From Kineobactrum sediminis (lineage in GTDB: Bacteria > Pseudomonadota > Gammaproteobacteria > Pseudomonadales > Halieaceae), in NCBI RefSeq assembly GCF_002868715.1, contig NZ_PKLZ01000007.1:248001-312000 (forward strand): a DNA stretch of 64,000 bases. The letters run 5' to 3'. The translations under genes and the position numbers were made by a program. Under the pieces are notes generated by a model. It had not been told where the DNA came from and did no database searches. It saw only the letters and a program-made list of their open reading frames with translations. Of this stretch, positions 1-64,000 are shown in pieces; positions within the stretch are counted from its first letter, which is position 1; every line of letters starts with the position of its first letter.

Positions 1-60
1 ATCCACGCGTGCAGTTCAACATTCCGGCTTCGGCAATTGACCCCACTATCCGCAAGCCTC

Positions 61-85
61 TATTGTCAGTGCTTCGCTGACAATA
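61..85. terminator. hairpin ahead of the DUF3604 gene
   Basis: A perfect 9-bp inverted repeat (61-69 and 77-85) with a 7-base loop lies just before the ATG at 99. There is no T-run after it, so it may be the weak end of an upstream gene outside the window or a structure in the 5' leader. Bases 1-60 have short open frames in two plus-strand frames (stops at 38-40 and 76-78) that could be the tail of an upstream gene, but I cannot tell which. Confidence 0.35.
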
Positions 86-98
86 ACAGAGTCGTGCC

Positions 99-2063
99 AT
101 GGATAAGCTCACACACAGCGTTTCGCCGTACCACATCCTCTTTTTCATCCTCCTGCTACTGGGCGGAAACACCTTTGCCAGTAGTGAAAAGCGCGAAGCC
201 TGTGCTGATCACCAGGCTGATCGACAAGCCTTTTTCGGCGACCTGCACGTGCATACCCGCTACTCTCTTGACGCCAGTACCCAGGGTACCCGAACGACGC
301 CCGCGCAGGCCTACCTGTTTGCCCGGGGCCAACGTATCGGCATACAGCCCTGGGATGAAGAAGGGGAGCCGGGGCGTACACTGCAGCTGCGCCGGCCACT
401 GGATTTTGCCATGGTATCGGACCACGCGGAACTGATCGGCGAAGTCAATATGTGTACCAATCCCCAGGTAGCCGGCTACCGCAGCTGGCAGTGCCGGGTT
501 TACCGTGCCTGGCCCAGGGGGGCTTTCTATCTGTTCAATTATATGGCGTCCATGCGCGCCTCTCACCTGGGCATGTGCGGGGATGAGGGTGAACGGTGCC
601 TGGCGGCGGCGCTGGCGCCCTGGGAAGAGATGCAGCAGGCATCAGAAGATTATTATGACCGTAGCGCCGATTGCAGTTTCACGACCTTCACCGGCTACGA
701 GTGGACCGCCAGTGAGCCGGGGTCCGGCGGTAATCTGCATCGCAATGTCGTATTTCGCAATGCCCAGGTGCCGACACTGCCGGCAAGCTACATCGATACC
801 CCCGGAGAAACACTATTGTGGGACAGCCTGGAAAAAGAGTGTAATGACGCCGCTAGCGGTTGCGAGGCCCTGGTAATCCCGCACAACTCCAACCTCAGTG
901 CCGGCTATATGTTCAGTGGTTTGCAGGCGGATGGCACGCCCATCGATGCGGACTATGCCGCCCGGCGTCGGCGCATGGAACCCCTTGCGGAAATCATGCA
1001 GCACAAGGGTGCCTCCGAGTGTTTCTTTGCGCCCGGCATCACCCGGGACGAGCTCTGTGCTTTCGAACAGCTGGCCCTCGATAACATCGCGGGTTTCAAT
1101 AACCTGCCACAGCCTGACACCGGCTTTCTTCGTGAAACCTGGCTCGAGGGGATAGCCCTGCAACAGGAGCTGGATATCAACCCGTTCCAGTTCGGGGTGA
1201 TCGGCAGTACCGATACCCACCTTGGGGCTCCCGGCGCCGTTGCCGAAGACGACTTTCCCGGCCATGGAGGCGCGGGTGTACCGGCATTGAAATCGGTTCC
1301 CCCGGGCCTGACGGACAAACTCGAATATAACCCCGGTGGCCTGGCGGTGTTGTGGGCGGAGGAAAATACCAGGGACGCGCTGTTTGCCGCCATGCAGCGA
1401 CGCGAGGCCTACGGCACCAGCGGCCCCCGTATTGTCACTCGCCTGTTCGCGGGCTGGGAGCTTGATGCGGATTTGTGTGCCGCACCCGACCAGGCCTCCA
1501 GGGCCTATGCCGCGGGAGTGCCGATGGGTGGTGAACTCGGTGCCGCTCCGGAAGGCGCGGTACTGCGGCTGCTGGTGTCGGCGCAGCGCGATAGCGGTAC
1601 CCCGGACCATCCGGGCATGCCTTTACAGAAGTTGCAGGTCATTAAAGGCTGGATTGACGACGAGGGTACCCTGCACCAGCGGGTAGTGGATGTAGCCGGT
1701 GACCCGGAAGCGCGTGGTGCCGTGGATACCACCACTTGTGAGACCTCGGGCGAAGGTCATGCACAGCTCTGTGCGGTGTGGGAAGACCCTGCTTTCAACG
1801 CGCAACAGTCGGCCTTCTATTACAGCCGTGTGGTGGAAAACCCGGCCTGTCGCTGGAGCCAGCGGCAGTGTGTGGCAGCCGGTGTCGACTGTACTAACAA
1901 GCAGACCATTGGTCGCGGTTACGAAGGCTGCTGTGCGGCAGAGCACCGCCCGGTGATCCAGGAGCGCGCCTGGACGTCACCGATCTGGTATCAGCCCGCT
2001 TCGGCGGACAATACCTCAAGTGCGAAGAGCAGGGCGGCGTCGGCGGCCACTCGCCTGCTGTAG
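99..2063 (+). CDS. DUF3604 family secreted protein (PHP-like metal-dependent fold)
   Basis: This 654-residue protein has an N-terminal signal peptide (hydrophobic core about residues 11-27, then an Ala-Ser rich cleavage region). It carries the DUF3604 hallmarks: a metal-binding GDLHVHT motif at about 47-53, a VSDHAEL motif near 106-112 and a GSTDTH motif near 370. These His/Asp sets resemble those of PHP-domain metal hydrolases, so a periplasmic metallohydrolase is likely, but the substrate of the family is not established. Many cysteines in the second half suggest disulfides and agree with export. The last 73 bases overlap the convergent thioredoxin-fold gene on the other strand. Confidence 0.88.
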   Translation: MDKLTHSVSPYHILFFILLLLGGNTFASSEKREACADHQADRQAFFGDLHVHTRYSLDASTQGTRTTPAQAYLFARGQRIGIQPWDEEGEPGRTLQLRRPLDFAMVSDHAELIGEVNMCTNPQVAGYRSWQCRVYRAWPRGAFYLFNYMASMRASHLGMCGDEGERCLAAALAPWEEMQQASEDYYDRSADCSFTTFTGYEWTASEPGSGGNLHRNVVFRNAQVPTLPASYIDTPGETLLWDSLEKECNDAASGCEALVIPHNSNLSAGYMFSGLQADGTPIDADYAARRRRMEPLAEIMQHKGASECFFAPGITRDELCAFEQLALDNIAGFNNLPQPDTGFLRETWLEGIALQQELDINPFQFGVIGSTDTHLGAPGAVAEDDFPGHGGAGVPALKSVPPGLTDKLEYNPGGLAVLWAEENTRDALFAAMQRREAYGTSGPRIVTRLFAGWELDADLCAAPDQASRAYAAGVPMGGELGAAPEGAVLRLLVSAQRDSGTPDHPGMPLQKLQVIKGWIDDEGTLHQRVVDVAGDPEARGAVDTTTCETSGEGHAQLCAVWEDPAFNAQQSAFYYSRVVENPACRWSQRQCVAAGVDCTNKQTIGRGYEGCCAAEHRPVIQERAWTSPIWYQPASADNTSSAKSRAASAATRLL

Positions 2064-2632
2064 CCGTCCAGAAACAATGTGCCCGCTACCGTGCCATCGG
2101 GGGCAATCACGATCATGCCCGGATCGGGAATGCCGTAGTGATCATCCCCCGGCGCGTAATCGGTATTGAGGATGCCGAGTGTCTTGAAACTGAGCGCATC
2201 GATATCCGACAGCAACGGGATGGTTATGCCGTGTTTATCGGCAAAGGCCTGTTGCAGGTGTGGGGCATCATAGGTGAGCGCCACCAGGCCGACGCCGGCG
2301 GCATCGAAGGCCGCTTTGTGGGCCTGCAGTTGCACCATTTCCTTCATGCAATACGGGCACCATTCAACTGACCGGCTCGCCACCAGAACGGTGCCCCTGC
2401 TGCCGGCAAAGGGTTCCAGTAAGGTAATCTCCTCGCCATTGTGCAGTGCCCGCAGGCCCGGGAACCGCGAGCCCGGCGCCGGACCCTTCTGCATGGTGTC
2501 CTGTGGTACCGGGACAAACATATCGGCCGTTAATGTATCAACTGCAACCTGCCGCAGCGGTGCTCGCAGGGAATAGACAAGAGCGGCGAGCAGGACTGCC
2601 GCCAGGGTCACCATGATCAATGTACGTTTCAT
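1991..2632 (-). CDS. membrane-anchored peroxiredoxin-like / thioredoxin-fold protein
   Basis: The 213-residue protein has one N-terminal membrane segment (about residues 5-21) and then an AhpC/TSA-type thioredoxin fold. A CPYC pair at residues 92 and 95 sits where peroxiredoxin-like redoxins carry their active site, in a SxEWCPYCMKE context. It is probably a periplasm-facing thiol oxidoreductase or peroxidase tethered to the inner membrane; the partner is unknown. I start at the ATG at 2632 (MKRT...) rather than an in-frame GTG five codons earlier, because the hydrophobic anchor begins directly after it. Its 3' end overlaps the convergent DUF3604 gene. Confidence 0.82.
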   Translation of the reverse strand: MKRTLIMVTLAAVLLAALVYSLRAPLRQVAVDTLTADMFVPVPQDTMQKGPAPGSRFPGLRALHNGEEITLLEPFAGSRGTVLVASRSVEWCPYCMKEMVQLQAHKAAFDAAGVGLVALTYDAPHLQQAFADKHGITIPLLSDIDALSFKTLGILNTDYAPGDDHYGIPDPGMIVIAPDGTVAGTLFLDGYSRRVAADAALLFALEVLSAEAG

Positions 2633-2801
2633 CAGCAGTGCTTCCACAGGCCCGGTTTGTTGTTATTCTACGCTGATCAGAATCCCAACAGCACCCCGGC
2701 AGAAAATAGGGTGACACCCTGGCATGCCTTACTTGTTAGCGGTAACGGGTTACACGTATGCTTGTGCACCTGTGTGCTTCCCCCTGGCTGGATACCCCTG
2801 C

Positions 2802-4535
2802 ATGATTGAACAGTTATTGATTTCGGGCCTGTTTCTCTGGTTACTGTTCTGTTTGATCTTTACCGACTGGCCGGCAGCTCGCGTGTTTGTCGCCGCCATG
2901 TTGGCTGCCTATTTCCTCGGCCTTGTCGACACCTCGCAGGTGCTCGATAAAGCCTCGAATACCGGGTTGATCACGTTGATCCTGCTGCTGCTGGTATCCA
3001 TCGGTCTGGAAAAACTGTCCTGGCTGAGCAAACTATCAGGCCACTTGATATCGCCAAGCTATACCCTGAGTCTGTTACGCTTGGGTGGCGTTACCGCGGT
3101 GTTTTCCGCCTTTGTCAATAATACGGCGGTGGTCGCGACCCTGGCCACCACTGTTCGCGCCAACAGGCACCACCCGGCATCGCGCCTGCTGATCCCCCTG
3201 TCCTACGCCGCGATCATGGGCGGCACCATGACCCTGATCGGAACCTCAACCAACCTTATTGTCAGCAGTTTTCTCGAGGACACGACCGGGCAGGGGCTCG
3301 CCTTTTTCGATTTCTTCATTATCGGCGTTACCGCGACCGGTGCCGGCTTGCTGGTGTTGTTACTGTCGGCGCGCTTACTCCCCCACGACAGCGCCCACGA
3401 AATCCAGGTGGCGGAGTATGTTGTCGAGGCGGAGGTGGGAGCCGGCTCCAGCCTGGTGGGCAAAACCATCGCCGAAAATGGCCTGCGGGACCTCGATGTC
3501 CTGTTCCTGGTGGAAATTGTGCGTGCCGAGCACCTGATCTCTCCGGTTGCTCCCACAGAACATATAGAGGCCGGTGACAAGCTGATCTTCTCCGGCGACG
3601 TGACCCAGGTGAATACACTGGACCGGTTTGATGGCCTGCGTCTGTTTGCGGTAGAGGAGGGGCTATTACGGGAAAACATGATGGAAGTGATCGTCATGCC
3701 GAATGCCGCGATCGAGGGGAAAACAATCAAGGACTCCGGTTTTCGTTCCCTCTTTGACGCCGCGGTCGTGGGCATGCGTCGCGGGGGCAAACGTCTTTCG
3801 GGCAAGCTTGGCAACATAACAATTCAGGCGGGTGACAACCTGATGCTGGCTACCGGTCCTGACTTCAATGAGCGCAAAAACCTCGACAAGAACTTCATGG
3901 TGGTGGATGACGCTGTTGCCGGGTCCACGACGACATCCTTTCAGAACTGGTTTGTGACGCTGTCACTGCTGGCCGTTATTGTCCTGGCATCTCTTGAAAT
4001 CATACCGCTGATCAAGGGCCTGGCCTTTCTGCTGGTGGGCATGCTGGTGTTGCGACTGGTGCGCGCTTCCGATTTGCGGCGCCGTTTCCCCTTTGAATTG
4101 TGGTTGATTATTGCTTCGGCCCTGACCCTCTCACAGGCCCTGACCAACTCCGGACTGGTAGAGGTAGTGGCGCTGGGGCTGCAGGACAACCTGACCGGCA
4201 TGGGGCCCTATACCGCGCTGATCGGGGTGTATTTGTGCACGTTGTTGCTGACCGAGCTGATGACCAACAATGCCGCCGCGGCGCTGAGCTTTCCCATAGC
4301 CTTCGGGTTGGCGGAGAGCTTCGGGCTGAATGTCATGCCCTTTGTGATGGCCGTGGCCTATGGCGCCAGCGCCAGTTTCCTGACACCCTACGGCTACACC
4401 ACCAACCTGATGGTGCAGAACCTGGGGGGCTATGGCTTGCGCGACTATGTGCGCAGCGGGTTGCCGCTCTCGGTGGTGTACTCCGCTGTCGTCTTATTGA
4501 TGCTGCCGGTGGTGTTTCCGTTCCAGGCGACATGA
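2802..4535 (+). CDS. SLC13/DASS-type anion transporter with two RCK_C (TrkA-C) domains
   Basis: About 577 residues. The N-terminal half has roughly five membrane segments and a re-entrant motif IGTSTNLIVSS, matched in the C-terminal half by TNNAAAALSFP and TPYGYTTNLMV; these paired Asn-Thr motifs are typical of the divalent anion:sodium symporter superfamily. Between the halves (about residues 200-375) lie two cytoplasmic RCK_C/TrkA-C regulatory domains with the usual VxxGSxLVGKTI and IxxGDxL patterns. Transported ions in this subfamily range from sulfate to dicarboxylates, so the substrate is not assigned. I prefer ATG 2802 (MIEQLL...) because the 26 residues before it (in-frame start at 2724) look unlike protein and the first helix starts there. 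Confidence 0.87.
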   Translation: MIEQLLISGLFLWLLFCLIFTDWPAARVFVAAMLAAYFLGLVDTSQVLDKASNTGLITLILLLLVSIGLEKLSWLSKLSGHLISPSYTLSLLRLGGVTAVFSAFVNNTAVVATLATTVRANRHHPASRLLIPLSYAAIMGGTMTLIGTSTNLIVSSFLEDTTGQGLAFFDFFIIGVTATGAGLLVLLLSARLLPHDSAHEIQVAEYVVEAEVGAGSSLVGKTIAENGLRDLDVLFLVEIVRAEHLISPVAPTEHIEAGDKLIFSGDVTQVNTLDRFDGLRLFAVEEGLLRENMMEVIVMPNAAIEGKTIKDSGFRSLFDAAVVGMRRGGKRLSGKLGNITIQAGDNLMLATGPDFNERKNLDKNFMVVDDAVAGSTTTSFQNWFVTLSLLAVIVLASLEIIPLIKGLAFLLVGMLVLRLVRASDLRRRFPFELWLIIASALTLSQALTNSGLVEVVALGLQDNLTGMGPYTALIGVYLCTLLLTELMTNNAAAALSFPIAFGLAESFGLNVMPFVMAVAYGASASFLTPYGYTTNLMVQNLGGYGLRDYVRSGLPLSVVYSAVVLLMLPVVFPFQAT

Positions 4536-4578
4536 CGCATTAGTGCGCCGTGCCGCAGCCGGGCGTGACGTTTTCTGG

Positions 4579-5577
4579 TCACTGACGCCAGCTGTCACTG
4601 GTATAGAACTGGGCGTACCACTTGCGGAATTTGGCGAAAGGGCCATCGTTGTCGCATAGCATCGGCTTGTCAAAATACTGTTTGTGCTGCCAGATGATCC
4701 GGTCCTCATCCATCTGCTTGCAAATGTCGGCAACAATGGCGTCGGCAACACCGCCCACCGGTTCCCGCCCATCCACCTTTTTCTGGAAAAAGGCGTAAAA
4801 AGCCTTGCTGTTTTCCGCATCGACAGGGGTCAGGTTAGCCATCAGCACGGTTTCACAGATACCGCTGAAGCGCACCGTGGCCTGGCCGGGCCCGGTATTG
4901 CGGTTTTCGATAATGCCGGTGATCTCGCCGCGCGGGGTGGACATTTTGCTGACCAGGCGCCCGGAGCGATTAATGCCGTTGAAGTCCAGCACCTCCGGCA
5001 TCGGGATATTCTGGGTGCCGTGAACGTACAGGAAGTGCGCGGGGTCCACGGCATTTTCACCGATTTCCTGCATATGGGTACCAATGTCCCAGGTGTGGAG
5101 CTTGGGAGTACTCCAGGCATCGTTGCCCGGCGTGGCTTCTTCAATAACTTCCGGCTCGAACTGCGGCGGCGCATTTTCCGGGTGATACCAGACCCAGATC
5201 ACCTGGTTGAGTTCTCGTACCTGCCAGCTGCGGATGACCTGCTCGCCCCGGGCGACCTTCGGTGGCAGGTTGCCAGCATAAGGCACGTCCGTGCACTGGC
5301 CTTCACCATTATAGGCCCAACCATGGAACGGGCAGACGATGGAGTCGCCCACCACTGCCGAGCCTCCACCGGCGTGGCCGCGGATACCGTACCCCAGGTG
5401 CGCGCCCATATGGGGACAATAGGCGTCGAGTACCTTGGCCTCTCCGTCCTCGGTGCGAAACAGTACCAGGTCAGTGCCAAAGTAACGCAGCGGCATGGAA
5501 GCGGCAACCTCCAGTTCGTGGGAATAGGCTACCTGGAACCAGCCCAGCGGAATTGGCATCGGAATACGTTTACTCAT
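4579..5577 (-). CDS. Rieske non-heme iron oxygenase, KshA-like (3-ketosteroid 9alpha-hydroxylase-like)
   Basis: This 332-residue oxygenase component has a Rieske [2Fe-2S] site (C54-x-H56 and C82-x-x-H85) and the mononuclear iron motif N175-x-x-D178-x-x-H181-x4-H186. The C-terminal tail (EDRIIWQHK, then LCDNDGP, then RKWYAQFY) closely follows the remembered tail of KshA, the oxygenase of 3-ketosteroid 9alpha-hydroxylase. The H56-C82 spacing is 25 residues, longer than the usual 16-18, because of a Gly-rich insert. The ATG at 5577 has a GGAG about 9 bases upstream; a TTG at 5610 is possible but less likely. No reductase gene is adjacent. It is divergent from an SDR gene, so it probably belongs to catabolic cluster A. 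Steroid substrate is an inference. Confidence 0.85.
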   Translation of the reverse strand: MSKRIPMPIPLGWFQVAYSHELEVAASMPLRYFGTDLVLFRTEDGEAKVLDAYCPHMGAHLGYGIRGHAGGGSAVVGDSIVCPFHGWAYNGEGQCTDVPYAGNLPPKVARGEQVIRSWQVRELNQVIWVWYHPENAPPQFEPEVIEEATPGNDAWSTPKLHTWDIGTHMQEIGENAVDPAHFLYVHGTQNIPMPEVLDFNGINRSGRLVSKMSTPRGEITGIIENRNTGPGQATVRFSGICETVLMANLTPVDAENSKAFYAFFQKKVDGREPVGGVADAIVADICKQMDEDRIIWQHKQYFDKPMLCDNDGPFAKFRKWYAQFYTSDSWRQ

Positions 5578-5610
5578 CACCCTAGCTCCTGCAAGATTCT
5601 GTCGATTCAA

Positions 5611-5822
5611 GTGTAGGTAACTCTACGGGAGCCGCGCAGTAATTGGTATGGCTTGCAAATACCTTACGAAACGTTACCGGGGTAAATAATTATACCGAGA
5701 CTCCTATTCGGCGCTGGGGCAGGGCAGAAGCCAGCGGGGTGGTCTGTCGATAGTTGACCGCGCAGGCACCCGCTGCCTAAGCTGCAACCCGCTTTTTATT
5801 CTATCTTGAGAGAGGATTGTGC
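5611..5822. promoter_or_regulatory. divergent intergenic region between Rieske oxygenase and SDR genes
   Basis: The 212 bases between the two divergent catabolic genes hold two small inverted repeats: TTACC-gg-GGTAA at 5674-5685 and GGTAT/ATACC at 5645-5649 and 5659-5663. They sit next to an AT-rich stretch (5684-5695) that could hold a -10 element. This is the natural place for a regulator to control cluster A, but no regulator gene is adjacent and the operator assignment is a guess. A good ribosome site (GAGAGAGGA) precedes the SDR ATG at 5823. Confidence 0.3.
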
Positions 5823-6596
5823 ATGAGACTACAAGGTAAAGTTGCCATTATTACCGGCGCCGGCCAGGGCATCGGTGCCGCCACCGCACGGCGCTTTGCC
5901 GAGGAGGGCGCCGCCGTCGTTCTCGCCGCGCGCAGCGCGGACAAACTGGCGGCGGTAGCAGCAGAAATCGAGGCAGCGGGTGGGCGCGCGTTGGTGCAGC
6001 CTACGGATATTGCGGACGAGGCCGCCGTGAAAGCGCTGGTGGCCGCCGCGGTTGGCACCTTCGGGCGCCTGGATATCGTGGTCAATAACGCGGTCCTGAT
6101 GGTCCCTGGCATGCTGGCGAAACACGATACCAAAGGCTGGCGACAGAATTTCCTGGTATCCCTCGACGGTGCCATGTTCCTGATGCGCGAAGCGCATTCA
6201 CAACTGCGGGAAAACAATGGCGCCGTGGTGAATGTATCTTCTGTCTGTGGCCTGCTGGGGTCGATGGGCACCGCCGGTTACAGCGCCGCCAAGGCGGCCA
6301 TGCTGGCCCTGTCGCGTAATGCGGCGATCGAGTGGGGCAAACAGGGCATTCGGGTCAACAGTGTTATCCCCGGTGCCTTCCTGACGCCAGCCACCGAATC
6401 GGTATTGCAGGACGATGCCTCGCGCAAGGCAACCGCGCAATCCATTCCTGTTGGCCGAATCGGCGATCCCCGTGAATGTGCCAACGCCATCCTGTTCCTG
6501 GCCAGCGATGAAGCTTCCTACATCACCGGTGCCGAACTGGTCGTGGACGGCGGTCGCATCGCCGAGCTCAACACCGGTAGCGCGAGCTGGGAGTGA
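5823..6596 (+). CDS. short-chain dehydrogenase/reductase (SDR), glucose/3-oxoacyl reductase-like
   Basis: A 257-residue classical SDR. It has the TGAGQGIG dinucleotide-binding motif at residues 11-18, an NNA motif after the fourth strand, a catalytic Ser in VVNVSS and the YSAAK catalytic pair, and ends with the usual VDGG. Such enzymes oxidise or reduce hydroxyl/keto groups with NAD(P). The Asp/Arg pattern after strand 2 (VLAARSADK) favours NADP, by analogy. It is the first gene of a tight run with the NTF2-fold gene (3-base gap) and the OYE gene. ATG 5823 is chosen over an in-frame TTG at 5817. Confidence 0.9.
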   Translation: MRLQGKVAIITGAGQGIGAATARRFAEEGAAVVLAARSADKLAAVAAEIEAAGGRALVQPTDIADEAAVKALVAAAVGTFGRLDIVVNNAVLMVPGMLAKHDTKGWRQNFLVSLDGAMFLMREAHSQLRENNGAVVNVSSVCGLLGSMGTAGYSAAKAAMLALSRNAAIEWGKQGIRVNSVIPGAFLTPATESVLQDDASRKATAQSIPVGRIGDPRECANAILFLASDEASYITGAELVVDGGRIAELNTGSASWE

Positions 6597-6599
6597 AGC

Positions 6600-7226
6600 A
6601 TGACCGACAACACATTGCTGCAGCGTATTGACCGGCTTGAATCCCTGGACGAAATCAGGCAACTGGCCGCGAAGTATTCGCTGTCCCTGGATATGCGCGA
6701 CCTCGACGCCCATGTCAACCTGTTCGCGGCGGACATCCGGGTCAGTCGTGAATTGAGCGGACGCCAGCACCTGAAACGCTGGCTGGATGATACCTTGCGC
6801 CTGCAGTTCACCGGGACCTCACACCACATCGGCAATCACATCATTGAGTTTGATGATGCGGACCACGCCCACGGAGTGGTCTATTCGAAAAACGAACACG
6901 AAACCGGTGACCAGTGGGTGATCATGCAAATGCTCTACTGGGATAACTATGAGCGGATTGACGGACGCTGGTATTTTCGTCGGCGTTTGCCCTGTTACTG
7001 GTATGCTACCGACCTGAACAAGCCGCCGATCGGTGACGACAAGATGCGCTGGCCTGATCGTGAGGCTTATTCGGGTGCCTATCATGACCTGTGGCCTTCC
7101 TGGGATGATTTCTGGGGCAATCCACCCGGGGATGACGTACCCGAGGTGGCGGCCCCGGCACCTCTTGAAGAATTTCTCAACACCATGCGCCGCGGCGCGC
7201 CCGAGCCCCGTATTCGAATACGCTAG
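6600..7226 (+). CDS. nuclear transport factor 2 (SnoaL-like) family protein
   Basis: A 208-residue protein with the pattern of the SnoaL_4/NTF2-like cone fold: an N-terminal helix (DEIRQLAAKYS), then DMRDLDAHVNLFAAD, a THHIGNHII-like strand and WYFRRR. Members act as isomerases, cyclases, hydratases or dehydratases on hydrophobic ligands, and relatives next to Rieske oxygenases and SDRs are common in steroid and aromatic degradation clusters. The C-terminal 50 residues are Trp- and Pro-rich. The specific reaction cannot be read from the sequence. It starts 3 bases after the SDR stop, so the genes are surely co-transcribed. Confidence 0.78.
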   Translation: MTDNTLLQRIDRLESLDEIRQLAAKYSLSLDMRDLDAHVNLFAADIRVSRELSGRQHLKRWLDDTLRLQFTGTSHHIGNHIIEFDDADHAHGVVYSKNEHETGDQWVIMQMLYWDNYERIDGRWYFRRRLPCYWYATDLNKPPIGDDKMRWPDREAYSGAYHDLWPSWDDFWGNPPGDDVPEVAAPAPLEEFLNTMRRGAPEPRIRIR

Positions 7227-7234
7227 GAACTGTT

Positions 7235-8293
7235 ATGGATTTGTTAACACCGCTTGAACTGGGTGCCCTGCACCTGCGCAACCGTCTTGTCATGGCGCCT
7301 ATGACCCGTAGCCGGGCCACAACGGACGCCCGGCCCACGGCGTTAATGGTAGAGTATTATCGGCAGCGCGCAGGCGCCGGCATGATCATCAGCGAGGGCA
7401 TTGCACCCAGCGCCGATGGCCTGGGGTACTGTCGTACACCCGGCATCTACACCCCCGAGCAGGTCGAGGGCTGGCGCGAAGTGACCGCGGCGGTGCACGG
7501 CGAGGGTGGCTGTATCGTTGCCCAGATCATGCACGTGGGCCGGGTCGCCAGCCACTACAACAAGCCCGCGGGCAGCCATACGGTGGCGCCCTCGGCGATC
7601 CCGGCCAAGGCTAAAATGTACACCGACCAGGCGGGTATGCAGGAGATGGATACTCCCCGGGCGCTGGAACTCGGGGAGATCGCCGGCCTGGTGGAGGAAT
7701 ATCGGCAGGCAACACTGAACGCCCTTGAGGCCGGTTTTGACGGTGTTGAGTTACATTGCACCAGTGGTTACCTGCCCGCCCAATTCCTGTCTACCGGTAC
7801 CAATCAACGCGATGATGCCTATGGGGGCAGTGTTGCCAACCGGGCGCGCTTTGCCCTGGAAGTGATGGATGCCATGGTGGCGGTGGCCGGGGCTGATCGC
7901 GTGGGTATGCGTATCTGTCCGGACAACCGGTTTAACGACCTTGCCGACGATGACCCACAGGAAACATTCGAGTACCTGCTGGAGCAGGCTGCAGCCCGCA
8001 AGCTGGCCTATCTTCATGTAATTCGCATGCCCAAGGGGCGGGTGGATAATATTGCCCTGGGCCAGCGTTATTTTCCGGGCCGGCTGATCGCCAACGAAAG
8101 TTTTGATTTGCAGGAAGCCGAGGACGCGGTTGCAGCCGGGGAAGTCGCCGCAGTGTCCTTCGGTCGCGCTTTTATCGCCAATCCGGATCTGGCGGAGCGC
8201 TGGCGGGCGCGGCTGCCGCTGGCGGAGTTCGATATAGCCACGCTGTATTCTCCCGGTCCCGAAGGCTACACCAGCTACCCACCCGCGGTGTAG
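7235..8293 (+). CDS. Old Yellow Enzyme family NADH:flavin oxidoreductase (alkene reductase)
   Basis: A 352-residue FMN-dependent TIM barrel of the classical OYE/NemA type: LRNRLVMAPMTRSRA near the start, QIMHVGRV, and the active-site stretch ELHCTSGYLPAQFLS followed by DDAYGGSVANR. His174 and the proton-donor Tyr179 are in place, but the second substrate-anchoring residue (Asn or His in known OYEs) is Ser177. The family reduces activated C=C bonds; in a steroid or terpenoid pathway it could reduce a ring double bond. It is the last gene of the cluster A plus-strand run and is followed by a strong bidirectional hairpin. Confidence 0.9.
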   Translation: MDLLTPLELGALHLRNRLVMAPMTRSRATTDARPTALMVEYYRQRAGAGMIISEGIAPSADGLGYCRTPGIYTPEQVEGWREVTAAVHGEGGCIVAQIMHVGRVASHYNKPAGSHTVAPSAIPAKAKMYTDQAGMQEMDTPRALELGEIAGLVEEYRQATLNALEAGFDGVELHCTSGYLPAQFLSTGTNQRDDAYGGSVANRARFALEVMDAMVAVAGADRVGMRICPDNRFNDLADDDPQETFEYLLEQAAARKLAYLHVIRMPKGRVDNIALGQRYFPGRLIANESFDLQEAEDAVAAGEVAAVSFGRAFIANPDLAERWRARLPLAEFDIATLYSPGPEGYTSYPPAV

Positions 8294-8304
8294 AAAATCC
8301 CACA

Positions 8305-8342
8305 GTAGCGACGGTGTTATATCGGTATAACACCGTCGCTAC
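8305..8342. terminator. long perfect hairpin between convergent genes
   Basis: A perfect 16-bp inverted repeat (8305-8320 and 8327-8342) has a 6-base centre that can close to a tetraloop. It lies between the stops of the convergent OYE and SDR genes. No long T-run follows on either strand, but the position and stability suit a bidirectional terminator or mRNA 3'-end stabiliser. Confidence 0.7.
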
Positions 8343-8357
8343 AGACTGAAGCCGTGT

Positions 8358-9116
8358 TTAGCGCACTGCGCCGCCACCGTCCACGGAGAGTAGCTGGCCG
8401 GTAATGAACGAGGCCCGGTCACTGCACAAAAACGCGACTGCCTCGGCGATCTCGCCCGGTTCTCCCAGTCGGTTCAGTACCGCGTTCTTTTTCAGCTGCT
8501 CGGCCATTTTTGGCTGTTCCTCAAAGTATTTTTCAACACCGGGGGTACGGATTACCCCGGGTGATACGGCGTTGATGCGAATACCCTGGCCACCGTATTC
8601 AGCGGCGGAACTTTTGGTAAGGATGTTGACGCCACTCTTGGCGGCAGCGTAGGCGGTATTGTAAGCCTGGCCGCGCAGGGAGGCGTTGGAGGAGATGTTG
8701 ACAATGGCGCCACCGCCCGTGGCAAGCATGGCCGGTATTTCGTATTTCATGCACAGCCAGGTATTGGTCAGGCACATCGCCAGGGTCTGGTCGAATACTT
8801 CCCGGGTAAACTCATGAATGGGGCCGGAACCGCGGCTGACTGCAGCACTGTTACAGGCGATATCAAGACGCCCCCAGGTGGTAACTGCCGTAGCCACCAT
8901 GTCCCGCACCGATGCCTCGTCGCTCACATCACCGTGTACAAATAGCGCCTCGGCGCCGGTTGCGGTAATCAATTCCGCTGTCTCCCGACCGGATTCGGCG
9001 TTGAAGTCCGCCACCACAACCCGCGCACCCTCGCGGCCAAAGCACTGGGCAATGGCGCGGCCGATGCCCTGTCCCGCGCCGGTGACGATACCGATTTTGC
9101 CTTCCAGAATTCCCAT
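8358..9116 (-). CDS. short-chain dehydrogenase/reductase (SDR)
   Basis: A 252-residue classical SDR with TGAGQGIG (residues 13-20), an acidic residue after strand 2 (VVVADFN) that favours NAD, a CNSAAV motif in place of NNAG, catalytic Ser in IVNISS, YAAAK and the final VDGG. It probably oxidises a hydroxyl intermediate in the same pathway as cluster A. It is transcribed alone, divergent from the next SDR. Confidence 0.9.
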   Translation of the reverse strand: MGILEGKIGIVTGAGQGIGRAIAQCFGREGARVVVADFNAESGRETAELITATGAEALFVHGDVSDEASVRDMVATAVTTWGRLDIACNSAAVSRGSGPIHEFTREVFDQTLAMCLTNTWLCMKYEIPAMLATGGGAIVNISSNASLRGQAYNTAYAAAKSGVNILTKSSAAEYGGQGIRINAVSPGVIRTPGVEKYFEEQPKMAEQLKKNAVLNRLGEPGEIAEAVAFLCSDRASFITGQLLSVDGGGAVR

Positions 9117-9333
9117 GGTGATACTTTCCTGTCGCTAGTGTTGTGTCGATTTTAGCGCGGGGAAAAAACCCTCGCAGTCATTGCGGCTTGATTTGAAACG
9201 ACATTTTCCGCTGGGTACAACATGGCAGTACAGCGCCCTGAACAATGGCCGCCAGCCGTCATAAATACGACCTGTTCTTTTGTATCCCGGCGCGCAACGT
9301 TACTCTGTGGGGCTTGTAAAAAGGAGGATGAAT
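9117..9333. promoter_or_regulatory. divergent promoter region between two SDR genes
   Basis: These 217 bases must hold the start signals for both SDR genes. I see no convincing operator. The one clear element is an AGGAGG ribosome site at 9322-9327, six bases before the ATG at 9334. That spacing decides the start of the right-hand gene. Confidence 0.4.
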
Positions 9334-10092
9334 ATGGATACGTTGTTGAAAGGTAAAGTGGCTCTGGTTACCGGTGCGGGGCAAGGAGTAGGGCAGGGGA
9401 TCGCGCTGGCATTAGCGACTGTGGGTGCACGGGTGGCGGTGAGCGGCCGCACCCGGGAAAAACTGGATGCGACAGTCGAGTTGATCCAGCAGCGCGGTGG
9501 CGAGGCGATCGCCGTCGTCTGCGATGTGAAATCACCGGAATCGCTGGGCCACAGTGTTGACGCTGTTATCGATGCGTTTGGCGGTCTCAACATCCTGGTC
9601 AATAACGCCCAGGAGGTGCCCCTGGGCAAGTTGCTGGACCTGACTGACGAGGCGGTAACAGCGGGCTGGGAATCCGGACCGATGGCCACGCTGCGGCTGA
9701 TGAAACTGTGCTATCCGCACCTGAAGGGCGATGGCGTTATCATCAATCTGGGCAGCTCCGCAGCCAAACGCTGGGACATGGCAGGCTATGGGGCCTATGC
9801 GGCCAGCAAGGAGGCCATTCGCTCCCTGACCCGGGCTGCCGCCTGCGAGTGGGGCCCGGACAATATTCGCGCCAATGCCATCTTGCCGCACGCGCTGTCA
9901 CCCGGGATGGCCTGGTGGGTGGACAACAACCCCGCAGAGGCCGAGGAGTTCTTTTCCCAGATCCCCCAGCGCAGGGTCGGCGATTGCGAGCAGGACATTG
10001 GCCGTTTTGTCGCCCTGCTGTGCAGCGAGGGCGCGGGCTATGTCAATGGCCAGAGTATTGCGCTCGATGGCGGCCAGGCCTTTCTGGGCTAG
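9334..10092 (+). CDS. short-chain dehydrogenase/reductase (SDR)
   Basis: A 252-residue SDR with TGAGQGVG near residues 13-20, NNAQ, a Ser in INLGSS and YAASK as the catalytic pair. The substrate loop (LSPGMAWWVDNNPAEAEEF) is long and bulky, as in SDRs acting on large substrates. In-frame starts at 9280 and 9328 are rejected: the AGGAGG ends directly before 9328 but is ideally spaced for 9334. It is convergent with the M16 protease gene. Confidence 0.9.
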   Translation: MDTLLKGKVALVTGAGQGVGQGIALALATVGARVAVSGRTREKLDATVELIQQRGGEAIAVVCDVKSPESLGHSVDAVIDAFGGLNILVNNAQEVPLGKLLDLTDEAVTAGWESGPMATLRLMKLCYPHLKGDGVIINLGSSAAKRWDMAGYGAYAASKEAIRSLTRAAACEWGPDNIRANAILPHALSPGMAWWVDNNPAEAEEFFSQIPQRRVGDCEQDIGRFVALLCSEGAGYVNGQSIALDGGQAFLG

Positions 10093-10102
10093 GAGCCTCT
10101 CA

Positions 10103-13057
10103 CTACAGTTCCTCGACCGTCAAGCCCAGCTCGGCGATTGCCGCGCCAAGGGACTGATGCTGCTTGCGGCTGGTGATGACTGCGGTGCTGGCATTTTCCG
10201 GTTGCAGATAGAGTCCGGTAACCCTGCGCAGGTCGTCGAGGGTCACCGCCAGAATGGCGCGCCTGAACTGTTCCCGCTGCTCGTGGCTGCGACCGAACAG
10301 CCGGTTGTAAAAGTGTTGTCGTGCTTCTCCCGAGGGAGAGGCCGGCTTGTCCATGCTGCTGATTACGCCGAGGATGGCTTCTTCCAGGGCCTGTTCCTCG
10401 TGCCTGTGCTCGAGCATCCAGGCTATCGCCCGGTCAAAGTCGTTCAACGTCTCCAGCAGCCGTGGATCCCGATAAGAGAAAAAGCGAAAGGCGGCAATGC
10501 CTGAGTCCTGCGAACCGCCGCCGCCGTAAGCGCCGCCCTGCTCGCGAATGGCACGATGCAGGAAACCATTGCGCAGGAAACCACCCAGAACGGTGAGCGC
10601 CGCGGCGTCCGGGTGTCCCGAGGGTACGGTGGGATACGCCCTGGCGCAGAAGTTTACCTGGGTGTTGGCCAGCCATAATTCACGGCGCGGAACGCGCACC
10701 GGTGCCGCGCTGAAAACCGCCTGGCTATGGGTGGTGGCGGCAGTGGCGTCGCCCCAGGCGGTTAACGCGTGCTCCGCCACTGCGTGCACCGCATGCTCAT
10801 CGGCAATAGCCAGCAGTTGTGGCGGCATACTGACGATTTTGGTGTGAATACCCTGCAGGGCAGCGGCAAAGTCCTCAAGGCCACTGTCGGTGGCCAATGC
10901 GTCATCCAGCGCCTTGATGCTGCGGATTCCGGCCAGCCCGCTAAGCTCGTGGTTGATTTGCGCCACGGGGCTCATGCCTGCACTGGCGGCGGCCATCGCC
11001 AGACCGTGGCCATTGCCGGTAACTGCCTGTTCGCGGCGCGCGCGGTACTGGCTTACCAGCTCTCGCATGCGGCCCAGTTCATCAAAGCGCACCTGGTACA
11101 GGCTGTCCTGCATAAGTGCCACCTGAGCCTCACTGTTACGTGCCAGCGCTTTCGATGACAGTACGAAATGAGCCTGTAGTTGCTGTTCATCATCGACTGC
11201 GCTGCGCATTGCGGTAGAGGCGCCAATACTACCAACAGTCCCCGCCTGGCGATGTTGTACCGCCAGGTAATCTTCACTGCCGAGCCCGACCTCGGTCAGC
11301 ATCCGGGTGTACAGCGGTAGTAGCGCCAACTGCTGTTCCTCCAGCGCCGGCAGCTCACTGATCATCTGCTGGTACACCAGACCGTTGGTACCCTGTGTGT
11401 AACTGGTCAGTTTCAGGCCGTTGCGTTGATGGGTTTCGTAGCTGAGATCCGGGAGGCCCGGCGCCACATCGGCGAGGGTGACCTTGGGCAGGATGCTCAT
11501 GTCATCCACCTGTTGCTGACGCGCGTCGAGCTGCTCGGCCAGGGTGATAACCGCGTGCCGCTCATCACTGTCCAGGGTGGCCTTGAGTGCTGCCAGCCGG
11601 TCGGCTTCCGCTGCCATCCGCAGGCCTGCCAGCTCTGCGTCCGGGGTCATTACCAAAGTGACCCGGTGAGGATTGTCCAGCAGGGTGCGCTGGGCAAGAC
11701 CCTTGATATAGTCCGGATCGGCGATCTTTTCCCTCAGGCGGGCCAGTACCGGATCAAGGTCCAGCACCGCTACCGGGTCGGCATAGTGAGTGGCCGGCCC
11801 CAGCGCCTGGAGAATAAGCTGCAAACCATAGGGGAAGCCGTCGCCGCTGATTTCACGCTGGTGCAGTTCCAGCTGGTGCAATACCGCCTCCAGTTGCGCT
11901 GCAGGTATGCCATCGCGGGCGACGTCGCCAATCACCTTGAGCACCAGTGCCTCAAGTGCGTCCGCGGAGTCAGCTTCACTGCCTTCAATCCCGCAACTGA
12001 ACACCATTTCGCGTTGCGAATCTTCCAGTCCGCACAGCGGCGATGGAGCCTGCCCCAAATCGGTGGTTTCCAGCGCGTGCATGAGCGGCGACGCGCTATT
12101 ATCCATCAACACACTGGCCAACAGCTGGGCTTCCAGCAACTGCTCGAGGTCAGTGCTTTCACCGAGCAGCCAGCCGACCACAATGTGGGTTTTACGGGCG
12201 GTGTCACTATCGTCCACAGCATAGGGCTTGACGACACGCCGTGGTTTGCCAAAGCGTTTTTCCAGTGGCACCTCAATGCGTCCGGGCAAGGGTTCAAACC
12301 GCTCCAGGGCACGCTGCTGGAATACTGCCTGGTGCTCGTGTGCAGGGATATCGCCAAAGGTCATGAAAATGGCGTTGCTGGGGTGATAATGGCTTCGGTA
12401 GAACGCCTTGAGCTCCTGGTAGCTGAGCTCGGGGATATGCTCCGGATCACCGCCGCTGTTGTAGTGATAGGTGTTGGCGGGGAACAGGTGTTCGCACAGG
12501 GTCTGCCACAGCGTACTGCTGGCAGAACTCATGGCGCCCTTCATTTCATTGAAGACGACCCCTTTGTACACGAGTTCGCTATCGGGGTTGCCGGCCTCGG
12601 CAAACTCCACACGGTGCCCTTCCTGCGCGAAGTCCAGGGGGTCGAGCCGGGAAAAGAATACCGCGTCCAGATACACATCCAGCAGATTGCTGAAGTCCTT
12701 GCGATTCTGGCTGGCAAAGGGGTAGGCGGTCCAGTCGCTGCTGGTCAGGGCGTTCATGAAGGTATTCAATGAGCGCCGCAGCATCATGAAGAAGGGGTCG
12801 CGCACCGGGTAACGCTCGCTACCACACAGTACGGTATGCTCCAGGATGTGGGCAACGCCGGTGGAATCATGGGGAACCGTGCGCAGCGCCACCAGAAACA
12901 CATTCTCGGTACTGTCGGCGGCAAAATGGTAATGCAGGGCGCCGGTATGCCGGTGCTGGTACTGTTCTACCCGCAGTTTCAGGGTTTCTATATCGTGGCA
13001 TCGCAGCAGTTCGAATTCGGGATTGCTGACGGGCATCGCATTGCTCATCTCAGTCAT
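10103..13057 (-). CDS. M16C metalloprotease, presequence protease (PreP/Cym1)-like
   Basis: About 984 residues, the normal length for a PreP-type single-chain insulinase-family peptidase. The inverted zinc motif H70-x-x-E73-H74 is present, and the distal Glu occurs in VVFNEMKGAM. The C-terminal half holds the partner domain with RxxxxREQGGAYGGGG, the M16 substrate-binding signature. These enzymes degrade unfolded peptides in a closed chamber; bacterial members are probably cytosolic or periplasmic peptide scavengers, and I see no signal peptide. Start set at ATG 13057 (MTEMSN...); the 39 codons before it overlap the region upstream of the glutaminyl cyclase stop and look non-coding. Confidence 0.93.
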   Translation of the reverse strand: MTEMSNAMPVSNPEFELLRCHDIETLKLRVEQYQHRHTGALHYHFAADSTENVFLVALRTVPHDSTGVAHILEHTVLCGSERYPVRDPFFMMLRRSLNTFMNALTSSDWTAYPFASQNRKDFSNLLDVYLDAVFFSRLDPLDFAQEGHRVEFAEAGNPDSELVYKGVVFNEMKGAMSSASSTLWQTLCEHLFPANTYHYNSGGDPEHIPELSYQELKAFYRSHYHPSNAIFMTFGDIPAHEHQAVFQQRALERFEPLPGRIEVPLEKRFGKPRRVVKPYAVDDSDTARKTHIVVGWLLGESTDLEQLLEAQLLASVLMDNSASPLMHALETTDLGQAPSPLCGLEDSQREMVFSCGIEGSEADSADALEALVLKVIGDVARDGIPAAQLEAVLHQLELHQREISGDGFPYGLQLILQALGPATHYADPVAVLDLDPVLARLREKIADPDYIKGLAQRTLLDNPHRVTLVMTPDAELAGLRMAAEADRLAALKATLDSDERHAVITLAEQLDARQQQVDDMSILPKVTLADVAPGLPDLSYETHQRNGLKLTSYTQGTNGLVYQQMISELPALEEQQLALLPLYTRMLTEVGLGSEDYLAVQHRQAGTVGSIGASTAMRSAVDDEQQLQAHFVLSSKALARNSEAQVALMQDSLYQVRFDELGRMRELVSQYRARREQAVTGNGHGLAMAAASAGMSPVAQINHELSGLAGIRSIKALDDALATDSGLEDFAAALQGIHTKIVSMPPQLLAIADEHAVHAVAEHALTAWGDATAATTHSQAVFSAAPVRVPRRELWLANTQVNFCARAYPTVPSGHPDAAALTVLGGFLRNGFLHRAIREQGGAYGGGGSQDSGIAAFRFFSYRDPRLLETLNDFDRAIAWMLEHRHEEQALEEAILGVISSMDKPASPSGEARQHFYNRLFGRSHEQREQFRRAILAVTLDDLRRVTGLYLQPENASTAVITSRKQHQSLGAAIAELGLTVEEL

Positions 13058-13092
13058 TGTGCTCTCGCAGGAATAAAAACAGAACCCATAGT

Positions 13093-13905
13093 CTAACGCG
13101 ATTTGGCGGTCGCTGCCGGGATTGGTGTCAGGACGATGCGATATAGCCAGGGCCAGTTCTTGCCGGTTACCCACAGCTCACCAGTGGCCGGATTGCGGGC
13201 GATGCCGTTGAGAACATCAGTACCCTGCCTGCGCTCTGCGCGTGGCAACAGGCCGGTGAGGTCAATGGTGGCGGTAACAGCGCCAGTATCCGGATTGATC
13301 ACCACAATCCGGTCTGACTGCCACACGTTGGCCCAGACCTCGCCGTCTATCCACTCCAGTTCGTTGAGCCGGTCGACGGGCGCACCCTGTTCGTGCACCG
13401 CAATACTGCGCAGGTGACGACCATCGACCGGATCCAGAAAGTGCAAATGGTGGCTGCCGTCAGTATAAATGAGCTCTTTGCCGTTATTGGTAAGGCCCCA
13501 GCCCTGGCCGGGAATGGCGAAATAACCCTCAGCCGCGAGGTTTTGGCGCCGGTAAACGAGTAGTCGACGTGCCCGCCAGGTGAGTTGGTAAACACGGCCC
13601 CCGAGTACCGTCAGGCCCTCGCCGAACAAAGCGGGCGACAGGTGTTTCTCCCTGACCAGCACGCCGTCGTCAAACCGGTACTGCAACAATTGCGAGCGAC
13701 CGTAACCACCGGTGCTGACGTAAAGCATCCCGTCCACAATCTGCAGGCCCTGGACAAAATGAGTGCGCGATTGTGGCCTTTGCTCCACTACCTTGAAACT
13801 GTAGTGTTGTAGTGGATGTGCTTGCGCGGCTGTTTCCGCCGGCGCCCGCAGGCTTGCACCCAGCAGCAGACACACCAGCAGACCGCGATAACTGAAATGA
13901 TTCAC
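13093..13905 (-). CDS. secreted glutaminyl-peptide cyclotransferase (plant/bacterial beta-propeller type)
   Basis: A 270-residue exported protein: signal peptide (VNHFSYRGLLVCLLLGASLRAPA) followed by a five-bladed propeller pattern with FVQGL, TYGRSQLLQY-like, GEGLTVL, GWGLTN, LNELEW and LNGIA segments typical of the Glu_cyclase_2 family. It converts N-terminal Gln to pyroglutamate in the periplasm. The GTG start at 13905 shares a 4-base GTGA overlap with the mnmC stop and has a GGGGAGA ribosome site; translation is therefore probably coupled. Longer in-frame versions (up to 14202) only re-read mnmC in another frame. Confidence 0.87.
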   Translation of the reverse strand: MNHFSYRGLLVCLLLGASLRAPAETAAQAHPLQHYSFKVVEQRPQSRTHFVQGLQIVDGMLYVSTGGYGRSQLLQYRFDDGVLVREKHLSPALFGEGLTVLGGRVYQLTWRARRLLVYRRQNLAAEGYFAIPGQGWGLTNNGKELIYTDGSHHLHFLDPVDGRHLRSIAVHEQGAPVDRLNELEWIDGEVWANVWQSDRIVVINPDTGAVTATIDLTGLLPRAERRQGTDVLNGIARNPATGELWVTGKNWPWLYRIVLTPIPAATAKSR

Positions 13906-15914
13906 AAACGTTTTCTCCCCAGGTCGCGAATCAGAAACCGCGCGGGCGACAGGGCACGCACCAGTTCGGGTTCGAGAGGCAGGGGCTCCTCGCATATCTG
14001 GCTTGCGATCAGTTCGGCTGTGAGTGGAGTAGAGGTTAACCCCCTCGAGCCGTGACCGGTATTCACATACAGTCCCGGCAAATAGGTGCCCGGTATCGGA
14101 ATATCGCAGCGCGCATCCTCGCGCAGGGCGCCATAGGTGAGTGCAAAGGCGGTTCGATCCGGCACCGGGCCCACCAGGGGCAGGTAGTCGGGACTGGCAC
14201 ATCGCCAGCCTACACGGCCATCCAGCCGGGCGGCGGTCATGGTCTCCAGATTGTCAGCCCATGCGGGCACGGCGCCGGCAAGCTGGCGCAGGTTGTAAGT
14301 CTGGTCACTGTTGCGCAGTTGCGGGTCAGTGTCACCCGGATCGAAGGTGGCGCCAATACACTGTCCCGCAGCGATCGGCGGACAGACGTAACCCGTGTGG
14401 CATAGAACCGCGCGCAGCGCCGTGAAGCCGGCGTCTGGCGGCAACCAGGTGGTCTGGCCGCGAACCGGCCTCAGTGGCAGCCATTCAAGTCCGCTGAAAC
14501 CAGTGCACGTCGTGCCTCCCGCCAGTACCGCAATGTCTGCCGTAGCGATGGTGTGCGAGCCCGAGACGGCTGCCCAGCCCTGTGCCGCGGACTGAATCTG
14601 TAACGATCCGCAGTTGCTATGAAGGGTAATCAAGGGATGTTTAACAAGTTGGCGGCACAGGGCCGCAGGCTGCATCCAGCCTGAATCGGGGAACCAGTAT
14701 CCATCGTGGTCCTGTTTTACGCCCAGAAGGGTCGAGGCAGTGGCTGCGTCGACTACCTGGGCGAGTTCAGGCACAGCTGCCAGCAGCGGCGCCATCCGTT
14801 TCAGCTGTTCAGCATCTGCCACCTGGTGAAAGCTGCCGCAGAGCGCCCCCTGCTCACCTTGTTGCAAATCGCCGCGGCGGAATGCCCGACGATACTGGCG
14901 CACCGCATGAGCAAAGCTGGCCAGGGCAAAGTCCGTGACCGGTGAATGGCGATGGGAGACACGGGTATAGAGTGCGCCCTGGCCATTGCCGGAAGCTTCG
15001 CCGGCAAGCTCGCCCCGTTCCAGCAGGGTTACTGGAATGCCGCGACGGGCGAGGGCGGCGGCGGAATGGCAGCCCGCAAGCCCCGCGCCAATAACCAGCG
15101 CCCGTAATGGTTGGGGCACGGCCTGCTGCGAGATATCCCAGGGGGTGCCCGACAGCGGCATGGGGGGTGCGGCTATCGTAAGTTTGCCGCAAAGACGTTC
15201 CGGGATGGGGCCATTGGCGGGCAGGGATTGGACACTGAACCCGGCGGTTCCCAGCGTTTCGGCGATGGTGCCGGTGGTCGCAAATGTCGCCAGGGTTGCG
15301 CCACTGCGGCTCAAGCGCGCCAGTTTGGCTCCCGGTACGGAGTCGGGGGTTGCCGCAGAACTACCGAGGTACCAGGCATCCACCAGTGTTTTGCGTGAGT
15401 GGCAAAGATCATCCAGTGCCTGCCCGACATCACACCACCAGAGGTCCAGTACCAGGCTGTCTTCGTCCAGCAGCAAGCGATGGGGCCCGGGCAGGGGAGA
15501 CGGGTACTGGGCCAGCAGCTCGCTGGCCAGTGTCGCCAGCTCGGGCCAGGCAGCGGCCGCGCGGGCGAGTTGCGCGCGCGATAATGGACGGGGTTCCATG
15601 GCCAGGTAATGCAACCGCCGCAGCGTTGCATTTGCGCCGGCGTTGGCGCGGTGAGCGCGCCAGGCCTGCCAGGTGAGCAGAAAATCAAGACCGGCGTCAA
15701 ATCCGGTTGCGGCAATGACAAAGTGGGCCAGGCGGTGCTGCGCCCAGCGCTCGGGCAAGCGGTTGCCGGCCAGCAGACCGTTGCGCACCTTGGGAAGGCC
15801 ATTATCCTGGCGAAAAGGGCCGTTATCGACAGCGACGGAGTCGGCATTGCCCCCATAAACAGGATCCGACACGGGGCCTGCCATCGTCTGCCAGGGCAGA
15901 TTATCGCGTTTCAT
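13902..15914 (-). CDS. mnmC: MnmC-like tRNA U34 modification protein with a degenerate MnmD domain
   Basis: A 670-residue protein in the two-domain MnmC layout. The C-terminal oxidase half (from about 271) is intact: FAD motif VIGAGLAG (274-281), the QGALY signature, and NTGHGSRGLTS near the end; in E. coli this half converts cmnm5(s2)U34 to nm5(s2)U34. The N-terminal methyltransferase half (MnmD, DUF752) is recognisable (DNGL near 37, GNRLPERW near 50), but its key motifs are changed: GFDAGLDF replaces the usual GFGTGLNF, and DAWYLGSSAATPDSV replaces DAWFLDGFAPAxNPxMW. The SAM-dependent step may be lost here. It overlaps the glutaminyl cyclase gene by 4 bases. Confidence 0.87.
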   Translation of the reverse strand: MKRDNLPWQTMAGPVSDPVYGGNADSVAVDNGPFRQDNGLPKVRNGLLAGNRLPERWAQHRLAHFVIAATGFDAGLDFLLTWQAWRAHRANAGANATLRRLHYLAMEPRPLSRAQLARAAAAWPELATLASELLAQYPSPLPGPHRLLLDEDSLVLDLWWCDVGQALDDLCHSRKTLVDAWYLGSSAATPDSVPGAKLARLSRSGATLATFATTGTIAETLGTAGFSVQSLPANGPIPERLCGKLTIAAPPMPLSGTPWDISQQAVPQPLRALVIGAGLAGCHSAAALARRGIPVTLLERGELAGEASGNGQGALYTRVSHRHSPVTDFALASFAHAVRQYRRAFRRGDLQQGEQGALCGSFHQVADAEQLKRMAPLLAAVPELAQVVDAATASTLLGVKQDHDGYWFPDSGWMQPAALCRQLVKHPLITLHSNCGSLQIQSAAQGWAAVSGSHTIATADIAVLAGGTTCTGFSGLEWLPLRPVRGQTTWLPPDAGFTALRAVLCHTGYVCPPIAAGQCIGATFDPGDTDPQLRNSDQTYNLRQLAGAVPAWADNLETMTAARLDGRVGWRCASPDYLPLVGPVPDRTAFALTYGALREDARCDIPIPGTYLPGLYVNTGHGSRGLTSTPLTAELIASQICEEPLPLEPELVRALSPARFLIRDLGRKRL

Positions 15915-16117
15915 GGGCAGGTAGCCGCAGGTAGCGATATCGAGGGCCCGTCCGTCCGGCGGTCCGGCGTGAAGTCTGGCATGGCGCTATCCGCAGGCTG
16001 GAGTGAGGGCGCAAGAATAGCAAAGCTCCGGCCACCATAGTACCTGTCGAGCCCTGGGCAGCTGGTTTTTAGTGCCGCCAGGCAGTAAACTTGCGCCCCT
16101 CAAGAGAGGGCATTTCC

Positions 16118-16624
16118 ATGGCGCAAGATCAGACGCAAACAATACCCCGGGACAAGTTTCTGACGATGTCGGTCAACCTGTTGTACAAGGCATTTCTGGA
16201 GTCTCGTCGCACCGAGGCGAAAAACGTATTCAGGGATATGCTGGCGGGCAAGTCGGTGCATCTCACCAATGTACAGATGGAAGACAAATCCCAGGTTCGT
16301 TTTGATATCGCGCTGGATCACAGTGAATATCCGGGAAAGCTCAATTTTGGTGGCTTTCGCGCCAGCCTGGCGATGCTGATCTCCCAGTTAAGTGAGGCGC
16401 TGCGGGCGGAACAGGATATTAAGGTATTCACTGCAGAAGAAAATCCCGATGTCATTATTTTTGGTGTCACCGGGGTTACCTATGAAGATGACCAGGCCAG
16501 CGTGCTGGTACTGGGAGCGGATTCCAGCGAAAGCAGGGGGGCTATTGAACTGCGTTTGCAATACCTCGACCCTGCACAGTTTGCGCCGCAGCCGGCAGCG
16601 GGTGAGGAGCCCGCCCAGGCCTGA
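16118..16624 (+). CDS. conserved hypothetical protein
   Basis: A 168-residue soluble protein that I cannot place in a family. It starts at ATG 16118 after an AAGAGAGGG ribosome site. It has no signal peptide or membrane segment. The N-terminal part is helical (FLTMSVNLLYKAFLESRR), the middle has alternating strands (VHLTNVQMEDKSQVRFDIALDH, then NFGGFRASLAML), and the last 15 residues are Pro/Ala/Glu-rich and likely disordered. Codon use matches its neighbours. It lies between divergent mnmC and a convergent maoC gene, which gives no functional clue. Confidence 0.75.
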   Translation: MAQDQTQTIPRDKFLTMSVNLLYKAFLESRRTEAKNVFRDMLAGKSVHLTNVQMEDKSQVRFDIALDHSEYPGKLNFGGFRASLAMLISQLSEALRAEQDIKVFTAEENPDVIIFGVTGVTYEDDQASVLVLGADSSESRGAIELRLQYLDPAQFAPQPAAGEEPAQA

Positions 16625-16657
16625 TTTTTGCCGCTTAATGGCCTGGTGGCCACACAG

Positions 16658-17125
16658 CTATACCCGGGAGCCAGGTAGGGTAACGGTTATTGTCTCCCGC
16701 TGCGCCGGTGCCATGACCCGCGCCGTGCCGGTAACCACCTTCTTGCCTTGCTGGTTGGTCACCCGGCAGTCGAGTTCCACCAGGCGACGCCGTGCCTTCT
16801 TGTCGATCACCTCGAGTTCTACGGTCAGTGTGTCCCCGATTTTCACCGGCAGCAGAAACTTCAACTCCTGCCCCAGGTAAACGGTGCCGGGTCCTGGCAG
16901 TTGCATGGCAAGTGCCGCCGAGATCAGACCGCCGGTAAACATGCCATGAGCAATGCATTCACCAAACACCGTGCCCGCAGCGTAATCCGGGTCCAGGTGC
17001 AAAGGGTTGAAATCACCGGACGCGGCGGCAAAAAGGCGCACGTCTTCAGCGCTGACAATACGCGTAGCGCTGGCCGTCTGGCCGAGGGTGATTTCATCAA
17101 AGGTGTGATTACTGACGATGGGCAT
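16658..17125 (-). CDS. MaoC-family (R)-specific enoyl-CoA hydratase
   Basis: A 155-residue single hot-dog domain. The hydratase catalytic dyad is in place: Asp in DFNPLHLDPDYA and His in ECIAHGM, the MaoC/PhaJ signature. It hydrates trans-2-enoyl-CoA to (R)-3-hydroxyacyl-CoA, or a similar substrate. The ATG at 17125 (MPIVSNHTF) follows a GGAG site; longer in-frame forms up to 17257 run into the hrpA leader and are rejected. It is divergent from hrpA. Confidence 0.88.
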   Translation of the reverse strand: MPIVSNHTFDEITLGQTASATRIVSAEDVRLFAAASGDFNPLHLDPDYAAGTVFGECIAHGMFTGGLISAALAMQLPGPGTVYLGQELKFLLPVKIGDTLTVELEVIDKKARRRLVELDCRVTNQQGKKVVTGTARVMAPAQRETITVTLPGSRV

Positions 17126-17219
17126 GAATGACTCCGCAGGGATTTTGTTGAGGCCGCAATGATACCCTGACAACCTGGCCCGGAATACGTCACCCGCAAA
17201 ACAGCACGAGAGAACCAGC

Positions 17220-20200
17220 ATGTCCAGCCCCACGGCGACAACCATGCCGCGCACCATCCCGGCAATCAGTTATCCCCCGGACTTGCCGGTGGTGCAACGG
17301 CGGGAGGATATTGCCCGCGCGATCAATGACCACCAGGTGGTGATCATTGCCGGCGAGACCGGGTCCGGCAAAACCACCCAGATACCCAAAATCTGCCTGC
17401 AGCTGGGGCGCGGTCGCGAGGGCCGTATCGGCCACACCCAGCCCCGGCGGCTGGCCGCGCGCTCGGTGGCGCAGCGTATCGCCGATGAACTTAAAACCCC
17501 GCTGGGTGAGGTGGTGGGCTATCAGGTACGCTTTACCGACCAGGTCTCGGATGCCTCCGCCATCAAAGTGATGACCGACGGCATCCTGCTGGCGGAGATT
17601 CGCCACGACCGGTTGTTGAGCCAGTACGACACGCTGATCATTGATGAAGCTCACGAGCGCAGTCTCAATATAGATTTTCTGCTCGGCTATTTGCGCCAGT
17701 TACTGCCGAAACGACCGGACCTGAAGCTGATTATTACCTCGGCGACCATCGATGTGGAACGATTCGCAGCACACTTTGGCGGTGCGCCGATTATCGAGGT
17801 CTCGGGCCGCAGCTACCCGGTGGAAACCGTTTATATCGACCCGGCAGAGGATCGCGACCTCGGGCTGCAGGCGCAGATTGTTGATCTGGTCGGCTCGATT
17901 GAAAGCGGCAGTTTTGGTGAGCGCGGCGACATTCTGGTGTTCCTGCCCGGTGAGCGCGATATCCGCGAACTGGCGCGGGAACTGCGGGGCCTGGAGCGGC
18001 TGGAAGTGCTGCCGTTGTACGCGCGACTTACCCGCCAGGAACAGGACCGGGTATTTGACTTGTCCCGGCGGCGGCAGCTGCGGGTTGTGCTGGCCACCAA
18101 CGTGGCGGAGACCTCGCTGACCGTACCCGGTATTCGTTATGTGATTGACCCGGGCGAGGCTCGCATCAGCCGCTACAGCTTTCGCACCAAGGTTCAGCGC
18201 CTGCCCGTCGAGTCGATTTCCAGGGCCAGTGCCAACCAGCGCCAGGGGCGCTGTGGGCGAGTGGCCCCGGGGGTCTGTATCCGCCTGTACACCGAGGAAG
18301 ATTTTCTGGCCCGGCCAGAGTTCACCGATCCTGAAATCCTGCGCACCAACCTGGCCGCCGTGATTCTGCAGATGCTGCAGCTGGGTCTCGGCGAAGTGCA
18401 GCGTTTTCCTTTTATAAACCCGCCGGATCCGCGGATGGTGCGCGATGGCTACAAACTACTGGAAGAGCTGGGCGCGGTTACCCGCCGGGGCCAGCTGACC
18501 AGTATTGGCAAGCGCATGGCACGGCTGCCGGTAGATCCGCGCCTGGCGCGTATGGTGTTGGCCGCACAGCAGCTATCCTGCCTGGACGAAGTGCTGGTGA
18601 TCGCTGCAGCACTTGCAATGCAGGATCCCCGGGAGCGCCCTGCGGACAAACAGCAACAGGCTGACCAGATGCATGCCCGGTTTCGCGATCCGCGCTCCGA
18701 TTTCATGTCCTGGCTGGCCTTGTGGCGCTATTACGAAGAACAACGCCAGGCGCTGAGCCAGGGCCAGTTGCGCAAACTGTGTCAGCGCGAATTCCTGTCC
18801 TTCTTGCGGATGCGGGAGTGGCGCGACCTGCATGCGCAGCTGCGCATCGGGTGTCGCCAGCTGGGCCTGCATCCGGCGGCTGAACTGGCGATAGTGGAGG
18901 AAGAGCCTTACGAGGCTATCCATCGCGCCTTACTGGCTGGCCTCTTGTCCAATATCGCCCAGCACCAGGAGGGCCGCGATTACCTGGGCAGTCGCAATCG
19001 CAAACTGCAGATATTTCCGGGTTCGGCGCTGGGTCGTCAGCGACCCAAGTGGCTGGTGGCTGCGGAGGTGGTGGAAACCTCACGCATTTTTGCCCGGGTA
19101 GTCGGCACAATCGATCCCCTGTGGATCCTTGACACAAATCCGGACCTGCTCAAGTTCCAGTATCATGAACCGCGCTGGGAACCTCGGCAGGGGCGGGTGA
19201 TGGCCTCGGAACGGGTGACGCTGTACGGTCTCACCGTGGTTGACAAGCGGCCGGTACATTACGGCCCGATAAAGCCCGCGGAGGCCAGGGAACTGTTGAT
19301 CAGGGAAGCACTGATCGCCGGACGATGCCCACGGCCGCCGGCTTTCCTGAAGCACAACCTGCGCCAGCTGCGTGCACTGGAAGACCTTGAGGCGCGAGCA
19401 CGGCGACGCGACCTTCTGGCCGATGAACAGGTTTTGTTCGATTTTTATGATGAGCGCCTGCCCGGGGATATCACTACCGCTGATCGCTTGCGGGCGTGGC
19501 TGAAAACAGCGCCCGATGCAGACCACAGCCTGCGAGTGCCGCGGGAGCTGCTGCTGGCCCGGGATCCCGGGGCGGAACTGGGCCAGCAGTTTCCCGACCG
19601 GCTGGACTGGAACGATATCAGCTTCAAGCTCGGGTACCAGTTTGAGCCGGGGCAGGTGGCGGACGGCGTCTCGGTGACCGTGCCGGTAGGCCTGCTCAAT
19701 CGGGTGCCACGGTTTCGTTTTGACTGGCTGGTACCCGGGCTGCTGCGAGAAAAGTGTATTGCGCTGGTAAAGGCCCTACCCAAAGACAAGCGCAAGCAAC
19801 TGGTGCCGGTTCCCGATTATGTTGATCGTGCCCTGTCGACACTGCAAGCCGGCGATGATGACCTGTACGCGGTCCTGGCAGAAGCGTTGTCGCGGCTTGG
19901 AAACACCTCTGTCGCTACGAGTGACTGGGATCTGGCCAGGCTTGACCCGTTTTACCACATGAATATCCGTGTGGTGGATGCCAATGGCAAGTTGTTGGCC
20001 CAGGGAAGGGATCTGGCGCAGCTGGTGGCCCGATTTCGCAGTGACACCCAGCAGACCATCGCCACGGTTTCCGAGCACTCTCTTGCGCGCACAGGTCTCA
20101 CAGCCTGGGACCTGGGTTCCCTCCCGCAGGAATGGCGATTCCGTCAGGCGGGTGTGGATATCATCGCCTGGCCGGCGATGGTGGATCAGGGTGAGTCGGT

Positions 20201-20987
20201 CGCGATTGAACTGTTCGATTACCCTGCCCAGGCGCAGTTGCAACACCGCCTGGGCGTCTTGCGCCTGCTCCGCCTGCAGCAGCGCCAACAGGTCAAATTC
20301 CTGCGCAAGCAGCTTCTGCAGGGCAATGAAACCAGCCTGTTGCTGGCCGCTTGTGGCCTCGAACGCTTACCGCTGGTTGAGGACCTGATTGATAACGCGT
20401 GGTTACAGGCTTCGGCACTGGAAGAGAACCTGCCCTGGGACGAGGTCGCATTTGGAGCATTACTCGCCCGCAGCAATCGGGTGATTGAGCACGCCAACGA
20501 ACAGGAGGCAAATTTGCTCAATGCGCTGCGGCCGCTGGCGGCGGTGCACAAGTTGCTGGCCCGCTATACTGACAAGTCCTGGTCGACCTCGGTTGCAGAT
20601 GTCCGGCGTCAGTTGGGCGAGCTTTGGCAGCCCGGATTCCAGCGCGACACCCCAGCCGCCTGGCTCGCGCAATATCCACGCTACATGAAAGCGCTTCGCG
20701 TGCGGCTGGAACGCCTGAACGGCCAACTGGAGCGCGACAGGGCACACTGTGCAACGCTGGAGGGACTACTGACACCATTGGCGCAAGCCGTTGCCGCGCA
20801 GCCGGGGTTGTTACTGCTGTGTCCGGCCGCCCGGCAGTATCGGTGGATGATTGAGGAGTTTCGGGTATCACTGTTTGCGCAGCAGCTGGGTACCCGGATT
20901 CCGGTGTCCGTGAAACGGCTGCAGGCCCAGTGGCAAGAGGTGCGCACCTGGCTGGACAGCCAGCCAGAACAGGGACTGGGCGCATAA
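17220..20987 (+). CDS. hrpA: ATP-dependent RNA helicase HrpA (DEAH box)
   Basis: 1255 residues, close to the family length of about 1280-1300. Walker A GETGSGKTT (45-53), the DEAH box in LIIDEAHERS, motif III SAT, and the helicase C motifs (ATNVAETSLTVPGI, QRxGRxGR) are all readable, followed by the HA2/OB region and the long C-terminal DUF3418 region characteristic of HrpA. It is a 3'-5' RNA helicase implicated in resolving stalled ribosomes and mRNA processing in E. coli. It starts just after and divergent from maoC and ends 145 bases before the RiPP operon. Confidence 0.96.
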   Translation: MSSPTATTMPRTIPAISYPPDLPVVQRREDIARAINDHQVVIIAGETGSGKTTQIPKICLQLGRGREGRIGHTQPRRLAARSVAQRIADELKTPLGEVVGYQVRFTDQVSDASAIKVMTDGILLAEIRHDRLLSQYDTLIIDEAHERSLNIDFLLGYLRQLLPKRPDLKLIITSATIDVERFAAHFGGAPIIEVSGRSYPVETVYIDPAEDRDLGLQAQIVDLVGSIESGSFGERGDILVFLPGERDIRELARELRGLERLEVLPLYARLTRQEQDRVFDLSRRRQLRVVLATNVAETSLTVPGIRYVIDPGEARISRYSFRTKVQRLPVESISRASANQRQGRCGRVAPGVCIRLYTEEDFLARPEFTDPEILRTNLAAVILQMLQLGLGEVQRFPFINPPDPRMVRDGYKLLEELGAVTRRGQLTSIGKRMARLPVDPRLARMVLAAQQLSCLDEVLVIAAALAMQDPRERPADKQQQADQMHARFRDPRSDFMSWLALWRYYEEQRQALSQGQLRKLCQREFLSFLRMREWRDLHAQLRIGCRQLGLHPAAELAIVEEEPYEAIHRALLAGLLSNIAQHQEGRDYLGSRNRKLQIFPGSALGRQRPKWLVAAEVVETSRIFARVVGTIDPLWILDTNPDLLKFQYHEPRWEPRQGRVMASERVTLYGLTVVDKRPVHYGPIKPAEARELLIREALIAGRCPRPPAFLKHNLRQLRALEDLEARARRRDLLADEQVLFDFYDERLPGDITTADRLRAWLKTAPDADHSLRVPRELLLARDPGAELGQQFPDRLDWNDISFKLGYQFEPGQVADGVSVTVPVGLLNRVPRFRFDWLVPGLLREKCIALVKALPKDKRKQLVPVPDYVDRALSTLQAGDDDLYAVLAEALSRLGNTSVATSDWDLARLDPFYHMNIRVVDANGKLLAQGRDLAQLVARFRSDTQQTIATVSEHSLARTGLTAWDLGSLPQEWRFRQAGVDIIAWPAMVDQGESVAIELFDYPAQAQLQHRLGVLRLLRLQQRQQVKFLRKQLLQGNETSLLLAACGLERLPLVEDLIDNAWLQASALEENLPWDEVAFGALLARSNRVIEHANEQEANLLNALRPLAAVHKLLARYTDKSWSTSVADVRRQLGELWQPGFQRDTPAAWLAQYPRYMKALRVRLERLNGQLERDRAHCATLEGLLTPLAQAVAAQPGLLLLCPAARQYRWMIEEFRVSLFAQQLGTRIPVSVKRLQAQWQEVRTWLDSQPEQGLGA

Positions 20988-21132
20988 AAGTGTGAATATT
21001 TACCACATCGTGGGCACGCAAAGGGAAACCACAGCGTTAATACTGGGTCTTAGTACGTGAGCTGAGGGCCGTTGAAGTGTTGGCGGCCCGCTTGTATCGT
21101 GCGTTAAACCAACCAACAAAAGGACAACCATC
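20988..21132 (+). promoter_or_regulatory. leader and probable promoter of the EGKCG RiPP operon
   Basis: A candidate sigma-70 promoter is present: TTGAAG at 21072-21077, a 17-base spacer, TATCGT at 21095-21100. An AAAGGAC ribosome site follows about ten bases before the ATG at 21133. Similar peptide operons elsewhere answer to metal stress through ECF sigma factors or other metal regulators, but I see no anti-sigma or sigma gene next to this operon and no certain metal box. Confidence 0.4.
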
Positions 21133-21432
21133 ATGGCTCAATCAAAGAAACCACTTATCGTCGCACTCAGCGCAGCCTTTCTCGCCAGCAGCGTTGTGCC
21201 AATGGCGACCGCAGAGGTAAACCCGTTTTCCGCTCATTCGCTGAACGGCGGCTATGACCTTGCCAATTACGACAAGCACAAAGAAGGTAAATGTGGCGAA
21301 GGTAAATGCGGCGAGAAAGATGCCGAAGGCAAGTGCGGTGAGAAAGACGCCGAAGGCAAATGTGGTGGCGAAAAGACAGCTGAGAAAGACAGTGAAGGCA
21401 AGTGCGGCGAAGGCAAGTGCGGCGGTGCATAA
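21133..21432 (+). CDS. hvfA: EGKCG-repeat RiPP precursor (HvfA/bufferin-type, DUF2282-like low-complexity peptide)
   Basis: A 99-residue precursor with a Sec signal peptide (MAQSKKPLIVALSAAFLASS..., cleavage probably after ATA at 27), a short conserved linker (NPFSAHSLNGGY) and a C-terminal core. The core holds six EGKCG motifs, with Cys at 54, 59, 68, 77, 91 and 96; these are its only cysteines. In Haemophilus HvfA and in bufferins, MNIO enzymes convert such Cys residues to oxazolone-thioamide or thiooxazole groups that bind copper. The stop overlaps the start of the MNIO gene (TAATG). The product is expected to be exported and to chelate metal in the periplasm or outside; that is inference from the family. 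Confidence 0.88.
   Translation: MAQSKKPLIVALSAAFLASSVVPMATAEVNPFSAHSLNGGYDLANYDKHKEGKCGEGKCGEKDAEGKCGEKDAEGKCGGEKTAEKDSEGKCGEGKCGGA
21283..21423 (+). repeat. tandem EGKCG-coding repeat
   Basis: In-frame imperfect tandem repeats encode six EGKCG units, in the order double, single, single, double, separated by EKDA/EKDS spacers. The nucleotide copies differ mainly at third positions, so the array is old or under selection at protein level. Confidence 0.85.
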
Positions 21433-22292
21433 TGCCTGAGCTCTCATCCGGACCCGCAGGCGCGGGTCTTGGTCTACGGCGGGCCCTTCTGGGCCCGTTG
21501 CTCGAAGCTGGGCCGGGAGCGGCGGATTTCCTGGAAGTCGCACCTGAAAACTGGATTAATGTCGGGGGACGCTACGGGCGACAACTTCGCCAACTGGCGG
21601 AGCGTTATCCGGTCGTATTCCATGGCCTGTCCCTGGATATCGGTGGCCCCGACGCCATCGATGACGCTCTGGTGCACGCGATACGCGAGCTGATGAACGA
21701 GTTGGGGGCGACAGTGTATACCGAGCACCTGACCTATTGTGCCGCCGAAGGCCACCTTTACGATTTGCTGCCCATTCCCTTTACCGAGGAGGCCGTGGCA
21801 CACGTAAGTGCACGAATCGGCAAGGTACAGGATATTATCGGAGCTCCTATCGCACTGGAAAATGCATCCTATTACGCACAGCCCGATGCGGATATGAGCG
21901 AAGCCGAGTTTATCAACGCGGTACTGGACACTTCCGGTTGTGACCTGCTGCTCGATGTCAACAATATCTATGTGAACAGCATCAATCACAATTACGACCC
22001 TGTGGGGTTCCTGCGCTCACTGCCCCTGGCGAAAGTTCGCTATATTCATGTCGCAGGCCATTTCGACGAGGCGCCTGACCTCAAGGTGGATACCCATGGT
22101 GCCGACGTAATCGACCCGGTATGGTCACTGCTGGAGGAGGCCTATCGCCTTCTTGGCCCTGTGCCAACGCTGCTCGAACGCGATTTCAATATTCCGCCAC
22201 TGCCTGTGCTGCTGCAGGAAGTTGCCCACATCCGGCACTTGCAGGATGGGGTCGCAACGGGCACGCACCAGCGTGTGGGTAGCCGTGGCTGA
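21432..22292 (+). CDS. hvfB: DUF692 multinuclear non-heme iron oxidase (MNIO), HvfB/BufB-type peptide-modifying enzyme
   Basis: A 286-residue TIM-barrel protein of the DUF692 family. The iron-ligand pattern is complete: VFHGLSLDIGG, YTEHLTYC, PIALENASYY, LLLDVNNIYVN, YIHVAGH, DTHGADV and LLERDFNIP give the His/Glu/Asp/Asn set that holds two or three irons. These enzymes oxidise Cys in a partner peptide; the substrate here is the upstream EGKCG protein. The ATG overlaps the precursor stop by one base (TAATG), so the two are translationally coupled. Ten in-frame codons before it belong to the precursor gene in another frame and are excluded. Confidence 0.93.
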   Translation: MPELSSGPAGAGLGLRRALLGPLLEAGPGAADFLEVAPENWINVGGRYGRQLRQLAERYPVVFHGLSLDIGGPDAIDDALVHAIRELMNELGATVYTEHLTYCAAEGHLYDLLPIPFTEEAVAHVSARIGKVQDIIGAPIALENASYYAQPDADMSEAEFINAVLDTSGCDLLLDVNNIYVNSINHNYDPVGFLRSLPLAKVRYIHVAGHFDEAPDLKVDTHGADVIDPVWSLLEEAYRLLGPVPTLLERDFNIPPLPVLLQEVAHIRHLQDGVATGTHQRVGSRG

Positions 22293-23025
22293 TCTGCGTA
22301 CAAGCCAGCTGACAATGGCCCGGTACCTGCGTAACCCGGAAACCTCGCCTGCACCCGAGGGTGTTGAACCGCGACGCCTGCAGATTTACCAGGATCTTAT
22401 ATACAACAATATAGAGGGGTTTATCAGCAGCGGTTTCCCGGTACTGCGCAGTCTTTACAGCAAGCCTGCCTGGCATGCCCTGGTTCGTCAATTCATCGAC
22501 GATCATCGCTGCCATAGCCCCTATTTTCTCGAAATCAGCCAGGAGTTCCTGCAGTTCTTGCTGGAGGGACACAATCCAGGCCCCGACGATCCACCTTTTA
22601 TTACTGAGTTGGCGCACTATGAGTGGGTAGAACTGGCGCTCATGGTGTCCTCTGTGGAAATACCCAAAGCGATATCCGACGATGCGGATCCGCTGACAGC
22701 GATTCCGCGGCTTTCGCCTTTAGCCTGGGTTTTAGCCTATCAGTTTCCGGTGCAGATGATCGGGCCGGATTATCAGCCCGCCGAACCGGAAGCCCCTGTA
22801 TACCTGGTGGTTTACCGGAACAGGGACGATGCCGTGCAGTTTATGGCGCTGAACGCAGCCACTGCGCGCCTGCTTGAGCTTACACGCGAGAACGCGACCG
22901 TCCCGGGTGCTGAACTGCTGGTCCAGTTGGCCACCGAACTGGGCGTGGATGCCGCCGTTGTCCAGCAATTTGGCGCCCGGCAGCTTACTGAATTTGTGGA
23001 CTCCTCGATATTGACACTCTCCTGA
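22285..23025 (+). CDS. hvfC: DUF2063 (putative DNA-binding domain) protein, HvfC/BufC-type MNIO partner
   Basis: About 246 residues from a GTG at 22285 (VADLRTSQLTMARYLRNPE...), overlapping the MNIO gene by 8 bases. The N-terminal DUF2063 domain shows RRLQIYQDLIYNNIEGFISSGFPVL, the family signature; the C-terminal half is the substrate-recognition part of HvfC/BufC proteins. It forms a complex with the MNIO enzyme and presents the precursor. Despite the family name it is not expected to bind DNA. The fourth gene often found in such operons (DoxX-like hvfD) is absent here; the next gene is mlaA. A start at an upstream GTG (22273) is possible. Confidence 0.88.
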   Translation: MADLRTSQLTMARYLRNPETSPAPEGVEPRRLQIYQDLIYNNIEGFISSGFPVLRSLYSKPAWHALVRQFIDDHRCHSPYFLEISQEFLQFLLEGHNPGPDDPPFITELAHYEWVELALMVSSVEIPKAISDDADPLTAIPRLSPLAWVLAYQFPVQMIGPDYQPAEPEAPVYLVVYRNRDDAVQFMALNAATARLLELTRENATVPGAELLVQLATELGVDAAVVQQFGARQLTEFVDSSILTLS

Positions 23026-23103
23026 CCGAAACTACCCGGGTGGGTTGCTACCGGTCAGGCAGAGGCGTAATATTCGGGCCAATTTTATGGATGCCATTTT
23101 GAT

Positions 23104-23823
23104 ATGTCCCCCCGGCGCACTATTATACTGCTGTTGTGTCTCCTCCTCACGGTCCCGGCAATTGCCCGGGCCGAAGCCGAGGCGGACCCGTTCGAGAGTA
23201 TTAATCGCCCCTTGTTTGTATTCAATGACAAAGTTGACGAGTATCTGTTGCGCCCTACTGCGAGAGGCTATCGCTGGGTTATGCCGGACCCTGCGGAGCA
23301 GGGCGTCACCAACTTTTTCAGCAACTTGCGTGACGTCAATGCGGCCGTTAATGGGGTTCTACAGGGTCGCCCAGCCAACGCCGCACGCGCCAGTGGTCGT
23401 GTCCTGTTGAATTCAACCATTGGTATTCTGGGTCTGTTTGACGTTGCCTCGCGCATGGGCCTTACCCCTTATCGTACCGACTTTGGACATACGCTGGCCG
23501 TGTGGGGATTTCCCCAGGGCCCGTACCTCGTGGTTCCTTTGCTGGGACCAAAGACGGTCCGCAGTGGTACCGGTACGATCTTTGACGGTTATACGTCGGT
23601 AGAATCGACCATTGACGATGTGCGGCTGCGTAATTCAACGCGCGGGCTGGATCTGGTGAGTACCCGCGCGCGATTGCTCAAGGCGGATGACCTGATATCC
23701 GGGGATCGCTATATTTTTGTACGTGATGCCTACCTGCAAAGCCGCAGGGCCCTGGTGAGTGAGGGCGAATTGAAGGATGACTTTTCCGATTTCGGAGACA
23801 ACGGCTGGGACGAGGAGTTTTGA
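23104..23823 (+). CDS. mlaA: MlaA-family (VacJ) outer-membrane lipid asymmetry protein
   Basis: A 239-residue protein with the MlaA core: DPFESINRPLFVFND, an amphipathic helix region, GRVLLNSTIGILGLFDVA, TDFGHTLAVWGFPQGPYLVVPLLGP, and a C-terminal YIFVRDAYLQSRR. In E. coli MlaA removes misplaced phospholipids from the outer leaflet of the outer membrane together with a porin. Unlike E. coli MlaA, the signal peptide ends in AIARAEAEA and has no lipobox Cys; the only early Cys (12) is inside the hydrophobic core. It may be cleaved by signal peptidase I and held by its own membrane donut. The other mla genes are not in the window. Confidence 0.9.
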   Translation: MSPRRTIILLLCLLLTVPAIARAEAEADPFESINRPLFVFNDKVDEYLLRPTARGYRWVMPDPAEQGVTNFFSNLRDVNAAVNGVLQGRPANAARASGRVLLNSTIGILGLFDVASRMGLTPYRTDFGHTLAVWGFPQGPYLVVPLLGPKTVRSGTGTIFDGYTSVESTIDDVRLRNSTRGLDLVSTRARLLKADDLISGDRYIFVRDAYLQSRRALVSEGELKDDFSDFGDNGWDEEF

Positions 23824-23947
23824 CCATACGGTTGTTTTACCCTGCACGCACCAAAAGTGTGAAATCCTGCCCAAAGTTTGTGCAATGCGGTTGCCGGGGT
23901 CCCGGCAAGGGCGTAGTGTCTTGCCAAAGAAACCCCTCAAGTAGTAC

Positions 23948-25132
23948 ATGATGGTTGCCAACGGCTATGTGCTGGTCATCGACGACGATGTCGCCCGAGC
24001 GACGGAACTGGCGGATACGATTTCCGCAGCCGGTTATCGCACAACGGTCTTCACTGATGTCGCCGCTGCGTTTGATTTTCTGTCCGCGGACAGCGATATC
24101 GACGTTATCCTGTGTGAACTTGATCTTGAATCGGTGTCCTGGGGAGATGCACGCAAGGCTCTGAAGGAACTGGACCTGCAAATCCCCGCGATTGTGCTCA
24201 GTGATACCGCTGATGTAGACAAGATGATGACAGCGCTGCGTCTCGGCGCCAGCGACTTTTTTGTGCGCCCCATTGAAGACTGGGACGCCCTGCGTAAATC
24301 AATTGGCCGCTGTGTGCGCCAACGGGTGCTTCGGCGTGAACTGCAGGAGTATCGGCAGCGGCTGGAGCTTGCCAATATAGAGTTACGGGGTACGGTAAAG
24401 GTACTTGAACAGGACCAGCAGGCAGGTCGCCAGGTGCAGCTGCGGATGCTGCCGACCAGCCCGATGGTGCTGGGAGAATATGTGTTCAGCCACACGGTTA
24501 TCCCCTCGCTGTACCTGAGCGGGGATTTCACCGATTATTTTACCGTTGGCGACCGGTATGTAGCGTTTTTCATGGCGGATGTCTCCGGGCACGGCAGTTC
24601 ATCCGCATTCACCACAGTGCTGCTGAAAAACCTGTTTGCCCGCAAGCGCTCGGACTACCTGCGCCACAATGATGACACCATTCTCAGTCCGGTAGCGATG
24701 CTCAAACATGCCAACAACGAGCTTCTGGAACTGGCTGTCGGCAAGCACGCCACCATGGTGGTGGGATTGCTGGACACAGCCGATAATACCTTGCGCTATA
24801 GTGTTGCGGGGCATTTACCGCAACCGGTGCTGGTTTCCCGGGAAGGCTGTCGTTATCTACGGGGGGAGGGTTCAGCAGTAGGTATCATGGCGGATGTCGG
24901 CTACGAAGAGCATTTGATTGACCTGCCGGACAGCTTCATGATGGCGCTGTTTTCGGATGGCATTCTGGAAATACTGCCCCCCCGGAATTTGATTGAAAAA
25001 GAGAAGTACTTCCTCAAGGTCTTTGAGGAATCGGCTGAGTCGCCGGAAGATATTGTGACTCGGCTCGGTCTCAATCGTGTAGAGACTGCTCCGGATGATA
25101 TCGCTGCGCTGTTTATCAGCAAACGGAACTGA
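23948..25132 (+). CDS. receiver-PP2C (SpoIIE/RsbU-type) serine phosphatase
   Basis: A 394-residue two-domain protein. Residues about 7-120 form a response-regulator receiver with acidic pocket D12/D13, but the usual phospho-acceptor Asp at the end of strand 3 is Glu57 (VILCEL). A helical linker (about 125-165) leads to a PP2C/SpoIIE phosphatase domain with MADVSGHG, FSDGILE and DDIAALF metal-site motifs. Such proteins dephosphorylate a STAS anti-anti-sigma factor; that partner is the next gene, one base downstream. It resembles HsbR or RsbU but lacks the extra anti-sigma kinase domain of HsbR. It probably controls a sigma or anti-sigma pathway in motility, biofilm or stress response. Confidence 0.9.
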   Translation: MMVANGYVLVIDDDVARATELADTISAAGYRTTVFTDVAAAFDFLSADSDIDVILCELDLESVSWGDARKALKELDLQIPAIVLSDTADVDKMMTALRLGASDFFVRPIEDWDALRKSIGRCVRQRVLRRELQEYRQRLELANIELRGTVKVLEQDQQAGRQVQLRMLPTSPMVLGEYVFSHTVIPSLYLSGDFTDYFTVGDRYVAFFMADVSGHGSSSAFTTVLLKNLFARKRSDYLRHNDDTILSPVAMLKHANNELLELAVGKHATMVVGLLDTADNTLRYSVAGHLPQPVLVSREGCRYLRGEGSAVGIMADVGYEEHLIDLPDSFMMALFSDGILEILPPRNLIEKEKYFLKVFEESAESPEDIVTRLGLNRVETAPDDIAALFISKRN

Positions 25133-25133
25133 A

Positions 25134-25616
25134 ATGGAAGAAGGTCAAATTCTTGCTGCCTGCCAGGATGGAGCATACGTTATACGCCTCACCGGTGATG
25201 TGCGCCTGACCCTGTGTACCACTATTGATGATTACTTTCAGCGAATGCTAGACAGCCCCGATTTCGCCAGCGTCTGGGTAGATCTGTGTGATGTTCAGGG
25301 TATAGACAGTACGACCCTGGGCCTGCTGGCCAAGCTCGCTCTTGAAGTACGCGAGCGCTACGGGTTCATGCCCGCCATTTATTCCTGCGATCCTGGTATT
25401 ACCCGCTTGATCAGGAGCATGGGTTTCCAGCGTCTGTTCGAGATCCATGAAGACGTGTGCAACCAACTGGCTGACATACACTCAATTCCCGTGGTCGAGG
25501 GCAGTGAGGCTGCCGTGCGGGAGAAAGTGATTGAAGCCCACCGGGTACTCATGGGTATTTCCGATGAAAACCGGGCCCGATTCAAGGATCTGATGGTGGC
25601 GCTGGAACACGGCTGA
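25134..25616 (+). CDS. STAS-domain anti-anti-sigma factor
   Basis: 160 residues: a STAS domain (about 1-105) with the phosphorylatable serine motif DSTTLG (Ser59 or Thr60), equivalent to the DSSGLG-type site of SpoIIAA/RsbV, and a C-terminal helical extension of about 50 residues as in HsbA-type proteins. It is the expected substrate of the PP2C domain encoded one base upstream; when dephosphorylated it should bind an anti-sigma factor, which is not encoded in this window. Confidence 0.88.
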   Translation: MEEGQILAACQDGAYVIRLTGDVRLTLCTTIDDYFQRMLDSPDFASVWVDLCDVQGIDSTTLGLLAKLALEVRERYGFMPAIYSCDPGITRLIRSMGFQRLFEIHEDVCNQLADIHSIPVVEGSEAAVREKVIEAHRVLMGISDENRARFKDLMVALEHG

Positions 25617-25643
25617 GTCCGGTCGAACGACCAGCGCAATCAG

Positions 25644-26087
25644 TTAGTCGGGGCTGGCCGCCAGTTTGGTGCGAATGTATTCGGCATGAGGCACGTAGGT
25701 AAGCTCTGCAACCTGGCGAATGAGGTGTTCTTCGTACTTGTCGAGGTTGCCGTCGGCATAGGCAACCCCCCACATTGTTTCAATCAACTGCAGTTTTTGC
25801 TCAGGGCTGCAGTGGTCGTTAATCACCCGGGTAAATTCGTACAGTGAGGTTGCGTGGTCCACTCGCGTAGTCGCCGACTCGACCAGTGCATGCACTTCTT
25901 CCCGGGGCAGTGAAAGGCTGCTGCACAGCAGCGATTCCAGCGCGGCTTCCTCCTGTGCATCCTCGGTAAAATCCGCCCTGGCAGTCTCTATCAACAGAGC
26001 CGCCACGGCCAGATGCAGGCGGTGCTCAATATCTTCCGGAGACTCCGACGGCTGGGTGATGAAAAGAGATTTAAGTGCATTAATCAT
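25644..26087 (-). CDS. TerB-family (tellurite-resistance-like) protein
   Basis: 147 residues, all-helical TerB/DjlA-N-like fold: [16 protein letters not shown] and [24 protein letters not shown] carry the paired acidic helices typical of this family, which may bind metal ions. The function is not established, and such single-domain proteins are common in proteobacteria without any tellurite link. The ATG overlaps the transaldolase stop by 4 bases (ATGA), so it is translated from the same mRNA. Confidence 0.85.
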
Positions 26088-27037
26088 GGTTGGCTAATCA
26101 GTTGTTCCAGTTTTAGCTGGTCGCTAATGAAATTGCGGATACCCTCCGCGAGTTTCGCTGTGGCCATGGCGTCATAATTGAGCTGTAGCCGGAATCCGGC
26201 TTCTGCAGATTCCTCTCGGGCATCGGCAGAATGCGCATCCAACGGCGTCAGCCTGCGCGCCAGCGGGGCAGTGTCAGCGGCCAGCGCCGCCAGCAAATCA
26301 GGGCTGATGGTAAGCCTGTCACAGCCTGCGAGCGCTTCGATTTCACCGGTATTACGAAAACTCGCACCCATCACTACGGTAGTATAGTCATGGGCCTTGT
26401 AATACTGGTAAATACGACGCACCGATATCACACCAGGATCATCTTCCGGGCTGTTGATCACCAGGTCGGTATTGGCCAGGTGCCAGTCCAGGATCCGGCC
26501 GACAAACGGCGACACCAGATACACCCCCGCATCGGCACAGGCCGCGGCCTGGGCAAAACCGAACAACAGGGTGAGGTTGCAGTTTATACCTTCACGCTCC
26601 AGTTGCTCACCGGCGCGTATACCCTCCCAGGTAGAGGCAATCTTGATCAGGATGCGGTCCCGGGATACGCCTGCCGCCTCGTACAGGCCCACAAGCTTAC
26701 GCGCACGGCTTATGGTCGCGCTGGTGTCAAAAGACAGCCGGGCATCCACCTCGGTAGAAATCCGGCCGGGCACAATTTCAAGAATTTCCCGCCCTACATC
26801 CACAGCAAAACGATCACAACAGTTGGCCAGTCGCTCGCTATCACTGCCGCCCTGGCCAGCAGCCCAGTCCCTGGCCTCCTTCAGCAGCATTGCGTAATGG
26901 GGCAGGGCCGCGGCCTTTAGCAGCAGGGACGGGTTGGTGGTTGCATCCTGGGGCTGAAAGGTGCGAATGGCTTCAATATCACCGGTATCGGCGACAACAT
27001 CCGTCATTGCTTTCAGTCGTTCAAGTTTGTTACTCAT
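26084..27037 (-). CDS. tal: transaldolase
   Basis: 317 residues, the TalA/TalB length. [12 protein letters not shown] near residue 33, the Schiff-base lysine in ILIKIAST, and the NLTLLF and [11 protein letters not shown] segments identify class 1 transaldolase. It transfers a dihydroxyacetone unit between sedoheptulose-7-P and glyceraldehyde-3-P in the non-oxidative pentose phosphate pathway. ATG 27037 (MSNKLERL) gives the canonical start; the longer open frame to 27121 is rejected. Co-transcribed with the TerB gene. Confidence 0.95.
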
Positions 27038-27129
27038 AGTGCGGTGGCTCTTGCGGTCCAGGCCCCTATTGTAACGGCATTCTCCGGATTCTGCTTGCGC
27101 GGGCCATGCCCCGTTCGGCACTTGTGCAG

Positions 27130-28122
27130 TCAGGCCGGCTGAACGGCGGCGCCACTGACAAAGCGATAGGCCTGTTCAAGCACCTCAACGCCGGCGCCTG
27201 TGCGATGGGCATTCTCACTGATATGACGGCGGAACTGGCGGGCCCCTGGCAGGCCCTGGTAAAGCCCCAGCACATGCCGGGTAATGTGATGCAGCTGCGT
27301 ACCCGCGGCCAGTTCCGCGACCACATAGGGCAGCAACTGTGCGATAACCTCATCCCGCGACGCTACCGGATTGGTAGCACCGAACAGGTGCCGGTCGACA
27401 TCTGCCAGCAGCCAGGGATTCTGGTAGGCGGCCCGGCCCAGCATGACCCCATCGAGCTGCCCGAGGTGAGTATCGCATTCCTGCAGGGAATTGATGCCTC
27501 CATTAAGCACAATGGCAAGCTGTGGCAAGTCCGCTTTCAGCTGGTATACCCAGGGATAGTTGAGCGGCGGAATTTCGCGGTTCTGTTTCGGTGACAGGCC
27601 CTGCAGCCAGGCCTTGCGTGCGTGCACGATAAACACCTTGCAACCGGCTTCCGCGACGGGACCAATAAAATCCAGTAATTGCTGGTAGGACTCCATCTCG
27701 TCGATACCGATGCGATGCTTGACGGTAACCGGCAGCGCGCAACTTTCAATCATCGCCCTCACACACTCCGCCACCAGTTTTGGCCTGGCCATCAGGCAGG
27801 CGCCGAACATTCCCGATTGCACCCGGTCAGAGGGGCAGCCGCAATTGAGGTTTACCTCATTGTATCCCCACTGTTCGGCCCAGTGCGCACAGCGTGCCAG
27901 TTCGGCAGGGTCACTGCCGCCAAGCTGCAATGCCACCGGCGCCTCAGCCGGGTCAAAGCGCAGGAATCTCTCCCGATCCCCATGAATCAATGCGCCTGTA
28001 GTGACCATCTCCGTATACAGCCGTGCGCGCTTGCTCAACAGGCGCCACAGATAACGGCAATGGCGGTCAGACCAGTCCATCAGCGGGGCAGTACAAAAAC
28101 GATAAGGGGTGATATCGGGCAT
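27130..28122 (-). CDS. dusA: tRNA-dihydrouridine(20/20a) synthase DusA
   Basis: 330 residues. FMN-barrel start [12 protein letters not shown], the catalytic Cys in [21 protein letters not shown] and the IVLNGGI and [12 protein letters not shown] phosphate-binding motifs mark a Dus enzyme of subfamily A, which reduces U20/U20a in the tRNA D-loop. The length matches E. coli DusA (about 330). It lies 92 bases upstream of the transaldolase start on the same strand and may share its transcript. Confidence 0.95.
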
Positions 28123-28200
28123 GGTGGAGGCTTGGGTCCGAAAACCGTCTATTGTACCCGATCAGCCCCTTCTCCGAACACCAGCTGGGAGAACCGGCCG

Positions 28201-28228
28201 CCGGATCGCCGGATCGCCGGATCGCCGG
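28201..28228. repeat. three-and-a-half tandem copies of an 8-base unit
   Basis: CCGGATCG is repeated exactly three times (28201-28224) and followed by CCGG. It is in the gap between the dusA start and the end of the nuclease gene (28123-28256), outside any coding frame. It could be a slippage-prone simple repeat; no function is evident. Confidence 0.8.
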
Positions 28229-28256
28229 GCCGCTTTCCCTGAAAGCCGATGAACTT

Positions 28257-30089
28257 CTAGTCCGGTATCACACTGAGTTTCAGGTCGATGATAACGGGAT
28301 CGTGGTCCGAGGATCGGTAGGGTGTCGGCGCGTACAGGGTTTTGTGCTGACTCGCTGTCTTGAACTCGGTGTTGTAATCAAGAACACGAGGTTCATCCGC
28401 GTTGATATGCCAGTCCTGTACGTTGACGACCTTGGCTTTGAGGCTTGCGGAGGCCAGGGCGTGATCGAGATTGCCGGATTCGCCATCGTACACATAGGTA
28501 TAACTTCCCCTGCGCTTCAGGTTGCTATAACCGGCTGTTGCCAATGCACGGATCGGATCTTCCATGGAGTACGCATTAAGGTCGCCCATTACCAGTATAT
28601 CGGTATCGTCTATCCCTGTTGGATGGGTTTTCAACCAGTGCGCCAGGGCAATGGCAGCGTTGGTGCGCACGCCGTTACAGTTTCCCTGCAGCTGCGGATC
28701 CTCGGGGTCGCCGACATCGGCACAGGAAGACCCCTTGGACTTGAAATGGTTGATCACCAGGGTGATGCGATCGCCACTGGCGCCATGTTCAAAACTCTGG
28801 GCCAGGGCAGGGCGGTTCTTGCGATCGTTGAACAGGGCTGCACCCTTGTTGTTGCGCGGCGAATTGGCAGCGCTGAGCAGTTGCGCAGGATTGATGGGCA
28901 TAACCACCGATGGCCGGTACAGCAACCCCACCGCGATAGCGTCAGTACCAATTCGCAGGGTGTCAGTGGAAATAAAATCATAGCGCTCACCCGGTCCGCC
29001 GGCGCTATTCAAAGCCCCGGTCAGCTGGCTGATCGCACTGCGGGCAGCAAAGCCATCATTTTCAATTTCCATCAAGCCGATGATATCAGCGTCCATTGCC
29101 AACAGGGCTGCGACCAGTTTTGCCTGCTGCCGTTCAAGCTCGAGTGGGGTATCGGCGCCGCGGGCAGTCGGGAAGCCACCACCGGCGCCATCGCCATTGA
29201 AATAGTTGTACACATTAAAGCTGGCAATGCGCAGATCGGCGCCTGCGGCTGGCTGGGGAACTGCACGGCGCGCGTTTACAGTGTGCCGGTGCAGAGTGCC
29301 CTCGGGAATCAACCGATAGCTTCCGAAGGCGTAAGTCATGACCCCGGACAGATTGCCGATGCCATCGCCGACACGCAGCGGATTATCGGCTCCCAGCCCA
29401 ACCCCGGGAAAGCGTATCGGCTCGGGATTCTGCCTGTGGATACCGTCGTCGACCACCAGCCGGTTAAGGTCATTGGCGGCATTTACTGCATTGGCAGCGG
29501 TGCCCGGCGCGGCGACTTCAGTCGGTGTGAAGCGGCGGCCAAGGCCGACCGTGAACTCACCAAAACGCCCCAGTTTGAACACGTCGTTGACAGTGAGTAT
29601 CTGTGTGCTGGCGACCCTCATACCTTCAACGGTTTCCAGCTCGGACGGATTATCGAACGGCAATGTTATAACGGCTGCTGATGGCAGAGCGCGGCCCCGG
29701 GCACAGATCCTCACAACGGAAGTTTTGCTGATCTGGGTCAAGCCGTGATGCTCACCCACAATCCCCCTGACACGCACTCTATCGCCAACGGTTACCGGGC
29801 TTTTTGAAAACACGAAAATACCTTCGGAGGTTGCCGGGTCCCGGTCCTGGTCGACATCTTCCTCCTGCATGAAAAAGCCACCTGGCTGGCCGGCTTCCTG
29901 CAGATTGGCGATGACTATCGCTTCGGTATCGACTGCCTGGCCGCGCAGTGGCGAACGTACGCCGCTTCCCTGAATAACGGAGATCAGGGTGGCCGGGTGG
30001 CCACACGCCGCGCGAGCCGCCTGCTGGCTGCCGGCTATAGGGGAGAGGATGGCCAGTAGAGGAACCAGGAGGAGTGATATCAGGTTCAT
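28257..30089 (-). CDS. ExeM/NucH-family extracellular endonuclease
   Basis: 610 residues with an N-terminal signal peptide (hydrophobic to about residue 20), an OB-fold-like region (about 35-290) and a C-terminal endonuclease/exonuclease/phosphatase domain. LRIASFNVYNYF, LMEIENDGF, NHFKSKGSSC, VMGDLNAY and SDHDPVI supply the metal and catalytic residues (Glu, Asp, Asn, His). It is expected to be secreted or periplasmic and to degrade external DNA for nutrient use or biofilm turnover. There is no C-terminal sorting tag, unlike longer ExeM forms that end in a membrane anchor. Confidence 0.92.
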   Translation of the reverse strand: MNLISLLLVPLLAILSPIAGSQQAARAACGHPATLISVIQGSGVRSPLRGQAVDTEAIVIANLQEAGQPGGFFMQEEDVDQDRDPATSEGIFVFSKSPVTVGDRVRVRGIVGEHHGLTQISKTSVVRICARGRALPSAAVITLPFDNPSELETVEGMRVASTQILTVNDVFKLGRFGEFTVGLGRRFTPTEVAAPGTAANAVNAANDLNRLVVDDGIHRQNPEPIRFPGVGLGADNPLRVGDGIGNLSGVMTYAFGSYRLIPEGTLHRHTVNARRAVPQPAAGADLRIASFNVYNYFNGDGAGGGFPTARGADTPLELERQQAKLVAALLAMDADIIGLMEIENDGFAARSAISQLTGALNSAGGPGERYDFISTDTLRIGTDAIAVGLLYRPSVVMPINPAQLLSAANSPRNNKGAALFNDRKNRPALAQSFEHGASGDRITLVINHFKSKGSSCADVGDPEDPQLQGNCNGVRTNAAIALAHWLKTHPTGIDDTDILVMGDLNAYSMEDPIRALATAGYSNLKRRGSYTYVYDGESGNLDHALASASLKAKVVNVQDWHINADEPRVLDYNTEFKTASQHKTLYAPTPYRSSDHDPVIIDLKLSVIPD

Positions 30090-30217
30090 GGTACGTTCCT
30101 GTGGGCGGCGGGTATTTCGCGGTTATACTGATTTTCGTTGATGTTGGGCCAAAGTGTGCTCCCGTAACGTACAAGCCCCGAGCAACTGATTAACCCGGCA
30201 ACTGCAGAGATCGAAGC

Positions 30218-30796
30218 ATGAAAAACCCCAACCCGCAAGGGAAAGGACTGGTGCCCGTACTGGAACACTGGCACGCATTGCAGCCTGGAACGGTCGCTGC
30301 AAAACCGGCCGGGGAGTTGCTGGTGGATTACTTCGCCTCAGCGCTGGTGCTGTCTGCGAGTTTTGCCTTCAAGCCGGTGGTCGGTTGTGACTATTTCCTG
30401 TACTGGTCGGGCCACCGCTGGCAACTCTCACTGATCAATCCGCAGGAGTGGGGTAGCCGCGCACCCGGGGCCTGTGTCGGTGAATGCCGTCTGCGCTCCG
30501 ACATGACCTGGCAGATCGTCCCCGGTGAACAATTGAAAGATGATTCTGGATTGCAACGCGCGCTCGCCAATTTTCTCGACGGCTTTCTGGAGACGATAGG
30601 GGGCGCCAGTAGTCTCGAGCAAACCTTGCCGGGTTATGTAGCGGAGCTGCCGTATTACCAGCGTCTGCTCGCCACTGGCCTTACGTCCTCTGTACGCCAG
30701 TCATTGCGGCATTCCGGGCTGACCGATATTCCCGGGGCCCAGTGGCTTGATCACGACAGGGTCCGGTCGTTATTCTCGCATTCGGGCAATCAGTAA
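30218..30796 (+). CDS. DUF2452-like protein (C1orf50-like)
   Basis: 192 residues. The opening NPNPQGKGLVPVLEHW, the motif YFLYWSGHRWQLSLINPQEWG and CRLRSDMTW fit the DUF2452 pattern, a small family that also includes human C1orf50. The C-terminal 60 residues are outside that pattern. Soluble, no signal peptide, function unknown. It is followed 53 bases later by the HAD gene. The family call rests on remembered motif spacing and should be confirmed. Confidence 0.6.
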   Translation: MKNPNPQGKGLVPVLEHWHALQPGTVAAKPAGELLVDYFASALVLSASFAFKPVVGCDYFLYWSGHRWQLSLINPQEWGSRAPGACVGECRLRSDMTWQIVPGEQLKDDSGLQRALANFLDGFLETIGGASSLEQTLPGYVAELPYYQRLLATGLTSSVRQSLRHSGLTDIPGAQWLDHDRVRSLFSHSGNQ

Positions 30797-30849
30797 AGTA
30801 ACGTTCTACACTAAGAACACGGGAGTCTGTTATCAACATCACCGAACCC

Positions 30850-31431
30850 ATGCAGGGAATCATTTTTGATCTCGACGGGACACTGGTAAATTCGCGACTG
30901 GACTTTGATGCCCTGCGAGCTGAAACCGGATGCCCGGAAAGCCTCGGACTGCTGGAGTTTATGGATACACTGTCATGTCCGCAGCAACGTGCGCAAACCG
31001 CCGCCATTATTGATCGTCATGAGCAGGAGGGTGCTGTTGCGTCAACATGGATAACGGGCGCGCAGCGTTACCTGGAGGCACTGGTTGCGGCCGGCGTGCC
31101 TGTGGGTATTGTTACCCGCAACTCGCGTAGCGTGGTCGCAAAGGTACAGCAGAAACTGTTGTTACCGGATATCCCGGTGATTACCCGCGAGGATGCGCTG
31201 CCCAAGCCGGATCCTGCCGGGCTGTTGCAACTGGCCCGCCTCTGGCAGTTACCGGTGCACCGGTTGGCTTATATCGGCGACTTCCGCTTTGATCTGGAGG
31301 CGGCCCGCAACGCCGGTATGCTGGCTGTACTTTACGCCGAACAGTCCGGTGGTGATGATGAACACCTGGCTGATCTCGTGTTCAGTCACTTCGACCAACT
31401 GGCAGAATTATTGCCCGTAAAGCGAGATTAG
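30850..31431 (+). CDS. HAD-superfamily phosphatase (phosphoglycolate phosphatase-like)
   Basis: 193 residues with HAD motif I FDLDGTLVNS (residues 6-15), motif II in VGIVTRNS, motif III Lys in ALPKPDP and motif IV in YIGDFRFDLEAA. The small cap between motifs I and II places it with Gph-like subclass I phosphatases. The substrate is a small phosphorylated metabolite, unknown. The following ABM-type gene starts two bases after the stop. Confidence 0.92.
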   Translation: MQGIIFDLDGTLVNSRLDFDALRAETGCPESLGLLEFMDTLSCPQQRAQTAAIIDRHEQEGAVASTWITGAQRYLEALVAAGVPVGIVTRNSRSVVAKVQQKLLLPDIPVITREDALPKPDPAGLLQLARLWQLPVHRLAYIGDFRFDLEAARNAGMLAVLYAEQSGGDDEHLADLVFSHFDQLAELLPVKRD

Positions 31432-31433
31432 GA

Positions 31434-31751
31434 ATGCATTATATTTTTGAGGTTTTTCTGAAGCCGGGTTACAGCGCTGAACAGTATGCCGAGGCATGGA
31501 CTCGCGCCAGCGAAATTATCCAGCGTGCGCCCGGCGCCCAGGGCACCCGCTTGCATCGTAAAATCGGCGATCCACAACGGCTGCTGGCAATTGCCACGTG
31601 GGAGAGTAAAGAGGCGCGTGACGCCATGGAATCGCAACTGCCGGAAAGCGTTGCCGAGATCATTGCCGAACAGACGCCTCATGTTGAAATCACCCTGATC
31701 GGCGAATTCGAAGCGCCGGAGTGGACGGTGCTGCCCGAACAACAGCGATAA
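31434..31751 (+). CDS. small ABM-like (dimeric alpha-beta barrel) protein
   Basis: 105 residues with the ferredoxin-like pattern of antibiotic-biosynthesis-monooxygenase domains: YIFEVFLKPGY, then GAQGTRLHRKIGDPQRLLAIATWESKEARDAM. Such proteins are heme-degrading enzymes, quinol monooxygenases or simply ligand-binding dimers. It follows the HAD gene by two bases and precedes the propeller gene by 19, so these three are likely one operon. Confidence 0.72.
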   Translation: MHYIFEVFLKPGYSAEQYAEAWTRASEIIQRAPGAQGTRLHRKIGDPQRLLAIATWESKEARDAMESQLPESVAEIIAEQTPHVEITLIGEFEAPEWTVLPEQQR

Positions 31752-31770
31752 CTTCTTGCGAGGATTGCCC

Positions 31771-32811
31771 ATGAACCGTATCCGTATTGTGATTGCCATC
31801 TGGACCCTGCTCGGATTTCTCATCGCAAGCGCCACTCACGGCGCAACACTGGTGGTGGCCAATAAAAGCGAGGCAACCGTCAGCCTGGTGGCAGTCGAGG
31901 ATCTGCGGGTAGTGGCCACGCTGCCCACGGGCAATGGCCCACACGAGGTCGCCGTCTCCCCCGATGGGCGTCACGCCCTGGTCAGCGACTACGGTACCGG
32001 CGCCGAACCGGGGCACAGCCTGACCCTGGTTGATATTGTTGATGCCGCGGCGATGGCCACTATCGCGTTACCGCCAAACAGCCGCCCTCACGGTCTTGAG
32101 TGGCTGGATGACAGCCACGCTGTGGTGACTGCGGAGGGCAGGAGAAGCCTGCTGGTTATCGATGTCAATGCAGAGAAAGTGTTGTATGAAGTTGCAACGG
32201 ACCAGGAGGGAACCCACATGCTGGCCCTGTCCGCAAACCAGAGACAGGCCTTCACCACCAATATCGGTTCGGGAACACTCACGGTGGTGGATCTGCTGGC
32301 GCGCAAAAAGCGCACTGATATAGAGACCGGAGAAGGCGCGGAGGGCATCGCGCTGGTGCGGGAGAACGAGATATGGGTAACCAATCGCGCCGCCGGCACG
32401 GTGAGCATCATCGACGCGAACGCTCTCGAGATTCTCGCGACACTGGACCTGCCGGGCTTCCCGATCAGGGCGGAGGCGGACGATGCGCGCGCCCGGGTCT
32501 ACATTACCCTGGCCAGGGCCGATGCACTGGTGGTCATGGATGTTGCCGAGCGCCGGGTGCTGGAGCGGCTGGACTTTGATGTCAGTGCGGCCCGTCCCGA
32601 GAAGACCCTGTTGAGTGACCTGATACCAGACAGCTCCATCCCTGTGGGCGTGCTGCTTTCGAGAGATGGAAAATGGTTGTTTGTCGCCCACACCAACGCC
32701 CATTTAATAACAGTGTGGGATGCGGCGACCCTCGAGTACCAGGGCGATTTGTCCGTAGGCCTGGAGCCCGACGGTATGGCCTGGTCGCCGGTAGCGGTGG
32801 ATCAGCCCTGA
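31771..32811 (+). CDS. exported YncE-like seven-bladed beta-propeller protein
   Basis: 346 residues with a signal peptide (MNRIRIVIAIWTLLGFLIAS..., cleavage near residue 23-25) and repeated YVTN/YncE-type blades: LVVANKSEATVSLV, PTGNGPHEVAVSPDGRHALV, RPHGLEWL, WVTNRAAGTVSII, WLFVAHTNAHLITVWD. Such periplasmic propellers bind DNA, metals or partner proteins; no catalytic residue is visible. A GCGAGGA site precedes the ATG at 31771. The last ten bases overlap the convergent ABC ATPase gene. Confidence 0.88.
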   Translation: MNRIRIVIAIWTLLGFLIASATHGATLVVANKSEATVSLVAVEDLRVVATLPTGNGPHEVAVSPDGRHALVSDYGTGAEPGHSLTLVDIVDAAAMATIALPPNSRPHGLEWLDDSHAVVTAEGRRSLLVIDVNAEKVLYEVATDQEGTHMLALSANQRQAFTTNIGSGTLTVVDLLARKKRTDIETGEGAEGIALVRENEIWVTNRAAGTVSIIDANALEILATLDLPGFPIRAEADDARARVYITLARADALVVMDVAERRVLERLDFDVSAARPEKTLLSDLIPDSSIPVGVLLSRDGKWLFVAHTNAHLITVWDAATLEYQGDLSVGLEPDGMAWSPVAVDQP

Positions 32812-33851
32812 TTCGCGGAGAACACGACCACATGCTGAAGGTGGAACCGCACCGGCAAATGACTGCCCAGCGCCACATCCACATGGCTGGGTGTGAGGCA
32901 GGGCACATGCTGGCCGTCGGGCAGTAACAGGTCATAGAGGTTGTGCGCGCCGCGGAATGCCTTGCCCACCACCCGCAGTTGCAGATCGCTGCTGTCATCG
33001 TGGATGACATCGTCCGGTCGCACCAGCAAGCGCATGGGCTCGCCTGCCCGCCACCGGGGGTGGCCCTGGTCGAGTACACCCAGGCCATCACTCATTTCCC
33101 CGGCGGCGTTAACAGTCACGGTAATCATGTTGCCATCACCGATAAATTCCGCAACGAATTCATTACCGGGATTGTGGTAGAGATTGTAGGGCGTATCGGA
33201 TTGTGCGACCCGGCCATGATTGAGCAGACTGACCTGGTCCGCCATGGCGAACGCTTCATTCTGATCGTGGGTCACCAGAATGGCAGTCACTCCATTCTGT
33301 TTCAGCAGGTCCCGTACCTCTGTCGCCAACTGGGTGCGCAGTTCGCTGTCGAGACTGGAAAAAGGCTCGTCCAGCAACAGGATTTCCGGATTGGGAGCCA
33401 GTGCCCGCGCCAGCGCCACGCGCTGTTGCTGGCCCCCGGAAAGTTCATGGGGAAAGGCCCCGGCATAAGGTGCCAGGGCCACCAGGTCCAGCATTTCTTC
33501 AACCCGCTGCCGGCGTTTCCCCGGGGGCAGTTGGCTCAACCCGAAGCCGACGTTACGGCGCACGTCCAGGTGCGGGAACAGCGCGAAGTCCTGGAACACC
33601 ATGCCCACCTTGCGTTGCTCGGGGGGCAATTGCCTGCGGGGTGTACTGATGACGGTCCCACGCAGGGCGATACTGCCTGCGGTAATCGGCTCAAAGCCGG
33701 CAATCGCACGCAGCAGGGTGGTTTTACCGCAGCCCGAGGGGCCCAGCAGACAGCCAATCTGGCCCTTTTCCAGGGTTAACGTAACAGCATCCACGGCGGT
33801 AAACTCACCATATTTAATCGACACCTGCTGCAGTTCCAGCTGGCTGTTCAT
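32802..33851 (-). CDS. fbpC: ferric iron ABC transporter ATP-binding protein
   Basis: 349 residues. Walker A GPSGCGKTT, the Q-loop, signature LSGGQQQRVALARAL, Walker B LLLDEPFSSLD and the H-loop THDQNEA are intact, followed by a C-terminal TOBE-like regulatory domain (from about 240) of the FbpC/PotA class. It powers the upstream permease and binding protein. The ATG overlaps the permease stop by 4 bases. Confidence 0.93.
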   Translation of the reverse strand: MNSQLELQQVSIKYGEFTAVDAVTLTLEKGQIGCLLGPSGCGKTTLLRAIAGFEPITAGSIALRGTVISTPRRQLPPEQRKVGMVFQDFALFPHLDVRRNVGFGLSQLPPGKRRQRVEEMLDLVALAPYAGAFPHELSGGQQQRVALARALAPNPEILLLDEPFSSLDSELRTQLATEVRDLLKQNGVTAILVTHDQNEAFAMADQVSLLNHGRVAQSDTPYNLYHNPGNEFVAEFIGDGNMITVTVNAAGEMSDGLGVLDQGHPRWRAGEPMRLLVRPDDVIHDDSSDLQLRVVGKAFRGAHNLYDLLLPDGQHVPCLTPSHVDVALGSHLPVRFHLQHVVVFSANQG

Positions 33852-35518
33852 GCGGACTCCTGTGGGCCGGGCATACTGCGGGACATGAGGATAACAGGCA
33901 ATAGACCGATCAGCACGATCGCCAGTGCCGGCAGCGCCGCATCGGCCAGCCGTTCATCCGAGGCCAGCTCGTGTGCTCGTACAGCCAGGGTATTGAAGTT
34001 GAATGGGCGCAGGATGAGTGTTGTCGGTAATTCCTTGAGGACATCCACAAATACCAGCAACAGTGCGGTTAATACACTGCCACGCAACATGGGCAGGTGA
34101 ATCCGGCGCAGTATACTTAATGGGCTGTGGCCAAGGGATCGCGCGGATTCATCAATGCCGGGACGAATGCGCGCCAGTCCTGATTCGACGGTTTGCAGCG
34201 AGACTGCAAGAAAGCGCACAACATAGGCAAAAACCAGGGCAATCAGCGTACCACTCAATAATAACCCCGAGGATATGCCCAGGGTTTCCCGCAGCAGGCT
34301 GTCCACCGTGTTATCGAACCAGGCGAAAGGTATGAGAACACCTACCGCTATCACCGTTCCCGGTACGGCATAGCCCATCCCGGCAACGCGCACTGCAGCC
34401 GTTTCCGCAGGCCCCGGATATAAACGCTTGCCGTAGCCGAACAGTAGCGCCAGTAGCAGGCAGCAAAAGGAAGCCAGCGCCGCCAGCATAAAACTGTTGC
34501 TCACCAGTTGCAGGAAACGGACATCGAAAATCTGCAGGTAATTAGCTGCGCCCCACACCGCCAGCTGGGCGGCCGGGAACAGGAATCCGGCCAGCAGAAT
34601 CATCAGCGCCACGCTGAAACCCAGCGCGGCACGCCAGCCGCGCAGGGAAATACGGGTGGGAAAGTCACGCACCGCGGTCTTGTGAAAACGGAGTCGTTGT
34701 CGGGAGCGTCGCTCCAGAATCAACAGGGTGAACACGAATAACAGCAGAAAAGCCGCCAGCTGCGCTGCTGTCTGCAACTCACCGAGCCCGTACCAGGTCC
34801 GGAAGATGCCGGTGGTGAAGGTGCTCACGCCGAAATAGGCCACCGTCCCGTAATCAGCCAGGGTCTCCATCAGCGCCAGGCTGACACCGGCCGCAATCGC
34901 CGGCCGGGCCAAGGGCAGGCCGACCAGGAAAAGGGTTTGCCACGGTGTTTTGCCGAGATTGCGGCTGGCCTCAAGCACCGCGGTGGACTGCTCCAGAAAT
35001 GCAACCCGCACCAGCAGATACACATAGGGGTAAAGCACCAGGGAGAGCATACAAATGGCGCCGCCCAGTGACCTGATCTCCGGGAACCAGTAGTCGCCAA
35101 AGCCCCAGCCAAAGGTGTCTCGCAACAGGGTTTGTACGGGCCCCGCATAATCGAGCATACCGGTATAGGTATAGGCCATGATATAAGCCGGCATGGCCAT
35201 GGGCAGCAACAGCGCCCAGCTGAAGAAACGGCGGCCGGGAAATTCGCACATGGCGGTCAGCCACGCAGCGCTGACCCCCAGGCTGAAAGTGCCCAGCCCC
35301 ACGCCCAGCATCAGCACTATGGAATTGAACACATAGTCGCTGATTACCGTACTCAACAGGTGTTGCCAGGCAGGGCTGTAGCCCGCAAGCAGGCTGGCAA
35401 CCACTACCAGCACGGGTATGGCTATGAGTAGCGTTCCCAGTAATATGCCAGTGCGCCAGAGTCGCGCTGGCCAGGGACTGGGCTCCGGGTAGGTAAACGC
35501 AGGGGTGCCTACTTCCAA
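33848..35518 (-). CDS. fbpB: ferric iron ABC transporter permease (fused double BPD_transp_1)
   Basis: 556 residues with about twelve membrane segments in two repeats, each with an EAA-type loop (EASRNLGKTPWQTLFLVGLPLARP and DESARSLGHSPLSILRRIHLPML), the fused permease layout of FbpB/HitB. The only upstream start in a sensible place is a TTG at 35518 that overlaps the binding-protein gene by ten bases, which implies translational coupling. Confidence 0.93.
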   Translation of the reverse strand: MEVGTPAFTYPEPSPWPARLWRTGILLGTLLIAIPVLVVVASLLAGYSPAWQHLLSTVISDYVFNSIVLMLGVGLGTFSLGVSAAWLTAMCEFPGRRFFSWALLLPMAMPAYIMAYTYTGMLDYAGPVQTLLRDTFGWGFGDYWFPEIRSLGGAICMLSLVLYPYVYLLVRVAFLEQSTAVLEASRNLGKTPWQTLFLVGLPLARPAIAAGVSLALMETLADYGTVAYFGVSTFTTGIFRTWYGLGELQTAAQLAAFLLLFVFTLLILERRSRQRLRFHKTAVRDFPTRISLRGWRAALGFSVALMILLAGFLFPAAQLAVWGAANYLQIFDVRFLQLVSNSFMLAALASFCCLLLALLFGYGKRLYPGPAETAAVRVAGMGYAVPGTVIAVGVLIPFAWFDNTVDSLLRETLGISSGLLLSGTLIALVFAYVVRFLAVSLQTVESGLARIRPGIDESARSLGHSPLSILRRIHLPMLRGSVLTALLLVFVDVLKELPTTLILRPFNFNTLAVRAHELASDERLADAALPALAIVLIGLLPVILMSRSMPGPQESA

Positions 35519-36546
35519 TTCGCTCTGTCCATAGCCATTACTGCGGCGGCGTTCAGGCGACCCAGTTCACTGACATTGATCATATCGGCCTTGAAGGACC
35601 CCCAGGACAGCAACAGTTCGCTGGGCGCAACGCCGGGCCGCACGGGATATTCATTATTGCTTTCGGCATACCAGCGCTGGCTCTCCTCCCGGAGCAGGAA
35701 CTCAATCAGACGACGGGCCTGCTCGGGGTGCTTCGCTGCCTGTGTCACGCCGGCACCACTAATGTTCACGTGGGTGCCGCGGCCTTCCTGGTTTGGCCAG
35801 AACAGCTCGACCCTGGTTGCGGCGGCACGCTCCTCGGGCTCTGGCGATTGCAGCATTGCTCCCAGGTAATAGCTGTTAACCAGTGCCACATCACACTGAC
35901 CGGCAGCTACCGCCTTGATCTGGTCGCGGTCACCACCCTGGGGGGGCCGGGCAAAGTTGCCGACAAACCCCTGCAACCATTGATCAGTGGCCTCGACACC
36001 TTCGCTGGCCAGCATTCCGGCAACCAGTGACTGGTTATAAATATTGGCCGAGGAACGCACGCAGATCCGGCCCTCCCACTGTGGTTCGGCCAGTGCCTGA
36101 TAGCTGCTTAGTTGATCCGGATTTACCCGGTCCCTGGCATAGACAATGACCCGCGCTCGCAAGGACAGGCCATACCAGTAGCCTTCGGGGCTGCGCAAAT
36201 GTTCGGGTACGGCGGCCTCGAGTTCGGCAGAGATTGCCGGCTGCAGCACCCCGGCCTCCTGTGCCCGGTACAGGTTGCCCGCATCGGATGTCAGCAACAG
36301 GTCAGCGGGTGAATTGCGACCCTCGCTGCTCAGTCGCGCAAGCAGGGCGTCACCGGCACCAGTCACCAGGTTTACCTCAATACCGGTTTCGCTGGTAAAA
36401 CGGTCCAGCAACGGCTTTATCAGCGACTCCTGGCGCGCGGAATAGATATTAACGGTCTCGCTCTTGGAACAGGCAACAAGGGCGGGCAGCAGCATCGCCA
36501 ACAGGGTCAGGATGCGGATCATGGGCCAGTGGCGAATACGATTCAA
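35509..36546 (-). CDS. fbpA: ferric iron-binding lipoprotein of the ABC importer
   Basis: 345 residues. A lipoprotein signal (MLLPALVACS, Cys about residue 27) is followed by a type-2 periplasmic binding fold: VNIYSARQESLIKPLLDRF, LLLTSDAGNLYRA, and the paired tyrosines in LVNSYYLGAM that coordinate Fe(III) in FbpA/FutA proteins. The TTG at 36546 has a GAGAGGA ribosome site about nine bases upstream; the internal ATG at 36522 has none. First gene of the fbpABC-type operon, behind a Fur-like promoter. Confidence 0.92.
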   Translation of the reverse strand: MNRIRHWPMIRILTLLAMLLPALVACSKSETVNIYSARQESLIKPLLDRFTSETGIEVNLVTGAGDALLARLSSEGRNSPADLLLTSDAGNLYRAQEAGVLQPAISAELEAAVPEHLRSPEGYWYGLSLRARVIVYARDRVNPDQLSSYQALAEPQWEGRICVRSSANIYNQSLVAGMLASEGVEATDQWLQGFVGNFARPPQGGDRDQIKAVAAGQCDVALVNSYYLGAMLQSPEPEERAAATRVELFWPNQEGRGTHVNISGAGVTQAAKHPEQARRLIEFLLREESQRWYAESNNEYPVRPGVAPSELLLSWGSFKADMINVSELGRLNAAAVMAMDRANWK

Positions 36547-36581
36547 AATCAGGTCCTCTCAATGCTGTGAATGATATTAGT

Positions 36582-36620
36582 GATAACGCTAATTATTCGC
36601 ATTTAGAGCCAGGATAGCAA
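36582..36620 (-). promoter_or_regulatory. probable Fur-regulated promoter of the iron importer
   Basis: On the minus strand TTGCTA (36615-36620) and AATAAT (36592-36597) are separated by 17 bases, a good sigma-70 promoter. The -10 is covered by a 19-base sequence (36582-36600) matching the Fur consensus at 13 of 19 positions by hand alignment. Repression by iron-loaded Fur would fit the iron importer downstream. Confidence 0.55.
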
Positions 36621-36698
36621 GCCTCTTCCTTTCCCGGCGCTTTGGCAGAAGCGCCGTTGGCACGTACACTGCGCTTACTTTAAACAAGGTAGTGCATT

Positions 36699-37733
36699 AT
36701 GACATCAGCTATCCCTTTCTCACTACTGGAGTTGGCTTCCGTACGCGCAGGTGATTCGGTGGGTAAAACCCTTGCCCACAGCGTCGCTTATGCGCGCCAT
36801 GCCGAAGCGCTTGGTTTTCGTCGTTTCTGGCTGGCTGAGCATCACAATATGGAGGGGGTCAGCAGTGCCGCAACGTCGATCCTGGTCGGGCACATCGCGG
36901 GAGCCACCGAGTCCATTCGGGTGGGCTCCGGTGGCATCATGCTTCCCAATCATCCGCCGCTGGTGATTGCGGAACAGTTTGGCACCCTGGCCAGCCTGTA
37001 TCCGGATCGAATTGACCTCGGCCTTGGCCGTGCCCCGGGTACGGACCCGATAACCAGCCGCGCGCTGCGTCGGGCCGGGCCCGGTGCGGAGGCGTTTCCC
37101 GCGGATATTGAGGAGTTACAGCGGCTGCTCGGCCCGCTACAACCCGGCCAACAGGTCAAGGCTATTCCCGGCGCTGATACGAATGTGCCGATCTGGCTGC
37201 TGGGTTCCAGTCTCTATAGTGCCCAGTTGGCCGCAGCGCTGGGTTTGCCCTATGCCTTTGCCGGCCATTTTGCGCCGCGCCTGTATCGCGAGGCGCTGGC
37301 ACTTTATCGGGCCAGATTCACGCCCTCCGCGCAGCTTGCCGCGCCCCATGCCCTCCTGGCTGTGCCGGCGATCGCGGCAGACTCGGATGCCGAGGCCAGG
37401 TTCCTCGCCACCACCAGTCATCAGCGCATCCTTGCACTCATGCGCGGCCAGCCATTGTTCATGCAGCCGCCGGTAGCGGCCATGGATGGCCTGTGGAGCC
37501 CCGCAGAGGAAGCCGCGGTCAGGGATTTTCTCGGCTTGCAGTTGTTGGGCGGGCCGGATCGACTGCAGCAGCAGTTACAGCAATTGCTCGAGTCCGCGGA
37601 AATCGACGAACTGATGTTTACGGTTGATATTTACGACCCGGCCAGGCGCTGCGCTGCGCTGGATATTCTGGCGGGACTCGCGCCGGGCCTGGAGACCGGC
37701 AGCGGTGTGCTTTCCAGCGGCGAATCCGTATAA
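36699..37733 (+). CDS. LLM-class flavin-dependent oxidoreductase (MsnO8-like)
   Basis: 344 residues, bacterial-luciferase-like barrel: [48 protein letters not shown] and [11 protein letters not shown] are the hallmarks of the MsnO8/YhbW subgroup. It uses FMNH2 or F420-like reduced flavin; substrate unknown. It ends 31 bases before the gltX start. Confidence 0.93.
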
Positions 37734-37764
37734 TCGGCGACTTCGCTCTCTGCCCGGAATCATC

Positions 37765-39270
<1,506 letters not shown>

Positions 39271-40674
39271 ATGGCAATCAGCGCGTTCGATCTGTTTAAA
39301 GTCGGCATTGGTCCCTCCAGTTCTCACACCGTAGGGCCGATGAACGCGGCCCGGCGATTTGCCGTTGAACTGCAGGTGTCCGGGTTACTCGCACGCTGCT
39401 CGCGGATTACTGCCGAGCTCTATGGCTCGCTGGGCGCAACCGGGGCGGGGCATGGCTCTCCCAAGGCGGTGATCCTCGGCCTTGAGGGCGAGACGCCGGA
39501 AACGGTAGTGGTTGAGGAGATTGCTGATCGGGTAAGGGGCATTCGCGAAGGCGCCCGGTTACACATACTGGGCGAGTACCCGATCGACTTCAGCTATCGC
39601 AATGACCTGGTCATGCACCGCGAAGAGACATTACCCTGGCACTCCAATGGTATGCGTTTTACGGGCTTCGACGCATCTGGCGAGCCCATGCTGGAGAGAG
39701 TGTATTACTCGGTCGGTGGGGGCTTTGTGGTGGATGAGACGGCGGCGGAGGGCGGTGACCCCGTAGTCGATGATCCCACGGAGCAACCCTATCCGTTCAC
39801 TACCGCCGGGGAATTATTACAACAGTGCAAGAACAGCGGGCTGTCGATCAGTGGGCTGATGCTCGAGAATGAGAAAGTCTGGCGCAGTGAGGCCGAAATT
39901 CACGCCGGGCTACTGGCCCTGTGGCGAGAGATGGATGCCTGCATTGAACGCGGCTGTCGCGGCGATGGCGTGATGCCCGGCGGCCTCAAGGTCAGGCGCC
40001 GCGCTGCGGCCCTGTACCGGCAACTTGAAAGCCATACCGGTGGCCTCCGGGATCCCTCGCTGAACACCCTGGACTGGGTCACTCTGTATGCCCTGGCGGT
40101 GAATGAGGAAAATGCCATGGGCGGGCGTATTGTAACCGCGCCCACCAACGGTGCAGCCGGCATTATCCCTGCGGTACTGAAGTACTACCTCAAGCACTGC
40201 GAGGGGGCCAGCGAGTGCGATGTTACCCGCTATCTGCTCACCGCCGCAGCCATCGGTATCCTGTACAAGATCAACGCCTCGATTTCCGGCGCCGAGGTGG
40301 GTTGCCAGGGCGAGGTCGGCTCTGCCTGCTCCATGGCCGCAGGAGCGCTTGCAGACGCCCTGGGCGGCACTCCGGAGCAAGTGGAGAACGCCGCAGAGAT
40401 CGGCATGGAACACAACCTGGGGCTCACCTGTGACCCTGTGGGCGGTTTAGTGCAGGTGCCCTGTATCGAACGCAATGCCATGGGGGCGATCAAGGCCATC
40501 AGTGCCGCCCGCATGGCCCTTCGTGGCAGCGGTGAACACTATGTCTCCCTGGACCAGGTGATCAAGACCATGCGCGATACCGGTCGCGACATGCAGGACA
40601 AATACAAGGAGACCTCGCGCGGTGGTCTGGCGGTGAATGTATTGGAAGTGCCGGTCAATTTTGTCGATTGCTAG
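39271..40674 (+). CDS. sdaA: L-serine dehydratase (iron-sulfur type)
   Basis: 467 residues, the single-chain SdaA form: N-terminal ASB domain with [21 protein letters not shown], and a C-terminal catalytic domain carrying the cluster cysteines ([18 protein letters not shown], then [14 protein letters not shown]). It deaminates L-serine to pyruvate. The start is immediately after the gltX stop (TAAATG), so the genes are co-transcribed. Confidence 0.96.
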
Positions 40675-40704
40675 TGCCGAATTCCGTACCTGCCCAAGAT
40701 AGGC

Positions 40705-40733
40705 TTGACAGCCGGATGCACCCTCACTAGAAT
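40705..40733 (+). promoter_or_regulatory. tRNA-Ala promoter
   Basis: A consensus -35 TTGACA (40705-40710), a 17-base spacer and TAGAAT (40728-40733) precede the tRNA by about 20 bases. The region after the -10 is GC-rich (CGCGTCC), the discriminator type seen at stringently controlled stable-RNA promoters. Confidence 0.82.
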
Positions 40734-40753
40734 TCGCGTCCTCAGAGAATTAC

Positions 40754-40829
40754 GGGGCTATAGCTCAGCTGGGAGAGCGCAACACTGGCAGTGTTGAGGT
40801 CTGCGGTTCGATCCCGCATAGCTCCACCA
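40754..40829 (+). tRNA. tRNA-Ala (GGC anticodon)
   Basis: The 76-base cloverleaf folds fully: acceptor GGGGCTA paired with TAGCTCC including the G3:U70 alanine identity pair, anticodon loop CTGGCAG with GGC, T-loop TTCGATC, and an encoded CCA end. Confidence 0.97.
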
Positions 40830-40835
40830 TCCAAG

Positions 40836-40868
40836 AACCCTGAACTGAAAAGTTCGGGGTTTTTTTTT
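40836..40868 (+). terminator. terminator after tRNA-Ala
   Basis: An 11-bp stem with one G-T pair (40836-40846 and 40851-40861), a GAAA tetraloop and a run of nine T. Classic intrinsic terminator. Confidence 0.93.
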
Positions 40869-40881
40869 AATACCGCGGTAC

Positions 40882-40932
40882 AACGGGCAGGCCTTCCTGC
40901 GCAGACGGTCCGCGCAGGGTGGCCTGCCCGTT
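40882..40932. repeat. 51-base GC-rich palindrome between tRNA tails 1 and 2
   Basis: Outer arms AACGGGCAGGCC and GGCCTGCCCGTT (12 bp) enclose inner arms CCTGCGC and GCGCAGG (7 bp). The right arm runs into the second tRNA-tail copy. The left half recurs before the third tail (41007-41035), but there the right half has diverged. Confidence 0.85.
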
Positions 40933-40960
40933 CGATCCCGCATAGCTCCACCACTCAAGA

Positions 40961-40992
40961 AACCCTGAACCGAAAGGTTCGGGGTTTTTTTT
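40961..40992 (+). terminator. terminator after second tRNA tail
   Basis: Stem 40961-40971 with 40976-40986, GAAA loop, eight T. It is the near twin of the first terminator with a compensating base-pair change (ACT/AGT to ACC/GGT), which shows the hairpin is kept by selection or is recently copied. Confidence 0.93.
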
Positions 40993-41100
40993 GGGAACCG
41001 CGGTCCAACGGGCAGGCCTTCCTGCGCAGACGGTCTGCGACGGATGGCCGCCCCGCCGGAAGGCCGGACCCTCGATCCCGCATAGCTCCACCAAAAAGAT

Positions 41101-41132
41101 AAACCCCTGCCGCAAGGTCAGGGGTTTTTTTT
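41101..41132. terminator. terminator after third tRNA tail, possibly bidirectional
   Basis: Stem AAACCCCTG (41101-41109) with CAGGGGTTT (41119-41127), then eight T on the plus strand. The minus strand also reads into a T-rich tract, so it may serve the convergent antiporter operon that ends at 41159. Confidence 0.88.
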
Positions 41133-41158
41133 GGTTCGGCGGTCGGCGATTCTACGCT

Positions 41159-42847
41159 CTACATCAGGTAGTAGAACACCACATACATCATCAGCAGTAG
41201 CGCTATCCACAGCGCCGTGGTGCCAATTTCCCAGGAGCGGCCCAGGGGGCCATGGGATCCCATGGTGTTGCGTATGGAGTTACCGGCGCTGCCCACCAGG
41301 GATTGAAGCCGCTGTTGCCCGGCGCTTATCAGCGGCCGGCTTAGCCTTGCGCTGATACGGGCCAGGGCGGGCAACCCGCGCCGCCACAGCCAGTCGACGT
41401 CCAGGGAGATGGTGCGTGTGCGTTGCATCCACGGCAACAGCAGGAAGAAGGCCAGTCCCGAGAACAGCAACAGCTGCAAGTACATCAGTACCTTGCCCAT
41501 CTTGTAGGGTACGTAGTCCACTGCATAGGGGAGCAGCGGGTAAAGCAGTTCCGGAAATATGCCGAGGAGAATACACAGGCCGGCAAAGAACACCATGGCG
41601 ATGGTCATATTCCAGGGCGCGTCCTTGGGCCGCAGACCGGAATCCTTCTGGAAGAAAACAAACCACGGAAACTTGATACCGGCGTGCAGGAATACCCCGG
41701 CAGAGGCCGCCGCCAGCAGGAAATAAACCGCCACCAGGCTCTCGTCCATGGCCGCTTGTGAAATCATGGTTTTGGTCGTGAAACCGGAGGTCAGCGGAAA
41801 GCTGGAGATGGCGAGGGCACCGATCACCCCGCACACCATGGTTACCGGCATGGTCCGGAACAGGCCACCCACGTCGGTGCACAGGGTTTTGCCGGTGCGC
41901 ATCACTACTACGCCCGCACTCATGAACAACAGCGCTTTGTAAATGATGTGGGCGAAAGCGTGTGCCGCCGCCCCGTTAATCGCCATCTCGGTACCGATGC
42001 CAACCGCCACCACCATGAAGCCCACTTGGTTGACAATGGAAAATGCCAGGATACGGCGGATGTCGTTTTCAAGAAGGGCGTAGATAATCCCGTAGAACAC
42101 CATGAACAGGCCCACGCCGATCAGCACCGGTTCACCCGGAAACAGCAGAATCAGCGCCAGGATAGCGGTCTTGGTAGTGAAGGCGGATAAAAACACCGAA
42201 CCACTGGGGCTGGCGGTAGGGTAGGCGTCTGACAACCAGGCAGATACCGGGGGCGCAGCGGCGTTAATCAGGATGCCGATCAGAATCATCCAGGTACTGA
42301 AGTCGGTGGCCAGCAGGGGACGAATATCCAGTGAGCCGGTGTTGACCATGAGGCCCTCAATACCCACCTTGAGCACGACGCCACCCAGCAGGTGCATGAT
42401 GGCGTAACGGATACCGGCTGCCCGGGCCGCTTCGGTGCCTCCGCACCACACGACAACAGTAGAAAACAGCGCCATCAATTCCCAGTACACAAAAAGAGTC
42501 AGCAGGTCACCCGCAAAACACACGCCAATGGCGCCCGCCGCATAGAATTGTGCGGCGACCAGCTCCGTGCGTCGTGCGGTGTTAAACGCAAACACCGCCC
42601 CGGTGGCCGCCATAATGGCAAAAATCGTCGCAAACAGGCGCCGTACCGGGCTGCCCTCAACCAGCTCCAGTGGATACCCAAGGAAGGCGCCGCGCAGGAC
42701 CACCCCGTCGGGTATCTGCCAGATCATGTACAGGCAGATCAATGGCGCGGTGATTACCACCGCAGCGCGCAGGCCCTTCGAGCTGATCAGGAAGGTAAGA
42801 AGGGCGCCGGCAATCAGGGCCAGGGCGGGGGGCAACATCTCAAACAT
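41159..42847 (-). CDS. Mrp-type cation/proton antiporter D-like subunit (third paralogue)
   Basis: 562 residues with about 14-16 membrane segments of the NuoL/M/N-MrpA/D superfamily. The trans-membrane Glu in FVYWELMALFS and the Lys of the STKT-like SAFTTKTAI segment are present, as are the discontinuous-helix residues. A C-terminal extension of roughly 100 residues with one more helix goes beyond normal MrpD length. Last gene of the antiporter operon; it overlaps the small membrane protein gene by eight bases. Confidence 0.9.
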   Translation of the reverse strand: MFEMLPPALALIAGALLTFLISSKGLRAAVVITAPLICLYMIWQIPDGVVLRGAFLGYPLELVEGSPVRRLFATIFAIMAATGAVFAFNTARRTELVAAQFYAAGAIGVCFAGDLLTLFVYWELMALFSTVVVWCGGTEAARAAGIRYAIMHLLGGVVLKVGIEGLMVNTGSLDIRPLLATDFSTWMILIGILINAAAPPVSAWLSDAYPTASPSGSVFLSAFTTKTAILALILLFPGEPVLIGVGLFMVFYGIIYALLENDIRRILAFSIVNQVGFMVVAVGIGTEMAINGAAAHAFAHIIYKALLFMSAGVVVMRTGKTLCTDVGGLFRTMPVTMVCGVIGALAISSFPLTSGFTTKTMISQAAMDESLVAVYFLLAAASAGVFLHAGIKFPWFVFFQKDSGLRPKDAPWNMTIAMVFFAGLCILLGIFPELLYPLLPYAVDYVPYKMGKVLMYLQLLLFSGLAFFLLLPWMQRTRTISLDVDWLWRRGLPALARISARLSRPLISAGQQRLQSLVGSAGNSIRNTMGSHGPLGRSWEIGTTALWIALLLMMYVVFYYLM

Positions 42848-43088
42848 CGTAGTAATCTTCCGGCCGTTTGAGCAGCTTGCCGAGCAGTTTGGCGGCGAAG
42901 ACCATTAACACGCAGCTGAAAAAACCAAATGCGGCACCAAAACCAAACCAGCCATCGACGCCGAAGTGGCCCTTGATGGGGATAAGCCACTGCAGGGCTA
43001 CGGTCAAGGCCAGTAAGATGCTGCCAATCCACCATAACCGGCGGATGGTTGCCGGGCGAGTCAGCCAGTGGTTATCCGGTGTGGTCAT
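42840..43088 (-). CDS. small membrane protein of the antiporter operon
   Basis: 82 residues with two membrane segments (about 20-36 and 46-68) joined by a loop HFGVDGWFGFGAAFG and a basic C-terminal end. The ATG overlaps the D-like gene upstream by 4 bases, and the stop overlaps the next D-like gene by eight, so it is firmly embedded in the operon. I do not recognise it as MrpE, F or G; it may be an accessory subunit. Confidence 0.83.
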   Translation of the reverse strand: MTTPDNHWLTRPATIRRLWWIGSILLALTVALQWLIPIKGHFGVDGWFGFGAAFGFFSCVLMVFAAKLLGKLLKRPEDYYDV

Positions 43089-44551
43089 AGCGGCAGGCTC
43101 TCCACAAGTTGGCCTTCAAGGTCCAGCAGTGGCTGGTTGAAGAAAAAGAACAGGATAGTGAGACCCGCGGTCACGCTCAGGGCAAGCAGAATGGCTCCGG
43201 GTGCCTCGCCATGATCCATGTCGACGCCTGTTGCCGGAGGACTGAGCCAGGCGAAATAGATAATCGGCAAAAAGTACATGGCATTGAGGGCGGTGCTGGC
43301 AATAATGGTAAAAATGGCCAGGTAGTTTTCGGCCTGGAAAGCCCCCGCCAGAATAAACCACTTGGACACGAAACCCGCGGTAGGGGGCACCCCGATCATG
43401 CTCAGCGCGCCGATGGTGAACGCCGCCATGGTAATGGGCATGCGCCGGCCTATTCCCGCCAGCTGCCACAGCTCTGTCTTGTGGGAGGCGGTGTAGATAG
43501 CCCCGGCCGCGAAGAACAGGGTGATTTTACCAAAGGCATGGGCCGCAATATGCACTGCGGCGCCAATCTCGGCCAGTGGCTTGAGAATCACCGTGGCCAT
43601 GATCACATAGGACAACTGCGCGATGGTGGAGTAGGCCAGCATGCGCTTGAGATTGGTCTGGTAGAGTGCCACCACACTCGCCGTGATAATGGTGAACGCC
43701 GCCATGTACTGCAGCCACTGTGCGCTGGGCTGGCTGAACAGGAAATCCACGCCAAAGATGTAAATGATGATCTTGGTAACACTGAACACACCGGCCTTGA
43801 CCACGGCCACCGCGTGCAACAGGGCGCTGACGGGTGTTGGTGCCACCATGGCCGCCGGCAGCCAGCGATGCATCGGCATCACCGCGGCCTTGCCGATGCC
43901 GAACACAAACAGGCCCAGCAGCAGGCCGACGGCGGCACCTTCCAGTTTGCCTTCAATAATGCCGCCCACGGTGAAATCGGTGGTCCCGGCAATCACATAG
44001 GTCCAGATGATGGCCGGCAGCAGCAAGCCAATGGAAGTGGCCAACAGCACCCCCAGGTAGATCCGTGCGGAGGCGATGGTTTTGGCATCGCCCTTGTGGG
44101 CCACCAGCGGGTAAGTAGAGAGGGTGAGAATTTCATAAAACAGAAACAGGGTGAACAGGTTGTCGGCGAGGGCAATGCCCATGGCGGCGGCGATGGCCAG
44201 TGCAAAACAGACATAAAAACGGGTCTGGTTTTTTTCCCTATTGCCTCGCATATAGCCGATGGAATAAATCGTGTTGATGATCCACAGGAACGACGCGATG
44301 CAGGCAAACATCATCCCCAGTGGCTCCAGCGACAGGGCCAGCGACAAACCCGGCAAAGGTTCCGACAGGGTGATCTGGGGCCGTGCGCCATCACTGATGG
44401 CGGGAAACCAGGAAAACACGAGGATGGCCAGGGACACCGCGGTCACCAGGCTCACCGCCTCCCGAATGTTGGGCCAGCGTCCGCTAAAGGCGATGACTAT
44501 TGCGCCCAGCAGAGGTAACAGCAACATTAAAGGCAGGGTATATTCAGGCAT
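43085..44551 (-). CDS. Mrp-type cation/proton antiporter D-like subunit (second paralogue)
   Basis: 488 residues, about 14 membrane segments, ion-translocating Glu in LFYEILTLSTYPLV and the conserved Lys in AVVKAGVFS. Start at ATG 44551, which shares one base with the preceding stop (TGATG). Of the three D-type genes this looks closest in length to standard MrpD. Confidence 0.92.
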   Translation of the reverse strand: MPEYTLPLMLLLPLLGAIVIAFSGRWPNIREAVSLVTAVSLAILVFSWFPAISDGARPQITLSEPLPGLSLALSLEPLGMMFACIASFLWIINTIYSIGYMRGNREKNQTRFYVCFALAIAAAMGIALADNLFTLFLFYEILTLSTYPLVAHKGDAKTIASARIYLGVLLATSIGLLLPAIIWTYVIAGTTDFTVGGIIEGKLEGAAVGLLLGLFVFGIGKAAVMPMHRWLPAAMVAPTPVSALLHAVAVVKAGVFSVTKIIIYIFGVDFLFSQPSAQWLQYMAAFTIITASVVALYQTNLKRMLAYSTIAQLSYVIMATVILKPLAEIGAAVHIAAHAFGKITLFFAAGAIYTASHKTELWQLAGIGRRMPITMAAFTIGALSMIGVPPTAGFVSKWFILAGAFQAENYLAIFTIIASTALNAMYFLPIIYFAWLSPPATGVDMDHGEAPGAILLALSVTAGLTILFFFFNQPLLDLEGQLVESLPL

Positions 44552-46038
44552 CAAAACAGGCCTCCAAGCAGTGTTTCAGTGCCACTGCGGGCCAGGGCCA
44601 GGGGCAACTGCGGGAACAGGCCAAAGTAGATGTTCGCCAGCGCCGCAAACCAGATCAGGCAACGCAGGGGCCGGCTGACCTCCATCGGTACAACCTCGCC
44701 GCCGGGAGGCTCACTGTAATAAGCCAGTTCCACGAATCGCCACAAGTAGACAACCGCCATCAGTGAACTGATGACAATGGCCGCAACGAGCGCCGCGCCC
44801 CAGCCATCCCAGCCAATTACCGCAACGACCAGGTACCACTTGCTGATGAAACCTGCGGTACCGGGCACACCGACCAGGCTCAGCCCCGCCACCAGGAAGG
44901 CTGCCATCGTCCAGGGCATGCGTTTACCGATACCCCTGAGGCTGTCCATTGAGGCACTGCCACTGGTTAATACAAACGCCACTACACACAGGAACAACGT
45001 GCCCTTGGCCAGGGCATGATTGAACATGTGCAGCAACGCTGCCATCAACCCGGCCTCGGAGGTAAGACCGGCGGCCAAGGCGATGTAGCCGATCTGGGCG
45101 ACGGAGGAAAAGGCCAGCATGGTCTTCAGGTTGGTCTGGAATATGGCAATCGCCGAAGCCAGCACAATACCCGCCAGCGCCAGCGGAATAATGAAAACCC
45201 CGAACAGGTCGGTATGCCCGGGCAGGTTGCCGTGAAACACTTCGAAATTGAAGCGTAACAGAACGTAGATCACCACCTTGGTAGAGCAGGCTGCGATGAA
45301 TACGGTTGCCGCATTGGGGGCGTAGGTATAGGCGCGGGGCAGCCAGACATGAAGGGGGAATATCGCCGCCTTGAGTGCCAGCCCGATGGTGATGAACCCC
45401 GCTGCAATGACGATGGGGCGGGTCTCTGTCACCTCATCCAGGCGCAGCGCGATATCGGCAAAGTTCAGGGTACCGGTCATCATGTACAGGAAGCCGACGC
45501 CGATCAGGTAAAACGTGGCGCCGATGGTGCCGATAATCAGGTATTTGAATACCGCAGACAGCGCCCGGCGATCGCGCCCCCCGGCAATCAGCACGTAGGT
45601 CGCGAGTGCGGAGATTTCCATGAAGACAAAGACATTGAAGGCGTCGCCGGCTACGGCAATGCCGCACAATCCGGCCATGGAAATCAGCCAGGCGCCATAG
45701 AACATGGGCGCGCGACGATTATCGATATCCTTGCGCAGGGACAGGCGCCCGCCGGCCAGCGCCAGGGAAGAAGCACCGGTAATCAACAGTAATACCAGGG
45801 CACTCAAGCCGTCCACGGTGAGGCCGATGCCCATCGGTGGCAGCCAGCCGCCGACGGCATAGTGTTGGGTGCCGGTCTCCAGCACCGTTGCAGTGAGCAG
45901 CATGGCCAGGCCCAGGGAACACAGGCTGGCCAGCAACGCCACCAGCCAGGCCAGGAAACCGGTGCGCAGCAGAATGACGAGGGGCGCCGTCAGCAGCGGC
46001 AGGGCAACCTGCAGGGCCGGAAGATGGTCAGCGAGCAT
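44551..46038 (-). CDS. mrpD: Mrp-type cation/proton antiporter D-like subunit (first paralogue)
   Basis: 495 residues with the proton-translocating superfamily features (VFMEISALATYVLI with the key Glu, KAAIFPLHVWLPRAY, CSTKVVIYVLLRF with the Lys). It follows MrpC directly, in the standard C-D order, with TGATG overlap at 46038; hence it is the best candidate for genuine MrpD. Confidence 0.92.
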   Translation of the reverse strand: MLADHLPALQVALPLLTAPLVILLRTGFLAWLVALLASLCSLGLAMLLTATVLETGTQHYAVGGWLPPMGIGLTVDGLSALVLLLITGASSLALAGGRLSLRKDIDNRRAPMFYGAWLISMAGLCGIAVAGDAFNVFVFMEISALATYVLIAGGRDRRALSAVFKYLIIGTIGATFYLIGVGFLYMMTGTLNFADIALRLDEVTETRPIVIAAGFITIGLALKAAIFPLHVWLPRAYTYAPNAATVFIAACSTKVVIYVLLRFNFEVFHGNLPGHTDLFGVFIIPLALAGIVLASAIAIFQTNLKTMLAFSSVAQIGYIALAAGLTSEAGLMAALLHMFNHALAKGTLFLCVVAFVLTSGSASMDSLRGIGKRMPWTMAAFLVAGLSLVGVPGTAGFISKWYLVVAVIGWDGWGAALVAAIVISSLMAVVYLWRFVELAYYSEPPGGEVVPMEVSRPLRCLIWFAALANIYFGLFPQLPLALARSGTETLLGGLF

Positions 46039-46397
46039 CACGCTTTACGATCCAGTGCCAGGATCTCGTCGTCCTCAATGGTGCCGTACTCTTCATAGAG
46101 ACGCACAACAATAGCCAGCCCGAGTGCGGTCGTGGAAATGCCAACCACAATCGCGGTGAGGATAAGTACCTGGGGCAGCGGATTGGAGAAAACCTGCCCG
46201 CTCACACCCGCCTGCACAATGGGTGCGGTACCGCCTTCAATCTTGCTCATGGTGATGAAAAACAGGAATACGGCCGACTGGAAAATAGCCAGTGCCATGA
46301 TTTTCTTGACCAGGTTGTGTTTGGTGATGAGCGCGTACAGACCGATCACCAACAGGATCGCGAATACCCAATAATTGAAAAGACCCAGGAATTTCAT
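46038..46397 (-). CDS. mrpC: Mrp antiporter subunit C (NuoK-like)
   Basis: 119 residues, three membrane segments, with HNLVKKIMALAIFQSAVFLFF and the TAIVVGISTTALGLAIVVRLYE helix typical of MnhC/MrpC. It begins six bases after the MnhB-type gene and overlaps the D gene by one base. Confidence 0.94.
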   Translation of the reverse strand: MKFLGLFNYWVFAILLVIGLYALITKHNLVKKIMALAIFQSAVFLFFITMSKIEGGTAPIVQAGVSGQVFSNPLPQVLILTAIVVGISTTALGLAIVVRLYEEYGTIEDDEILALDRKA

Positions 46398-46403
46398 GGC
46401 AAC

Positions 46404-47381
46404 TCAGTCTCTGGCGGCGAACGCGTGAAAAATGGATAACAAAACCCCGGTGACGGTGAGTCCCACCCCGAGTTCGATAACAATAATACCGATATGCTGC
46501 CCGGTAACAGGATTGTCAGCCAGCACCGAGTACTCCAGAAACTGGCCGCCCATGGCAATGCCCAGCAGGCCGACGCTACCGTACAACAGTGCGCCACCAG
46601 CGCTCATCCACAGCAACACGTGCGGTGGGATCACGGCCAGCGCTTTATCTTCACCACGGACCAGGGCGTACAGGATCATCCCGGCCACAAAAATGGCGCC
46701 TGCCTGAAAACCGCCGCCGGGACTGTATTCACCATGAAACTGTATAAAGAGGGCAAATAGCAGGATAAAGGGCGCCAGCATCCTGGCAATCACTTTGGGG
46801 ATAAGATAATGGCTTAGCCCCTGCGGCGGGTCGGTATGCAGCCGGGAAAAAGGTTTGCCGCGGCCGCCGCCCAGCAGGAACATCACCCCGATGCCCGCAG
46901 TGAGCACTACAAAGACTTCGCCAAGGGTGTCATAGCCACGGTAACTGGCGAGTACCGCGGTAACGATATTGGGGATGTCCACCAGCTCGGGTGTATTTTC
47001 GATATACCATGGCGCCACATGCGTTTGGGCCGGCGCCGTCGGGTCGCCCAGGGAGGGCTGGCCAAAAGAAGCGTAAATCATCAGCAACGCGATTATCGCC
47101 ACCACAATAATGGCAATCGGCCGCACCGGGCGCGCCCTGGCTTCGGTAGAGGGTGTGAGCTTGAGTCCCGCCAGCAACAACACGGTGGCCACACCGGCGC
47201 CCACTGCCGCTTCCGTCAACGCCACATCGGCGGCATCCAGCAGGAAAAAATTCAACGCCATCAACAGGCTGAAAATACCGCTGAGCATGACACCGGAAAA
47301 GAGGTCTGTGGAGCGCACGATAGCGACTGCGGTTATTACCAGCAGCAACAGCAGGAAAACGCCGATCAGCAGGGTTGTCAC
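46404..47381 (-). CDS. mrpB: fused DUF4040 (MbhD-like) - MnhB antiporter subunit
   Basis: 325 residues from GTG 47381 (VTTLLIGVFLL), preceded by an AGGAGGAGG site and overlapping the mrpG stop by 4 bases (GTGA). The N-terminal 75 residues form the DUF4040/MbhD three-helix unit (LTEAAVGAGVATVLLLAGL), which in standard Mrp is the C-terminal part of MrpA. The C-terminal part is MnhB (GGGFQAGAIFVAGMILYALV). MrpA is therefore divided: its tail is here, and its antiporter body is replaced by one of the D paralogues. Confidence 0.9.
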   Translation of the reverse strand: MTTLLIGVFLLLLLVITAVAIVRSTDLFSGVMLSGIFSLLMALNFFLLDAADVALTEAAVGAGVATVLLLAGLKLTPSTEARARPVRPIAIIVVAIIALLMIYASFGQPSLGDPTAPAQTHVAPWYIENTPELVDIPNIVTAVLASYRGYDTLGEVFVVLTAGIGVMFLLGGGRGKPFSRLHTDPPQGLSHYLIPKVIARMLAPFILLFALFIQFHGEYSPGGGFQAGAIFVAGMILYALVRGEDKALAVIPPHVLLWMSAGGALLYGSVGLLGIAMGGQFLEYSVLADNPVTGQHIGIIVIELGVGLTVTGVLLSIFHAFAARD

Positions 47382-47728
47382 GCGGAATCCTCCTCCTGGT
47401 TTATGACACCGGCCCGGGTCGTGGCATCCATTTCTGCGGGACGCAATCCCGCGAGCAGCGCCGCATTGGCAAGGGCATAACTGGCCGTGGGTGAGGTCAC
47501 CATCAAGAACAGCAGTACGGCTGCCAGTTTGATTGTCACCAGCGAGAGGCCGGCCTGGAGCATCAGCCCACCCAGCACGAGTACCGGCCCAAGAGAGTCG
47601 GTGAGACTGGCGCCATGAATGCGGGTATAAAAGTCGGGCATTCTCAGTGCCCCGATTCCGCCCGCCAGCACAAACAGGCTGCCCAGGACAACCAGCGCTC
47701 CGGACACGATCTCCACTGCGCCATTCAT
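47378..47728 (-). CDS. mrpG: Mrp antiporter subunit G
   Basis: 116 residues with the MnhG pattern: two to three helices, GGIGALRMPDFYTRIHGASLTDSLGP and LVTSPTASYALANAA. It overlaps both neighbours by 4 bases. Confidence 0.94.
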   Translation of the reverse strand: MNGAVEIVSGALVVLGSLFVLAGGIGALRMPDFYTRIHGASLTDSLGPVLVLGGLMLQAGLSLVTIKLAAVLLFLMVTSPTASYALANAALLAGLRPAEMDATTRAGVINQEEDSA

Positions 47729-48036
47729 GGTTGACGGTCTCCGCTGTGCTCATCACCCGACTCTGTGCCACTGTGACTCTGGTTGCGAAGGTGATGCTGG
47801 TGACTGAACCAGAGCACCGCGAGTACACCGATAAAGTTGATCAGGGCATAGGCCAGCGCCAGGTCCAGGAAATCGGTTCGCCCCATGGCAAAGGCCATTA
47901 CTGCTATCAGCAACACCGTTTTGGTGCCGAACATGTTCACTGCCAGTACGCGGTCGTAGACGCTGGGACCGAGCAGGGCGCGGGCCAGGGCCAGGGCCAT
48001 GGTGACCAGGATGGCGATAGCGGCAATAAGCAGCAT
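47725..48036 (-). CDS. mrpF: Mrp antiporter subunit F
   Basis: 103 residues; helix 1, then ARALLGPSVYDRVLAVNMFGTKTVLLIAV and the FLDLALAYALINFIGVLAV helix are characteristic of MnhF. The C-terminal tail is His-rich (HQHHLRNQSHS), which is not typical and might bind metal. Confidence 0.93.
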   Translation of the reverse strand: MLLIAAIAILVTMALALARALLGPSVYDRVLAVNMFGTKTVLLIAVMAFAMGRTDFLDLALAYALINFIGVLAVLWFSHQHHLRNQSHSGTESGDEHSGDRQP

Positions 48037-48515
48037 CAGTCCGGGTCCACGCGGGCAACGCGCCGGGACATGGCCCCGGCCTGCAGTGATTGGGCGGCCG
48101 CTGCAGTCAGGCAGTGAGCGGTGATTTTGTTATCATCAATATCGATTGTCAGGGTACCCGGTGTCAGCGTAATGGAATTGCCGAGGAGGGCGAGTGCGAA
48201 TTTATTCGACGCCTGCGCATCCACTTCAACGAGTACGGGAGACAGCGCGGAGCGGGGGCCCAGCACCAGGCGCAGTACCTGTATATTGGAAACCACCATT
48301 TGCCCCAGCAACCACAGCCAGTAATGCGGTAGCCGGTACGCCAGCCGCCAGTTGTATTTCTGCTGGTCCGGTTCTGCCATACGCAGCATCAGCCAGGCCA
48401 CCAGGGCGCAGGAAAGAATACCCAGTTGCAGCACAGGGGTCTTGTAAAGTCCGCCCCACAGCAACCACACCGTGAACAGGGCAACGATAACAAGCAGCAG
48501 CCTCAATAGGCGCAT
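48036..48515 (-). CDS. mrpE: Mrp antiporter subunit E
   Basis: 159 residues: two N-terminal helices, then the cytoplasmic MnhE domain with ALLGNSITLTPGTLTIDIDDN, the family signature. First gene of the nine-gene operon. One-base overlap (TGATG) with mrpF. Confidence 0.94.
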   Translation of the reverse strand: MRLLRLLLVIVALFTVWLLWGGLYKTPVLQLGILSCALVAWLMLRMAEPDQQKYNWRLAYRLPHYWLWLLGQMVVSNIQVLRLVLGPRSALSPVLVEVDAQASNKFALALLGNSITLTPGTLTIDIDDNKITAHCLTAAAAQSLQAGAMSRRVARVDPD

Positions 48516-48664
48516 AGAAGTTTTGCTCCGGGCGAAAAAGCCGGAATGATACCTTAACGTCGTGAGTCTATGCCACCGGTGTCGACCAATACAGCGTATG
48601 CCGGATGGGGTGCCGGCGGTTTTATGGTAGACTGGGGCATGTTTTACTACCCGGGTTTCCCTTT
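48516..48664. promoter_or_regulatory. divergent region between antiporter operon and RIO kinase
   Basis: The 149 bases should carry the promoters of both transcripts. I see no certain -35/-10 pair, operator or riboswitch. Confidence 0.3.
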
Positions 48665-49531
48665 ATGAAAGTACCGTCTCGCCTGCAACCCCTGGTTGAG
48701 GACGGCCTGATCGACGATGTCTTGTATCCCCTCATGAGCGGCAAGGAGGCGGATATTTTTGTCGTGCGCTGCGGGCGCGATATACGCTGTGCAAAAATCT
48801 ACAAGGAAGCGTACAAACGCAGTTTCAAAAAAGCGGCCACCTACACCGAGGGGCGCAAGGTGCGTAACAGTCGCCGCGCCCGGGCGATGGAGCGCGGCTC
48901 CAGCTATGGTCGCAAGCAGCAGGAAGAGGTCTGGCAGAATGCCGAGGTTGATGCGCTGTACCGGCTGGCGGCGGCGGATGTGCGGGTACCCCAGCCCTAC
49001 GGCTGTTTTGACGGCGTTCTGCTGATGGAACTCATCACCGATGAAGAAGGCGATGTGGCGCCGCGTCTGGGCGATGTCACCATGTCCGCGGAGCAGGCGC
49101 TGGAAGACCACGCCGTGCTGGTGAACTACGTCGTACGGATGCTGTGCGCCGGTCTGGTGCACGGCGATTTGTCGGAGTTTAACGTGCTGGTGGACCCGCA
49201 GGGGCCGGTGATTATCGACCTGCCCCAGGCGGTGGACGCTGCCGCCAATAACAACGCCCGGGCCATGCTGTTGCGCGATGTGCGCAAGGTTACCGAATAC
49301 TATGGCCTGTTTGCCCCGGAGCTGCTCGACAGCCACTACGGTGAAGAAATCTGGGAGCTGTATGAGGAGGGGGAGCTAAGCCCCGAGCGTGTTCTTACCG
49401 GCCAGATTGAACAGGACGATACCCCCGCGGACGTGGATTCCGTCATGCTCGAAATCAAGGCCGCCCTGGAGGAAGAGCAGGAGCGCCAGGAACGCATGCG
49501 CGAAGCCGAACTGGGCCCGGACGCAGACTAG
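48665..49531 (+). CDS. RIO1-family serine protein kinase (PA4780-like)
   Basis: 288 residues. The flexible ATP loop SGKEADIFVV, catalytic Lys in CAKIYKEAY, catalytic loop HGDLSEFNVLV and metal-binding IIDLPQAVD mark a bacterial RIO kinase close to the PA4780 type. An acidic, Glu-rich tail follows the kinase domain. RIO proteins act in ribosome maturation in archaea and eukaryotes; the bacterial role is unsettled. Start at ATG 48665 (MKVPSRLQP). Confidence 0.93.
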   Translation: MKVPSRLQPLVEDGLIDDVLYPLMSGKEADIFVVRCGRDIRCAKIYKEAYKRSFKKAATYTEGRKVRNSRRARAMERGSSYGRKQQEEVWQNAEVDALYRLAAADVRVPQPYGCFDGVLLMELITDEEGDVAPRLGDVTMSAEQALEDHAVLVNYVVRMLCAGLVHGDLSEFNVLVDPQGPVIIDLPQAVDAAANNNARAMLLRDVRKVTEYYGLFAPELLDSHYGEEIWELYEEGELSPERVLTGQIEQDDTPADVDSVMLEIKAALEEEQERQERMREAELGPDAD

Positions 49532-49549
49532 TGGGCCCGGGCGCAGGCT

Positions 49550-50458
49550 TCAGCTGCCGGGAAACTGGTATTCATGGCCCCAGAGGTCGCCAACGGTGCT
49601 CACAGTGGGTGTGTAGGTAGACCAGTCCACCAGCAAGCCGTCATAGCCATATTCAATGGCGATACCACCGGGTGCCAGAACATAGAAAGAGCACATGTTG
49701 TCGTTCACGTGGCGGCCCATGCTGGCCAGGATCGTGTGGCCGGCAGCCCGGGCGCGGTCCAGTGCCCGGCCCACTTCATCCAGCGTCTCCACCTCGACCA
49801 TCACGTGCACTACACCACCGGGGTAAGGGTGGTTGTAGAGAGCCAGTGAGTGCTGGCGCGGGTTATCCGCATGCAGGAACAGGATACTGGTCTCGGGTGC
49901 TCCCTCGGGCATGGGTGGGTACAGCAAATCACTGACTCCCATACCCAGCAAATCGATATAGAAAGCGGCCGCTGCATCGCTATCGGGTGCGGGTAACACC
50001 GCGTGGCCAAAGCCCAGGTCGCCACCGTATTCATCCCCGGTGATAAAGCGCCGCACACCCGCAGGCGAGATCAGCGGCGTGTAATCGAGACGACGACCAT
50101 AGAACAATTCCAGGTTGTTGCCGCAAGGGTCCTGCAGGCTGACGAATCCGGTCACACAGCGTCGCGCCGCAGCGTCACTGTCACCTTCCTCAAGTGTGTA
50201 GCCTGCCTCGCGCAGACGTTCGCACAGGGCCAGCCAGTCGGTTTTGCTGCGACACTCCAGGCCGCAGGCCAGCAGGCCGTCTTCGGCCCCCGGCTCGAGC
50301 ATAAAGCGAAACGGATGGTCGTCCATGCGCAGGAAGCGCGCCCCCAGCGAGTCTTCGCGCTTGGCGTCCATCAGGCCAAGAATATCGGTGCCAAAGCTCA
50401 TCCAGGCTGGAATGTCGGTACTGGCAATCCTGAGATAGCCGATGGTTGCAATGGACAT
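49550..50458 (-). CDS. extradiol ring-cleavage dioxygenase, VOC family (HsaC/TesB/BphC-like)
   Basis: 302 residues in two vicinal-oxygen-chelate repeats. Fe(II) ligands H152 (FGHAVLP), H218 (VVHVMVEVE) and E269 (IEYGYD) are in place, with the neighbouring GRHVNDNMCSFY segment typical of HsaC, TesB and BphC. These enzymes cleave catechols meta to the hydroxyls; HsaC and TesB open the aromatised steroid A ring. Start at ATG 50458. It is divergent from operon B, which has matching lipid-degradation genes. Confidence 0.88.
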   Translation of the reverse strand: MSIATIGYLRIASTDIPAWMSFGTDILGLMDAKREDSLGARFLRMDDHPFRFMLEPGAEDGLLACGLECRSKTDWLALCERLREAGYTLEEGDSDAAARRCVTGFVSLQDPCGNNLELFYGRRLDYTPLISPAGVRRFITGDEYGGDLGFGHAVLPAPDSDAAAAFYIDLLGMGVSDLLYPPMPEGAPETSILFLHADNPRQHSLALYNHPYPGGVVHVMVEVETLDEVGRALDRARAAGHTILASMGRHVNDNMCSFYVLAPGGIAIEYGYDGLLVDWSTYTPTVSTVGDLWGHEYQFPGS

Positions 50459-50730
50459 GATGTGGTCTCCGTAATTGTAAAATACTGGCAGCCCAGCCGC
50501 GTTTGTAATGGCTGTTGGCTTGGGGTGCACTCATCTTACGGTGCTTTGTTCGCAGCCGACAGCGTAAACGCAAGCAAGCACAGTGCTGGTATAAACAGTA
50601 AAACCCAATCCGGCGGATGCCAAAGGTGATCAGAAATGTCACTGGCTTTGTTCTATTGCGTCATTGAGCTGGCCCCTGCACTGTTCAATACTCATGCCCT
50701 CAACCTTGAACGCGCACGGAGCGGTGTCTT
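50459..50730. promoter_or_regulatory. divergent region between extradiol dioxygenase and operon B
   Basis: 272 bases that must hold the promoters of both catabolic transcripts. I see no clear palindromic operator. A GGAGCGG ribosome site lies shortly before the ATG at 50731. Confidence 0.35.
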
Positions 50731-51180
50731 ATGCAAGCGACCGAACACCTGAGCCAGACTTTCGAGCTCGGTTTTACGTATACCCGATCTACCGGCCCGG
50801 TGGTGGGGCGGTTTTTGACCGGCCTGCGGGACCGGCGCATTATCGGCAACCGCGGCAGTGACGGCCGTGTCCTGGTGCCACCGGTTGAGTACGATCCGGT
50901 GACCGCCGCAGCGCTGGACGAGTTTGTCGAAGTGGGCGAGGAGGGCACCCTGGTGAGCTGGTGCTGGGTCAATGAACCACGGGCAGCACATCCGCTGGCC
51001 AAACCCTTTGCGTGGGCCATGGTACAGCTCGATGGCGCCGATGTGGCGATGATCCACTGCCTGGAAGCTCCCGGCGAAGATGCTCTGGCAACCGGAGCCC
51101 GGGTAAAAGTCAGCTGGGCCGCCGAGACCATCGGTTTTATCACCGATATTCGCTGTTTTACCCTGCTAGAGGAGGCGTAA
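50731..51180 (+). CDS. DUF35 OB-fold protein without zinc-ribbon cysteines
   Basis: 149 residues. The C-terminal OB fold (GTLVSWCWVNEP, AWAMVQLDGADVAMIHCLEAP, GARVKVSW) fits DUF35/ChsH2-type proteins. The N-terminal rubredoxin-like zinc ribbon that normally supplies four Cys is degenerate: the matching stretch (LRDRRIIGNRGSDGRVLVPP) has none. Such proteins partner thiolase-fold Ltp proteins; first gene of operon B, two bases before the next DUF35 gene. Confidence 0.83.
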   Translation: MQATEHLSQTFELGFTYTRSTGPVVGRFLTGLRDRRIIGNRGSDGRVLVPPVEYDPVTAAALDEFVEVGEEGTLVSWCWVNEPRAAHPLAKPFAWAMVQLDGADVAMIHCLEAPGEDALATGARVKVSWAAETIGFITDIRCFTLLEEA

Positions 51181-51182
51181 CC

Positions 51183-51698
51183 GTGGCTGAGCAGAAAGAG
51201 CCGGTTACCGGCATAAAATCCCCGGTCTACCTGCATTACCGATTCACCGCGGGCAAGGCGCCAACACGCTTCCTGACGCGGCTCAAGGAGGGGGTGCTCA
51301 CAGGCCAGCGCTGTCCCCGCTGCAGTAATGTCTATATCCCGCCACGAGGCTCCTGTCCCGCCTGCGGAGTTGCCACCGAAGAGGAGGTGACGCTGGGTAA
51401 CAAAGCCACCGTGCAGTCGTTCACCATCGTTTCCATCCCGATTCCGGGCAACATTATCGAGCCTCCCTATGTGGTCGCCAATCTGGTACTGGACGGCGCC
51501 AATATCGCCTTCATACACCTGCTCAGTGAATGTGTTAACGAAGAGATTCATATCGGCCAGCGGGTGCAGGCGGTATGGAAACCCAGCGAGGAGTGGGATT
51601 ATGCAATGGATAACATTCTTTATTTCAAACCGCTGGATGAGCCCGATGTACCCGTGGACCAGATTGGCCATATTCCGATCAGCGGGTGGAGGAGCTAA
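51183..51698 (+). CDS. DUF35 zinc-ribbon/OB-fold protein (ChsH2-C-terminal-like)
   Basis: 171 residues from a GTG at 51183, two bases after the previous stop. A complete zinc ribbon (C44-x2-C47 and C58-x2-C61) precedes an OB fold (VQSFTIVSIPIPG, VVANLVLDGANIAFIHLL). In actinobacteria the homologous DUF35 unit binds the Ltp2 aldolase in steroid side-chain removal. The next gene starts four bases on. Confidence 0.9.
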   Translation: MAEQKEPVTGIKSPVYLHYRFTAGKAPTRFLTRLKEGVLTGQRCPRCSNVYIPPRGSCPACGVATEEEVTLGNKATVQSFTIVSIPIPGNIIEPPYVVANLVLDGANIAFIHLLSECVNEEIHIGQRVQAVWKPSEEWDYAMDNILYFKPLDEPDVPVDQIGHIPISGWRS

Positions 51699-51701
51699 CG
51701 T

Positions 51702-52760
51702 ATGCGTGATATAGCCGTTGTTGCTTTCAGCCAGTCCATCTGCGTCGCCGACGCCGGCGCCGTCAATGAGGTAGAGCTCATTATGCCGCAGTTGCAGGCG
51801 GTGTATGACCAGCTTGGTCTGGCCAGTGCCCAGGACGTGGATTTTGTCTGCTCCGGGAGCTGTGACTACCTGCAGGGCGCGGCATTTGCCTTCGTCGCCG
51901 GGGTTGATGCCCTCGGCGCGGTACCACCCATCCGCGAATCCCACGTGGAAATGGATGCCGCCTGGGCGCTGTATGAATCCATGCTTAAAATCCGTATGGG
52001 GCATGCGGATTCCGCGCTCATTTACGGGTTCTCCAAGTCGTCCCCCGGGGAATTACCCATTGTTTTGTCCCAGCGACTGGACCCTTACTACCTGGCTCCG
52101 CTGTGGCTGGATATCGTATCCCTTGCCGCCCTGCAGGCCCGAATGCTCCTGGACAGGGGGCTTGTCAGCGAACGCGAGATGGCCGAGGTGGTGGTGCGTT
52201 CCCGGCGCAACGCCATGGCGAACCCGCAGGCTCAGTTGGCGGGAGAGGTGTCCGTTGAAGCATTGCTGGCCGAGCCTGCATTCGTCGCGCCGTTGCGGCG
52301 TACGGATTGTTGCCCGGTATCCGACGGCGCCGCCGCCATGGTGATCGCCACGGTAGAGCAGGCGCAAGCCTGGGGTAAACCCTACGCCCTCATTACCGGC
52401 ATTGATCATCGCATTGAGAACCACAACCCGTGTCTGCGTGACCTGACCGATTCGGTCTCCACGCGACAGGCGGCGGAGGCTGCCGGCGTTGCCGGTGGCG
52501 CGGTTGATATCGCCGAAATCCACGCCCCCTTCAGCCACCAGGAAATTCTTTTGCAGCGCGCACTGGGGCTGGGCGGGGACACCGTCATCAACCCCAGCGG
52601 CGGCGTCCTGGCGGGAAACCTTATGATGGCGTCGGGCTTGGCTCGAGTGGGTGAAGTGTTCCGCCGCATTGTTGCCGGGGAGGCCCGTCGCGGTGTGGCT
52701 CACGCCACCAGCGGCCCCTGCCTGCAACACAACCTGGTTGCTGTTCTGGAGGGCGTGTAA
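51702..52760 (+). CDS. thiolase-fold lipid-transfer protein (Ltp), Cys nucleophile absent
   Basis: 352 residues, thiolase superfamily in the SCP-x/Ltp branch: PVSDGAAAMVIA, VDIAEIHAPFSHQEIL and NPSGGVLAGN are recognisable. Around residues 81-88, where thiolases carry the nucleophilic Cys, the sequence is HVEMDAAW, and the GHPxGATG motif is GNLMMASG. It is therefore probably not a thiolase but a lyase/aldolase or structural partner, as is known for Ltp2. Shares one base with the next gene (TAATG). Confidence 0.85.
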   Translation: MRDIAVVAFSQSICVADAGAVNEVELIMPQLQAVYDQLGLASAQDVDFVCSGSCDYLQGAAFAFVAGVDALGAVPPIRESHVEMDAAWALYESMLKIRMGHADSALIYGFSKSSPGELPIVLSQRLDPYYLAPLWLDIVSLAALQARMLLDRGLVSEREMAEVVVRSRRNAMANPQAQLAGEVSVEALLAEPAFVAPLRRTDCCPVSDGAAAMVIATVEQAQAWGKPYALITGIDHRIENHNPCLRDLTDSVSTRQAAEAAGVAGGAVDIAEIHAPFSHQEILLQRALGLGGDTVINPSGGVLAGNLMMASGLARVGEVFRRIVAGEARRGVAHATSGPCLQHNLVAVLEGV

Positions 52761-53920
52761 TGGCTGAATTGGCTGCAGTGGTCGGCATTGGCCAGACCCG
52801 TTATAAAACCCGGCGCGGCGACGTCTCCATGGCCGGTCTGCTGCGCGAAGCCGTAGACCGTGCGCTGGTGGACGCCGGCGTTGAATTCGCGGATATTGAC
52901 GCGGTGATTATCGGCAAGGCGCCGGACATGTTTGAAGGTGTGGTCATGCCGGAAAGCTATCTCGCGGATGCCCTTGGCGCTGTCGGCAAACCGATGATGC
53001 GGGTGCACACCGCCGGTTCTGTGGGTGGCTCCACAGCGCTGGTGGCGGCCTCCCACGTCCAGAGCGGAACTTTCAAGCGGGTGCTTGCCGTCACCTACGA
53101 AAAGCAGTCCGAGTCCAATGCCATGTGGGCGCTGTCCACGCCGCAACCGTTTGCGGTGCATCTGAACGCCGGGGCCGGGGGTTATTTCGCGCCGATTATC
53201 CGGGAATATATCCGTCGTTCAGGTGCGCCGTATAACGTTGGCATCAAGGTTGCCGTGAAAGACCGCCTGCACGGTGCGCGCAATCCTCTGGCGCATCTGC
53301 AGCTGCCCGATATTACCGAGCAGGAAGTCGAGGACTCGATGATGCTCTGGGACCCACTGCGCTTCCTGGAAGCCTGTCCCTCATCGGATGGTGCCTGCGC
53401 CATGGTTATTTCCGCTGCCGACAGCGTCACCGGCACCAAGCCGCCGGCCTGGATTCGCGGCGGCGCGATGCGCTCCGAGCCCACCATGTTTGCGGGCAGG
53501 GAAGAGGTTAGTCCAAGGGCTGGCCGCGACTGCGCAGCGGATGTCTATGCCCAGGCCGGCATCACCCATCCGCGCAAGGATCTCGATTGCGCTGAAATCT
53601 ATGTACCCTTCAGCTGGTATGAGCCGATGTGGCTGGAGAACCTGGGTTTTGCCGGGGAGGGCGAGGGCTGGAAGCTGACCATGGAGGGAGCCACGTCCCT
53701 GGATGCAGGAGGTGATATTCCCTGGAACTGTTCCGGTGGTGTACTGTGTTCAAACCCGATTGGCGCATCGGGTATGATACGTTTTGCCGAGGCCGCGCGG
53801 CAGGTGCGGGGCGATGCCGGAAACCACCAGGTGGAAGGTGCCCGCCTGGCAATGGGGCATGCCTATGGCGGTGGTGCGCAATTTTTTGCAATGTGGGTAG
53901 TTGGCGCGGACAAGCCCTGA
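52760..53920 (+). CDS. thiolase-fold lipid-transfer protein (Ltp4/SCP-x thiolase-like)
   Basis: 386 residues. RVHTAGSVGGSTALVAASH, EKQSESNAMWALS, CPSSDGACAMVI and GHAYGGGAQFF match the Ltp group found next to DUF35 proteins and FadD genes in sterol-degrading bacteria. The normal Cys position is HTAGSVGG and the C-terminal catalytic segment reads CSNPIGASG, so classical thiolysis is doubtful. It probably pairs with the preceding Ltp and one of the DUF35 proteins. Confidence 0.87.
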   Translation: MAELAAVVGIGQTRYKTRRGDVSMAGLLREAVDRALVDAGVEFADIDAVIIGKAPDMFEGVVMPESYLADALGAVGKPMMRVHTAGSVGGSTALVAASHVQSGTFKRVLAVTYEKQSESNAMWALSTPQPFAVHLNAGAGGYFAPIIREYIRRSGAPYNVGIKVAVKDRLHGARNPLAHLQLPDITEQEVEDSMMLWDPLRFLEACPSSDGACAMVISAADSVTGTKPPAWIRGGAMRSEPTMFAGREEVSPRAGRDCAADVYAQAGITHPRKDLDCAEIYVPFSWYEPMWLENLGFAGEGEGWKLTMEGATSLDAGGDIPWNCSGGVLCSNPIGASGMIRFAEAARQVRGDAGNHQVEGARLAMGHAYGGGAQFFAMWVVGADKP

Positions 53921-53954
53921 CCTCACACGGTTATTCACGCCACGGAGATAATAA

Positions 53955-55583
<1,629 letters not shown>

Positions 55584-55602
55584 ACAAGTGGAGTAAATAA
55601 TC

Positions 55603-56421
55603 TTGCAGGAACTCGAAATCAGTACCCCAAGCTGCCTGGTGCAGCAAGACGGTGCAGTCCTGGTGGTGACACTGAATCGACCGGAGGCGAAGAATGCCTT
55701 CAATCCGGCCATGTTGCTGGGTATGTACCGGGCCTGGCGTCGTCTGGACGAAGACCCCGTCCTGCGCTGCGCCATCCTTACCGCCAATGGCGACACCTTT
55801 TGTGCAGGCATGGATCTCAAGGCCGGCGCCGATGGAGACCAGGGCGCCAGCGAAGAATTCATGGCCCTGATGGGCACCGTGCCCAACCTTCACTGGCAGG
55901 CACTGTTGCGTGACAATCGCCCGAATAAACCACTGATCCTGGCCGTGGAAGGTTATGCCCTGGCCGGCGGTACCGAGATCCTCCAGGGCACGGATATTCG
56001 CGTTGCCGCAGATAATGCCGTATTTGGTGTTACCGAAGTCGCCCGGGGGTTGTATCCTATGGCCGGGTCCACCGTGCGCCTGCGCCGGCAGATTCCCTAC
56101 TGCCTGGCGGCAGAGATGCTGTTGTGTGGCGAGCATATCAGCGCGCGGCAGGCGCTGGACTGGGGGCTGGTCAATAAACTGGTCGCCCCGGGCGCAACCC
56201 TGGCCGCCGCCCGGGAGTACGCGGCCAAAATCTGTGCCAATGCCCCGCTGGCGGTGGCTGCGGTTACCCGCTCGCTGCGCGAACACCAGGAGTGCATGGC
56301 GGAAGACGACGCCATGCTGGCCTCGGATGCACTCGCCGGGCCGGTCTTCGCCTCGGCCGATGCCAAAGAAGGCATGCGCGCCTTCAAGGAAAAACGTCCC
56401 GCACAGTTCAGGGGCGAATAA
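55603..56421 (+). CDS. crotonase-family enoyl-CoA hydratase
   Basis: 272 residues from TTG 55603, with a GTGGAG site upstream and no better start. Oxyanion-hole motifs (GMDLKAGADG and EGYALAGGTEILQGTD) and both catalytic Glu positions (GGTE and FGVTE) are kept, so a hydratase reaction is likely. Part of operon B. Confidence 0.9.
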   Translation: MQELEISTPSCLVQQDGAVLVVTLNRPEAKNAFNPAMLLGMYRAWRRLDEDPVLRCAILTANGDTFCAGMDLKAGADGDQGASEEFMALMGTVPNLHWQALLRDNRPNKPLILAVEGYALAGGTEILQGTDIRVAADNAVFGVTEVARGLYPMAGSTVRLRRQIPYCLAAEMLLCGEHISARQALDWGLVNKLVAPGATLAAAREYAAKICANAPLAVAAVTRSLREHQECMAEDDAMLASDALAGPVFASADAKEGMRAFKEKRPAQFRGE

Positions 56422-56447
56422 CCCACCATTTGTCACGGAACCAATAC

Positions 56448-57122
56448 ATGTCTGATCACGCACAAGCCTTCAGTGCTGTTGTTGCGCAACGTCGCTCGCT
56501 GAGAGCCTTTTTGCCGGAACCGGTTGCCCCGGAGACCCTGCGAGCCATTTTCGAGGACGCGGCGAGAGCGCCGAGTAATTGTAATACCCAGCCATGGGTG
56601 GTCCACCTGGTGTCCGGAGAGACGCTGGAGCGCCTTCGGCAGAAGCTCCCTGCGGACTTTATGGCCGGCCGGATGAGTATGGATTTCCCCTACGACGGCA
56701 AGTATGAAGGTGTTTACAAGGAGCGGCAGTACGGTGCCGCCCAGGCATTATACGACGCGATGGATATTCCCCGGGAAGAGAAAGCTCGCCGCCACGAAGC
56801 GTTCATGCGCAACTTCACCTTCTTTGACGCACCGCATGTCGCCTTCCTGTTTTTACCGGAACCCTTCGGTCTTCGCGAAGCCGCGGACCTGGGCATGTTT
56901 GCCCAGACCCTGATGCTGTCGATGTCCGCCCATGGGCTGGGTTCCTGTCCGCAAACCGCACTCAGTTTCCAGGTTGATTTGCTGCGCGAGGAACTTGGCG
57001 TGCAGCCCGAGCACAAGCTCCTGTTCGGCATCTCCTTTGGCCACCCGGACCCGGACGCGCCCGCCAACCAATGCGTTACCAAGCGTGCGGCGCTGGACGA
57101 CTTCGTGATATTTCACCACTAA
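56448..57122 (+). CDS. nitroreductase-family FMN oxidoreductase
   Basis: 224 residues: RRSLRAFLPEPV, ARAPSNCNTQPW and HGLGSCPQTA are nitroreductase hallmarks. In CoA-linked catabolic operons such enzymes usually reduce enone or quinone intermediates. ATG 56448 (MSDHAQAFSAV); a longer frame re-reads the crotonase gene. Confidence 0.92.
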   Translation: MSDHAQAFSAVVAQRRSLRAFLPEPVAPETLRAIFEDAARAPSNCNTQPWVVHLVSGETLERLRQKLPADFMAGRMSMDFPYDGKYEGVYKERQYGAAQALYDAMDIPREEKARRHEAFMRNFTFFDAPHVAFLFLPEPFGLREAADLGMFAQTLMLSMSAHGLGSCPQTALSFQVDLLREELGVQPEHKLLFGISFGHPDPDAPANQCVTKRAALDDFVIFHH

Positions 57123-57134
57123 CGGACAACTGCA

Positions 57135-57917
57135 ATGGTCTCTTCTTCATTACCGGAATCGCTTCTGCAGGAACAGGTCGGGCGGGTACGGGTGCTGACG
57201 CTGAACCGTCCGCAAAAGAAAAATGCCATCAACGATGCGCTGTGGATTGCCATTCGCGAAGCGTTCAGGTCCGCCGCTGAGGACGAGAGCGTGGCCTGTG
57301 TGGTGCTTACCGGGGCCGGCGACAGTTTCAGTGCCGGGGTCGACCTGTCCAGTTTCGGCGGCACTCCGGGCGAGGAACCGCATCCGTTTGAGAGTGCGGC
57401 GCGGGCAGTGGCGGAATTTGACAAGCCGCTGCTGGTGGCTGCCCGGGGAGTCGCCGTGGGCGGGGGCGCGACAGTCCTGTTCCACGCCGATGTTGTTTAC
57501 GCAGGTGCCAGTTTGCGCCTGCGACTGCCCTTTGCCAGCCTGGGACTGGCCCCGGAATGGGCGAGCAGTTATATGTTGCAGGCGAATATAGGTGCGCAGC
57601 GAGCCGCAGAATTGTTTTACACGGCTGAGTGGATTAATGCGGAGAAGGCACTGGCGTTGGGTATTGTTGCACATGTTGTCGACGACGCCGACTTGCTGGA
57701 CTACGCGATGGAACGGGCCCGCCAGATTGCCCAGTGGCCGGTAAGCTCGCTGCGGGAAATAAAGCACTGCCTGCGGTTGCCGCACAGGGCGGCGATCGAT
57801 GCCGCCTTTGTCGCCGAAGAGGCGGCGATGGCCCGTCAGGCTGGATCTGCGGATAACATCGAAGCTCTCACTGCCTTCCTCGAAAAACGCCCCCCTCGCT
57901 GGGACTCTTCTGATTGA
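57135..57917 (+). CDS. crotonase-family protein, enoyl-CoA isomerase-like
   Basis: 260 residues. FSAGVDLSSFGG and GVAVGGGATVLFHAD form the oxyanion hole, but the two hydratase Glu positions are Ala/Thr (GGGAT) and Phe (LRLPFASLG). An acidic residue in GLAPEWASS is where delta3-delta2 isomerases carry theirs, so isomerisation is more likely than hydration. Last gene of operon B. Confidence 0.87.
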   Translation: MVSSSLPESLLQEQVGRVRVLTLNRPQKKNAINDALWIAIREAFRSAAEDESVACVVLTGAGDSFSAGVDLSSFGGTPGEEPHPFESAARAVAEFDKPLLVAARGVAVGGGATVLFHADVVYAGASLRLRLPFASLGLAPEWASSYMLQANIGAQRAAELFYTAEWINAEKALALGIVAHVVDDADLLDYAMERARQIAQWPVSSLREIKHCLRLPHRAAIDAAFVAEEAAMARQAGSADNIEALTAFLEKRPPRWDSSD

Positions 57918-57965
57918 GGCCCCGAGATACGCGTATTTTGCGCGAAACTCCGGGCTCTCTTCGCT

Positions 57966-59078
57966 TCAGGGCTGGATGAACTCGGTCACTTCGAGGTTAA
58001 AGCCGGAGAGGGCGTTGAAGCGTATCGGCGCCGACATCAGCCGCATCTTGCCGATTCCCAGGCGCTTCAGGATTTGTGCGCCGGTGCCGATCACCCGGTA
58101 ATTACCGATGCCGTCGTAACTGCTGCCAGCCACACTCTGGGTCGCGGGGAACTCGATAACCTCTGCCAGGGCCTGCCGGGCGCTGAACGGCTGTCCGATC
58201 AGGACCAGGGCACCGCTGCCCTCAGCGGCGATACATTGTAACGCGCGGCGACAGGACCAGCCGGGAGTTTCATCGGCAATCAGGGTGCTGAATACATCGC
58301 GCAGTACATTCAGGGTTTGTACCCGTACCGGGGTTGCCGAGTCCTCGACGGCTGTACCCAGGGTGAGCGCGTAATGCAGGGTATCGTCAATCAGGTCGCT
58401 GAAGGTGTGCAACTGGAATTCGCCGAATTCGGTGAGTACGGGTTTGCTGTCGGCAAGCTCCACGGACTGCTCGTGCAGCGAGCGGTATTCGATCAGGTCA
58501 GCGATGGTACCCATGCGCAAGCCGTGATGCTCGGCAAAGACCTCCAGCTGTGGACGCCGCGCCATGGTACCGTCCTCATTCATGATCTCGACGATCAGCG
58601 CCGCCGGCTCAAAGCCTGCCATGCGGGCAAGGTCAACCCCCGCTTCGGTATGCCCGGCGCGGCGTAATACGCCGCCGGATTTTGCCACCAGGGGGAAGAT
58701 ATGGCCCGGCTGGGTGATATCCCGGGGTTTTGCATCCGCGGCCACCGCGGACCGCACCGTGTGGGCGCGCTGGATTGAGCTGATGCCCGGCCCCTTGCGC
58801 TCGGCGGCGTCAATGGACACGGTGAAATTGGTTTCGTGCTGGGAGCGGTTGTCGCGCACCATCAGTGGCAACCGCAATTGCCGCGCCCGCTGTTCAGTGA
58901 TCGGCATGCAGATCAGGCCACAAGCCTCGCTGGCAAAAAACGTGATGATTTCCGGTGTCACCGCTTCCGCGGCAACAATCAGGTCGCCTTCATTTTCCCG
59001 GTCCTCGTCATCCATGAGGATAACCATCTTGCCGGCGCGAATGTCGTCGAGAATGTCAGGGATACTGCTCAGTGCCAT
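57966..59078 (-). CDS. ribBA: RibBX: dihydroxybutanone-phosphate synthase with degenerate GTP cyclohydrolase II domain
   Basis: 370 residues. The N-terminal RibB domain is intact (DDEDRENEGD and RAGHTEA, forming 3,4-dihydroxy-2-butanone 4-phosphate from ribulose-5-P). The C-terminal half aligns with GTP cyclohydrolase II but lacks the three zinc cysteines and the Arg/Tyr site, so it should be inactive, as in the known RibBX proteins. Convergent with operon B. Confidence 0.9.
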   Translation of the reverse strand: MALSSIPDILDDIRAGKMVILMDDEDRENEGDLIVAAEAVTPEIITFFASEACGLICMPITEQRARQLRLPLMVRDNRSQHETNFTVSIDAAERKGPGISSIQRAHTVRSAVAADAKPRDITQPGHIFPLVAKSGGVLRRAGHTEAGVDLARMAGFEPAALIVEIMNEDGTMARRPQLEVFAEHHGLRMGTIADLIEYRSLHEQSVELADSKPVLTEFGEFQLHTFSDLIDDTLHYALTLGTAVEDSATPVRVQTLNVLRDVFSTLIADETPGWSCRRALQCIAAEGSGALVLIGQPFSARQALAEVIEFPATQSVAGSSYDGIGNYRVIGTGAQILKRLGIGKMRLMSAPIRFNALSGFNLEVTEFIQP

Positions 59079-59130
59079 GGGCGCCTCAGGATTCGGCGGG
59101 GAGTCCCCGCCGGGTCGTGTTCAGAGTGGA

Positions 59131-60312
59131 TCAGATCAGTTCTATTGCAACCGCAGTGGCCTCGCCGCCACCAATACACAGGGCTGCCACGCCGCGCTTT
59201 TTACCCTGCTTTTGCAGGGCGTACATCAGGCTGACGATAATGCGCGACCCGGTGGAACCGATAGGATGGCCCTGGGCACAGGCACCGCCATGCACGTTGA
59301 CTTTGGCGTGGTCCAGGCCCAGGTCCTGCATTGCGAGCATGGTCACCATGGCGAAGGCTTCGTTGATTTCAAACAGGTCAACATCCGCCACGCTCCAGCC
59401 TGTCCTGGCGAACAGTTTGTTAATCGCACCAATCGGCGCAATCGTGAACTCGGAGGGATGCTGGCTATGGCGGGCATGGGCAACAATCCGGGCCATCGGT
59501 TGCAGGCTGCGGCGCTCGGCTTCGCTGGCTGACATCAATACCAGGGCACTGGCGCCGTCGGAAATCGAGCTGCTGTTGGCGGCGGTAATCGTCCCCTCTT
59601 TGGCAAACGCGGGACGCAGATTCGGAATTTTTTCAACGGCGGCCTTGTGCGGTTGCTCGTCATCGCTGACAACGGTGTCGCCACCGCGGCCTCGCACCGT
59701 TACCGGGGCAATTTCAGCGGCCAGGGAGCCATCATCGATGGCTGTTTTTGCGCGATTCAGTGACTCAATGGCAAAGGCGTCCATTTGTTCCCGGGTAAGC
59801 CCGCGCGAGTCGGCCGTTTCCTGGGCAAAACTGCCCATTGCGCGCCCGCTATCGGCGTCTTCCAGGCCATCGATAAACATGTGGTCCATCAGTTTGGCGT
59901 GGCCACTGCGCACGCCACCGCGAGCGCCGGGAAGCAGGTGCGGCGCGTTGGTCATGCTCTCCATGCCACCGGTGACAACAACCTGGTTGGTACCGGCAAC
60001 GATACTGTCGTAGCCAAAAATGGTCGCTTGCATGCCGCTGCCGCACAGCTTGTTGAGCGTGACAGCGCCGGCTGCATCAGGAATGCCCGCACCGCGGGCA
60101 GCCTGGCGTGCCGGACCCTGCTTGAGCCCAGCGGGTAGCACGCAGCCCATGAAAATTTCATCAATATCGGTCGCGGCCACGCCGCTGCGCTCGAGGGCAG
60201 CGGCGATAGCGGTGCTGCCCAGTTCCGGTGCGGTTACGGCAGACAAACTGCCCTGGAGGCCGCCCATCGGGGTGCGGGCGCCGCTGACGATAACGACAGA
60301 TTCCTGGCTCAT
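59131..60312 (-). CDS. acetyl-CoA C-acetyltransferase (thiolase)
   Basis: 393 residues, canonical thiolase: nucleophilic Cys in NKLCGSGMQA, NEAFAM, and the second Cys in GGACAQGHPIGSTG. It condenses or cleaves acetyl-CoA/3-ketoacyl-CoA and could finish chain degradation for operon B, in contrast to the Cys-less Ltp pair. Start at ATG 60312; the longer frame to 60498 is rejected. Confidence 0.94.
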   Translation of the reverse strand: MSQESVVIVSGARTPMGGLQGSLSAVTAPELGSTAIAAALERSGVAATDIDEIFMGCVLPAGLKQGPARQAARGAGIPDAAGAVTLNKLCGSGMQATIFGYDSIVAGTNQVVVTGGMESMTNAPHLLPGARGGVRSGHAKLMDHMFIDGLEDADSGRAMGSFAQETADSRGLTREQMDAFAIESLNRAKTAIDDGSLAAEIAPVTVRGRGGDTVVSDDEQPHKAAVEKIPNLRPAFAKEGTITAANSSSISDGASALVLMSASEAERRSLQPMARIVAHARHSQHPSEFTIAPIGAINKLFARTGWSVADVDLFEINEAFAMVTMLAMQDLGLDHAKVNVHGGACAQGHPIGSTGSRIIVSLMYALQKQGKKRGVAALCIGGGEATAVAIELI

Positions 60313-60415
60313 AGAATACACTTCCGGCTGATTACTAAAACGTGTGATACGGGCGGGACGCAATCCCGGCCCTTGAGTAAAGCGGGCCACATTAAGCCAC
60401 AGACCGACAGTCGAC

Positions 60416-61471
60416 TCAAGGTAGCTTCCGGTATCCCGGAGCCGGTGCGGTCCATTGACCGGCATCGGCAAGGGAGTCCTCCGTGACCTGGGGGGCAAAC
60501 AGTTTTCCGCGCACGGCGGCGCGGTAGGCTCCCGGTGTCACGCCGTTAAAACGACGAAACAGCCGCGAAAAATAGCTGACATCCTGCAGGCCCAGCTGCC
60601 AGGCAATTTCACTGATACTCAGGTTGCTGCGACGCAGTAGCTCCCGTGCGTTATTGCTGCGCAGGGTATTGAGGTAGGTTAGCGGACTCAGTCCGGTAGC
60701 CTGGCGAAAACGCCGGTTCAAGGTGCGTGGGCTGATGCCGAGTTCAGCGGCAAGCTGGTTGATTGTCACCGGGCGGTGCAAATGCGCCTGCAACCAGAGT
60801 TGTGCCTGAAGTACGGTTTCGTCGTGATGACTGGTCCGGGGCTGGTCCTGCCAGGCAGCGGAGCGAAACGGCTGGCGAATTTCCGGTGAAAACTGGTGTT
60901 CCACCGCGCGGGCAATACGGCTGCCATACCAGTCCTCGACAATGTGAACGCAGAAGTCGGCAATGGAATTAACGCTGCCAACACAATAAATACTGCTACT
61001 TTGAGTAATGAGGTGCCGGGTTTTCAGGTCCACATCGGGGTAGCGTTTGCGGAAACGCTCAAAGTCGTTCCAGTGGGTGGTGGCCGGTCGCCCTTGCAGT
61101 AGATTTGCCTCGGCGAGGAGGCTACTGGCAGTGCCCACGCTGCAAATTCGGGTTCCCGCCGCAGCGATGTCTGCCAGGGTCGGTAGCCAGCTCCTGCAAA
61201 CGGCCAGGGTCGGCAAAGGGTTGCGCCAGATAGCCGGCAACAGAAGCAGGTCCAGCATTGGCAGCTTATCCCGCTGTGCGGTGGTATGAAGGGTCAGGCC
61301 GCTGGCGAGCGTGACTGCGCCAATGGCCTCGCCCGCCAGCAGGAACTCCACTTGTGGTGCCCTGCGATCGGCGCCACGCGCCATCTGCCCGGCAGCACCC
61401 ATTATCTCCATGGGCAGGGTCAGGCTGGAGGCCAGCGCATCCGGATAAACAAGGGCTGCAACGGTATACAT
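60416..61471 (-). CDS. GlxA-type AraC-family transcriptional regulator
   Basis: 351 residues. N-terminal DJ-1/PfpI-like ligand domain (about 1-190) with the Cys in RICSVGTASSLLAEA, and a C-terminal AraC helix-turn-helix pair (LAAELGISPRTLNRRFRQATGLSPLTYL and SISEIAWQLGLQDVSYFSRLFRRFNGVTPGAYR). A likely regulator of adjacent lipid genes; target unknown. Confidence 0.92.
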   Translation of the reverse strand: MYTVAALVYPDALASSLTLPMEIMGAAGQMARGADRRAPQVEFLLAGEAIGAVTLASGLTLHTTAQRDKLPMLDLLLLPAIWRNPLPTLAVCRSWLPTLADIAAAGTRICSVGTASSLLAEANLLQGRPATTHWNDFERFRKRYPDVDLKTRHLITQSSSIYCVGSVNSIADFCVHIVEDWYGSRIARAVEHQFSPEIRQPFRSAAWQDQPRTSHHDETVLQAQLWLQAHLHRPVTINQLAAELGISPRTLNRRFRQATGLSPLTYLNTLRSNNARELLRRSNLSISEIAWQLGLQDVSYFSRLFRRFNGVTPGAYRAAVRGKLFAPQVTEDSLADAGQWTAPAPGYRKLP

Positions 61472-61616
61472 GCACTCTGATCCTGCGTTCAGGCAAGGAG
61501 GAAGATTGTGAGTGACCAGAATAGCATATTATGTGGCTGAAACAGCCTAGGATATTTACGTTGTGCACCCTTACACTGCAGCCCACTAAAACCTCTTCAG
61601 TTACCAGGAGATTCAA
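61472..61616. promoter_or_regulatory. divergent region with inverted repeat between regulator and FabY-like gene
   Basis: An inverted repeat GGCTG-aaa-CAGCC at 61535-61547 lies in an AT-rich segment between the AraC-type gene and the ketosynthase gene and could be an operator. A CAGGAG ribosome site precedes ATG 61617. Confidence 0.35.
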
Positions 61617-63479
61617 ATGGCCCAGCAGCGGTTACCCGTCATCGTTGGTTTTGGCGGCGTTAACGGTGCCGGTCGGGTATCCGGCCACCACGCTTACCGG
61701 CGCATGGTTCACGATGCACTGACCACTCCCGAGCGAGCTCGTACACTGGCATCCCTCGCCCAGCTCATGGGTGTTGCCGACACCGCCGACAACGAGCGTT
61801 TCATTCTCGACCATACGTTGATCAGGCGAGTAGAGAACAACCATTTCGATCCCGATGCGGTAGGCTGGAATCAACGCCTGACTGCGACCGGGGAGGACCA
61901 ACGCCTGACCTTTACGCTCAGGCGACAACAGATTCCAGGGGTTATCCCCAACAACTGGATAATAACACCACTGTCTGCCAGCCACGTTACTGTGCAGGTT
62001 CAGGGCCAGCTGGACCTGCTGCTGCCCACTCTGCGTGAGTTTGAAGTCAAGGCGGCGGGGCAGCTTCCCGCCGGCTTTGATCCGGGCACCCTGTATCAGT
62101 CCAGAAATCACCCGCGCGGCCTGCAGATGATGGTATACGCCGCATCCGACGCCCTGGGCAGCCTTGGCATCAGCTGGGATACCCTGCAGCAACGGGTAGC
62201 GGCGGACAAGATCAGTGTCTATGCAGGCAGTGCCATGGGGCAGCTGGATAATGCCGGGGCCGGTGGCATGCTCAAGGCCCGTTATAACGGCCAGCGGGTG
62301 ACCTCCAAATTCTGCCCCCTGGGGCTGGCCGAAATGCCGGCTGACTTCGTTAACGCCTACGTGCTGGGTAGCCTTGGTGCCACCGGCGCCACATTGGGGG
62401 CCTGCGCATCCTTCCTGTATAACCTGCGCCTGGGGATCGAGGATATTCGCAGCGGTCGTGCCCGGGTGGCTTTTATCGGTTCCTCCGAGGCCCCGGTTAA
62501 CCCGGAAGTCATGGAAGGATACGGGGCCATGGGGGCGCTGGCCTCGGACAAGGACCTGCGGGAACTGGATGGCCTGGCCGCGGATGCCAGCCCGGATCAC
62601 CGCCGTGCCTGCCGGCCCTTTGCGGAAAACTGCGGCTTTACCATCGCCGAGTCCGCGCAGATGGTGGTGTTGTTTGACGACGCGCTGGCAATGGAACTCG
62701 GTGCCACGGTCTACGGCGCCGCCACCGATGTCTTCGTCAACGCAGACGGCTACAAGAAATCCATTTCCGGTCCCGGGGTCGGCAACTACATTACCATGGC
62801 CAAGGCCGTGGCCGCGGCCCGGGCGATGCTCGGTGAGCGCGCCATGAGGGAGGGTGGGCTGGTACAGGCGCACGGCACCGGTACACCGCAAAACCGGGTC
62901 ACCGAATCACAGATACTGTCGGCTACAGCCAGGGCGTTTGGTATCGACCAGTGGCCGGTAGCGGCACTGAAGTGTTACCTGGGCCACTCACTGGGCTCGG
63001 CCTCGGGTGACCAGGTGACCGCCACCCTGGGTATCTGGTCCGGTGGGCTTATTCCCGGCATCAGCACCATCGATGCGCTGGCCGACGATGTCTGTCGCGA
63101 TAATCTCGCCTTCACCCTCAAGCACACCCAACAGGACACACAAGAGCAGCATTACGCAATTATCAATTCCAAGGGGTTCGGCGGTAACAATGCCTCAGCC
63201 ACTATGTTGAGTCCCGGTGCGACCGGCCGGATGTTGCAGCGCCGGTACGGCGCCCAGGGCTGGCAGCAGTGGCAGCGCGCCAATGAAAGCGTGCGCGAGA
63301 ACCAGCGCGATTATGACGATGCCATGATCGCCGGCAAGGTGGCGCCCACCTACCGCTTTGATTACGGCGTACTCGGTGATGCCGATGTCAGCGTGGGAGA
63401 CCGCGCCATGCAGGTGGGTAACTACCATATTGACCTGGACCTCGCCAATCCTTATCAGGACATGTCGGTCGGGGAATGA
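61617..63479 (+). CDS. fabY: FabY-like long beta-ketoacyl synthase
   Basis: 620 residues, about 200 more than FabB/FabF and close to the 634 of P. aeruginosa FabY (PA5174). The ketosynthase triad is present: Cys in LGACASFLYN, His in AHGTGTPQNR and His in KCYLGHSLGSASG. FabY starts fatty acid synthesis by condensing acetyl-CoA with malonyl-ACP in place of FabH. The extra N-terminal ~150 residues (VIVGFGGVNGAGR...) and C-terminal extension are typical of this group. Function here is inferred from length and motifs. Confidence 0.85.
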   Translation: MAQQRLPVIVGFGGVNGAGRVSGHHAYRRMVHDALTTPERARTLASLAQLMGVADTADNERFILDHTLIRRVENNHFDPDAVGWNQRLTATGEDQRLTFTLRRQQIPGVIPNNWIITPLSASHVTVQVQGQLDLLLPTLREFEVKAAGQLPAGFDPGTLYQSRNHPRGLQMMVYAASDALGSLGISWDTLQQRVAADKISVYAGSAMGQLDNAGAGGMLKARYNGQRVTSKFCPLGLAEMPADFVNAYVLGSLGATGATLGACASFLYNLRLGIEDIRSGRARVAFIGSSEAPVNPEVMEGYGAMGALASDKDLRELDGLAADASPDHRRACRPFAENCGFTIAESAQMVVLFDDALAMELGATVYGAATDVFVNADGYKKSISGPGVGNYITMAKAVAAARAMLGERAMREGGLVQAHGTGTPQNRVTESQILSATARAFGIDQWPVAALKCYLGHSLGSASGDQVTATLGIWSGGLIPGISTIDALADDVCRDNLAFTLKHTQQDTQEQHYAIINSKGFGGNNASATMLSPGATGRMLQRRYGAQGWQQWQRANESVRENQRDYDDAMIAGKVAPTYRFDYGVLGDADVSVGDRAMQVGNYHIDLDLANPYQDMSVGE

Positions 63480-63518
63480 GAAAACCAAAGAACCAGGCCC
63501 CGAACAGCAGCGCATAAA

Positions 63519-63540
63519 AAAGCAGCCCGGAGGCTGCTTT
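63519..63540. terminator. bidirectional terminator
   Basis: A 9-bp stem (63519-63527 and 63532-63540) with a CGGA loop. The minus strand continues into six T, so it mainly ends the TonB-receptor transcript; the plus strand has only three T for the FabY-like gene. Confidence 0.85.
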
Positions 63541-63560
63541 AGAGGGTGCTGCCAGGTGGC

Positions 63561-64000
63561 CTACAGGTTGTAGGTCACCTCCAGACCGATGCGACGTCCC
63601 TTGGACAAGGGTGCGAAGGTGCCTCCAAGGGGGACGCCGAAGATATCATTGGGCAGCTGGGTATCGTTGCCGTGCAGGACTTCGTCCAGCAGGTTGCGAC
63701 CGTACAGGGAAAAGACCCAGTGGCCGTCGTTACTGTAAAAATCCAGGCCGCCATCAATCCGCTTCTGCTCGTTGAGTACGCCCAGGTTATTGTCGGTGTA
63801 CGCTGAATCATCGCGATAGGAATAGCTGATTCGCGATGCCATGTAACCCCAGCTACCCAGTTCCAGGTCATGATTCAGGCCGACTGTGTAGGTGAGGTCC
63901 GCCGCGCGTGGCAGGTCCAGATCCTTGTCTTCGCCATCAATGACACCGTCACCGTTGAGGTCGACCAGTACCTTGTCATAGCTGGCATCCAGGGCACCAA
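63561..64000 (-). CDS. TonB-dependent outer-membrane receptor (C-terminal part, cut by window end)
   Basis: The open frame runs off the window; about 145 C-terminal residues are visible. They show the typical last strands of a TonB-dependent receptor barrel: DGDKDLDLPRAADL-like with acidic Ca-type turn (LNGDGVIDGED), GLNHDLELGSWG, then NLLDEVLHGND and a final GRRIGLEVTYNL, in place of the usual terminal Phe. The substrate is unknown; location next to lipid-catabolism genes suggests import of a hydrophobic compound. Confidence 0.85.
   Translation of the reverse strand, partial: GALDASYDKVLVDLNGDGVIDGEDKDLDLPRAADLTYTVGLNHDLELGSWGYMASRISYSYRDDSAYTDNNLGVLNEQKRIDGGLDFYSNDGHWVFSLYGRNLLDEVLHGNDTQLPNDIFGVPLGGTFAPLSKGRRIGLEVTYNL

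Follow-up and report, generated by a model that had tools for sequence, protein, structure and literature searches.

The window, the 64,000-nucleotide stretch of Kineobactrum sediminis DNA analysed here, carries a compact operon encoding an EGKCG precursor peptide, an MNIO (DUF692) enzyme and a DUF2063 protein. The question it raises is whether the absence of an hvfD (DoxX) gene and of a regulator from this operon points to a different product, metal and control, as a preliminary description had proposed. The coordinates confirm the order and overlaps given there: the precursor gene runs from its ATG at 21133 to a TAA at 21430-21432, the MNIO start codon (ATG 21432) has the last A of this stop codon in common with it (TAATG), and the MNIO gene, ending at 22292, overlaps the GTG start of the DUF2063 gene at 22285 by eight bases. 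The positions of the six EGKCG motifs likewise bear out two outer doublets and two single units. We take the upstream ORF 17220..20987 to be a putative hrpA; the downstream mlaA gene begins after a gap of 78 bases and may or may not be a member of the operon (Table 1). The interval from hrpA (17220-20987) to mlaA (23104-23823) yielded neither a DoxX nor a sigma factor gene. A sigma-70 scan of 20900-23300 returned three sites against 1.8 expected, one of them at the mlaA start and none on the forward strand upstream of hvfA, and the scan of this interval found no terminator.

Table 1. Features of the operon and its surroundings, in positions of the window.
Feature	Position	Strand	Basis
hrpA-like helicase gene	17220..20987	+	ORF call; conserved upstream neighbour, outside the pathway
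ECF-promoter-like element GAAACC-N16-GTCTTA	21025..21052	+	begins 108 bases 5' of the hvfA start codon
hvfA-like precursor gene, 99 aa	21133..21432	+	ORF call; NF050137 46.5 bits, cut-off 19.5
putative Sec-type signal sequence, residues 1-27	21133..21213	+	cleavage after ATA, by inspection
core with six EGKCG motifs	21283..21423	+	doublet, single, single, doublet
hvfB-like MNIO (DUF692) gene, 286 aa	21432..22292	+	family models, PDB relative
hvfC-like DUF2063/RRE partner gene, GTG start, 246 aa	22285..23025	+	family models, PDB relative
mlaA lipoprotein gene	23104..23823	+	PF04333 234.7 bits, cut-off 25; conserved downstream neighbour

All three proteins pass the respective NCBIfam models (HvfA family, HvfB, HvfC), in keeping with the earlier assignment to the HvfABC-type MNIO RiPP operons. 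The MNIO scores 410.9 bits with the HvfB model NF003818 (cut-off 360) and 335.8 bits with PF05114 (cut-off 25), stays below the cut-off of the BufB model NF050167 (266.2 against 310 bits) and has PDB 3bww as its nearest solved structure (E 1.4e-72). The DUF2063 protein reaches 307.8 bits with the HvfC model NF050145 (cut-off 142), 87.7 with PF09836 and 102.5 with PF22106, and its nearest solved structure is PDB 3dee (E 9.7e-14). For the precursor, the suggested comparison with the HvfA and bufferin families gave a divided result: it falls into the HvfA family NF050137 but misses the HvfA equivalog NF050188 (58 bits, cut-off 95), and a Pfam search returned no match, so that there is no DUF2282 (Buf1) assignment. 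All six of its Cys sit in the EGKCG motifs, at residues 51, 56, 65, 74, 88 and 93; of 20,000 residue shuffles of the precursor, 46 contained one EGKCG and none more than one. The N-terminus is of Sec type by inspection, and the segment NPFSAHSLNGGYDLANY has similar counterparts in many of the related precursors compared. Judged by sequence, the EGKCG operon is a member of the captophorin class of 5-thiooxazole copper peptides, a name given with a report of more than 24,000 loci combining an MNIO with a partner gene (PMC13097082), and its three genes are predicted to make a small copper-binding peptide.

The six motifs and the absence of D had been regarded as distinguishing features. Neither is new: six motifs are published for HvfA and for MmrA of one studied strain, and a cluster of ABC alone is published for Microbulbifer. 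What the window operon adds to a class already known is a new member. HvfA of Haemophilus has three AEGKCGEGKCG motifs with six modified Cys (PMC13419390), the modification having first been named oxazolone/thioamide and now 5-thiooxazole (PMC13419390; PMC13097082), and MmrA of Microbulbifer carries five to eight Cys per precursor, six in the studied strain (PMC12538549). The EGKCG precursors described in PMC12452194 range in length from 31 to 506 residues, and their core genes occur 'in various combinations'; the 37 Halieaceae-like precursors compared here contain between zero and ten EGKCG (six in four of them, the window included).

The resemblance to characterised systems is only partial in each case. 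The hvfABC-hvfX operon of Haemophilus influenzae (oxazolin; PMC13419390, PMC7907618) agrees with ours in HvfA family, HvfB, HvfC and the six Cys, and is under ECF control from another locus, as we propose here (PMC7907618); it differs in that hvfX lies inside the operon, whereas it is detached in the window genome, and in that HvfA has three doublets, unlike the window precursor with its mixed arrangement and its score below the equivalog cut-off. Bufferin 1 of Caulobacter with sigmaF/NrsF (PMC12452194, PMC3511200) shares the logic of MNIO plus DUF2063, the signal peptide and ECF control, but has a DUF2282 precursor, in contrast to a precursor without Pfam match and an MNIO under the BufB cut-off. 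The fontiphorin genes fonABC of Fontimonas thermophila (PMC13097082) have in common with the window the EGKCG core and an MNIO plus PME1 partner, with seven modified sites as against six candidate Cys here. The RR at residues 16-17 and RDF at 250-252 of the window MNIO correspond approximately, matched by position only, to Arg15/Arg16 and Asp249/Phe250 of FonB, which are reported for Lys-Cys substrates (PMC13097082). Since FonBC did not modify in vitro a FonA fragment that contained just one EGKCG (PMC13097082), the two single units of the window precursor may stay unmodified. The mmrABC genes of Microbulbifer, which yield bulbicupramide, match the window operon in consisting of ABC only, in the EGKCG repeats and in the six Cys of the studied strain (PMC12538549). 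For this conserved cluster, a loss of 4 H per Cys and Cu(I) binding are described (PMC12538549), and a word search of the text of PMC12538549 returned neither 'DoxX' nor 'sigma'. Eight of the nine Microbulbifer loci we fetched lie between hrpA and mlaA, as here (the ninth, L049, is cut at a contig edge), while the motif spacing of the Microbulbifer precursors differs from that of the window.

We surveyed the genomic slot across related loci and in 140 genomes that are probably Halieaceae, the nearest named loci including Halieaceae and Haliea records. At E 1e-40, HvfB was matched in 67 of the 140 genomes. Before loci were counted, L001 and L006 (the window itself) and L036-L038 (same contigs as L018, L023 and L035) were dropped; the L002 and L003 proteins served as DoxX queries, and the L004 ORF query was not taken for DoxX. 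The order hrpA-hvfB-hvfC-mlaA with no DoxX found is present in 35 of 38 distinct Halieaceae-like loci, the other three missing one neighbour in the stretch fetched; a missing hvfD, being usual in this slot, does not set the window operon apart. Within the stretches fetched for all 107 distinct loci, DoxX was absent from 50 loci flanked by both neighbours and from 22 with at most one of them, and 34 loci had a DoxX but neither neighbour; a single locus, L055 (Ketobacter), has hrpA, ABC, DoxX and mlaA. Vertical retention of hvfABC in the hrpA-mlaA slot forms part of an overall explanation that we consider probable in its entirety. That the operon might nevertheless be a silent relic in its host is suggested by Microbulbifer proteomes, in which MmrA-C were undetected (PMC12538549). 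We give this possibility very little credence: the three reading frames are open in the window, of the 71 HvfB matches listed, 62 show 60-78% identity (an internal TAG interrupts one of these and another is partial), and a promoter-like element is kept.

This element has the form GAAAC(T/C)-N15-17-GTCNN(A/G). Of the 36 Halieaceae-like loci tested, 35 have it ahead of hvfA, the window among them (0.09 expected from shuffles), as do 18 of 58 loci outside this group (0.15 expected). L014, where no precursor was recognised, and L029, at a contig edge, were left out of the 36-locus test, and the single miss, L045, reads GGAACC-N16-TTCATA by eye. Unlike the Halieaceae-like loci, only one of the eight Microbulbifer upstream regions tested carries the element (L057, with a 17-base spacer; L047, L048, L052, L056, L064, L072 and L078 are without it). 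Searching the 140 genomes with a strict form, TGAAACTTN{14,16}GTCATA, gave 16 matches, and the reversed pattern gave 10. Thirteen of the 16 lie on the same contig and strand as an MNIO match, just upstream of it; a further one at a contig end (G033:C268) is identical in its letters to one of the 13, and two are elsewhere (G026:C41 and G136:C1:867895). It is therefore the placing of the matches and not their number that speaks. In the window's genome the loose pattern has seven matches, one of them at hvfA, and four when read backwards; the element by itself is not specific in one genome.

A related element precedes hvfX. Four DoxX (PF07681) matches occur in the window's genome. Two of them are strong and score above the cut-off of the HvfX model NF050144 (232.4 and 231.4, cut-off 80), and one of these two lies on contig C23 between putative moeB and deaD genes. 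Upstream of detached hvfX genes the sister element [ACG]AAAC[CT]T-N14-16-GTCNNA was found in 18 of 24 loci (0.03 expected), a set in which L155 and L201, which are one locus, and L170, cut at the start, were left in. A second set of 40 loci, chosen after a genome scan with the hvfX form had shown matches in some, gave 28, or 27 of 39 further loci once G129, which repeats a locus of the first set, is removed; by genome content these are 23 of 32 loci with an HvfB match in the genome (0.04 expected) and five of eight without. The first base was restricted to A, C or G in the first set and could be any base in the second, and one further reading used a looser spacing. Of the 65 genomes matched by both HvfB and HvfX, the two sets together take in 53. 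When the 140 genomes were searched with a pattern modelled on the hvfX form, it matched 50 times, against 22 times when read backwards. By position, 22 of the 50 matches are at hvfX; the other 28 are distributed over genus g21 (19), in which two of 57 genomes have an HvfB match, G003 (2) and other genomes (7). The window genome's own copies are the element of Table 1 at hvfA and CAAACT-N16-GTCCTA at hvfX.

We found no published report of such a common hvfA/hvfX element in the accessible literature, mostly freely readable papers. Its letters are consistently unlike those in front of rpoE, as might be expected of the site of some DNA-binding regulator and not of an ECF promoter. We regard such a site as unlikely, given that the two boxes, about 16 bases apart, have AAC and GTC cores in the same 28-base geometry as most rpoE upstream elements, that the element stands at a steady distance from hvfX, mostly 54-60 bases before the approximate start, and that hvf-type operons elsewhere are ECF-controlled (PMC7907618, PMC2893595).

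Co-occurrence of the two genes does not add to the evidence from the element. Both hvfB and hvfX are present in 65 of the 140 genomes, hvfB only in two, hvfX only in 10 and neither in 63, and because all 63 double-negative genomes belong to three genera, the pattern reflects lineage and was rejected as proof of linkage. In the 10 genomes with hvfX and no HvfB match, the element is kept in six of nine tested (five of the eight in the second set, and G047 from the first); hvfX is thus not tied to hvfABC.

Candidates for a sigma factor reading an ECF-type promoter at both places were compared. We read the upstream regions of 23 of 30 rpoE loci, the others having failed the peptide anchor. They show an element of like geometry, in a GGAAC form in 16 of 23 and in the hvf form in none of the 23. 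RpoE as a plain answer was rejected, its own upstream element being related yet different at both boxes, and it remains no more than a candidate. H. influenzae encodes RpoE2 next to msrAB, together with a 67-residue anti-sigma, and this factor regulates the DoxX (hvf) operon from another locus (PMC7907618), which is a precedent for control in trans. A search for ECF genes beside the hvf loci L036-L115 returned 13 ORFs at E 1e-4, ten of them response-regulator matches and three sigma-like (L061, L080, L081), too few to link the element with a sigma factor.

The window's genome does contain a cluster with its own sigma factor, on contig C10 (L133), in the order ECF sigma, zf-HC2 protein, EGKCG precursor, HvfX, with neither an MNIO nor a DUF2063 gene. 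The sigma passes the cut-offs of both PF04542 and PF08281, and the 81-residue zf-HC2 protein those of its Pfam family (27.6, cut-off 22.2) and of NF052368 (58, cut-off 50); its Cys4, His30, Cys34 and Cys37 are the ZAS positions given for the anti-sigma NMB2145 (PMC2893595). The second precursor (L133:3849-4184) has 111 residues and seven EGKCG and, at 97.8 bits, lies above the cut-off of 95 of the HvfA equivalog NF050188. With its ECF sigma, short ZAS anti-sigma and DoxX-like gene the cluster is similar to sigmaE/NMB2145 of N. meningitidis, which however forms one operon, while the C10 cluster is without MNIO and DUF2063 genes (PMC2893595). A site upstream of the second precursor (L133:3807), having 13 bases before GTC, was not counted as a match. 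The sigma of this cluster was rejected as family-wide regulator: it has matches at E 1e-18 in six of the 140 genomes, with that of G077 (3e-16) under the bar, and is too rare to drive the element across the family.

It was true, as had been stated, that hvfD and a regulator are lacking at the hrpA-mlaA locus; the genome, however, encodes two HvfX, an ECF sigma and a ZAS-type anti-sigma, and the apparent lack arises because the genes are dispersed. The difference in product, metal or control that had been derived from it is left unsupported, with the parts found elsewhere and the ECF-like element conserved: absence of hvfX or of a sigma gene from a cluster should not be taken as a sign of a different product, as parts may be dispersed and yet have a promoter in common.

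The genome has one PF05114 (MNIO) match. Since the second cluster has no MNIO, the HvfBC pair of the window would have to mature the second precursor too, and one HvfBC pair perhaps serves two precursors. Buf1 and Buf2 precursors are known away from MNIO genes (PMC12452194). Among the genomes surveyed, G017, which belongs to another genus, has these four genes too, differently ordered, and its single HvfB match lies at another place on the contig; G127 has EGKCG matches on two contigs with one HvfB match, and G126 on two contigs with three HvfB matches. In G077, sigma, anti-sigma, A, B, C and X are all together. No published report of an MNIO-less sigma/EGKCG/HvfX cluster was found in the accessible, mostly freely readable papers. 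Whether the captophorin pathway here is a dispersed regulon instead of a gene cluster, with hvfABC in the hrpA-mlaA slot, hvfX beside moeB and deaD and a common ECF element, and with, in this genome and G017, an MNIO-less sigma/ZAS cluster with a second precursor and HvfX, so that one HvfBC would mature two differently controlled precursors, core and accessory, seems to us evenly balanced.

Taken as a whole, we consider it probable that the window carries an HvfABC captophorin operon and that this forms half of a regulon whose other half, with the DoxX-like HvfX, is encoded elsewhere; sequences, family scores, gene order and elements are observed, and chemistry, metal, sigma factor and service in trans are inferred. 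By analogy with the studied relatives, HvfB with its RRE partner HvfC would convert the Cys of the EGKCG units to 5-thiooxazoles, the Sec signal would send the modified peptide to the periplasm, and it would bind Cu(I) there. As similar ECF-type elements precede hvfABC and hvfX, both would be switched on in trans by a sigma factor, either RpoE or an ECF with a like specificity, upon envelope, oxidative or metal stress, and HvfBC from the window may mature the precursor of the second cluster as well.

Of the functional claim made earlier, the HvfABC type, the six candidate Cys sites and copper binding as an inference have held, and the six motifs and the absent hvfD and regulator as distinguishing features have not. 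From its relatives, copper buffering can reasonably be assumed, although the Microbulbifer data weaken the case: MmrA-C were undetected in the native host whether copper was added or not, and the study is reluctant to assign them a protective role (PMC12538549). Their going undetected on copper addition, the ECF-like element at hvfA and the increase in H. influenzae rpoE2 expression with HOCl and H2O2, RpoE2 controlling msrAB and the DoxX-like operon (PMC7907618), would also suit a peptide that serves envelope thiol or oxidative stress (e.g. hypochlorite), with copper binding incidental. We see this as possible yet rather unlikely, since bulbicupramide binds Cu(I), with no appreciable binding of Fe(III), Ni, Zn or Mn (PMC12538549), and the promoter of the Legionella GIG operon, in a paper naming DUF692, DUF2063 and DoxX, responds to copper and gold (PMC5413113). 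A copper-related role of another kind, in which the finished peptide would be cleaved and released as a chalkophore for copper acquisition, could be argued from methanobactin, which is made by MNIO chemistry too (PMC13419390), and from the published doubt as to whether EGKCG products remain intact (PMC13097082). It appears very improbable: the hrpA-mlaA interval contains no protease, exporter or importer gene, the Sec-type signal sequence points to the periplasm as the destination, and bulbicupramide and related peptides were undetected in Microbulbifer extracts (PMC12538549).

The common element offers a testable route to the role of HvfX, a DoxX-like protein that PMC13419390 calls as yet uncharacterised, and to the signal inducing ABC-only captophorin operons, and the MNIO-less cluster with its own sigma is a natural test of one HvfBC pair serving several precursors. 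An exporter role of HvfX is putative, and the precursor bears its own Sec-type signal by inspection. A structured 5' leader between element and start codon was also considered and rejected; RNA folding in 34 loci came out with shuffle z-scores above -1.5 in 28 of them, from -1.7 to -3.0 in six and of -0.2 in the window.

The detached hvfX gene, which encodes a DoxX-like protein and is preceded in most loci read by a sister of the hvfA element (the ECF-promoter-like sequence upstream of hvfA), was present in ten genomes without an HvfB match (G022, G034, G047, G116, G123, G124, G129, G131, G137 and G139), two of which, G034 and G129, are 71-74% complete. With G123 set aside, the promoter-like element is retained at hvfX in 6 of the remaining 9 genomes, and HvfX may therefore have an independent role.

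In the MNIO-less cluster L133 of the window's genome, the sequence GAAACT-N13-GTCAAT lies a short way upstream of the second EGKCG precursor; it resembles the hvfA element, but its spacer is shorter. The hvfA element was not found in the upstream regions of seven of the eight Microbulbifer loci (L047, L048, L052, L056, L057, L064, L072 and L078), and this may have a bearing on the bulbicupramide proteins MmrA-C going undetected in culture.

Among the precursor genes of the fetched loci, 14 of the 37 Halieaceae-like ones carry at least two EGSCG units, often placed between EGKCG doublets. PMC13097082 describes the position-3 variants Ala, Arg and Thr as tolerated by FonBC, the fontiphorin maturation proteins. 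The L027 precursor (G025:C1) has three EGKCG units, after which its reading frame continues with KASAAK-like repeats, a change that resembles a frameshift within the repeats; EGKCG matches there occupy open frames 50 and 128 aa long. By inspection, the L111 and L113 precursors have an EF-hand-like segment between EGKCG motif blocks rather than C-terminally.

In the window, a response regulator with a phosphatase-like part and a STAS-like protein, both named by inspection, come after mlaA. Ten further loci, of which five are from Microbulbifer, likewise have response-regulator-like ORFs downstream of this gene. Separately, AT skew reaches 0.19-0.26 at window positions 42001-48000, exceeding most of the window, and is also 0.18 at 34001-36000.

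Locations of the features discussed
Feature	Location	Remark
Element-like site	L133:3807-3831
Response regulator with phosphatase-like part and STAS-like protein	window 23948-25616	after mlaA; names by inspection
Precursors with at least two EGSCG units	L010, L011, L016, L018, L020, L021, L023-L025, L028, L031-L034
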